A stretch of DNA of 64,000 nt, from positions 61,356,126 to 61,420,125 of the forward strand of contig JAVIAB010000092.1 in NCBI GenBank assembly GCA_032433765.1, in the 5' to 3' direction. Shown here piece by piece: positions 1 to 64,000 of the stretch. The number at the start of each line of letters is the position of its first letter. Within the stretch, counting starts at the first letter, position 1. A model generated the notes under the pieces. It saw only the letters and a list, made by a program, of their open reading frames with translations, did not search any database and was not told the DNA's origin. The DNA comes from Megaustenia siamemsis. Its lineage: Eukaryota > Mollusca > Gastropoda > Stylommatophora > Ariophantidae. The position numbers were made by a program, and so were the translations under genes.

Positions 1-199
1 TACAAGTTCTTAACATCGAGGACAATCTAAGACAGCATGCACAAATTCACAGCAACACACTAAATTGTCTCCTAGAAAATGATTGTTGAGTTTGGGTATA
101 AATTTGTGAACGGACTATAGCAACCAATTTCATTAAACTGGTCGAATATAGGACGTGTTTCAAATCGTAATGTTTACTGTCAAGCAAAAGCTCATAAAA

Positions 200-453
200 A
201 AAGCAAAGTACACCCGTCACGCCAAGTGGCGTATAAAGAAAATGGTGTTAGTGACCATACATTTTACAGACCTTCGGCACATGATTTTTGGGGTATTGTG
301 GTCGGTATTACGCCCGTGCCGCTTTACTTTTCCCAGAAAAAAAATCTGGTACCCATTTAAGACTGGGTGAACCCGGAAGCCGTCGGTGGGATCGAACCCT
401 ACTCCTTGTCCTTTTTGGTCCAGTTCACTAACCACTGAGCTATCGCGGTTCCC
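200..453 (-). mobile_element. tRNA-derived SINE, copy 1
   Basis: Read on the minus strand, the head is tRNA-like, with box A (TAGCTCAGTGGTTAG) and box B (GGTTCGATCCC-like), followed by a body containing GGGTGAACC..., GTAAAGCGGCACGGGCG and CATGTGCCGAAGGTCTG, and ending near CACTTGGCGTGACGGG. A short direct repeat, CAAGCAAAA, flanks it. The family occurs at least ten times in this window in both orientations. Confidence 0.85.
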
Positions 454-687
454 AAGCAAAATCCCTTGGTGAGAAACAATTCATGTGGCAAAAAGGTTAA
501 TGATCATTTCGACCAAGAATTTATGTTTATTTCCCTCTATATTTATTCACATTTTACTAAACTCTTTATATAAATAAAAGTACATCTAACATTTATTTGC
601 ATTACTAAAAGTGAAAAATAAATTATATCTAAATTTCAAGCACACGTAGAGTAGTACACAAGTAGAGGACAAACACAAAATAAGTAC

Positions 688-766
688 CTCATACGCTTTC
701 TGTTGTACCACTTGTTTATAGATTAGACCTTGAAAATAGATTTGTAGCTTGGTGAATGCATTGTCA
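688..766 (-). CDS. DEG/ENaC exon n: pre-TM2 palm strand
   Basis: A 79-nt exon (phase 2 to 0) between acceptor CCTTCTCCAG and donor GAG|GTACTT. It encodes [20 protein letters not shown] followed by QQKAYE, equivalent to the N...L.IYF..L......Q..AYE stretch right before TM2 in ASIC and ENaC. The next exon should carry the GG..GLF.G.S selectivity-filter region; I do not see it in bases 1-687, so it is outside the window. Confidence 0.88.
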
Positions 767-1265
767 CTGGAGAAGGACAATAATTATCAGTGGGTTTATA
801 CAAGTACATACATCGCAGACACACATATACACACATGCTACAGTAAACAATCTTGTATGCAGTTTTTGTAGCTGACGTTCATAGCAATAACATCAACGAG
901 GAGATAATGAAATAAAGTTTTCAATAAAGGTTACCCACTCTGTTCTCACGAACAAAATAATGCAAATGGACTCTTTATATTAGCTCCGTCGCCCGACCTA
1001 TAGGTCCTATTATTACGTGGATGGACTACCTTACCTACAGTGCTTCTACAGCCCTAGGTCTTGTTGCTTCAGCCATTACTTCGAATGAAAAGGGTCTTTT
1101 TTGTCAATATAGCTACTATTCATAACTAGTCGATCTCAATATATTATTTTATCACCCTCTATTTATTCTTCTCTGTCTGTCTGAGTAGTACATTACATAT
1201 GTCTAAAGTCTCTTGTGCCCAATTAACTCTGAATCAATTTCTGGTATCCGCCTATGACTAATAGG

Positions 1266-1311
<46 letters not shown>

Positions 1312-4300
1312 GCGCGCGTTATCTTTCTTTGTCGCTTCATTGTCTTAGGGCAAAAAAGTTAGCAGAAAGTAAGTTCCGCCAGAAAGTCACGCACATTCGT
1401 TCACTTCTGGCTGTCATTTTGAAGAAGTCGGAATTCCCAAGCTGGTTACCGACATGAATGTGCTCAACTCTTGTAATGTGAATGGGAAACTATAACAATT
1501 TTTTACCTTTTTATCCTAATAATTTAACTGAATAGGGGTGTTTTTATGCTAGATTCTCTAACACGAGGTGTTTGCAACAAAAACACCCTTTTATTAACCT
1601 AAGTCCCAGTTTATTTTTTTTAACTTGGCGAATATTTTCGTTCATAGTTCATGACTCCGCCCACCGTTGTTCTCGTCAGAGTCACTTCTGAAATAACTAC
1701 TGTAGCATATTTCCCTCCGCCATTGATCACTAATATATTGTATTAATATACATTAGCTCACCATATTAGTCTACATATGCTCCTACCTGTTGCTAAAATG
1801 AAGAGAAGTATACATACTATCACACGGAAATGCACTACTTTCCTTCACATATCTGTGTCAACCACATAAATAGTATCGTTTAATTTCTCAAAAATATTAC
1901 AATGTCAGCAAATATATTCACATAAAAAGTTCTAGGTTACAGTAATTTCAACCAAATAAAAAGTCTCAGAGCACAATAACTGACTAGCACCAGCCATATT
2001 AAAGTCTTTGCTACAGAACTGTTACCGTTTACATAATTACATTTGTTTCCCACCAAAAGCTTACATCGCAGTAATAAAAATAGGAAAAGCCACAAACAAG
2101 AATTTCTCATCTTAAGCCACCCCCGCAGCCAAGATGGCAAAACATCGGAGCGCCAGTTCATCTTGTCTCATGCCTTGAAGGTGAACTTTGTCAAAGACTT
2201 ACTTACGCATCTCTTGATGTTGTCAATCCACATTTTGTCTGAATTTGCCTCCGACTTTGAATCAAATTTAACTCGTTTACCATGTATTTTACTTCCCAAT
2301 ATAACTTCTGTGACTCTTTGTACCTTTCTACTTGTCCTAAAATTTCATTTGTCAATCGCAACGTGTTAAAAAGTTCTTTCTTCGCTTTCAGCTGTTTCAA
2401 CACGACATTGTTTTCTCCTCATTGAACTCAATTCTTCAAATAAATCAACATTTAATTGAATCATTATTCGATATGTAGTTTTTTTTTTTTTTTTTTTTTT
2501 TTTTAAATAGGCCTTTCTACCACCATAGAGATGAAAACAGATCTACATCCATGTTTCATAGATTATACCAAAACATTTGACAAAGTAATAAACAACGAAA
2601 CAATCACAATCGGTTTAGGAGCCATAAACGTAGACAGCAAAGATCTAAGAATAATAAACAACATATACTGGCAACAAACAGCGAACATAAGAAAAGGAAA
2701 TTACTTGGGAATATTTCAACAAATAAAACTTGGATTTTAGACAACATTGTATGCTGTCACCAGATATATTTAATACGTATAGTGAGATTATTTTAAGATC
2801 AGTAAGGGGCATGCCCTGAATAACAATTGGAGGTTATAATATAAAAAATCTAAGATATGCTGATGTCTTAATCGCTCAGAGTGAAAATGAGTTACAAGAA
2901 ATGTTAGACATTATAGTGAAGGAAATCAAAAATAAAGGACTCAGCCTTAATAGCAAAAAGACAGAGGTAATGATAACAACAAAGAACAAGACATCACCGC
3001 CATGCACAATAAATACAAGTGGAACAAAATTAAAACATGTAAATGAATTTAAATATCTGGGAACAATGATATACAGCAGAGATGAGATGCAGATTAGCTC
3101 AGGAAAAAGCAGTTTAAAAGAAAATGAGGAAAATACTATGCAATCCAATTTTGACAATAGAAGCAAGAAAAATAGTTCTTAAATTTTATGTAGGGCCCGT
3201 CTTAGCATATGGATGTGAATTATGGACAATAGGACAACAGACAAGAAAACCACTGGAGTCTGTTGAAATGCAGTTTTACAGAAGAACGTTGAGAATACCA
3301 CGAACAGTTAAAAAGAATAATCAAAACGTTCTGAAAGAGGACAAAGCAAAAAGAGAGCTAATTTACAATATCAGGAAGAAACAATCATCATTATTTGGTC
3401 ATGCAATGAGAAGGGAACAGCAGGAATATATTGTGACAACTGGGAAAATTGAGGGACGAAGAGACAGAGGGCAGCAAAGAGAAAAGATACCAGACAGCGT
3501 AAGAGAAAAGCTTGGCAGGTGGTCAAAAACGGAAACGATAAATAACTGTCTTGATCGAAAATTGTGGAGAGACATGGTCATCAACGCCAGCAAGCATGGT
3601 ATTCGATAATGGTAGTAATTAAAATATTCCAACATTGATGCATTTACTACAGGGTTTTTCAGTGATTGAAAGAAACGATTGCGTTTATGGACCACTTACC
3701 TGTCATTTGCTTGTCTGTATAGATAATTGGTTTGATTAAGTCGCTTGCGGAGATAACTCTGACGAGAATATGTTTTAATGCTCATTTACAGAGACACACA
3801 CACAATGCAATCAAACACAAATGCTGTTTATTGCCAAAGTTAGTAGAAAATGTATATTTTCAAAACTAAAGTCATTTTCTAAATAAGTATATGGTGTTTG
3901 TTTGATGAGTGCAGTATTATGTATTTTGATGGTACAGGAATTGGAAGTTCCACTCAGGCTAGACGAAATAAAACGGTTATGACGTTGGAATTAGACAGTC
4001 GTTAACATTCTCAATTTTGACAGGGTACCACAGTGTTGAGAGCTTATTCTATATCATCAATTGTATTCTGACTTTGCGACATTCTTTGTTATCAAAACAT
4101 ATGTTAAATATAAGAAAATATGCTGTGCCATGAGCAAGTTGGTGTTTGTTGTTATTAGTCATGAATCTTGCTGCTCTGTGTCATTCGTCTTAAACTAGAC
4201 CTACGATCCACTGTGTCATGGTTTTCTGCGAGCTGCGATATTAAACGATTATCAGCTCAACATATCCGACTTTACCGCGACATGTTTGGGCCTCGTTTGT

Positions 4301-7300
4301 TTTCCTCATCGATTTCTAATCGTTAGACCACACTGATTATTCTCTTTCCTGAGTGTTCAGATGGAGGTGGCACTGGTTTGCTGATTCTTACTCCATTATT
4401 CAGGTGAGTCTCTGACTCATCTATCCCATTCACTACATGCGCCTTATCTTTATAGTGCTTAAATAATTCATCTCTGTCAACAAGAAACTGTCGCGCGTTC
4501 CGTTTTGTCTACACCCATAAACAATTCAATTCTGTCTTATTTACCAAAATGTGTGCTCATTGACAAAAGAGGTATCAAACAAGGAGCTAATCTATCATTT
4601 ATAAACATTGAATGATGAATTCAAAGCAACTACATTTCTTAGTTTTAATGCGAATTTAAGAAAACAATTAAAATGTTTGTACTGGACAATTGAATTTTAA
4701 AAAAAAACCAAAACAGAACACAAAAATGAACAAGTCAGTTCCAATATTTGAATGTATAGCGACCTACCTAACAAATGTATAAGTTAGCAATTAGCTTTTT
4801 TTGACAACAAACAATCGTTATTGATATATGACAAATGATTAATACATATTGACATGTACTGACATACTAAAATTGTTCATACAAGAGACTATTCCAACGT
4901 CGTCTTCCTTGTCATCGTTTGCAAAATGTGATGTGTTGCTTTGTAATTTGCATCTTATGATTCAACTGATGACAACAACCTGACTTTTATCCAAGTTCAC
5001 GCTCTCATAACTTCATGTTCAAAACGCATTTTATTTTTGTTTGCTTTGTAGCAGCAATATATTGCCCTAGTAGTAAATGCCTACTCTTGAACTAGGTGCT
5101 TACATTAAAATTAATGCTTATGATTGTCATTGAACTTACTAAAATATTTGTTCATAATATGTATTACTCGCAATTTCTTATAAGGACTATGTCTGTAACT
5201 GTTACATTTGCACACAGATTTATTATAAGAGTTGTTAAAATGCATATTGAGAGTATCGTAGTAGAAAAAAAAGGAACTAAAGTTAATAGGCACATAAACA
5301 ATCTGCGATCAGCGGATTACAATCTCAATAGCAGAAACGGAGGTTGAACTATAAGGAATGATATACATAATAACGATAGAAAGTAACAAGAAAGATTTCA
5401 ACCTAAACGGTAAGAAAACATAATCAATGGTCATACCGAAGAAACAATCATCGCTAAGGAACATAAAAATAAGCGAGACGAATCCGAAACAAGTGTCGAG
5501 CATCAAATACTTGGAGACACAAAAATAACATCAGACAGAAGATGCATCACATAAATAAAAATCAGAAATGCGCGACCAAGCAGCATTTCAGAAAAAATGA
5601 ATACAACAGGCAACCAGTCTACGTCAATGTAAGTGAGATAGAGAGTTCATCGGTGCAGTGTAGAGCCAATTGTGACCTGTGGAGGCAAATTACAGATAGT
5701 AAGCAAACCAATTAAAAGATGATTAGAGGCTACAGAGTTAGGATTTTTCAGAAGAATGTTGAGAGTTCCCTTGACAGCTTTCCAATGATGTAAAAATGAC
5801 ATTTTTCTGAAGAAGAGGAATGTTGGAATATGTGGTTACAGCTGGCAAAATACAGGGAAAGATAGATCCCGGACGACAAGAAGAAGATATATTATTTAGA
5901 TTGGTGTCGTTGCACTGTAAACTATGAACAACAGAATTGATACGATGCACTATGGACAGATGGTATAAAGGCATGATCGACTACGCCAACCGATATGGCA
6001 CATGGTGATAATTATTATAATAATATATTTTGTAAAAGCATTACAAAGGCGTACAGTATATAGGAAATAAATCTCCTAGTTAGATACGAATTTATTGGTG
6101 GCTGTAGATGGCTATCGATCGTTCAGAAAGAAGTATGCAGTGCGTATCAAATATAGAGTAACCGAATTTCTTGTCAGTAGTTCCTTAATCTCAACGTAGA
6201 GCAGATCGAATACTTAATGGTTGAGTTATTTGCGGATCGTCATCATTGCACTCCGAACATGTCCATAGGTGCTCAGCACATGATATCCCCTCCTCAGCAA
6301 GTCCCGCAGTGTCCAGCGACTGACAACTCCAGTTCTGTGTTGGTTGATAAGTCTTCTTACACGCCCACTAAGTTTTTCATTTCTGGCTGTGCCCATCTTA
6401 ACTCCCATCTCTATCATCCGAAGAAGTGACGCAGATTTATACCTAATGATATCTGAGACGAACGATATAACGCGGGTTACGTGTTCAAATTTAACACTCA
6501 AACGAACCATTAGAAGTTGAAAATGGAAAATAAAAAGCCCAATATAGCTGCCTGGCTAAATCTTTAAAAAATTAAATTAAATTTCCTACCATCGTTAGAA
6601 TACAGTGGTGAACTTTCTGATATGTTTCCATGAACTTTCATAGTTTCGTAGTCAATGTTGAGATCTTCTTGAATGACCAAAATAGTGTGACTGTGCCATT
6701 AACAGGACACCTTTTAAGTAAACGCACAGAAAAAAAAAACAATGTAATGAGTTTACAATCTGCTATTTCTTAATGTTACCTCTGCATACACTTTACTTTC
6801 ATGTAAACGAGTATTTCCTTTGGTGCATAGGAGAGCTTGCTTCTTGCTTCCGCTGTCTGTATGCTGACTCTTTGGTACGGATTGCTCACTATTGCGATCT
6901 ATTGCTTACGTGATCGTATCAAATGTTTTTTTTTTTCGGAGCACAAAAGTACTTAATGATAGCTTACTTCTCAGCACCTAGTTCGGCATACGGAGTTTTG
7001 AATAAATTAACTGTGGTCTCTCTTTACTTTTACTTAACAACCAATTAGTTATACCTCCTTCTTTTAACAACTAGTTGTGTAAAAAAAGAAAGAAAAGGTA
7101 AAGTGCCCCGGTCACGTCAAGTGACGTATAGGGAATATGGTGTTAGTGACCATAAATTTTACAGACCTTCGGCACATGATTTTTGGGGTAATGTGGTCGG
7201 TAATACGCCCGCGCCGCTTTACTGTCCAAGAAAAAAAAATCCGGTACCCATTAAAGGCTGGGTGAACCTTAAGCCGTTGGTTGGGATCGGATCCTACCTC

Positions 7301-10300
7301 TTGTCCTTTGTAGTCCAGTTCACTAACCACTGAGCTATCGCGACTCCCAACTAGTTGTGTACCCTTACCTTATACATCTCAGACGGCCATGTGGCTGAGG
7401 AGATAGACATTGAGTACTTGGTTTCTCTGTGGACGATGTAGAGGAACAAGTCATAACAAGTTATAAGAAATAATATTTCAAAGTGCAAGTAATCGATGCA
7501 GTCAGAATGATTAATGACCATTTGTCTGCTATTGTCATTCATTAGTTGCGCAAAAGCCGACTTTTACAGATCTCATTTTCCCCGACAGTTAAGCCTAATC
7601 TACAACACTGACCGTCGACGTTAAGTAGGAAAGAATCCATTATTTTCGCCAATATTACATTAATGTTGATCATTTCTGCACAAACACACAGAAATAAAAA
7701 TGTTACAGGTGTCGCTATCAGAGATCGATACTCCTTAACATTGTGTTATCAATGTTATATACAAAAAAAGTACCCCCGTGCCGCTTATTCGTGCCGGTAT
7801 TACGCCCGTGCCGCTTTACTTTCCCAGAAAAATATCCGGTACTCATTAAAGGCTGGGTGAACCCTACCTCTTGTCCTTTGTAGTCCAGTTCACTAACCAC
7901 TGAGCTATCTCGGCTATCAATGTTATAAGTGGGCATTAAATCCTAAAAAAAAAACAGAAGAAAATTACTACTTTAAATAATGTCTCAGAACATGAAAAGA
8001 AATGTGAAAGCGTGTGGATGAAGATAAAATAAGAATAATACGATTAAATATAAATTACAAATGAGACGAGAATCCTTATTATAGAAATTATATAATAGTG
8101 CTGATGGGATGGAAATGATATTGATAATAGGAGTCATAAATAAACATTGAAAAAAAAAAACTCATGTATGAAGTTAAATATAGTCACATTCAAAAGAGTA
8201 ACTCTCCACCAGCGTGAAAGAGAAAGTAAACTTTATTAACATTGTAACCAAGACCGGCCGTACGCTAATCTTACGGTCTGTTGTTTGATGTGCGACGGGG
8301 ATAATCAGACGACTATAGCTCGTTTCAAATCACGTGCCCAACTTCAAAACGCTATTACTCTCTAACCGTTTGTTAAAAACTGTTGAAATTTTCCAAATGT
8401 TATTAGAATGCAAAAGACCCTTTAAATGTATATTTAACAAATATCTTGCAGCTGCAGTTTTCTTAAAGCGGCGAATTTCTTTGATGTTTGTCAAAATTGT
8501 AAATTGTGAACCCCTAAATAATAGAAATTACCGTAGTTGCTGGTCTATGATAAATTTTCACTGTGTAAAGGCGTGGCCGTAATGGGGAAATAACGGAATA
8601 TAAAACACCAGGAGAATTATTGTCTTCTCAGTTCGAGGACGGACGATAATATCAAGGTATACCTGTATGTCCAATTTTCATAGTTGTGTGGTCCTGAAAA
8701 GGACCGTTTGTTGAACTAATTTAAGGTAATATAGGGGCCAACATTGTGGGGGCTATATACTTTCATTCTGAATCAGACGAGTCTAAAAGATTAATAACTG
8801 TTTGGGGTTGAACATTCCACAAACCATCATTTTTCCAATATTCCTCTTCCTGTTTTAAGACGTGGTCTTCACATTTAGCCCAATAATCTTTGTCTATATT
8901 TAATAAAGCGAGATTAGCAAGAGTCTTTACATCGCATATTTTGAATGTTGTATTTTCATCTGCCACTTGTCCTTTTAATTTTGCCCAGATTAGTTCTATT
9001 GGATTTAAATGAGCATGGTAAGGTGGCAGCCTCAAACTTATATGACCGTGCTCTTGGATAATCTTATCTATTTGAAAAATCTTTGTCCTTTGTTTTTGCC
9101 TTACTAGAGATAGTAATTCAGGTTTTAAGTACATGTTATTAAATTGTATGTGCTCCTTTGTGAGCCATATCTTAATAGCATCTTTTGTACTGGATGACGT
9201 CGGAACTTTATCTTCAAGTGCAACAATGTTGTGGTACGCTGCATTGTCCATTATTAGGCAAGATGGTCGATCTAGTGATGGGAGAACAGAATTTTCAATC
9301 CAATGTATAAATATGTGACCATTCATCTCAGAGTGATAATCCCGATTGTCTATGAATTTTGAAAGAAAAATGAGCTCTGCATTCTGTATTAGTCTATGTT
9401 GTCGACTACCTGCATGAGCAATTATCAAGCGCTGTCCTTTGCTGCTAGGTATTAATCTCTTAATCTTTCCATCTGATGACTGCCATTCCCTTTGGTTAGT
9501 GTGGTGAGCATTGATCCATGTTTCATCCAAGTACACTATATCATAACCTTGCTTGCGCACCTCTTTTACTTCACGTAAGTACTTACTTCTCATGACTACT
9601 ATATGTGGCTTCTCACAGATGATGTTTCGTCCATTGGAATACTTTCTGAATGTAAAGCCTGCAGCTCTCACATTCCTCCATAATGTAGACTTTGATATTT
9701 CAATACTGTTGTTCTTTTTCAGCGATACTTTTAATTTTCTTATTGTAACAGTTTCATTCATACCCAACATTTTGCGAATTTCACTTCTAATAAGTTCACT
9801 GTCGAAATTATCCAACATTTTTGCTCTTCCTTGTGATTTTGTATATTTTGAACATTGACGGTCACGTGCTTGAATCCAGCGATTAAATGACCTTTAGATA
9901 AATCCAAAATGTGTCTTGTCCTATTCTCAGGGTTTTCTAAAGAATGAAATAATCTTCCTCGTTTAGCCTCTTTGCAAAAATAGTCATACATTTTTATTGC
10001 GATGTTTTGTAAACTGCAGAATTTTATTTTAAGACTCATGATAAATGTTACCGTTTCACGTCTACACCTATGAATGAACGGAAATGGAACACACAATTTC
10101 GCGTGTTTTTTACAAGTGTCTAATTGTGTCACAAAACCACGGCGAAAGCGTGCAAACACGTCAATTTTACCGTGTATGGAGTTTTACTCGCTATTTTTAA
10201 CTTAAAATACTGTAAACATTAAGTTTTGACTACATCAATGGGTCGTTATAAATTTATATAAATCAAATAAGCAACAATAATAACCAAATGTTTTTTTTTA

Positions 10301-11308
10301 AATGAAATTAATTCCCCGTTGGGTTCTAATCATTATAACTTTACATGCAAATTTTGAACAACTTACAACAAGTGGTTAAAAAGCTATTGATTTTAAAAGT
10401 TGGGCACGAGTTATGAAACAAGCTATAACTGTGTTTTATATGTTCGGATTTGGAGTCAAAAACGATGTCCTAACATCATCAAGCGCTATACATTAAAACA
10501 AATATGACGATCATCATTTTCAGGAGGACGTGAACTTCCGGTCTACATGGTGGATAGGCGGCAGGAACCATTGAAGGCTATGTGTAAAAAGTGTTCCTTG
10601 TTGCAGTTTCCTCATATTCCAAGTCCGGCTTGTTGCAGGAGCTACCGAGTTAAGTGCTCTGTGCACACCGTGAGCTGTGTGTCTCTTCCGTTTTGATCAC
10701 TTTTCGACTTTCCAATTGCTTACAATGAATGATGATATCGTGTGACAAGGAACGGTTGGCTGTGTTTACTTTCTGTGCGGTTTCGTCTTATGTCTTTTGG
10801 CGTGTGCTGGGGCTGCTATGATGGAGACTACAATTACCTTTCTTTGCTTTGGAGATTAGTTAGTAATTCGGATGATTCCACTGGCACAGGCGGTTGAGCA
10901 ATTATGGATTTTAATTCGTTTGCAGTGATACCGGGGCCTTCCATAACCATGCAACTGTGAACGTTATTATTATATTAGATTCTATAGCATATCACTTTCA
11001 TTCACATGAATTGACATGGATGTAACTGTGACTTATATTTACAAACATAACTGTTCTAAATGTAAATGCTTTACTCACATACAAGGAATAGGACACAGCT
11101 CGTCACATGTCTCGTAACTCTCAGGGTAATCTTGTGGCAGGCGATTCACGCAGGACTCTGGAAATGTGTATGTCCTATCGTTAAACGCTTAGTTAATCTT
11201 ATTCGCTGAGAACACAAATCTCAAACAATAGAACGTTCTAGAGTCATTACAAACTTATATTATTGTTCTTAATAAATAATTTGTAGCTTTTTAAAATTTC
11301 ATTCAGAG

Positions 11309-11359
<51 letters not shown>

Positions 11360-12657
11360 TCTCTCTGACTCTCTCAATTTAATTTTTTTCCAATCTCCAT
11401 ATTTTGTTTTGTTTTTCTCTTCAAATCAAATTTCAACCAGCACATTGTTTTATCATTAAAGCTGACTTAATAATGTATTTCCTTTAAATTCGTTACTGTC
11501 CCTGTTCTTGCTTACAGAAGCAGCGGTTTTACACTATGACAGTAGTCGCTTGTTACTCAAGCTCTTGTATGAATATATAGGAAATATTTCAGAAAATTGC
11601 AGGAACTTCATAGCACCACAGAAGGTACTTGCGGCATTTTCATAAAATCAATTAGGCATATGAAAGAAAAGAAAGCTTTCATTTCGTCATTTCTTCAATC
11701 TGTGATTTATTCTATGGATTCCGGTTGAGGCCTAAGAATATCAATAAAAACGAGACCTGGTGTTTCTAGTGGATAATGTTAGTTCGATAGAGAGAGAATT
11801 GACCCTCTAAATTGGGCAAGTGTTATTCCATTCGGAGACCCGTCCCTGAATAGATTCAGGTCAGTGTTATTCTTTAACTCCGGAAGGAACGTATTTGGCA
11901 ACTAGAAAATAGTATGTATTGATAAAAATAATATACGATATCCAAAGCCGGTATTGTTGTGCAATTGTCTCTTATTATTTATTTGTATTACCGGTGTTAC
12001 CGGGGCCTCATTATGAGGGAGGTAAAGAATAGTGACACTGTGACCTTCCAGGCATGTCGTAAGAGGCGACTAAGGAGAATTGACCCTCTAAATTGGGCAA
12101 GTGTTATTCCATTCGGAGACCCGTCCCTGAATAGATTCAGGTCAGTGTTATTCTTTAACTCCGGAAGGAACGTATTTGGCAACTAGAAAATAGTATGTAT
12201 TGATAAAAATAATATACGATATCCAAAGCCGGTATTGTTGTGCAATTGTCTCTTAATTTATTTGTATTACCGTGTGTTACCGGGGCCTCATTATGAGGAG
12301 GTAAAGAATAGTGACACTGTGACCTTCCAGGCATGTCGTAAGAGGCGACTAAGGAGCTTGATCGATGGCTTGACAAGCTGTCATTGTAAAAAGTATTGTT
12401 ATGGAAACAGCGCCATAGATTTTAGAGCAGTGATCTCTGCAATATGTGCCATTTTGGCACGCAAGGTTTCTGTTTTTGAGATTGTGGTTCTGCCCTATGT
12501 GCCGTCTTCGGCTCGAAAGGACAATAGATAGATTACCGTATGGCAAGTTAGAAACAAAATGTATGCAGGGCTGATTTCACTTTTCTTCGTCTTACCGTCC
12601 TCTTTCTCCTTTCAGCGTCCAGAGATGATGTAGATTGAGGTCTTTGCTTTTCTGTTG

Positions 12658-12692
<35 letters not shown>

Positions 12693-15600
12693 ATGTTTTT
12701 TAGTGTTTCTAACATTCCAGCAATACATCATTTTCGTGGTCGCCCTTAGGTCTGATTCTCGCAGAGTTTATTGAGGGCTCGTTGTATTGTGATTTGATTT
12801 GTCTGTTTTATCACGTGGCCAAGCCATTTTATTAGTTGCTTCTTTATGTATTTAATGGCGGAAATTACTCCTACCTTTATTCTCGGTTCTTCATTTCTGA
12901 TCTTATCTCTCCGGCTACTTCCTGTCATGAGTCTAATATTCGGTAGTGGGTTTTTTTTGGTCATTGTTCTAGAGTCTAGAGTCCAGGTCTGACATTGATA
13001 GCACAACGTTGGAATGATGATTGAATTGTAAAGAGCAGTCCCCGTTTTTCCTGTATTGTTATTTCTTTGCTCGACAAGAGTAGTGACAGCTCCGATGATA
13101 TGCCAAGCTTTTGTTGCATCTTGAGTCTATATCTGCTGTTTGGGATTTTGTCGCTTGTGTCTAAAATTCGTAGATATTAAAATTCCTCCACTCGTTTTAG
13201 TTGTCTTCATTCTATCGTTTTGTGATATTCGTGACTTCTGTTTTCTTGATTTTCATGTTTTATTGGCCGTCTGTGCTCTTTGGTCTATTGAAACGTTCTT
13301 GTATGTTTCTATTTTTCCATGTATAAGAGCATGATAGTCTTCTGCAAATAGAAGCTCGTTAATATCTTCTGTCTCCGATAGGTTTGCTAACTTACATACG
13401 CAGTCCTTATAGGTAAGAGACGATAGGGAAGATAATATACACCCCTATCTTACTTCATTTTCTAACTTCGAACCTGTTTATGTAGCTACTGTTTTGACTG
13501 TGCACCTACTTTGTTGTAATGACTTTTACATAAGTTTGTTAGATGTTTGTTTGTTGTAAGCTGTTAGTATCTCTTGTAGTTGTTATGTTTCCTCGATCGA
13601 ATGTTTGTTCGTGGTTTATGAAAGTTATGCACAAAGTTTGATTCTGTTCTTTCGTCTTTTCTGCCAACTATTTTAGGATGAATAATGCGTCAGTACATCT
13701 ATTATAACTCTGGACCCATTTCGGAGTCGCTGATCTGTAGCTCTATAATTGATCTTAGATTTCGTTTAATTCAAAGAAGAAATATCCCATAAAACAATCA
13801 AATTAATTCCGGAATTTAAAAACTGAAAAATGGTAGACATTTTGTTGTTACAATTAAACTTCGTTAATGTTGCTAATGTCTGCACACAGATACAGAAATA
13901 AAATCTTACATGTGTCGTTGATCGATATTTACCAATGTCAGTGTCTGTCATGTTGCAAACTGTGACGTTGTCTAAAACATGATAGAAAGGGACAGCACAC
14001 CCGCAGTATGTAATAGCCAAGTCCTGGTAGCAGGACTTGAGACAGGCCATTTTGCTGTAGTCTGTACCCAGGTATTTGGCGTAGTAATCTGTTGTCTTGC
14101 CGGTATCACCACATGATCCGTGAGGAGGAGGCAGTCTCGAATAGGATATCTGAAATTGAGACAGGCAGGAAGAGAAAGCATTCGTATAAGCAATTAGTCT
14201 AACCCTTTCATTTATTTTCTTTGCAATTCTAGAACTTAAAATAAAAATAAAAATGAAATTCAAATTGTAAATATTAGATCAATTTATTTATTACAATCAA
14301 CCTCAATCCATCTAACTCAGGCCGATCAATAGTAGGCATACTATTTTTGATGAGGCCAAAAGCAAGAAGATGTATCCTATACTGCCAATGTGCTATGGAT
14401 GAGATTAAAGCTAAAACAGGAGAAGGAGGGGTGGTGTGGAAAAATAATGTCGCGATTAGGGTTTCCGGGGGATTCCACCTTTTTTTAGCCTTTTTCTTTC
14501 CATTGCATTCGGACAGGTTACGTTTCGGTTACCTGTCCTGTCTCTCGACTAATAGTTCCCATTCTGTGTCAGCACTCACTCGGTGAGGAACCTGGACCCG
14601 CACAATAAGCTAAGTTGTTTTTTTTTATTTCTTAGTTCTACTAGTTTTAGCTACTTTCCAATATGTAATTAGATTATATGCTCGTCAAAAATTGTAAATG
14701 TGTACATCATTATATAGATCACTGAACACGTATTTTGGATTAACCTGAACAAAAATTGATGTTGTTGACCCGAACAAGACTTGGCACGTAGTTGTGTGTG
14801 GGTATTTGACCCCAACAAGCGTTGGCACGTAGTTGTGTTGTAATAATATCTTTCTGAGTGTGAGAGAGCGTATAATTTCCTTTGCTCTAATATCACTGTA
14901 CCAAATGTAATGATCTCACTTGATCTTTATCGACAATCACTTGACAATCAATGTCGTGACCGATGAAATGACGATCGATTGACCGCTCGTCAACCTTGAG
15001 ACTGAGATCACTCCTCTTCACCACGAGCCCGAGTACCAGAGGTGCTTTAGCACAATGAGCGAGGGCTCGTGATGCTGATTATGGCCGGATTGCTGAATGA
15101 CGAGTTGCTCGCCACTCTTATGATCTGCCCCGTGCTCAAACTGCCATGCCAGTCTTTTGGACCGCCATGATTGATGCCTCGTACTTCACGTCATTCTGTT
15201 GCGACTCTCCTTGGACCGTTATGATCTACAGTGTAGTACTTCACGTTGTAACTTATCAATTCCCCCGCGATTTCTCCCAGCTCATTCACTCGCTAGATGG
15301 TTGTAACACTGAAGATGTTTTAATGACTCAACACAAGTCCTGACTACACACAAAACATCTTTATTTGACAAGGCACATGTCCGGATCACGTAAACACATT
15401 TCACAAATTAACAGTACATATATTCACAGTGAAAATTCCCTCCCTTGATTAACATTAGTGCCACCCTCAGGTGCACTCCTCATGGACTGCTAATATAGCC
15501 CCAAACTCTGTGGAACTCTCTTGTCGAGTTCCCAACTTTGTGTAAACTACTTGACTAACAAGTTCAATTGTGTGTCGTAGAAGCTAGTCATAAGCTCCAA

Positions 15601-18600
15601 GTCTCTGAGGACCCTTACTTGAAGTTTCCCAATGATGTGTACGATCTACACGATCGATGAAAGTCTCTCTTCATGGTACAAGCTTCGTCATAAGCTTCCT
15701 AAAATTTCCCGCCACGACTTCCTCGAAGTCGGCGAGATTATCCAACAACGTGTCGATTGCACTGATTCGCAATCAGTTTCTATGCCGAGAAGGTAACGCT
15801 AACCCTAACAGCTACAATCACACTTATTCTATATTCTTCATAAGTCTTGCTCCACGACGTCCTCAAAGTCGGCGAGCGCTGGACACTTAACAAGTTTCCA
15901 ACAATGTTCTACTATGTCAATTTCGCTGATTCACAATCAGTGTCGTTGCCGATAAGGTAACCCTAACCTTAACAGTGACAATCACACCTATTCTATCTTG
16001 CCATATCTAACACAACATTTAGTAACTAACAAACACAACTCCTGGAAATAGGATAACTAAACTAATTGGCTGTCGCCCTATATCTGTCTTAACTTTCATC
16101 TATTTACAACTCCTTTCTAGTCCGCGGTAAGCTAACTGGATTTCTCTAGACGTCCGCACTGGACCCGGCTCAAATGCACACTAACTTTTAAAATCTACGT
16201 CTATTCTCATCTCCCTACTTCCCCTGAAAACAACTCACCCATTCACGCTTATTTCGCCTTTTTCCCAAAACAGTTCACTCACTCACACCTGACCACTTCT
16301 GCTTGTCTCCCCTAGATGTTTATTATTTCTCTACTAATATCGTCTGTTTCATTCAACTCCCATCAATGCTCTGTTTCTCTTGTTGCCCCGCTACATACCC
16401 GTTTCATACACCCTCATCTATTCCTGTTTCAGTGTGTGGGTATTTGACCCCAACAAGCGTTGGCACGTAGTTGTGTTTGGCTATTTGACCCTAACAAGCG
16501 TTGGCACGTAGTTGTATGTGGCTATTTGACCCCAACATGCGTTGGCACGTAGTTGTGTGTGGGTATTTGACCCCAACAAGCGTTGGCACGTAGTTGTGTT
16601 TGGCTATTTGACCCTAACAAGCGTTGGCACGTAGTTGTGTGTGGGTATTTGACCCCAACAAGCGTTGGCACGTAGTTGTGTGTGGGTATTTGACCCCAAC
16701 AAGCGTTGGCACGTAGTTGTGTTTGGCTATTTGACCCTAACAAGCGTTGGCACGTAGTTGTGTGTGGGTATTTGACCCCAACAAGCGTTGGCACGTAGTT
16801 GTGTGTGGATATTTGACCCCAACAAGCGTTGGCACGTAGTTGTGTAAACGTAATCGTTAAAAGAAAGCCATACAACTCTAGCAGAAATGTGTTTGTTCAC
16901 AATGTCAAGATTGACCCAACAACAGTGAACTGTTGCTATAAAGATGTTTGCTACTTGATCGACGGTTTTAGCGGTGTCTCAGCACTCAGTGTTCACAGGA
17001 ACATTTGACAAATTTTAGCCATGTCAACCGCAATGGATCCACTGCTGATCGCCAGAGAATAGATCGACCACAAATTACCACGCCTGCACCAGGTGCTGTC
17101 ATGACCGTTGATGGTATTCTTTGACGCAAGTATTTCCATGCACACATTAATGTAAACTACGTCGTCAGCCGCAGTTTTGTCTCTTTGGGGAATTTGCTTT
17201 GTGTTTTGTTCGTCGTAGGCTGCTTACACTAGAGTAATCACACAGAAATCTAAATGGAACGAGATTAAGTGTAAGGGCAACATTTTTGTGTGCTACGTCA
17301 TCGTAATGGTTCCCTAAACCGGCCGTGCGCAAATCTTACGGTCTGCTGTTTGATGTCTATCTATCTCTATTGTCCTTTCGAGCCGAAGACGGCACATAGG
17401 GCAGAACCACAATCTCAAAAACAGAAACCTTGCGTGCCAAAATGGCACATATTGCAGAGATCACTGCTTCTAAAATCTATGGTCTGTTTCCATAACAATG
17501 CTTTTTACAATGACAGCTTGTCAAGCCATCGATCAACCCCTGCTGTTTGATGTGCGATGGGGATAATTTGACGACTGACTGTGTGTCTATATGATCGGAA
17601 TTGGAGTCATCAACGATGGCCTAACATCATCTAGTGCTACGACGATCATCATTTTCAAGAGGACATGACTTACCGGTATATGGGGATAGGCGGCAAGAAC
17701 AATTGAAAGCTATGCATGAAAAGCGTTCCTTGTTGCAGTTTCCTCACATTACAAGTTGCATGGCTGTGTTAGTCACCTCTAGTGACTCGGGCAGACGGTG
17801 CTCGTAAACCTAGGAAGGCCGACCGCCTAAGGGCAGAATCCCCCTATAGAAAAGATCATAAGGCTAAGGAAAGCAAACCTGAATAAAATGCTGGCTGAAA
17901 TCAGATGCACTGGGCCACTGGCGCAGAACACACTGCAACGTTTTAAAGGTTGTTCAGTCGGAATGGATATGGCAGACTCTAACTGTGATGTTCTGTCTGT
18001 GGGGGCGATCAACACACTTTTAGCCTAACAGCTGACTTCATGTGAGAGTCTGGGATCCTACTCTGACTGAGTCCTGATCGCAGACAGGCCGGACCTACGT
18101 AATAGATTTCTTCAGGCACCATAGACTGTCAGGAACATTCCAGGTTTAAGGCATGTGTCAGGCAAGTCAGTCCAGAATAGGCCCAAAGAAGCACTTTTCT
18201 TACGTCACAGACCTTCAGTTAGACCAGTACTGACATTTTGCTATAGACAGGGTCACGTGGCTTGGATCAGACGGCACATGACATGGCTCCAACATTAATG
18301 GAGACGGATTCTGTTCTCTGATAAGTCCAGATTACATCTGCAAGTCAATGGTGGCCGTGGTTTGGTGTACAAGCTTCAAGGAGAACGTTACGCTAGTCAT
18401 TGTGTTTTACAGCGAGGCAGGCTGAAGAGAGGCATTGTGATAGTCTGGGGTAGAATTTCATATACAGCCAGAACGGATCTCGTTGTCGTCAACGACAACA
18501 TGACGGGTCTACACTATAGAGATGAAATCATAACACCCCATGTGCAGACTTTCTTCAAATGAAAATGGACCAGGAATGATACTGCAGCAATAACGCTAGT

Positions 18601-20439
18601 CCACGTATAGCACGTGTGGTCACGGATCACTTTCATCAAAATCAGATCACTGTCTTACCATGGCCAGCTGCTTCCCAGACATGTCTCCCATTGAGTATAT
18701 ATAGGACGAAGTGGATCGTAGGGTGCGAAGAAGACGGATTCCTCCTGAAAATCACCATCAACTGGCACAAGCGTTGGAATAACAATGGAATACAATGCAC
18801 CAGATTCGTATTCAACGGGGCATTGGCTCGATGAGAAGGTGCTGTCAAACAGTAATAACAGCTCAAGTTGGGCATACGCTGCACTGAAATAATAATTTAC
18901 TTCTTTTATTTTTTTCTTGAATGGGTGCAACACAAACGTGACTATTTTTGTTGCTTAAAGACAATGTCACTGTAATCGAACTGATCATCTGTCTTTCATT
19001 CACTACTCTACCATACTGTTCACAAACATTCAATCGATCTCACTTAATAACAATTGAACAGCAACCTAAAGAGTCATGCACACTTAATTGTTTTCCCTTG
19101 CGTGTCCCTTCGTTTTTTGTTATCGCTTATTTTATGATGAATGTTGTATGTAGGCGAAACGTCATTAGTCTGTTATTGTCCTCCTATGTAAAGTTGTCGC
19201 CATACACTGTTTGACTCACAACTCGCAATAATACTTGCAACCACGTCCTCCGACGGATATGGTTCTCATTCCCAATGGTTCTTTTGAGATCGGAGAAGGT
19301 TGCACTTGTACATCGCACAACATTATCTATGCCTTCATATGTAAGCAAAGTAAGATGGCCTACATGTGCGAATCAGGCGGCCGACTCTGATATTGTGAAC
19401 ATCTGTATACATCACACGAGACGCAGCTAACCTAGTAGCCAAAAAAAAAAAAGAGAAAATGTCCGTTTGGATACACTTATTTGGAATCTATCTATCTATC
19501 TATCTATTGACCTTTCGAGCCGTAACCGGCCCATAGGGCGTAGACCAAGATACACCTTCTCCTATATGAATTTTTGTTCTAGCAGTTTTCTTTTAAAGAT
19601 ATTTTATCAAATCTCGCCATCTGTCTCTGTTCTGTGCAAGCAGTTCTATCTCATTGAGGGAGCCGATTCCTGCTGCTCTTGCCTCTCTCATCAATGTTCT
19701 TCTCAGTGTCTCCCTGGGTCTTCCTCTTTTTCTTTTACCTGTTGTTTCCCATATGAGGGCTTGCTTTGCTATTCGATTATTATCTCTTCTCATCACATGT
19801 CCAACGTATGACCATCGTCTTTTCTTTATTACTGAAGATATTAGTGGTTGATTGGCGATTTCTCTAATTTCCTCGTTTTGGAATCACATTCATATAAACG
19901 TTTCCAGTAGTAGTAGAGTCTAGGATCTTGTACCCACCTCCACATATTTCTTTTAACCCTTCCCTTTTATTTTATTTCACACCTATGTCCGCCGGCCTGA
20001 CACAGTCCAGTCGGCTCCTGACCAAGCTCCGGCCTACGGGGAAGTACTTATTTTCGTTTTTTTTATAGTCGAGCATTTTATTGCCATGTTGTTAGATTTC
20101 TGTATATATCCTTTCATATTTGTGTGCTATTGTTTATTGTTCCAGCTGAAGGCATAGTTGGCCGAAACGTCGACTACTTTTGTTTTGTTTCTCACCTACG
20201 TAAAGCTGTTACCATACCAATGTTTTTCCTTCTTTTATTTTCATACATACCTCAGTAATATCTTACTTCAACTCTAAGGGCCATAGGGTAAGGTGGATGT
20301 TCACGTCACTGGCCTGGGGTCATATTCTTCTGCCAACCGTAGCCGATTCGCCTTTGAGAATCGTCTGATCGTCCGTATGTATTACGTCACCGCACGGGTG
20401 ATCAATGTATTCCTTTTTCATGGAATACTATTACTCCCT

Positions 20440-20485
<46 letters not shown>

Positions 20486-23400
20486 ACACATTTGTGCCTT
20501 CCTCTTTCCTTCTTACATTACAATCTCCCTTCTGATTCCCCACTCTCCTCTCCTCTTTGCTTTTCTCTGCTCCTGTATTGGCCTCTTACACCTTGACGTG
20601 ATTTCCCCAGGGGATAGTCAAGGTCTATATTACATATTTCTAAGTATGTTGGCACACTTCTACAGAAGTCATGATCCCTTTTTATCAAGTTATATTTATA
20701 ATTACAGCTGCACTGCTATTATTTGCCTGCTCACTACATATATTTATAATTACAGCTGCACTGCTAATATTTGTCTTCTCCCTACTTATATTTATAATTA
20801 CAACTGCACTGCTATTATTTGCCTTCTCCTTACTTATATTTATAATTACAGCTGTAGTGCTTTTATTTGTCTGCTCCCTACTTATATTTATATCTTTATC
20901 ATTACGTATTCTGCAAGATTCTTCTTTTTCACTTTATGTTACATTTCTACGTCACTCTTTTTTTTTATTTGTATTCCATTTCCATATTGCTGCTATTATT
21001 CTAGTTGTGTCAGACACACTACCATATAATCCCTCCTTCTCTGTCGCACCCCGTATTTGCATCAATTCTCCATAATCCACTTGTTACGCCGCATTTATCC
21101 CCATGTTGAGCAAGTAGTTTTCTGGTTTTGTTTGCTCTTGTTTTCACTCCATAGTATACACTTCTCAATCTTCGGCTGGTAACCATTTCATTCTTGACCG
21201 TTTTTCACATCTCATATTTTTATCTCTTCCGACTTCTCGTCTAATCGCGTGACTGATTTTTCCCTTTTCCTATTCTCACGTCTCATCACATTTGACTCAC
21301 AGCCATCTACTTGCTAGAAGCTTTGGATCATGCCTCAGTTAAGTCTCGATTTAATTTTAAAATACTTTTTAACTTACTATACCTTTACATATTACCACTT
21401 GTTATCCTCCTATAGGTAGGCAGTACAAACCCTTTCGTTTTATCCCTCTATTATTCCATCTTTTTATTTCTCTTCTCTTTACCTGTCCCACATATTCTAG
21501 ATATAATAGTCCATCTTTATTCTGTTGTCCGTTTGTGTTGTTCTTGTTCTCTGAAGAAGGCTGAATGTAGGCCGAAACGTCAGTATTTTGTTGTCCTCTT
21601 TTTGTAAGGATGTCACCATACCTTGTAGGAGTGTAAGTTACACCCCCACCACTGCTCTTTGCCGCTATTTTTAAAGCAGCACTGCAATTAATTGTCTCTC
21701 CTCTAATGTTTTGACTCGTTCACTTCTTACATGTATTTCTTAATCATCGCCACAAACAATCTAATGTTATTTCTGTAAACATGACCACTCGTAAATGTTC
21801 AACTTTTGTCTGTTGTTATTGTATTGCACATCCATTCGTCTATATCCTGGTACTATTGGTTTCTTAGAAGCTAGTGGCCGAGATAATTAAACTGGTAGTT
21901 TGCAAAGACATAACGGAGAGTGATAAGATTAAACAAAAAATTGACTTTGCCTCCTGCAGCGACTGTACAGGTAAGAGGTATCTATTTCTAGCCTCCATTC
22001 CCTATAACATTGGGTAGTACAGTAAGAGCCGGTTATATTTTTTCTTAGTGATCAAAATGTTATCAATGTTTTGAACAACGGAGATGCTGAAATATCTTTT
22101 TATTAATTGTGCTGCATAAATAATTAATATATTTTCGACACAATGTCTATAAAACAACAAAAATAATTTCTTGTTAAATTATATAACAGGTGAATCTGTT
22201 AAGGGCATCAAATGTAACACCATGATATACCTTTTTAATTCCAATTGACGTAGATCTACCAGGCATGATAGACATGCCCTCATCTTCGAGAAACGGCATC
22301 GAACCTTTCTTGTGAACGAGAATTCTCGCCCCTGCGTCTGGAGCCAAATTTGCTACGTAATTTTCCTGATCAATAAACAGCTCCAGTCTCAGTCCTAAAT
22401 AAGAATTCCGCGAATTTCTAAATTACATTTTAATCCAGCAAAGATATATATATATATCATGAAACGTTCAGTATCCATACAGTAATTTTCTCTTCCTCTG
22501 CGCCCGTCTGAAAGAATATTTTTCTCTTTCCAGTTCTCCCAGTTCAGCGATTGTAATGTCCCTTTGTTGTCTTACAATTTTTATTTTATTATCTAGTATC
22601 TGTGTATTTTATTTTTATGTTGTCATTAGACAAAAAATTAATATTAGGACAATTTTTTTTATTTTACCTAAAGTTATGTGTATTTGCTGTTTACGTTTAT
22701 CGTAAGTGTTAACTGTCTAGCGTTGGAGAACGGATTAATTCATTTTCTATTATTACTAATAGGAAAATAGATTGAAAAAATGGATACGGTTTGAAATAAT
22801 GTACTGTGCATTACCGTATATGGAATACAGCAGTCAGAGACATAAATATTTTGAGATAAGTATAACTTATAACATAACACAACAATCATTTGTGTTAATA
22901 ATTAATCACGATTTCAGGTGTCTTTACTGTTTATGCTCAAATAGCGTGCCCTGTATAAAAGTAAAAGTAAAGTACCCCTGTTTACGCCAAGTGGCGTGTA
23001 GGGAATATTAGTGTTAGTGACCATAAATTTTACAGATCTTCGGCACATGATTTTTGAGGTAATGTGGTCGGTATTACACCCGTGCCGCTTTACTTTCCCA
23101 GAAAACAATCCGGTACCCATTAAAGGCTGGGTGACCCGGACCCCGTCGGTTGGTTTCGAACCCTACCACTTGTCCATTGTAGTCCAGTTCACTAACCACT
23201 GAGCTATCGCGGCCTCCGTACGCCCTTTATAATGATTGGTCCAAATGAGTGATAAGAGAAAAACAATTCGATTGTTTCTAAACTGATTCCTCGAGTAATG
23301 TTCATCAATATTTTAACCATCTCAGTTATTTGTGTATGAGCGACATCATTGCAGAGCTGCAGCTTTTGCTGTTAACAGCTGAGATTATTAGTTGGCACAG

Positions 23401-26400
23401 TTACGTCAAGCAGCCGCAAGATTATTGTCACAATATTGAAGGGAACAGGTCTCAGTTCTGTGCAGGGTTGCCTACAGGCGACTGTTGTTATGTTATTTTT
23501 TGTTAATTTCCCTAATGGGATCCAAATTCAGGTACTCAAGTGTAATTTACGTTTGTTTTCTCTTCTAAAGTAAAGATAAAATGTATATCTAGCAGAGAGC
23601 AGAAAGAGTGTTTAATATATAAATCAAATGTAATTTCGATGAAAATAAGAATAGAGGTAAATGGAAGGAAAAGAGTAAAGGGTGCGAGTGGGAGAAAGGG
23701 GGGGGGGTGTATAACAGTGCAGACCAAACACTTTAAGGCGAAGGCTATGAGTGCAAATCTTTTAACGCCATGTCCCATAAGACTGTATTGTAGTGTAACT
23801 TGCCACTAATCGAGCAGTATAAAATGCTACGCATACCTTTTCTATTAAACAAAATGTCAACACAAAAGGAAAAACAGCTACATCAAGTAATACAAGCGCG
23901 CAAGCATTGGGGGAAAAGAGGGGGGGGGGGGGCTTGGTGGTCTAGAGGTAAGATGTCAACCTCTGGACAAAAAGTCCCTGGTTCAATTCCACCAACTGGA
24001 ATCATCATCATCGAGTGCCGTCTCCGCATCGAAGTTTGGCTACCATGGAGCGTCATTCCACTCTGTCTCTTGCTTTGATTGTGCAGATTGTCATAGGTTG
24101 ACTTGTCCATCTTTTGATGTTACTCGTCCATGTTAGTCTTGGTCTGCCTCTGCCTCTTTTACCTTGCATTTTCCATTCCAATATTGCTTTTATTAGGCTG
24201 TTATGTCTTTTAACATGCCCCAAAAAAATTCATTTGTTTTGTACCAACGGGAATATGTTTCACAAAAAAAGAAAATTGAATCCGTGGTTTCCTCGTGTGT
24301 TTGCCCTTCCCTGATCTCTGTGTTGTGTGATGCTGTTTCTAACCCTCTCAAACAGCAGAAAAAAAAAAGGGGGGGGGGGGGGGTCCCATGTGCATTCGTC
24401 AGCGTTAATGAACCCTCGGTAGTTAAACATCCAAAAGATTAGGTCAAGAAATAGCCGCAGGCAGATCAAATTTGTCAGCAAAAATCTACATCGATGGATC
24501 CCCGGCCGTGTTATGGAGTTCATGCACGTGGGTCAGGGTTCTTCTAGGAGATTCCCAATATGTAGATGGGAGAATCGGAGCAATTATTGATGTGTCCGGC
24601 GTGCAGTAATGATAATGCTGACATAACATAATATAAAACAATAATAATATTTGGATATAACTATGAACGGAAACATCCGAGGCGACAGATCAATGCCTAA
24701 ATTCAGGTTCGCAAACATATCTTCCCCTGAAATTAGTCATAATTTAACGTAACTATAGAAGAAAAACAATTCTACAGAAGTTATATCTCATTTTAAGATA
24801 TGCATTTTTAATGTCTCAGTTAATGAATAGCTCTTCATATTCCGTTTTATCTTTAAAGAATAATTAATAAATATTGCCCTGGACATGTCGGTGTTCATGG
24901 TAACGAGGTGAGGGAGCCAAGGCGATTTATGAAAATGAAATAATTTGTACAGGAAGCACAAAGGAATAGGTGACTATATCAGCATTCATGCATTGAAAAC
25001 GGAGTTTGAGACAAGAAGTGAGAACATGACCACTCAGCAGGCTGAAACAATTAACCCAAAATCAACAAATCAATCAGGTAACAATGGATTTTCACAACCT
25101 GCTGGCTTCTGGAAAGACTAGTGGTACGGAAACGAATTTGACGGATTGCATAGACGCTACCTTTTGAAACCAAACAAATAAACAATTTATAAAGAACAGT
25201 TCAGCGTGTTGGGGTTAACTTTGATGAATCCAACATAAAGTCAAGGGAGGCAGCTATATCTTTCATTTGTTGCCTTTTTTTTAGTACTCTCCGTTACACA
25301 TAAACACACATACACGCACACATATACACACACAGACATACACTTATATATAAGAAAAAGGCACGTTGCTTTATATCATCTATTACATAATATAAAATGA
25401 GTCGATTAAAGAGTGAAATAAGCTGTGATAAGAAGCAATATTATTGGGAACCAGAGGACGGTAGAGGAAAAGAATGGCACAAATCTAAAGATAGTAGGAA
25501 ACTGGTTTGACTTTAATGTCACAATATAATGTCTGAGCCTTTAGCTTTTATATCCAGTTAGTAGGAATGTTAGGTTTCATGTTCGTTGCTTTCGAAAGAT
25601 TCTGAACATCAAATGGCAGGACAAAGTATCTAACTTTAATGGTTTATAACGACCGAAAATCTCATCCATTATGGTAACACTTAGGAGTCGGACTCTAAGG
25701 TGGCTGAGTCATGTAACAAGAATGGCAAACAATCTTATTCTGAAACAAATATTGTATGAACTTAGGGACGGAAAGAAACCGAAGGGCAGACCAGTACTGA
25801 GATAGAAGGGTGTTTGGAGGGCTTCCATAATTGAATTCTCTACCAGTTAAAGAAACTGGGAGGATCTGGCTGCAGATCGAAACACATGGAGAACAAATAT
25901 AAAAAAAAAGCACAGAATCATTCGAGGCAGCGTTGACATCAAATTCAAAAGACAAAAGACTCATGAGAAAGGAGACAATGTCAGGTGCCACAAATACATC
26001 TTGTTCATTCTGCAGTCGAATCTGTCTATCCAATATTGATATATTCAGCCACGAAAGAAGCTGTTCTGCACAAACAACATCCAGCATAAGACACTAATAT
26101 TTTACCAAACTATTGACTTTTCATGATTGCTTGTTACCAACCGTCTGTTAAGAAGCCAAAGGTCACATTGAATTTAGAGAGAGATGTGCTGCAATGGTTT
26201 CCTGGTTTCTGCTGTAGTAGCTTGGGCATATCAATTCTAGCGAGTAGTGCAGTAGCAGATCTTCTATAGGACTTTGTCATCAGTCTCTAACAGAAGCTAT
26301 CATGACTCACCAACATTACGTGCGTACTGGCTTTATTGTAACAAATTAATAACTTTCATTAAACAAATTTTATATATGCATGATTTACACAAATACATGT

Positions 26401-27646
26401 ACCACACATACATACACACAGGCGCGCACACACAAGTACAAACAAACAGCATTATCAGGTCGCATGTCTTTTGCTGAACGTTGTTTACATCACAATCCGT
26501 CTAAAAGAATCTATGTCTCTAGCCCAGATATCCATTTCTGTTGTCATATTCAACACACACATACGTATGCGTGTTTGTATGCATACATTTATCTAAGCCA
26601 TAACAAATAACAGTGAAGATGCAATAAACAGATAAATGCTACCTACCATATTGAGGGCCTGGAAACCTGGTAGTGAGGTTCTTTTGATTTGGATCAAATT
26701 TGGAATTAAATGTGTAACAGTTTCCATACTTATGACTGTGAGAATAAGTGAAATTCCTGTTAAAAAATAGAACCACTGTCATAACATAAAACAGGGAAAA
26801 GATTTCATATATTTCGAGAGTAAAATAACCCGAAAATGAGAAAATGTTATAAAACATACTACTCAATGCAGTAAGACAAACCGAGTATTGAGGCAAGCAA
26901 CTTCTGTCTCCAATACAAAAATATTTGCTGGCACAAATAATTATCTCATTGTCATCCCCACATTATGCAACCAGTGACAGAATTATACAAGTCTTTAGTG
27001 AAAGTTAGTCGCCATAGAATTAAGTTTTGATAGGAAAACAAAGAGTGAGAGAGAGAGAGAGAGAGAGAGAGTGTGTGGGAGAGCTTTAGAGTATGGTCTG
27101 ATAGGAAGTCAAGGGCCGAACAACTGCAGTGAAAGAAATTTGTGGAGATACCAAAACATTTCCATCAGCATAAGTGGTGCTTGATAATTGGCCTGCGGTG
27201 AAATGAATGTTTGAGAATTCATGCCATACTATAGCGGTTGTGTCAGATTAGATAAAAAAATTAGAATTGTGGGCAAATCGAGGATTAGTTAGAAGGACAC
27301 CATCAAGGAAAATCACCTTCCAGCAGCCTACAACAATTGTTGAGGCTCCCAGAGGTACCAAAGCTAGAATCATGGGTCTCCCTCGATGTTCAAAAAGATA
27401 CAAGATGAAGCTAGGAGGAAGAGAAGCACAAATCTCTTAAAGTTACATGACAATTCTTAATAAATATTTAGTGTTTACAAACTGGGCTATTCGTTAACAG
27501 TTAAGTCATGTGACGTACATCAGCTATCTTACATAGCTTCGAGGAAGCCGTGCTAAAGAAGAAAACCGGAGGCTGTTTATTACTGTCTGTTGTATAACGA
27601 TAGAATCTTGAGTGATGAATAAGATAGCGGGGGAGACAGAGAGAAA

Positions 27647-27702
<56 letters not shown>

Positions 27703-30700
27703 ATTGCTTATGAAATATTCAACGTATTAAAGCCACTCGTCTGAAAAAGTTTCAAGGATGAATTCGTCCAATAAGAGGTGAAGAAAGCTGTTGTATTCTT
27801 CGAGGTACTTTGTATGGTTAGTTTGCTTTTGTTCTCAGGGTTCCCATGGAAAAACAAACACCGAAAAAAGGAACTTTGAACGTTAGACTACTCATGCAAA
27901 AGGGAAAACATCAAACAGCAAAGAATAAGATGGATTTACATTTATTGGGACTGTGTGAAATGAGATACACCAGATCAGGGAAGATATATTCTGATGAACA
28001 TAAAATTATCTACTCTGGAGGTACTGTACACGAAGTAGGTGTAGGTTTCATCTTGGATGCAGAAAGAGCAAGAACAGTGAAAGGCTTTGGGCATTATCTG
28101 AGAGTGATATTAGTGAAATTAAATGAAAGCCAATAGATATTAATACCATACAAGTTCATGCACCAACAGCGGACAGTCCAAAGGAAGCAGTTCATATTTT
28201 TTTCCTTGAGATTAATATGGCACTTCATCAAACCAAACCACATGAAAATACTATAGTTCAGGGATCTGAACGCTAAAGAAGGAAAGGAAAGAGTTGAAGA
28301 AATGGTTTGTTATTATGGCTTAGGAGAGAGAAATGAAAGATGTGACAAACTTATTGACCGGGCAAGAATTCACAACATGATGATAAGAAACACCTGGTTT
28401 AAGCAACATCCAAGACGTCTATGGACACGGAAAAGCCCAAGAGACAACGCACATAATCAAATCGACTACTAATGATAAACAATAGATTCAGAAACAGTCT
28501 GGTGTGTGTAAAAACTAGACCTGGGGCAGATTGCAATAGTGATAATGCACCAGTTGTGGGAAAGCTTATAGTAAAATTAAAAACAGCAAAAAGAGCCTAA
28601 GTTAATATCAAGTTAAATTTAGATTTACTCAAATCAGACAAGATGTTACAGGACAGATATAACCTCACAATTTAGAACAGGTACAATGCAATAGAGAAGG
28701 TGCAAAGCATTGATGAACAATGGGAAATGCTAAAAGAATCAATGCAGCAAAAATCAAAAGAGATCATACCACCAGTGAAGACATTTTCAAGAAAAAAGTG
28801 GATGACAGACGACATTATACAACTAATGTATACAAGAATAATAATAAGGGTAGCAAAGATGAGAATATGAGATTAAATAAAGAAATTATAATAAAATGCA
28901 ATGAAGCAAAAGAAGTATGGCCACAACAGAGGTGCAAAGAGACTGAAATGCAACAAAAGAGAGATGCCAAATCGTTCGTTCGTTCGTTCGCTTTCGTCAG
29001 CTTTGACCTCTGACGAAGTCCCACCCACTCAATTTTGTGGGACTGAATTTTGCGTGTAAAGATGCCAAATCTAAATGCAAACAAATTTAAAAATTAACAG
29101 GAAGAAAAAGGCAATCACAAACTGGGTGTTAAGATCAAGGGAAGGAGAACTGTTGATTGAACAAGAAAGCATAAGGGAAAGATGGACAGAATGCACTGAA
29201 AATCTTATGATTATGAACGAGCAGAAGTAAATATTAAGGTTAATGGGAATGACCAGAAAGAAGCGGAAGATGCCTTGCGCAATATGAAAGCACGAAAATC
29301 TCCTGCACCAGATAATATAACTAAAATAGAGATTGAAGCCATGGGTGATTTTGGGATAGAAATAATAACACAAATATTGAATGATACCTACAACAGCGGA
29401 TATATACCAGACGACCTGCTCAAATCAATATTCATAGTCCTGCCAAAGAAATCTGGTGCGATTGAATGTAATGATCATCGCACAATAAACCTTATGAGTC
29501 ACATGACTACGATATTACTAAGAATCATCATACCAAGAGTGCAAAACAAAATCAGTCCATGCGAATCATTGACAATAGGACAACAGACAAGAAAATTACT
29601 GGAGGCTTGTGAAATGTAGTTTTACAGAAAATATTGAAAATACCATTGACAGCTAAGGAGAGTAATGAAAACTTTCTGTAAGAGGCCAAAGCAAAAAGAG
29701 AGCTAATTTCCAACATTACGAAGAAACAATTATCATATTTTTGGACATGTAATGAGAAGGGAACAGCTGGAAAATATTGTGACAACTAGAAAAATTGAGG
29801 GACGAAGTGAAAGAGGGAAGCAAAGAGAAAAGATACCAGACAACTTAAGAAAATGGCTTGGCAGAGGGTCAACAACAGAAATGATAAATAACTGTCGAGA
29901 TCGAAAATATTAAATCCAAATATATTTATGTCCCATTAAACAATTTTTTATGCTTCTTTTTTACACATTCGTTCTGTGTAACCCTCTTTCTTTAATTTGA
30001 TGCACATTGAAACAAGCTTAAAATAGCTATCGCAAGTATACATACGTTTCAACTTCATGACATTAAGTACTTTGCAATTGAAATTTAGATAAATCTCTTC
30101 AAAGCAACAAAATAATTCAGATGTTAAAGACCTTAGGTGTGTACTTTTCGCCGTATGGTGAAAGAAATTAAGTAAATTTTGACTGATTTCAGTACAATGA
30201 GATTTGATACGTGATTTGTGCGACTTATCACATGAAATAGCCAGTTTATTTTCTGTTTTGTCTTAGTTTATTTTATAATCCATCCATTCATCTTAGGAAT
30301 ATCTCGTTTATAGATTTTTTGCTTATGCCGCCGATACCCAAACACTATATGAACTTCATACCGTGTGTTCGCAGTTAATAATCACATCACTTATTACCTT
30401 ATTATCACTTATACCTAAACACTATATGAACTTCATACCGTGTGTTCACAGTTAATAATCACATCACTTATTAAGGACATACATTTCATATTTAAAAATA
30501 AAAAGATAGAAAATGCTTTCTGGATAAGTTTTCGTCAATATCTATCTTCAGAAACACTTACATCGGTGAGCACTGGTATCCGCCAAACTTGCAGGTTGCA
30601 ATCATATCAATCTTGAGATGTCCCCATTGTTCTAAGTAACTGGAGTTTAGTTTGGCCGTGATATAGGCGTATGTCATTGCGGCCTCATATTCGTCATCTC

Positions 30701-33700
30701 TTTCTTCATAGAAGCTGAAAGGTATATTGGCATTGTGTGACTACTAAAAGGGGAAACATAAAGTTGCTCGTAACATGTACACGGGTGTATACAATGTACT
30801 TAATATTAGACATAGTGATATTCACTAAGAGTGAAACAGGATAGCTTGCAGAAATGTGAAATGTATTAATAGTAAGATGATTGGTTCCTAAACTAAAATT
30901 ATTTACACTTCAGTACTTTGCAGTTTTGTTATGCGAAGGATAAGACACATTGCATCACCAGGATATTCAGCATTTACCATAGAACAACATTTACCATAGA
31001 ACAACATTTACCACAGAACATTTACCACAGACCAACATTTCTCTGTGCACACCGTGAGCTGTGTGTTACATCCGTTTTGATCGTGTTTCGATATTCCTAT
31101 AGCTTACGATGAATGATGATATCGTATGACGGGGAACAGATGGATGTGTTCACTTTCTTTGCGGTTTCGCCTTATGTCTTTTGGCGTGTGCTGAGACTAC
31201 TATGATAGGGACTACATCTATCTTTCTTTGATTGGAAGATGAAATATTAATTCGGATGATTTCACTGGCACGGGCGGTTGAGCAATTCTGGATTTTAATT
31301 CGTTTGCAGCGATGCTGGGGCCTTCCATAACTATAATAATAGTTTCTGCTTGAACTATGTAAAGAAAGACGATATAAGTAAATACACAAGAATTGCAAGT
31401 CAAATGAAATATTTTCTTCCTGGTCTTCACCAGATAACATCTAAATTAGCTTATTGTTATCTTCATCGTCATCCGTTCTTTAGAGCACGTTAAGTAGGGG
31501 TTGATCATGACGTTTTAGTAGAATTGTGATAATTGTACCTTTCGTGCAACACATCCGACTTCATCATGACATTTGAGTACTGGGTTGCCTTCCCTCTTCT
31601 ATCCCTACTCACTTGGTTGGATAAGACTTGTTAGTATATTTTAGAGGTATCGCACAGATGTGGAGAAGGGTCTGGATGGTTCTGGATTCATCGATCCTGG
31701 CGCAAGCCATCAGCTATGAGTCACTAACAGCATCCAGTTTTGTTGCTCTTAGGCGCTTTGCTTCTAGATGCTACATGAAACAAAGCTTTAATGGAATCAA
31801 TTAATTGACCCTACTAAAAAAGAACAACAGAAGAATGTTCGACAGGCAAAACGTCAAGGGTGATGTGAACAGTTGATGTGCGACTTAGATGTTTACAAAG
31901 AATTGTGAAATCTATTAACAAGGAGGAAAAGACTTCCGCATAATCTCCAAATTCTGCAGCTTAGTACTGGGCAGTATCAAACTTTTACTTTAACATGTTT
32001 CCAGACTTACCGCTATTTTGTTTTTATTCTAGATTTTCAAGCTAGACTAAACGTTACTTTTGCTTTTATTCAATATTTAAAAGCCACACTTATAGCTATT
32101 TTTTGCTTTTATTCTATATTTGCAAGCCACGCTTACCACTATTTTTTTTTTGCTTTTATTCTATATTTGCAAGCCACACTTACCACTATTTTTGCTTTTA
32201 TTCTATATTTGCAAGCCACACTTACCACTATTTTTGCTTTTATTCTATATTTGCAAGCCACACTTACCACTATTTTTGCTTATATTCTATATTTTCAAGC
32301 CACACTAACCGCTATTTTTGCTTATATTCTATATTTGCAAGCCACACTTACCGCTATTTTTGCTTTTATTCTATATTTGCAAGCCACACTTACCACTATT
32401 TTTGCTTATATTCTATATTTTCAAGCCACACTTACCGCTATTTTTGCTTATATTCTATATTTCAAGCCACACTTACCGCTATTTTTGCTTTTATTCTATA
32501 TTTGCATGCCACACTTACTGCTAATTTTGCTTTTATTCTATATTTGCATGCCACACTTCCTGCTAATTTTGCTTTTATTCTATATTTGCATGCCACACTT
32601 CCTGCTAATTTTGCTTGTATTCTATATTTGCATGCCACACTTACTGCTAATTTTGCTTTTATTCTATATTTGCATGCCACACTTACTGCTAATTTTGCTT
32701 TTATTCTATATTTGCATGCCACACTTACTGCTAATTTTGCTTTTATTCTATATTTGCATGCCACACTTCCTGCTAATTTTGCTTGTATTCTATATTTGCA
32801 TGCCACACTTACTGCTAATTTTGCTTTTATTCTATATTTTCATGCCACACTTACTGCTAATTTTGCTTTTATTCTATATTTGCATGCCACACTTCCTGCT
32901 AATTTTGCTTGTATTCTATATTTACAAGCTAGACTTTTCGTTATTTTATTTTATTGTATATTTGTAAGCAACAAGAATAATTATAGTTGATCGATCAGCT
33001 CGAAGACAACTCATACTTTATAGGGGAGGTTATCATCAAAAGATGAATCATTAACTTATAGACATACATAATTATAACAAACTAGTCACTGCTGGTTCAA
33101 CAATAATCGTTCTTATAAGGCAGAAAAATAAATAGGCGTCTAATAGTGACTGTCATGTTTCGACAGGAGACAAATAATAATAAATGAATATTATAGAGGG
33201 AAACTTCCGAGGCGAAAATCAGCGAATCTATTCAGAGGAAGAGGTATGTTTACTGCACTCACAAAAAATGGCAAATAATCAACAACAGAAAAAAAACAAA
33301 GAACAATATATGGACCGAAGCAGGATCGAACTGTGATCGCTGTGCCACTGAGTACGGGTTCGATCCTGCTTCGGTCCATATATTGTTCTTTGTTTTTTTT
33401 TTTTCTGTTGTTGATTATTTGTCATTTTTTCCGAGTGCTGTAAACATGCCTCTTCCTCTAATTGATTGCTCATATTTCGAGACCAGTCTGTTTCTAATCT
33501 TGTAAAGATCTAAATTATCACATCTCTCGTTGTGAGCTGCATCCTAAATTTGGCTACCTTTTAAGTGTCGTTTATATATCTCTCTTGTCTTATACATCGT
33601 CATAGTTTCTCTAGTCGATCTCCTGATGTTGTTAGTTCACTTCACACAATGTCTGGCTCTGCTACGTTGACTCTGCACTCTTTTTCAACTAAGTTATTAC

Positions 33701-36700
33701 GTCACTTAGTATGGAAGTTACTATGTAGACATATTATTAGCGCAAACAAGAAGTTGACAACAAATGAATGTGAAGAGCAGCATTAAGAGATGTAGCAGTA
33801 ACAGACCGCAGAAATTATTTGCAGTAAAATCTAAGGTTCAAACGACAAATGATTCTAATCGACAAGCAATCTTTACTATCACAGATAATTTAACGAGGAT
33901 TCTTTAATTAAATATAGCATGAATTAATATAATAGAAAATCATTCGCATTAAAAAAAATTCGCAGAAAATGGTATGAAAAGCTATTTAAAAAAAAAACAA
34001 AGTGTACGTACTTTAAAGATCCATTAGCAGAAAGTGCATTCCACTTTTTGAAAGAAGCGTTCTGTAGCATGGTATCAGGGTCCACAAGGGTATTTGAAAC
34101 GTTTGGAAGAGTTGTACTTCTAGCGTTTCTTTTTATTCTCCGATGTGCTGCACAGAAGATGGCAGAGATTGATATATTGATGGTACACGCGAAAGTATTT
34201 AAATAGGAACTTGATTAGCACTAAATTCCAGAACTCAGGTGCTACAAAAAATATCTTGAAAACAATTAGCATAATAGAAATAGTGTGGCGGTGTCCATTC
34301 CAAAAACTGTGTATACTAATGAAATTACTTCTGTTACCTTCATAATGCTTTTCATTTACATTGAGGCACATTAAAGGGAGTTAAGTGGCTAAATGAATCA
34401 GGGCTATCGTTTTATAATCAGGTGTATGTGAGTTCGAATATTGTTAGAGTCAGAAATTGTGTTCTACAGAAGTTGAAGTCAATAACAAGTATCTCGCGGT
34501 CGACAGTGATATCAAGTTACACGCTGTTGCCGTGAGTCGTTCGTTCATAGATCCATGGATTATGGTGGCGTGGCGTGCTTGCAATGACTTTCCCTGATTC
34601 CCTGATTCTGCTAGAGGTATAAAGTTTGCTTGTCTAGAAGTATTAAAGTATTACATCATCTATATCAAGAGACCCAACGACAGCGATCATCACCACCTTA
34701 GGCGGCTTGTTTTGACGCAAACTGATACCAGGGAGAACAACTGGAAATAAGATGAGGTTTGTTAGTCGATGAACCGCCAACCATGCTATGGCGACAGTAG
34801 GTTGTCCTGCATGAGTTCCACATGTGGGTTGAGATTGTCGCACACCATGTGATGACTGGCTTGGGAGATATGGTCTTGATTCTTCAGCCCAAACTCCCTC
34901 TCTTACTTTATTCTCAATTTTCTGGATTTTGAAGTTGCTTTTATCTCTCCCTCTCATTCTCTTTTTCTTTCTCACACTCTCAGAGAAAAAAGCAACTTCA
35001 AAATCCAGAAAATTGTTTTAGTACCATAAGAACATGTTATATATGTCTCTGTGTTTATGTGTGAAAAATAATCAATTATTTTAGGAAGCGCTATTCTTAT
35101 TCGCTTCACTATTCGCTTCCCTGGTTTTCTTTGGCTTCTTGGAATTTCAAATTGCACATATCTGGGGTACTGTCTACAATTTACTAAAGAGAATGCTCTC
35201 TTGCATTTCTGTTACCTGAATGTTCTTGTTGCCGTTTAATGTCTCCAAGAATTGTGTCTTTATCAGAATCAGCCATTTCTCGTTCCGGAAGTTATAGTGG
35301 TTATAATGTCGGGGTCTTTCCTGCAAAGAAATAACAAAATGAGGTGTTGTTTCCCATTTTTAGCTCTACATTAAAACAACAAATGAAACAAAAACGTTAC
35401 TGTAACAGTTAAGATGTGTTTTTATAATTTAGAAAACACTGGCGCAAAGCGGAAGGTTATTTTTAAGAAACCCTGCATACGTCTGCAATAAAAGACGAAT
35501 GATTATAAACAATGGAGGCACGATCCTTGAGTTACTGGGGAGCTTTACTTCACGTGGGAAAGTGAGATTTACTTCAATAAAGAAAGGGAATGTACAAGAA
35601 AACGGTCCTTTTTATTTACTTTACAATAAAGAAATGATACGGTTTTATATGTTGACAGATATTAGCAACTTCAAAATCCAGAAAATTGTTTTAGTGCCAT
35701 AAGAACATGTTATATATGTAAATATGTCTATGTGTATGTGTTTATGTGTGAAATATATTTTAATCTAATTTTTAAAAAACATGTACTGGCAACAAAAAGC
35801 AGCTAAAATTCTGAAAGAGGCCAACACAAAAAGGGAGCTCCTGAAAAACATCAGAAAGAAGCAATCAACATTTTTCGGGCACATCATGAGAAGAGGAAAG
35901 TTGGAATACTTGGTTACAACAGGCAAAATAAAAGGAAAGAAATATCGCGGACGACAAAGAGAGAACAAAATGGATAGCTTGGTGTCATTGTTATGAAAAA
36001 CGGTCAACAACTGAATTGATACTATCCACTGTAGATAGAAGATTGCGGAAGGACATGATCGCCTACGCCAATCGGTACACATGATGATGAGAGATTAGCA
36101 ATCATGTAAAAGAATATGGTTACATAGCTAGCAAGGAAACAATACAGTTATTATAGCCAGCTCCCATGGACACAAACTTAACTATAAGTTCAACAATTTA
36201 TGGCCAAACTCAACATCAATTTTCTTAGAAACTACTTGACATAATGACGTCATTGTGTGCATGGAGTCTTAGATCTTCCTGGACTTTAAGAAGTTGTAAA
36301 GATTTAGTTGTGAGTATTTCTTATATAAATTATGTACAATGACAAATGGTGTGCAAACAACATTAGATTTTACAGTACTACATTATAATATATCACGGTG
36401 GTTGGTTCTACTTTATATTCTGGTAAGGCCAATCCGGTCTACGGCCACTTTGACACTATACATGTTTGTTTTTTTTTCACTTAAAATTTGAAAGTGTACC
36501 CATTATCGAACGGGCTGGCTGTAAAACCTTTAATTGTATGTCATATATATCTAATATGTAAGTATCTAGTCTTTTTTAACATAAGCTATATAAGCTAAAT
36601 CCTACACTTGAACACCTTTTCAATAGAAGAAAAAAAATATTTTAAGGTCCGGGAAAATATAAGACTGTCACAAAAATTTCACAACAATCCATAAAATAGT

Positions 36701-39700
36701 TTCCTATAAATTTGATTTTGAGTTTTGGCAACATTTTTTGAACGGACTATAGTTAACTTCGGTCGTTGTTGGTTTGTCAAAAATATGTAACTTCAAATTA
36801 AAAATGATGAACTATTTCTATTTGGCATGAAGCTTAAACTTCTGCATAAATTGTGTTTATAATGACAGTTTGTCTTTCTTGAACAAATAAACCAGAGATT
36901 ATAGTACTGCATGAAACTACTATTGATAGAAAATAATGTTTGGAAATTCTACATACAAATGTTTCGGAGTTTTAAGAATTTATAGCAAAAAGAAAATCAA
37001 ATAAAAGATATAAGAAGAATTACAGGGAAACAAGCATCATTAGGGATGAGCAATATATACTGTTGGAAACAATAAAAAATTGTTGATTTTTTATATGATT
37101 AAGTATTAAAAAAAACCGGAAGTACAGAAATAGTGGCCAAACACCGTAGTTTTGTTGAAAAAAAAGCAACCAAGTGTTAACAATCTGAGCTTAAAATGGT
37201 AGTGCAAAAAAGAAACTGTCAGAGAGAGATCACAATTTCTGTTATTTTAAAATGAATGAATGTAAATAATTAAGTAGAAAAGCCGAATTAACAGACATTT
37301 GCATCCTTTTATTTAGGAGAAACTTTATTTGAAGTTGAATTAAGTTAAACAGGGCGTTCTATAGGTCACAGGTCACTCATTTTGTGTTGAAATATTATTT
37401 CAACTTGTTTACTGTATACATAAAATTTAACTGGTTATATTTCCGGAAGTTTATTTATTGTAACTACTAAACTTAAGTCGTTACATTTCTGGATGTTAAA
37501 TACCTCGAAAAGCCAAAAATTGTCTTTAGTGAGGACATGTGGACTATTAACTCTGATTTTACGTTTACGTCTGACCAGACTCGCTGCCATCGAAACGTTG
37601 ATTGTGGGCGATGTGGCCCGTGGTGATGTCATTGTGTATGGTGTTTCTGGTGGGAAAGTGTTCTCAGCACTTGACGACTCTATATCTTCATTATCCATTG
37701 TGCCTGATGATGAATACATGTGAAGGTATTTATTTACCATATATAATCATTATAATATCAACAAAGACATATTTATTTTTATATTTCAACAGTAACATAC
37801 AGCATATCATTCTTGCATCAGTGAAGTAAAAATGGAAAGTAAATAGACAGAATTGTGTGGTTAAAGCTTTACGTGATTAATGGACCACACAAATTTGAAC
37901 GACTTTTCTGTTCACTAGGCCTTCATCAGGAACAAACAAACAACACACACAGAGAGATATGTAAGTAAATCAAATTGTTCTACATAGTTAACTAATAATG
38001 AAGTATCTAAAACAAAATAATTTCGAACTAGTATGAGAAATAAAAATAAAACATCTTCCCTGTATGACGTCCTGATAGATGCTTCATTATTAGTTATCAA
38101 TGTAAGACTAATTTGATTCATTTGCATATCTGTGTGTGTGCTGTTTGTTTGTTCCTGCTGAAGGCCTATTGAGCCGAAACGTCCATCAAATGTGTGTCGT
38201 CCATTAATTGCGTAAAGCTTTAATCATATTATTTTTGTCATTTCTCCTTCAAATTAGGTTTTACTGCAGCCTCGCATTTTTATACATTTAAATGCATTTG
38301 TTTGCCCTGACCCCTTAAATCAGTGCATTAGTATCTACTTCCCTCTCCTCAGGTAGCGAGTATATTCATCAGGTTAATGATTTGTGCTTCAATAATGTTT
38401 ATTAAAATTACACTATTTGACATTTACCGCTGGCACAGCCGTCATTCTAGTATACTTTTATTATTTGTGATACTGTATTATTTATAGCATTATTCATATG
38501 GACATTTTTCTCGTGACTAAGCAGTTCGATCTAACATTCTGATATTTTTTTTATTATAATAACTGTAAAGCGCTATTGATACTTTCAATGTTTATCTGAG
38601 TTACATTTTTAGGGGGAAAAAAAGTTTTTTTTAGCAAAAGAATTTTTTTTTTCCTCAGATCAAGGTTGTAAAGTAAAAAGTTAGTTTTTATTTGTAAACA
38701 CCCTGTAAAAATGGTAATATTATTTTGTGAGGATAATTATGTCTAAAGTGTTAAATAATGTAATATTCTTACAGGAAAATAACTATGTCTCAATGTAAAT
38801 TATTGCAATATTCTTTCAGTAAACTAATTATGTCTATTATGCTTGAGATTGTTATCTTTACATGCATTAATTTTTGCTTTTGATTAATTTGCAGTTGTTT
38901 CTAATATTGTCATTGAAACTGGCTGATGCTCCTATTGACCGCAACAATGCAAAGTGATGCATCTTCCCGCCAAGCGGTGGGTTCTCGCCCAATTGTAACT
39001 GTAATTGAGTATTTAATGTCTGCAATGAGAATATCCCACTTGCTTATTTTCTTCTCTGCAGAATAATGTCCCTGACTAGCTTCTTTCTCTATCTATAAAG
39101 TTCTTGAAGACCTTCAGTGATCAATGTGCTCTTGTTAGATCAATGTATTTTTGTTGCTTCTGACTCATTTTTCAACACTCTTATCATATACTTCCAAATT
39201 TACAAACTTCATCGAGGGTACATTATCATCCACAACTTCAGCCTCTTGCTCAGGTGCCTTCTCAATACTTTCCAGGTTTTGGTTGACGTAGTTTGACCCC
39301 CAACTTTTTCCAAGCAGAGTTCAGTGTCCTTAGAGAATCTGAGAACATAGCTCTCATATTTTGTCTCTATCTGGTTATTACCAATGGTGTGTTGTCGTCA
39401 TATTGTGGAGCAATATAATTTTGGTTTTAAAGAAATTACATTTTAAAAGAGCGCAGTATGCAACTTTATAGATATATTATTTATGCAATAGATATTTTAT
39501 TAAATTATAAAAGAGTCCCATTCACTCACCCAACTCCAAAAAAATATACCGGGAAGACAGGTAAATAAATATTTAAAATAATTTTATGCAATTGCACCTT
39601 ATATACAATTGTACCTTATATACAATTGCACATTATATACAATTGCACATTTTATACAATTGTACCTTATATACAATTGCACATTATATACAATTGAACC

Positions 39701-42535
39701 TTATATACAATTGCACCTTATATACAGTTGTACCTTATATACAATTGCGCCTTATATACAATTGCACCTTATATACAAGTACACCTTATATTCAATTGTA
39801 CCTTATATACAATTGCATCTTATATACAATTGCACATTATATACAATTGTACCTTATATACAATTGCACCTTATATACAATTGCCCTTATATTCATTTGC
39901 ACCTTATATACAATTGCCCCTTATATTCATTTGCACCTTATATACAATTGCACCTTATATACATTTGCGTCAAACTAGTAACTCTGTGACAGTCAGGATA
40001 ATGAAAATAATGTCAGAATTCCGGAACAAACATATGAATACCGAGTCGAACTTTACACCAAAATCATTACTTATATTTTTCCTCGCGTTATAGAGTGGAG
40101 ATGCATACCAGTAGCGGCGTTTTGTACTTCACTTGAACAGAAGCTAACTTTTCCTCCATACTTTGTTAATATTGTCTTGTTATATAAGCTTATTCGACAT
40201 TTGTTACTGATCTAACAATGTTGATGCTTCATCCCATTGATGTGTATATAAGTTTGCTAATTTCACGATTCAAATTAAATTAATATCACATCCCTTACCT
40301 GGACACTCAAGTTCATCATCATAGCAGTCTGTTATATTATCGCACAGCCACTCACTAGAGATACACATGCCTGAGCTACAGCGGAAATAGCCTTCTGGGC
40401 AGGTATTGTCTGCAAGAAAAAATTAATAGATGAATTCATTTTTTAAATCAATTGAGTTGTATTCCATGATGATTTTAGCGATGAACTATTTAAAACAATA
40501 TATATATATATATATGGTGAGGCCACTGGGCAAGAGGAAGACTGCACTAAACATGGTAGCGCATATAAAGAGTTAAAATAATATTGGTGTGGCGGTGAAT
40601 ACAAGACTTGTTCAGTTCTCAGTTCCATTGAGCGTCCAGAGAAAATAAAATGTTGACATTTCTACGGCTTCTTTCACAAATAATAACTTTGTAATCTATG
40701 AAATACTCTTAATCTATCTTCTTTCTTCATTTACTGTTACATTGCTAATGTCAATGTGTGTTTTTTTTCTCAATCAAAACAATTTATTTTGCTGCTTCTT
40801 GGTGTACCCTGCTGAAAGTTGTAGAGAAGCGGCTTCAGCTTATCAGTTTAAAGGAGTTATGGCTGACAAGATAATGTCGTTCGAACGCATAAACTATTAA
40901 AGTCAACGACAAGTACTAATGAACTAACATAACCAACGACCAAAAAGAATGAACTATTATAGCAGGTCAGGACGAAGTAACAAATATATAATCAAAGGTT
41001 AGGACGAATGAATTAACATTACCAACTTGAATGAGATTAACTAAAATAACCAATGGCAGGACATACGAACTAATATGGTCATAGGGAAATGGATTGGAAT
41101 TAATACAGGCCTCTGGTTATTTCAAGAAAACGTATGTAGCTTACCTAGGATATTGGCACCGCCATGCAAGTATAATTATAACACACAAAAATACGTAATG
41201 GCTTCACACCGCGCGTGACTTCCGTCATAATAGCCATCCGAATCATCACCAAATGACAGATTCGCATGAAGAAACCGTTACATCGGTAAGAAAAAGGAAT
41301 TACGACACGTCATGAGTGGCAAAGGATCTCACAGTCTGCTGCAGACCATGTTGTTGGGTACTGTGACATGCGGAGCACAGAGAGGTTGACAAAGAAACAC
41401 ACTAATTAACTAAATAAACTACTTGATGCAGCAAACCCAGAGCCACATCTCTTCTTCATCTCACCATCCTATCTCTCATCTCTCTGTAAACCTCTCCCTA
41501 ACTTTATCATCTGGCATGTAGCAATATATATTTATGATTCACCGTTGGTTGTCGTTGTCCCCGTATTTTAAATAAGGCCGAAGGCCGAAACGTCAGTATT
41601 TTTGTGTTTTTTTTCTTGTAAAGCTGTCACCATACCTTGGAATGTATACCACACCCCACTACTGGCTTCCAGATATAGACAAACAAGGAAACAAAAAGCA
41701 GGATCGTCAATGACTCATCATGTCAGCGCACAAAACTATCTAGAGAAAACTAAGAGATCAGACATGTAAGTTAGTATTAATCGTTAAGGCAAAATTTACA
41801 TATCAGCAAGGCAGGACTTATGAAAATTGTTACAAATATTTTTAGAGAAGTGTTCATGCGTTATATATATATATAGTGACCTTTCGAGCCGTAGCCGGCC
41901 CGCCCATAGGGAGTAGACCCAAATAGTCCTTCTCTGATCCAAACTCCTGTCCCAGCAGTTCTCAATCCCTGTAAAGATCTCCCATCAAATCTACCCTTTT
42001 GTCTCTGTTCTGTGCAAGCAACTCTATCTCATTGAGGGAGCCGATTCCTGCTACTCCCGCTTCTTCCATCAATGTTTCTCCCAGTGTTCTTCTTGTCTTC
42101 TTCCCACCCGTTTTTTCCCACACGAGGGCCAGTCCCGCTATTCGGTCACTATCTCTTCTCAGCACATGTCAACACACGACCGTCGTACTCTCTCGACCAC
42201 TAAAGATACCAGTGGTTGACCGGCGATTTCTCCAATCTCGTTTGCCCCTAACTCGTTCCACGCCATAACAAGCACCTTCCCTAGACATCTATCCTTGAAT
42301 GCGCTCAACCCTGCCTCCACGCCTATACGCAAGGGCAGACAGCACATTCGACCTGAATAGTCCAAGCCCTGTGTTTATGCTGATGAGTATTGACCTCCAC
42401 AACTTCCCAAGGCCCCCGAAAGACATTGCTGCCCTAGTCATTTTGATTCCAATTTCTTTACTTGTGTCCCCTTCCCGAGCAATGTGACTTCCAAGGTAGA
42501 TAAAGTGATCGATCTCTTCTACGGCTTCTTTCACG

Positions 42536-42597
<62 letters not shown>

Positions 42598-42702
42598 GGA
42601 AACATAACAGCAGCAGAGGCGAACAGAAGAGCAAAAGACCGCAAACTATATCTCCCCTCGACGCTGAAAGGCAGATGAGGAAGGAAAGAGGAAGGAGAAG
42701 AA

Positions 42703-42764
<62 letters not shown>

Positions 42765-43518
42765 CGTCATTGAGTGCCACCTTCACATTGAAGATTGGTT
42801 ACCATCCTTTATAGCATTTGAAATGTGGATATATAGAAGAATAGGTAGAATTGGATGGAAGGAAAAGAAAACAAACGATGAAGTCTTAAAACAACTAAAA
42901 ATGAAAAGAGAACTACTAAGCACAATTCAAACAAGACAAATGCGATTATTTTTGGGCCATGTTAAAAGACACAATAGCCTACTAAAAGTAATCTTGGAGG
43001 GGAAAATACAAGGTAAAAGAGGCAGAGGTAGACCAAGACTAACATGGACGAGTAACATCAAAAGATGAACAAATCAGCCTATGACAACCTGCACCATCAA
43101 AGCAAGAGACAGAGCAGAATGGCGCTCCATGGAAGCCAACCTTCGTTGCGGAGACGGCACTCGATGATAATGAGTTCTCTTTTGATTTTTAGTTGTTTTA
43201 AGACTTCATCATATGTTTTCTTTTCATTCCTTTCAATTCTACTTATATAGATCCACATTTCAAAAGCTTAAATTTTGTGTTTTCTTGTCCGTGTTTCTGC
43301 ATCATACAGGAATGTAGAGAAGATATACTATTTTGCTATTCTTAGTTTTAGTCCTGGTTTTAACTGTTTTGATATTAGTATATATATATATATTTTTAAA
43401 TGTTTCATGGCGTTAACATTACTTTTTGTCATTCCTATTCTTTTATTTTTCAGTTTTACACTTTCTATCACTGGTTATAGTATGTCCAAAGGTAGTTGTA
43501 GCTCTGAACTTTCTACAG

Positions 43519-43583
<65 letters not shown>

Positions 43584-46500
43584 CGGCAGACGGTGGATTC
43601 GAAACGTGAGGAGGCCAGTACTTGGGACTGATCTTTAGGTTGAATATTAACCTGATAAATTTGGACATTAGAGCAATTTACACTATGTAAAATAATTCCT
43701 TCAATTATTGTCCTAAATTAACATAATTATAATCATATCATAATATCTTAGTTGCATTATGCGTTATGAGAAAAAAAAAAGGATTATGCTATTAATAAAC
43801 TTCTCTTACAGTTTTGTTCAAATTTTTGTTTTATAAAGACGAAAGGCAGTGGCCTTAAAGAGTTTTAGATAAGGTCGCCTCCTATTCCTTGTTACAGTTT
43901 CCTCATATTCCAAGTCCGGCTTGTTGCAGGGGCTACTGAGTTAAGTGCTCTGTGCACACCGTGAGCTGTGTGTCTCATTCGTTTTGATCATGTTTCGATA
44001 TTCCAATTGTTTACGATGAATGATGATATATGGTATGACATGGAACAGTTGGCTGTGTTCACTTTCTGCGCGGTTTCGCCTTATGTCTTTTGGCGTGTGC
44101 TGAGACTGCTACGATGGCGACTACATTTACCTTTCTTTGTTTGGGCGATGAGTTAGTAATTCGGATGATTCCACTGGCACGGGCGGTTGAACAATTATGG
44201 ATTTTAATTCGTTTGCAGTGATACCGAGGCCTTCCATTACCAATAACCATTAACCAATCTTGTCATGGGCAGGAAAAGCTGAAAGCAGAAATGACGTACA
44301 TAGTTCTCATACGCATTGCAAGGTCGATAGCTATCGTTGTACTGTTGTTATAAGTTTGATCTCCATATACATTAACGCCTATATATTAGTAACAGCTTAA
44401 ATTACTTTAACACTATCACAGCTATACAAAGGAATATAGTGGCTGGCTGTACACTGACATTTATTTAACTCATCAAACTGGAATGTAATTGTGTTATGTA
44501 TTGTGATAAAATATTAGGGGAGTTGTGGCCTCCGTTGCATTCTCTGAATATTCTCCGTTTATATATATATATACTTAATATTGGTACCAGCAATGAAGAC
44601 GTGCACCATCAAGATAAGAAGCACATAAAATGGCACTCCATGTGGCCAACCTTGAATGTAGAAACGGCACTCAATGAATGAATGAAATAAGATCAACTTA
44701 CTCTCACAATTATCTTCATCTTCTGTTGTTGAATTGTTGCAGTCCCCTGGATAACCGTTACATCTTAACATTAGAGGCAAGCACTTGTGGGTAGACAGAC
44801 ATTTCCAAAAATAAATGGGACACTTGTAATCTGAATATAGATGATAATATATATTTCATAGTTAACTGTCGTCTTCAAACTAAATCAAAGCGCAAAAAAC
44901 ACATTGAATCAATTGGTTATATACCATCAATAAAATAACCAATCATATAAATCATTTTAAAAAATAAACCAAGGTAGACCAAATAAAGTAATTCAAACAA
45001 AATTAGCCTAGTAAAATAGATTAGCCAAGTATATATTCATTACAAAAAAAGTACAATTAAAAAGAGGTATAGTATATGCCGAGTAAGCATAGTAAGTTGC
45101 TATTGTACAATGTATAATTTATAATCTTAAAGACATGGCTAGGGTACAAAACGCACACACCTTCAACTTAATTTAGCAATTATGTTGAATCGATATTCAG
45201 AATTTAACTCTTTGTAAGGAGGTAGTTCAGGGATTTGTGATATAAAATATAGACAACAAAATAATAATTTAAAAAAAAAACATGACGATTAGTTGAAAAT
45301 ATAAGGCACTTATATAATATTAAAAACATGACCGATTAACTAAAGAAATATTAATATCTGTATTATTCTTTCTGTAATGGTTTTTACTAGGAAACAATTT
45401 TAAGTCCGTGTGAAATTTCAGGTGTGTATACAATACACTAACTTAACAACATCAACGTTTTATGTTATGCTGGGACAACCATATGAACCATATGAGTGGT
45501 GAACGTAAGTTCATATTAAACTTTTGAAAAAGGACATTTGTAAGTGTTTTAGGTGGACAAAAGAATAAGTTGTTCATAGAAAAGGTAAATAAATTGTTAA
45601 CACAATAACGTCTGTGTTCAGCGATTTATGAACTTTTCATTTAACGTTTATAATTTCCAAGAAATGATCAGAAATGTCTAAAGCAATGGACAACCTCTAT
45701 ACATTCATGCTGCAGAAATGTCCTTAAATCAGTGCATGTATTGTCTAGAAGTGAAGATTAATTATACAGCAGTCTAGAAGTGGTAGAATATAAACATAAA
45801 CCATTTGATTTTGTTATTTCAAACAGATCGGGATAAAATGAGTGTCTAAGTTCAAACTGAAAACTAATTCAATTTTTCGTGAAACGAGTGAGGCATTTGG
45901 ACATTGAATTATTGAGTTATTAGCGGGCCATCATTCATCATTGCACTACGAACATGTCCATATGTGCTCAGATCCCCTCCTCAGCAAGTCTCGAAGTGCC
46001 CAGAGACTGACGACTCCAGTTCTGTGTTGGTTAATTAGTCTTCTTACACCAAGTTTCTCGTATCTGACTGTTCCCATCTCAACTCCCATCTTTCCATACG
46101 AAGGAGTGACGTGGACTCATGGTTGTCGAAGTCCTGAGTCCTTCCCAATTCTCGGAGAGCATTATCGATGATGTCCGCCCGATCCATTGGTTGGTGGTCC
46201 TCAACAATAACGCAGCTAGCCAACCTGTCCGCTCTTTCATTTCCCCGTACTCCCGCATGTCCTGTGACCTAGACAAATGTGACCTTGCGTATTTTTTACT
46301 TCTGCAGTGACTGTACCCATTGCATACGTACAGATCCCACCTCCACTTTTCTTATCATGCTCATCAATCACTCAGTATACAGAGTAGGTGTAATCTTGTG
46401 ACTCTAACAAGATGAATGTCCTCGTCACTGCCATCGCCTCCATAGTCATACTACTCGTGGTCATGACGTATGAACCACTGTCTTCCTTGACTATTCTGCC

Positions 46501-49500
46501 TACCGAACGTGCTGTAATTGCCAAAGCACTCGTTTGGTGTCGTAATACAGATCCGTCTGTATTGATGACTGCATCTTTCTTTTCGGTGATATCCCAGATG
46601 AGATCGTTGACCTCAGCTTTGACCACGACTGAGTCCTGTTCCCCACAGGGGGTGGGGGGGGGGGTTGAATCCTGGACATTCAAACAAAAGACACGAAAGT
46701 CGTTGGAGATCACATAAACAAATATGAAGAAGAACATTAAGAATACCATGAAAAGAGGGATGAGGACGGTCTAAATGAGGTAAAGGGAATAAAAAAAGCT
46801 TATTTCCAAGAAGATAAATCATGCACCGTCTTTGGACCCTATTTGAAATTAGAGCAGTTGATATATATATAGGAATATTGGAAAATTGAAGGATGAAAAG
46901 ATATAAGGATGTGTGAAGAGAAGATTAAAAAAAAAAACAATTTATTAGGATAGTTTGAGAGGAAGTCAACATTATAAAAGAGGAACAGTTGTAGAAATAG
47001 AAAGTTGGGGAGAAACCTTTCTACCTACGCCAGCGGGCACGATACCCGATGAGGAAAATGATGATGATCATGATGTGTTATCAAAGTATGTGGCGAGCAG
47101 AGATTCGATGAAGAATGTTGACAAAGCTACCTTCACAATTGTCTTCGTCGTCTCCGTTTTCGCAGTTTTGATGTCCGTTGCACACATAATTCATGTCTAC
47201 ACACATTCCATTGTTACACTTGTAGCTTGCTTTGTCACAGTTTTCTGTGAAATATTCATTGAGATTAAAATAACTGAGGTTAAACAAGAGGTGATATTAA
47301 TGTGAAACAATTATACATTTCATATGTGCACATACACAAACGTATAAACAACATCTCGACACACATAAATACACCACACCTACAACAAACATGGTGACAA
47401 CCGCAGTTTCTATTTTTAGAAGAAAAAAATGTGTGGATAAATAATAAATATTATATTAATAAATATGTGTATTGTATCTGTATATATTTATAAATAATAA
47501 ATAAATATCCGTGCTTATCACACATTACTGTGGCCGACACTTACTAGATGTCGACCAGAAGGACAACGTGACAGCAGCCTTATAGTTCATTTTAAAAAGG
47601 AGTTGAGCTATATAAATGTGATATAGTGGGCTTTTATAATCTATACATTTTACCAACAGATGAAAATTTGGACTTTAGATGAGTGGCTTTTCAGAAAAAA
47701 GTAGATAATATTTAATCAAATGTGAGTTGTTCTCTTGAACCTAAAATATTCTATGACAGCTTAAAATGGTGAAAGGAAAATTATCTTCTGTGTAAAGAAA
47801 TTACACAAATACCAGAAAAGTCTAGGTTACATTAAGTCCAAATGAAGCGAGGGATTTCTTTCTTAGACATAGAGTTTCAGAAACACAGAACGGATGTTAT
47901 TTTTGCGAATTTCCGACAGAGAAATAAATACCTGTTGCACAATTGCAGATTAAAGGTCCTATTAAAAGCGTCCCTATTTTCACTGCTGAATGCGTGTATG
48001 CCTACTCCCAGGTGAACCAGTTCTCAGACCTACAAGAGCTTCTCCAAAGATTACGACCCTGATTTGACTGAGTTTTAGCAAGTTAATTGGTTCTCCCCTA
48101 TATTTTTTTCAATACTTAACATATTAACTGCAGGTTCATAAAGGACAGGCTGCTAGCATGGGACTTGAAGAGTAAGAAACACATTTCCTGATGATGACGT
48201 AATCGATGTAATGAGCCAAATTCAGAAAATCGTATTCTATCTATCTTCTTGACGACACATAGTACCATTGCTGGTGTATGTCAACAATAGAACCAGAGGG
48301 ATAAAGGCCGCTTGGTCAAGCAGTCGCCACGACGTGTGCGACTCAGGATTTTTATTTCACCCCCGATAGAAAAAATCCTTTCTGTCTACCGGAGGCTTCG
48401 AACACCGTACGTCAGCTTTTCAGCTAGTGGTTTTAGCCGCACGGCCAAGAAAATCGTATTAAAGGTATTAATTCAATATTTATTTTCTTTAACAGTGTTC
48501 TATAAAGTCCCTGAATCTTATAATTTACTTACTGCTCTTTCTGTCATTTGAAAATTATACCAGTATACTATAATTTGATAATATAGGTGTATACTATAAT
48601 TTGATAAATATAGGTGTATACTATAATTTGATAAATATAGCTATATACTATAATTTGATAAATATAGGTGTATACTATAATTTGATAAATATAGGTGTAT
48701 ACTATAATTTGATAAATGTAGGTGTATACTATAATTTGATAAATATAGGTGTATACTATAATTTGATAAATGTAGGTGTATACTATAATTTGATAAATAT
48801 AGGTGTATACTATAATTTGATAAATATAGCTATATACTATAATTTGATAAATATAGGTGTATACTATAATTTGATAAATATAGGTGTATACTATAATTTG
48901 ATAAATGTAGGTGTATACTATAATTTGATAAATATAGGTGTATACTATAATTTGATAAATATAGCTATATACTATAATTTGATAAATATAGCTATATACT
49001 ATAATTTGATAAATATAGGTGTATACTATAATTTGATAAATATAGGTGTATACTATAATTTGATAATTATACCAGTATACTATAATTTGATAAATGTATC
49101 TGTATACTATAATTTGATAATTATACCAGTATACTATAATTTGATAAATGTATCTGTATACTATAATTTGATAAATGTATCTGTATACTATAATTTGATA
49201 ATTATATCCGTATACTATAATTTGATAAATGTATCTGTATACTATAATTTGATAAATATATCTGTATACTATAATTTGATAATTATATCCGTATACTATA
49301 ATTTGATAATTATATCCGTATACTATAATTTGATAATTATATCCGTATACTATAATTTGATAAATGTATCTGTATACTATAATTTGATAATTATATCCGT
49401 ATACTATAATTTGATAAATGTATCTGTATACTATAATTTGATAAATATAGGTGTATACTATAATTTGATAATTATATCCGTATACTATAATTTGATAATT

Positions 49501-52500
49501 ATATCCGTATACTATAATTTGATAAATGTATCTGTATACTATAATTTGATAATTATATCCGTATACTATAATTTGATAAATGTATCTGTATACTATAATT
49601 TGATAATTATATCCGTATACTATAATTTGATAAATGTATCTGTATACTATAATTTGATAATTATATCCGTATACTATAATTTGATAAATATAGGTGTATA
49701 CTATAATTTGATAATTATATCCGTATACTATAATTTGATAAATATATCTGTATACTATAATTTGATAAATATATCCGTATACTATAATTTGATAAATATA
49801 TCCGTATACTATAATTTGATAAATGTATCTGTATACTATAATTTGATAAATATAGCTATATACTATAATTTGATAAATATTGCTGTATACAGTGAACCGC
49901 GATAGCTCAGTGGTTAGTGAACTGGACTACAAAGGACAAGATGTTGGGTTCGATCCCAAGTTCACCCAGCCTTTAATGGGTACCGGATTTTTATGGGAAA
50001 GTAAAGCGGTACGGGCGTAATACCGACCACATTATCCCACAAATCATGTGCCGAAGGTCTGTAAAATTTATGGTCAGTAACACCATATTCCTTATGCGCC
50101 ACTTGGCGTGACGGGGGTACTTTACTACTTTTGTAAATAGTTGTATACTATAATTAAAATACAATTACACATTATCCAATGTTATGCACAAACCAACGAT
50201 AAGGATGATTTAGTTAAAGATAAATTCTATAAACAGCTACATTGCCAGATGGATGAAAGACGAGCCAAGGATATTATAATCTTGATGGGAGACCTAAATG
50301 CTAAAGTAGGATCAGACAACAGAGGCTTCGAAGAGATTATGGGAAAACATGGACTTGGAGATATAAACGAGAATGGAGAGATATTTGTGAATTTCTGCAC
50401 CCTTAATCAAGTGAGCCTAGGAGGAATAATATTCCAACATAAAAGAATAATAAAGCTACATAGGTGTCACCAGATCATAGAACGGAAAAACAAATTGATC
50501 ACATATGTATTAATAATAGGTTTAAGTCATCCTTACAGGATGTAAAAGTATATAGAGGGGCAGATATAGCTTCTGATTATCATCTTCTGATAGCTAAACT
50601 TAAAATTAAATTAAAAAGGTATACTACAACGAATAAGGGTAGAAAGTATTTCAATGTAGGGTTCCTTAAAGAACAAGGAATTAAAGATAAATTCGCAGTC
50701 ACAATATCAAACAAATACCAAGTCCTCCAACAACTAGAAAATACAATGAATATAGAAGATCATTGGAAACAGGTAAAAGATATATGGAAAGAGACATGCG
50801 AAGAAACACTAGGGAAAAGAGAACGCCAGAATAAGGCATGGATGACAGCAGAGACCCCGGACAAAATTAAAGAAATAAAGAACAAGAAAGCAGACATAAA
50901 TAAAAGCAAAACGAGAAGTAATAAAGCCAAGACACAGGAAGGTTACACAGAGGTGAACAAAGAAGTGAGAAGATGCATTAAAAGGGATAAGAGGAAATAT
51001 ATACATGAATTAGCTAAAGAGGCAGAAGAAGCAGCAAATAAAAGGAATATGAAAGAACTGTACAACAGCACATATAAATTAAGTGGAAAATACAAACAGA
51101 TCAATGCCTTTATTAAAGATAAGAAAGGAAATCTGCTTAGTAATATAAGGGAGTAAATGGAGAGATGGAAAGAGCACTTTGAAGAACTTTTGAACAGACC
51201 CGGCTCAATAATCCTCAAGATATACTACCAGCAGGAGCCGCGATAGCTCAGTGGTTAGTGAACTGGACTACAAAGGACAAAGGGTAGGGTTCGATCCCAA
51301 CCGACGGCTTCCAGGTTCACCCAGCCTTAAATTGGTACCGGATTTTTTTTCTGGGAAAGTAAAGCAGCACGGGCGTAATACCGATCACATTACCCCAAAA
51401 ATCATGTGCTGAAGGTCTGTAAAATATAGGGTCACTAACACCATATTTCCCTATACGCCACTTGGCGTGACGGGGGTACTTTACTTACTTTTTATATACT
51501 ACCAGCAGAAGGTTACCCGTTAACTGTGGAAAACCAAGCAAAGAAGAAATAATGAAAGCCATCAAACTATTTAAAAAATGGTAAAGCCACAGGACCAGAT
51601 GAAATTCCTTCAGAAGATTAAAATAACTGAGGTTAAACAAGAGGTGATATTAATGTGAAACAATTATACATTTCATATGTGCACATACACAAACGTATAA
51701 ACAACATCTCGACACACATAAATACACCACACCTACAACAAACATGGTGACAACCGCAGTTTCTATTTTTAGAAGAAAAAAATGTGTGGATAAATAATAA
51801 ATATTATATTAATAAATATGTGTATTGTATCTGTATATATTTATAAATAATAAATAAATATCCGTGCTTATCACACATTACTGTGGCCGACACTTACTAG
51901 ATGTCGACCAGAAGGACAACGTGACAGCAGCCTTATAGTTCATTTTAAAAAGGAGTTGAGCTATATAAATGTGATATAGTGGGCTTTTATAATCTATACA
52001 TTTTACCAACAGATGAAAATTTGGACTTTAGATGAGTGGCTTTTCAGAAAAAAGTAGATAATATTTAATCAAATGTGAGTTGTTCTCTTGAACCTAAAAT
52101 ATTCTATGACAGCTTAAAATGGTGAAAGGAAAATTATCTTCTGTGTAAAGAAATTACACAAATACCAGAAAAGTCTAGGTTACATTAAGTCCAAATGAAG
52201 CGAGGGATTTCTTTCTTAGACATAGAGTTTCAGAAACACAGAACGGATGTTATTTTTGCGAATTTCCGACAGAGAAATAAATACCTGTTGCACAATTGCA
52301 GATTAAAGGTCCTATTAAAAGCGTCCCTATTTTCACTGCTGAATGCGTGTATGCCTACTCCCAGGTGAACCAGTTCTCAGACCTACAAGAGCTTCTCCAA
52401 AGATTACGACCCTGATTTGACTGAGTTTTAGCAAGTTAATTGGTTCTCCCCTATATTTTTTTCAATACTTAACATATTAACTGCAGGTTCATAAAGGACA

Positions 52501-55500
52501 GGCTGCTAGCATGGGACTTGAAGAGTAAGAAACACATTTCCTGATGATGACGTAATCGATGTAATGAGCCAAATTCAGAAAATCGTATTCTATCTATCTT
52601 CTTGACGACACATAGTACCATTGCTGGTGTATGTCAACAATAGAACCAGAGGGATAAAGGCCGCTTGGTCAAGCAGTCGCCACGACGTGTGCGACTCAGG
52701 ATTTTTATTTCACCCCCGATAGAAAAAATCCTTTCTGTCTACCGGAGGCTTCGAACACCGTACGTCAGCTTTTCAGCTAGTGGTTTTAGCCGCACGGCCA
52801 AGAAAATCGTATTAAAGGTATTAATTCAATATTTATTTTCTTTAACAGTGTTCTATAAAGTCCCTGAATCTTATAATTTACTTACTGCTCTTTCTGTCAT
52901 TTGAAAATTATACCAGTATACTATAATTTGATAAATATAGGTGTATACTATAATTTGATAAATATAGGTGTATACTATAATTTGATAAATATAGCTATAT
53001 ACTATAATTTGATAAATATAGGTGTATACTATAATTTGATAAATATAGGTGTATACTATAATTTGATAAATGTAGGTGTATACTATAATTTGATAAATAT
53101 AGGTGTATACTATAATTTGATAATTATATCCGTATACTATAATTTGATAAATGTATCTGTATACTATAATTTGATAATTATATCCGTTTACTATAATTTG
53201 ATAAATGTATCTGTATACTATAATTTGATAATTATATCCGTATACTATAATTTGATAAATGTATCTGTATACTATAATTTGATAATTATATCCGTATACT
53301 ATAATTTGATAAATATAGGTGTATACTATAATTTGATAATTATATCCGTATACTATAATTTGATAAATATATCTGTATACTATAATTTGATAAATATATC
53401 CGTATACTATAATTTGATAAATATATCCGTATACTATAATTTGATAAATGTATCTGTATACTATAATTTGATAAATATAGCTATATACTATAATTTGATA
53501 AATATTGCTGTATACAGTGAACCGCGATAGCTCAGTGGTTAGTGAACTGGACTACAAAGGACAAGATGTTGGGTTCGATCCCAAGTTCACCCAGCCTTTA
53601 ATGGGTACCGGATTTTTATGGGAAAGTAAAGCGGTACGGGCGTAATACCGACCACATTATCCCACAAATCATGTGCCGAAGGTCTGTAAAATTTATGGTC
53701 AGTAACACCATATTCCTTATGCGCCACTTGGCGTGACGGGGGTACTTTACTACTTTTGTAAATAGTTGTATACTATAATTAAAATACAATTACACATTAT
53801 CCAATGTTATGCACAAACCAACGATAAGGATGATTTAGTTAAAGATAAATTCTATAAACAGCTACATTGCCAGATGGATGAAAGACGAGCCAAGGATATT
53901 ATAATCTTGATGGGAGACCTAAATGCTAAAGTAGGATCAGACAACAGAGGCTTCGAAGAGATTATGGGAAAACATGGACTTGGAGATATAAACGAGAATG
54001 GAGAGATATTTGTGAATTTCTGCACCCTTAATCAAGTGAGCCTAGGAGGAATAATATTCCAACATAAAAGAATAATAAAGCTACATAGGTGTCACCAGAT
54101 CATAGAACGGAAAAACAAATTGATCACATATGTATTAATAATAGGTTTAAGTCATCCTTACAGGATGTAAAAGTATATAGAGGGGCAGATATAGCTTCTG
54201 ATTATCATCTTCTGATAGCTAAACTTAAAATTAAATTAAAAAGGTATACTACAACGAATAAGGGTAGAAAGTATTTCAATGTAGGGTTCCTTAAAGAACA
54301 AGGAATTAAAGATAAATTCGCAGTCACAATATCAAACAAATACCAAGTCCTCCAACAACTAGAAAATACAATGAATATAGAAGATCATTGGAAACAGGTA
54401 AAAGATATATGGAAAGAGACATGCGAAGAAACACTAGGGAAAAGAGAACGCCAGAATAAGGCATGGATGACAGCAGAGACCCCGGACAAAATTAAAGAAA
54501 TAAAGAACAAGAAAGCAGACATAAATAAAAGCAAAACGAGAAGTAATAAAGCCAAGACACAGGAAGGTTACACAGAGGTGAACAAAGAAGTGAGAAGATG
54601 CATTAAAAGGGATAAGAGGAAATATATACATGAATTAGCTAAAGAGGCAGAAGAAGCAGCAAATAAAAGGAATATGAAAGAACTGTACAACAGCACATAT
54701 AAATTAAGTGGAAAATACAAACAGATCAATGCCTTTATTAAAGATAAGAAAGGAAATCTGCTTAGTAATATAAGGGAGTAAATGGAGAGATGGAAAGAGC
54801 ACTTTGAAGAACTTTTGAACAGACCCGGCTCAATTAATCCTCAAGATATACTACCAGCAGGAGCCGCGATAGCTCAGTGGTTAGTGAACTGGACTACAAA
54901 GGACAAAGGGTAGGGTTCGATCCCAACCGACGGCTTCCAGGTTCACCCAGCCTTAAATTGGTACCGGATTTTTTTTCTGGGAAAGTAAAGCAGCACGGGC
55001 GTAATACCGATCACATTACCCCAAAAATCATGTGCTGAAGGTCTGTAAAATATAGGGTCACTAACACCATATTTCCCTATACGCCACTTGGCGTGACGGG
55101 GGTACTTTACTTACTTTTTTATATACTACCAGCAGAAGGTTACCCGTTAACTGTGGAAAACCAAGCAAAGAAGAAATAATGAAAGCCATCAAACTATTTA
55201 AAAAATGGTAAAGCCACAGGACCAGATGAAATTCCTTCAGAAACCATCAAAGCAGATATTAACACCTCTACCAAGATGTTACATAATCTATTAGATAAAA
55301 TTTGGGAGAGGGAAGAAATACCTAAAGACTGGAAAGAAGGTTATATGATCAAACTACCAAATACAGGAAGTTTACAGCAGTGCACAAATTATAGGCGAAT
55401 AATGCTACTATCAGTGCCAGGAAAAATATTAAGCAGAATCATTCTGGAGAGACTAAAAGAGGCCATAGAGAAACATTTGAGAGATGAACAAGCAGGTTTT

Positions 55501-58500
55501 AGGAAGAACAGATCATGTGCTGATCAAATAACTACCCTACGTATAATAGTTGAACAAAGTTTAGAACTAAAATCCCTACTTTATATTGGATTCATCGATT
55601 AAGTAAAGGCATTTGATAGTTTAGACAGAAGAATGCTTTGGAAGTTGCTGAGTCATTACGGAATCCCCACACAGTTTATTAATCTGATAAAAACAATTTA
55701 TGAAGGAACGAAATATAGTGTGGTGCATGGAGGACAGCTTACAGAAGCATTTGAAATAAGAACAGGAGTAAGGCAGGGATGCCTTCTGTCTCCATTTCTC
55801 TTTCTACTGGCCATAGATTGGATTATGAAAGTAACTCAAAACAACAGAAATGGAATCCAGTGGTCGCTGACCAAACAACTTGATGATTTAGACTTTGCTG
55901 ATGACATAGCTCTCTTATCACACAGCCATCAACAGATGCAGGATAAAATGAGCATACTTGATGAGAGATCACAACAGCTAGGACTGAAGATTAATAGAGA
56001 TAAGACCAACATTATGAGAATTAATGCAGTTGGCAATAACCAAATAAAACTAGGAGAAATACCTTTACTAGACGTACAATCTTACATATATCTGGGCAGT
56101 AATATAGATAAAGAGAGAGGAACAGAAAATTATACCAAAATAAAGATATCAAAAGCAAGAGGAGCTTTCGTTGCACTAGGAAACATATGGAAATTCAAAT
56201 AAATTAGGTTAAATACAAAAATAAAAATTTCAAGTCAAATATTAAGTAGGTCCTATTATATGGCTGTGAAACATGGAGAACAACAAGAAGAAGATACTAT
56301 AATTTGATAAATATACCTGTATACTATAATTTAGAAATATGCCTGTATACTATAATTTAGAAATATGCCTGTATACTATAATTTAGAAATATGCCTGTAT
56401 ACTATAATTTAGAAATATGCATTCGACAAATATAAGTACATCATAGTTTCAGAGGTTTGGTATATCACGATGTTTCTCTTTTTCTACACGGGACAATAGA
56501 GTTCCAATACATTTTCTTAGTAAAAATATCCCTCTATGGATATATTATGCAAATTAGATATTAAACATGTGTATACATATACTTTCTAAACAATATAATG
56601 AGATGAGAACAGATATAACATATTCATGTAACTAAGAGGGACCCAATGATTATATATTCCGGATTTTCTACACTTTGTTTACAGTAGCCGCAGCAGCATT
56701 CATTTTCTCAAAATTATATTATTTTAAAAGTGTGCTCTTGCCATCTCTGCAGATATAATAGATAGTCCTGTTCTGAACAATTGTAGGCGATTTCATGTCT
56801 GGACATCTTATCTTAGTTAATTCATCTTTATTAGAAAAGTACTTTCAATTACGTGCTCTTAGCTCCTTTTCTGGCTGTGGATGTTTAATATGATAATGAA
56901 AATATTGTACTTTTTCCGTGACAATAGACCATACGTACAAAATTGATCCATTTAACTATGCTGTAGCTTCCTCGTAGAATTAATGTGTCAATAGCTAAAA
57001 CTGACAAATTTTTTAATCCATACGCAATAATTATTGATATACTCTGTTCTCATTGCGAGCTGGTGGTCGAATCAATAACTTCTCTTTCTCCAAACCAGGA
57101 AAGCACTGGTTCGAATCACAGTGGAGTTAAATGTTTATTTGTCTATCGGGGGTAAAAACTGTGATCCGAACGGTGGCGACTACACAGGTGGTGTGTACGA
57201 AATAGGTTGTTAGTTCCCATATCTATATAGACCTTCAACCGATTTTTTTTTTTTGGCAAATGTGGTTAGTATTAAGCCCCTGTCGTCCTTTCTCGCCACA
57301 AAAATTCAGTACTCTTAAAGTCTTGGTTAACCCGGAAGTCGACGATCTGGACAGATGACGACCTATTGTCTATAGTAGTTGACGTCACACTATCATTGAG
57401 CTACCGCTGTTACTGGTGCTTTAGACATGAACTTTATCTAGCTTAAGGCGCGAACAGATACCAACAGTTTAAGGCAGTGGCTCTCAACGCGGTGCCCGCG
57501 GACGCCATTGCACCCGCCACGTGGTTTCTTGGTTCCCGAGAAGTTCCAGCGTGTTGTTCTTAATTAAAAATTAAGAGAAAGAAAAAAAAGAATGGATGAA
57601 GCAATCGCTGACCTTTTTTCTTCCTAAAGAACAGAGGCGTACACTGTCGGCATCAAATGGTCAAAACGAAGTAGAATTAGCGGTTGAAATTAGTCTTCAT
57701 ACGGTATTTTTAAAAGGCTTGAGTAGAGCTGAACTTGAGTTTACATAAATCATATGTCCCCAACTTTGAAAACCAGCAGAAACAAATTAAGTACTAAAAA
57801 TCACATTAGTTGAACGCAGTGTAATGTTTTATTTTTGTAATGCTCATTTTTCTATTTATCTTCAGAAAGTATGTAATTTTTGTTGGTTAGATACTTTATA
57901 TTCATTTTGCTTTGAAAATGGACACGTGATAACCGTGCGACGAGCAAAAAGCTGTGTTATAGATATGAGTAGCCCTTGTTAACTATATATTTGGATACTG
58001 TAACCAGCGGTTATTTAGAAAATTTACAGTGCGCCCGTTGGCACAAAGGGATTGAGAACCGCTGGCTTACGAGAATATCAGCAAGACAATAGAAAGTCGT
58101 TATGGTACAGCCATTATATAAGCTTCAGAGACCTGTGATACTATTATAGAACGATCTAATTGTTCAAGAAGTAAGCGAGAACAGAGAAAACTGGAGAAGA
58201 ATAAATGTCTCCGCTGAAGTTGGATAAATAAATCCGTAAACTCTTCATAACCAAAAACAAATTTTGTTTGGTATCCGGACATTTTACGTACGGGTAGTTC
58301 TCTTTCTGAAATTCAACAGTCGACTACGCTTCTTCATTGTAAAAGTAAAAAAAAGTACCCCCGTCACGCTAAGTGGCGTATAGGGAAATATGGTGTTAGT
58401 GACCCTATATTTTACAGATCTTCAGCACATGATTTTTGGGGTAATGTGGTCGGTATTACGTCCGTGCTGCTTTACTTTTCCCAGAAAAATCCGGTACCCA

Positions 58501-60027: not shown

Positions 60028-60074
60028 CTGTGGAATGTGAAAGCAATCGTACATTAATTATGAATTCAATTTTA

Positions 60075-63000
60075 CTTAACCAACAAGCAAGGAGAAGACC
60101 TAGAGAACGCACTTGTGGCAGTCGAATTAGTGTGCTTTGAATTTGAATGATGGACGGGCAACAAGAATGGCCACTCGAACAGTGGACTCTGATAGTGTCA
60201 TAGACCTTGCAATGGTGTCTTCCACCTTCACACTTTTTTGCAGGTGTAGTGCACTGGGGTTCCACGGAAGTGATCGCTATCCATGTGTCCTCCTAATTGA
60301 GAAAAGCAGAAATAGAAGCCAGAAAAGAAAGCTCCACACATTCCACTACGAGACAATAGACCAGGACGTCATTAGCAAAATCAGACATAAGAAACAGAGC
60401 GCCCCTCGTAGGAGGTAGGAGAGATGGACGCAGCCACCCTGGTGGAACGTAGAATTCGAGGAAGCTTGGCGGAGCAAGAGACAAACGGTCAAGACATGGC
60501 AGAACGCCAGAAAGAATGGAAGAACACAACCTGAACTCTTGAAGCGTCTGAAAGTAGAGGCCGACCAAATAATGATGCACTTTAAACTATGTGCTGAGCA
60601 GGATAAGTATGCCAAATGGGATTACTTCTGTAAAAAAAAAGGTGTGCTCAGAAAAATCGCTAGCCACATTCAGGCGCCTTCATCAATGCATGAATGGCAC
60701 AACACGACACAAAGGCATACCAGACTTTAGGCGACACAGACCGGATATGGCACAAATATGATGAGAGCAAAGGGAAGGCCCTGCTTACCCGCTACATTGA
60801 GCAGACGTACCAAAGAAATGAAGCTGTAAGAATGAGGATACGGGGATCGCTGTCAAAATTGTGTAAGGATGTAGTGCTGGAAGAAGATCTCACAATCATA
60901 GCCGATACCATTCGCACGACACTTAAAAGGTCACACAACACTGCTCCTGGTCCAGATGGTGTTCGGTACGATGACATAGGCGATTTAACTGACGACGACT
61001 TGGCAAAACTGGCCAATGAATTTAATGCCAGCATTCGGAGTGGCTACACAACTACTTACTACCGCTACCGAAGCCAAACAAGAACCATTCTCAGATCAGT
61101 GCCTACAGAAGCATCACAATGCAGAACACTGCGGGCAAGCTACTGGAGAAAAGAGTTGCCCGTGTCCTCACCTGTCACCTTGAACAGAAACTTGCATTCC
61201 CACCCACACTCGGAGGTTATAGATATAACAAAAAGACATGGCTCAATGCAGTCTTTGTCTATGACGTCTTCGAAGGCTTCCACAGACGAGAGGAGAAAGT
61301 GTGCTGCTGCTATAGATCTGGAGGATGCATACAACAGGGTATCATTTGAATATCTCATGTATATGCTCCTCAAATTGGCGGTGCACCCCTTCCTCATTAG
61401 ATGGATCGCCGCGGCACTTTTTCAGAGGAAGGTGATACTCAGATATGGAAGTTGGTCTTCCGAGCCAACATCCATTTGTCCAGGGCTGCCACTAGGCTCA
61501 CCATTGTCACCAGTTCTATTTAACGTGTACACAATAACGATCACTGAACAACAGCTGGATTGGAGGGGAAGAAATATGACTTTTGCTGATGATATTCTGG
61601 TATATCGACAGGGAAGAAACAGACGGGGAATCGCCTCCACAATGCAAGACGAACTCGATCGCATTTCTTCCTGGTGTGAGGTTTCAGGTGCCTTGGTTAA
61701 TCCTAATAAAGCATCAATTTCATGGTCCTCCCTTAACAATCATATCGTTAATACGACCACACCAGTGGTACAAATGAGATCTGATGAGGTGACCAGGGAC
61801 AAGTTGATGACATAACTCGGAGTTTGTTCGCAGCCTGTGTTTTCGGGACCACGTCGACCATGTGATAACAAAATCCCGCAAAGGATTAGCCGCCTTGAAG
61901 GTCATTGCAGCTGCCAACATCGAGCAGAGGTTAATTACTTTTCTGTTCCAGGGATTAGTCCTCGCACCAATCGAGTATGCCCTGGCAATTCTTACTGTCA
62001 GTACGACTCACATTGATAGGCTGGAGAAAATACAAAATGAAGCCATGCACATTATCTTGGGATGTACGAGGGACACTCCCTGTGTAGCAATGAGGTATCT
62101 TCTTGACTTTCCAAACATGGATGACAGAATCAAGATCTGGAGAGCACGAGCATACCTGAAGTTTAGTACAGATACAGAGCAGCCATTGCGCCACGTGCTC
62201 AACACAGGGAAAGGTGCCAGACTAATAAGAGGCAAATCATGGGTGGGTGGAGCAGAAGATGTCATCAAACAGGTCTGTGGGCTTACCAATATCAGCGTTG
62301 GTGAGAAGTGGATACCGGTGCCTACGTCGTTCAAAGGGGCTTTCTCGTGTATTGCCACACTCGACAGGAAAAGTAGGGAATAGAACCCGGTCGCGGTTAA
62401 TGTTGAGATCAACGGTCTCATCTGCGATAACACCAATGGAAAAGATGCAGTCATCTATACGGACGGAACTGTAAGACGACACAAAAGAAGTGCATGGGCA
62501 TTTACAGCACGCTCAGCAGGCAGAATAGTCAAAGAAGACAGTGGTGCATACATCATGACCACGAGTAGCATGACAATGGAGGTGATGGCAGTGACAAGGC
62601 ATTCAAATGGTTAGGGTCACAAGACTACACCCACGCATGTATACTGAGTGATTCGATAAGCATGATAAAAAAAAAGGTGAGGCAGGCTCTGTACGCATGC
62701 AATGGGTACAGTCCAAAATACGTAAGGTCACCTTTGTCTATATCCCTGGAAATGCGGGAGTACGGGGAAATGAAAGATCGGGCATGTTGGCTAGCTGTGC
62801 TGTCGTTGAGGACGGGCAACCAATGGATCGGGCGGACATCATCAATGCCCTCCGAGATGTGGGAAGTGCACAGGACTTCGACAAACATAGACCCACGTCA
62901 CTTCTTCGGATGATGGAAATGGGAGTTAAGATGGGCACAGCCAGAAATGAGAAACTTAGTGGCCGTATAAGAAGACTTATCAACCAACATAGAACTGGAG

Positions 63001-63105
63001 TCGTCAGTCGCTGGACAATGCGGGAATTGCTAAGGATGGGATCTGAGCACCTAAGGACATGTTCGGAGTGCAATGATGATGACCCGCAAATAACTCAATA
63101 ACTCA
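60075..63105 (+). pseudogene. I-clade LINE: endonuclease end, RT and RNase H
   Basis: Begins in the endonuclease C-terminus (SVIDLAMVSSTFT... GFHGSDRYPCVLL), then a linker, RT words NTAPGPDGVRYDDI, AAIDLEDAYNRVSFEYLMYM, CPGLPLGSPLSPVLFNVY and MTFADDILVYRQGRN (the catalytic FADD box), then VLAPIEYALAIL, RLEKIQNEAMHIILGCTRDT P, and RNase H (AVIYTDGTVRRHKRSAWAFT, SSMTMEVMAV), ending [29 protein letters not shown]. RNase H after the RT places it in the I/Nimb/Ingi-type group. At least four frame breaks make it inactive. It starts within about 100 bp of DEG/ENaC exon a, antisense to the gene. Confidence 0.92.
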
Positions 63106-63139
63106 ATAACAATAACTCAATTTTACTTTAACTTTTTAT

Positions 63140-64000
63140 TTAAACTTTTTGTAACAGTGCAATGAGAAGAGCAAGAAGCAGGCCCTGAGTTAGATGGACA
63201 TCATCATCAAGTACCGTGCTTTCCCTCATAAGTGAACATGTCTCTCTCCACATCTTTCGATCCCGACAATTATTTATAATTTTTGTTGTTGACCTTCTGC
63301 CAAGCCATTCTCTTAAACTGTCTGGTATCTTTTCTCTTTGCTTCCCTCTATCTCTTCGTCCCTCAATTTTTCCGGTTGTCACAATATATTCCAGCTGTTC
63401 CCTTCTCATAACATGGCCCAAAAAAATGATTGTTTTCTCCTAATATTGGGTTTTAACTCTTTTCTTGCTTTGACCTCTTTCAGAACATTTTCATTACTCT
63501 TTCTAGCTGTCCATGGTATTCTCAACATTCTTCTGTAAAACCACATTTCTACAGCTTCTAGTGATTTTCTTGTCTGTAATCTTATTATCCAAGATCCACA
63601 TCAATATGTTAAGATTGGCTCTACATTACATTTAAGAACTGTTTTTCTTGTTTCTATTGTCAAAAATAGATTGCCCAGTATCTTCCTCATAATTTCTTTT
63701 TTTTGGAACGCTGCTCTTGCCTGAGCCATTCTGCATCTCAACTCTGTTGTACATCTGCCATCTGAGGTTAACATTGTTCCCAAATATTTAAATTAATTTG
63801 CCTGTTTTAATATTGTTCCAATTGTCTTTATTGTGCATTGCGGTGTATGTCTTTTTCTTTGTCGTTACCATTACTTATGTCTTTTTACTATTAAGGATGA
63901 GTCCTTTATTTATGCTTTCATTCGTTATAATGTCTAACACTTCCTGGAGCTCGTTTTCACTTTTAGCGATTAAGACTGTTAGAAGGACAGACAACAAAAA
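63140..64000 (-). pseudogene. LINE RT tail running off the right edge
   Basis: The minus strand reads LIAKSENELQEVLDII (edge), NSKKT.VMVTTKK, GTMLTSDGRCTTELRCRMAQ, EIMRKILGNLFLTIETRKTV, then [40 protein letters not shown]. Same family as 2520-3610 and 27846-29912, with several frameshifts. Confidence 0.85.

Follow-up and report, generated by a model that had tools for sequence, protein, structure and literature searches.

LDLa modules placed by phase 1-1 exons between TM1 and the finger of tandem DEG/ENaC-type channel genes in Megaustenia siamemsis, a likely ligand-binding antenna

The 64,000-nucleotide stretch of DNA analyzed here (the window; C91:61356126-61420125 of the 2.59-Gb Megaustenia siamemsis genome) carries 14 exons of a minus-strand DEG/ENaC-type gene that belongs to a tandem family. 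In each of the three family members examined, three or four LDLa modules, encoded by phase 1-1 exons, lie between TM1 and the finger. As read from the genes and their relatives, this architecture is real and conserved, because the exons are in frame, two neighboring genes are built alike, and an orthologue is predicted in the land snail Bradybaena. On balance, the modules probably serve as a ligand-binding antenna that would modulate the channel.

The exon model, established by comparison with relatives, encodes 604 residues without a stop and with phases that all fit (Table 1), and runs from the post-TM1 exon through three LDLa exons, a linker with RRKR, a short exon with RIKR, the finger, the palm, and the thumb to strands leading toward TM2. 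The ASC profile PF00858 matches a 505-residue version of the window model with 142 bits (cut-off 23.6). No TM1 or TM2 exon lies inside the window; both are found in the flanks, with the N-terminal exon at 61427227, the TM1 exon at C91:61423795, and the TM2 exon, GGQLGLWLGLSAIT, at C91:61354559, 1.57 kb beyond the window and preceded by the ectodomain, so that the gene spans ~73 kb from N-terminal to TM2 exon. Its DEG/ENaC membership follows from TM1 upstream of the ectodomain and TM2 downstream of it, the latter with the GxS motif of DEG/ENaC channels. The cytoplasmic-tail exon of the window gene was not located. A finger exon starting at 30740 and joined directly to exon E was dropped when tblastn with relatives revealed exon E2 and placed the finger exon start at 30714. 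The earlier sequence-only reading had run the linker exon at 37703 straight into the finger exon; the two are in fact separated by E2, which is entered in phase 1 and left in phase 2, as it is in both neighboring genes. Similarly, a start of exon J at 11187 was replaced by 11157 after comparison with Bradybaena. For exon E, the donor that preserves the phase, at 37485, is weak, and using the somewhat stronger one at 37504 would require an unseen extra exon; a further exon between E and E2, a region where Bradybaena has ~100 residues from the first to the last motif, was sought and not found.

Table 1. Exons of the window gene (window positions) and the two neighboring genes (contig positions)
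Feature	Position	Strand	Basis or remark
Exon A, post-TM1 strand and first extracellular-domain helix	59844..60027	-	tblastn with relatives
Exon B, LDLa module 1, phase 1-1	47131..47244	-	Pfam 38.4 bits
Exon C, LDLa module 2, phase 1-1	44702..44830	-	Pfam 21.2 bits, under cut-off; 64% identity to Bradybaena module 2
Exon D, LDLa module 3, phase 1-1, four acidic calcium-ligand positions intact	40299..40409	-	Pfam 38.2 bits
Exon E, linker, Ser/Thr-rich part and furin-type motif RRKR	37485..37703	-	3' border uncertain, alternative at 37504
Exon E2, second furin-type motif RIKR	34012..34147	-	relatives align; neighbors with same phases
Exon F, finger helices, CKFGGYQC	30562..30714	-	
Exon following finger exon F	26647..26756	-	
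Exon H, palm	22231..22394	-	10 close genome copies, own one counted
Exon I, thumb	13933..14149	-	
Exon J, thumb/palm cysteine exon	11079..11157	-	comparison with Bradybaena
Exon after exon J	7369..7426	-	in 14-exon model
Exon, next toward TM2	3700..3758	-	in 14-exon model
Last window exon, leads into TM2 exon at C91:61354559	688..766	-	
P1	61345413 to 61227982	same as window gene	four LDLa exons
P2	from 61198243, fetched to 61137001	same as window gene	three LDLa exons and a fragment of a fourth

The three LDLa exons of the window gene each combine an AG acceptor with a GT donor, are entered and left in phase 1, and lie in frame between the post-TM1 and finger exons, in agreement with the coordinates and phases first proposed for them. 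The accompanying description of complete six-cysteine repeats holds for the cysteines, which are present in all three modules together with the acidic pair before the last one, but only two of the three exceed the cut-off of the Pfam LDLa profile PF00057 (24.1 bits) by themselves; module 2 is sub-threshold and is backed by its identity, an unusual stretch included, to the corresponding module of Bradybaena P0085. All four acidic calcium ligands, at positions presumably equivalent to those of the LDL receptor, occur in module 3 only, and modules 1 and 2 have Asn at one or two of them. A search of both strands of ~283 kb (the window and 219.5 kb downstream) with a regular expression for the six-cysteine LDLa pattern gave 10 minus-strand matches and no plus-strand match; since all 10 fall within LDLa exons of the three channel genes, chance LDLa-like patterns are ruled out. 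The expression requires the six cysteines and the acidic pair by design, and its matches are therefore no gauge of their conservation. It is very improbable that the LDLa exons are part of a separate, intron-nested gene and are not spliced to the channel: the introns are indeed long (up to 12.6 kb), but the phases fit exactly, the exon order is repeated in two neighbors, the LDLa pattern is absent outside the channel genes of the ~283 kb, and orthologous predictions as well as a transcript-like contig hold LDLa in frame. That contig (P0005; 2,619 bases) has an 837-residue open frame with TM1, two LDLa modules, the channel, and TM2, and its lack of introns fits a transcript.

Two further genes of the same build, P1 and P2, lie downstream on the same strand. 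Each of their seven complete LDLa exons has a phase 1-1 splice-site pair that ranks first or high among the listed candidates, and all seven encoded modules contain the six cysteines and the acidic pair; five score above the Pfam cut-off, and the two that fall below it are, again, second modules. The examined junctions of P1 fit, while its exons E, K, and KL were not located. With the palm exon as query, nine of the 10 close genome copies are clustered in 0.77 Mb of C91 (78-100% identity) and one is on C51 (80%), with more distant copies on C137 (28-37%), C90, and C124; LDLa is present in all three of the 10 close copies that were examined.

As assembled, the window copy lacks an unbroken reading frame from TM1 to TM2: the frames of its TM1 exon and exon A are offset by one base, and among the GT/AG pairs tried near this junction only two keep the frame, both by dropping ~17 residues of the first palm strand. 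In P1 and P2 the same junction is in frame. A one-base break with in-frame routes that skip ~17 residues implies that the window copy is either damaged there or misassembled, and we regard it as a serious, if somewhat less probable, alternative that this member of the array is a pseudogene in decay whose own product is inactive, in which case the other copies would be the working channels. Besides the break and the loss of palm-strand residues on both in-frame routes, odd changes at otherwise conserved residues (a DFPDFP repeat, VDP for VDW, and MPFLED for MPFPED) point in this direction; yet the TM2 exon and the whole series of 14 exons from A to L have open frames and matching phases, the same picture would result from a one-base assembly error, and dN/dS of the core against P1 is 0.12, though at a high dS (1.27).

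Outside the genome of M. siamemsis, the predicted Bradybaena orthologue P0085 has the same three modules, which are 45, 64, and 62% identical to those of the window gene, with 61% identity in the channel part. A check for PF00858 together with PF00057 in related species, suggested with the sequence-only reading, found co-occurrence in three protein-collection searches (10 of 83, 8 of 36, and 12 of 14 returned proteins, the second list overlapping the first), the proteins coming from heterobranch gastropods, hemichordates, a crinoid, and a shrimp (P0030). In a tree of 48 rows, which omits five of 53 (Lineus, Actinia, Physella deg-1-like, Plakobranchus ASIC, and Ostrea) because the motif for trimming to the core failed to yield a usable one, the window gene stands next to Bradybaena and Candidula (100/96) inside a heterobranch clade (100/99). 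The heterobranch rows with LDLa group as a clade that is nested among gastropods lacking it. The caenogastropod, Haliotis, Gigantopelta, Patella, and bivalve rows of the tree carry no LDLa label; Pfam with a limit of E 10 found no LDLa in 10 unlabeled rows (seven gastropods, two bivalves, and one annelid), and LDLa is absent from all 12 bivalve rows measured, P0021 and P0026 included. The heterobranch rows P0009, P0012, and P0015 lack the N-terminal part and are uninformative on LDLa, and P0003 and P0092 were left out of the module and insert measurement.

Because all 10 complete exons are of phase 1-1 and the LDLa-bearing heterobranch clade is nested among gastropods without LDLa, the exon shuffling of LDLa into a DEG/ENaC gene that was proposed from the window is well supported. 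The hemichordate and crinoid LDLa rows form a separate clade (98/97), and an AU test on 34 rows, with Penaeus (a long branch), a partial Physella row, and other near copies left out, rejects a single clade of all LDLa rows (p 6.6e-6). The fewest changes on the AU-test tree are two gains, and on this count LDLa may have been gained twice in DEG/ENaC channels, a single ancient gain with many losses in between being a conceivable alternative. The initial statement that no member with LDLa repeats has been described stands for the papers searched, where LDLa inside a DEG/ENaC channel was not found in titles and abstract starts (papers using only the name DEG/ENaC could be missed), but not for databases, where proteins with PF00057 and PF00858 are already present as predictions. 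Judging by these same parts of the records, the co-occurrences seen in the literature look to concern LDLa-bearing proteases and other proteins.

The modules of neighboring copies differ more than their channel parts. Between P1 and P2, 191 of 206 residues are identical in channel exons TM1, A, F, and G (93%) and 64 of 115 in the LDLa modules (56%), with the N-terminal exon (38 of 54) and E2 (26 of 38) intermediate; by NG86, exons A, F, and G have a dN of 0.03 and a dS of 0.16, against 0.31 and 0.50 for LDLa. Matched DNA stretches are 88-90% identical near TM1 and F and 83% near G; the value drops to 71-75% near LDLa2, LDLa3, and A and to 70% near E2, and no matched stretch of 120 bases spans LDLa1. 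Part of the faster module divergence in this one gene pair is thus age, as dS and flank identity also vary between parts of the genes. On the other hand, the DNA around exon A has diverged as much as that around LDLa2 and LDLa3, yet exon A retains 88% of its residues and these two modules 57%; a weaker or different constraint on the modules therefore adds to any age difference, and the rest of the pattern would fit gene conversion in the regions of TM1 and F. We do not claim strong positive selection on the modules, with dN/dS at 0.62 in one pair and flank identity varying as well, and module divergence from one pair does not prove selection for diversity.

DEG/ENaC channels are opened by protons, peptides, proteases, or force, and the literature searched describes none with a receptor module acquired from elsewhere; the LDLa modules would likely let this channel be tuned by a bound molecule. 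In the mechanism that we propose, the modules would precede the finger on a linker open to cleavage; a cut at the R-x-K/R-R motifs behind them would separate the LDLa part from the finger, palm, and TM2 but keep it attached to TM1, and binding of a ligand or calcium to that part, or its release by a protease, could shift linker and finger and thereby change the gate or open probability. Tandem copies would then combine a constant channel core with varied modules and would differ in ligand rather than in pore. A passive insert, that is, a spacer that a permissive loop tolerates and that has neither ligand nor effect on gating, though it might help folding or trafficking, seems to us rather unlikely. 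It would accommodate a module number that ranges from one to four among heterobranch rows and neighbors, a corresponding stretch of 60 to 206 residues, Ser/Thr-rich in some rows, in relatives without LDLa, and the co-occurrence of kringle and CUB domains in hemichordate relatives; however, the cysteines and acidic pair are kept throughout the complete modules of the window gene and its neighbors, and against Bradybaena the modules are about as conserved as the channel part.

If the LDLa antenna does bind something, it would provide a direct modular link from an extracellular ligand to ENaC-type gating, where proteases control vertebrate ENaC. More speculatively, and doubtful as it stands, the array could constitute a receptor-channel repertoire: some nine tandem ENaC-type genes with a homogenized pore and ectodomain core and different LDLa sets in the GRIP slot. 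Furin cutting would arm each channel, a lipoprotein, peptide, or matrix ligand specific to it would open or prime it, and LDLa would have been recruited to this slot independently in molluscs and hemichordates. Such a repertoire would be an ion-channel counterpart of clustered receptors with one effector and a varied binding part, and if the two LDLa clades do reflect separate recruitments to the same slot, the loop would be an open port for control modules.

Among known systems, vertebrate ENaC (SCNN1A/B/G) gives the best matches of the window channel part both by sequence and by VIA-align, although the 48-row tree, with its two vertebrate rows on a long branch, does not join the two. FaNaC and ASIC, which are not known to carry LDLa modules, share superfamily and fold with the window gene and score lower by both measures; in Foldseek, ENaC and ASIC are nearly equal (E 1.8e-26 and 6.6e-26). 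Vertebrate ENaC has between helices alpha1 and alpha2 a protease-sensitive GRIP domain, a small beta structure without LDLa (PMC6197857). The window gene likewise has an insert with furin-type motifs between the post-TM1 helix alpha1 and finger helix alpha2, RRKR and RIKR being putative cleavage sites, and its LDLa modules sit at the GRIP position beside these motifs. Motif and LDLa are not tied, since furin-type motifs also occur in five of six scored gastropod relatives without LDLa (P0088 was left out of this scoring), and the LDLa row P0010 has none; taken by itself, the motif does not exceed chance expectation in three of those five relatives and in two of 10 LDLa rows (p 0.05-0.19).

Closest in build are heterobranch predictions of the same clade (Biomphalaria P0006, Plakobranchus P0003/P0086, Elysia P0002/P0004, and Bradybaena P0085), which combine two to three LDLa modules, a furin-motif linker, an ENaC-like ectodomain, and TM2, differ in module number and linker length, and are in some cases named 'amiloride-sensitive sodium channel subunit beta/gamma'; the literature searched yielded no paper on them. 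The hemichordate and crinoid channels (Saccoglossus, Ptychodera, Glandiceps, and Anneissia) also have LDLa before the finger of an ASC protein, following the post-TM1 motif where the record extends that far, but they form their own clade, have up to seven pattern matches, and in none of nine LDLa rows contain a furin-type motif between LDLa and finger, Anneissia having one upstream of LDLa. To these systems, the present analysis adds the occupation of the GRIP slot beside furin-type motifs, the existence of two separate LDLa clades, and a gene array with variable modules.

Exon A of the window gene, which encodes the post-TM1 strand and first helix of the extracellular domain, carries three additional residues that correspond to a 9-base near-repeat (window 59960-60000), and the motif FPSVT[IV]C occurs without this three-residue insertion in the aligned relatives and in both downstream tandem neighbours, P1 and P2. 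Neighbour P2 further has a fourth LDLa module in fragmentary form at C91:61154943: the sequence TCLHGYFQCSAGNCIKSSW matches the module only in part, over 19 residues, and the six-cysteine pattern scan returned no complete LDLa pattern at this position.

Outside the molluscs, the hemichordate ASC proteins P0117 and P0119 join LDLa modules to Kringle domains (Glandiceps) or to CUB domains (Saccoglossus), which represent further borrowed modules within this same channel family.

The tandem arrays and mobile-element domains of the window are collected below. Both 27-base arrays appear to sit within a segmental duplication, because the same ORF follows each of them, at ~50.1-51.4 and ~53.8-55.0 kb. 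We read the two reverse-transcriptase domains as belonging to LINE-like elements.

Tandem repeats and mobile-element domains in the window
Feature	Window position	Strand	Location
27-base repeat, array one	48546-49890		
27-base repeat, array two (same repeat as array one)	52899-53515		
Tandem array, 42-base unit	32001-32973		intron of channel gene
Tandem array, 17-base unit	39585-39968		intron of channel gene
DDE_3 transposase domain (51 bits), uninterrupted 376-aa frame	8766-9893	minus	intron
Reverse-transcriptase domain	60694-61812	plus	intron of channel gene
Reverse-transcriptase domain	55183-56199	plus	intron of channel gene

Elsewhere in the genome, a second, distant DEG/ENaC array lies at C137:92.3-95.3 Mb, where the genome search with the palm exon gave at least 14 matches on one contig. 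Two further loci, at C124:15151601 (L001) and C90:32573686 (L002), show ASC matches of ~380 profile positions each, enclosed by uninterrupted frames of 2138 aa and 482 aa, respectively; matches within such long frames indicate few introns, and in that respect both loci differ from the window channel gene.
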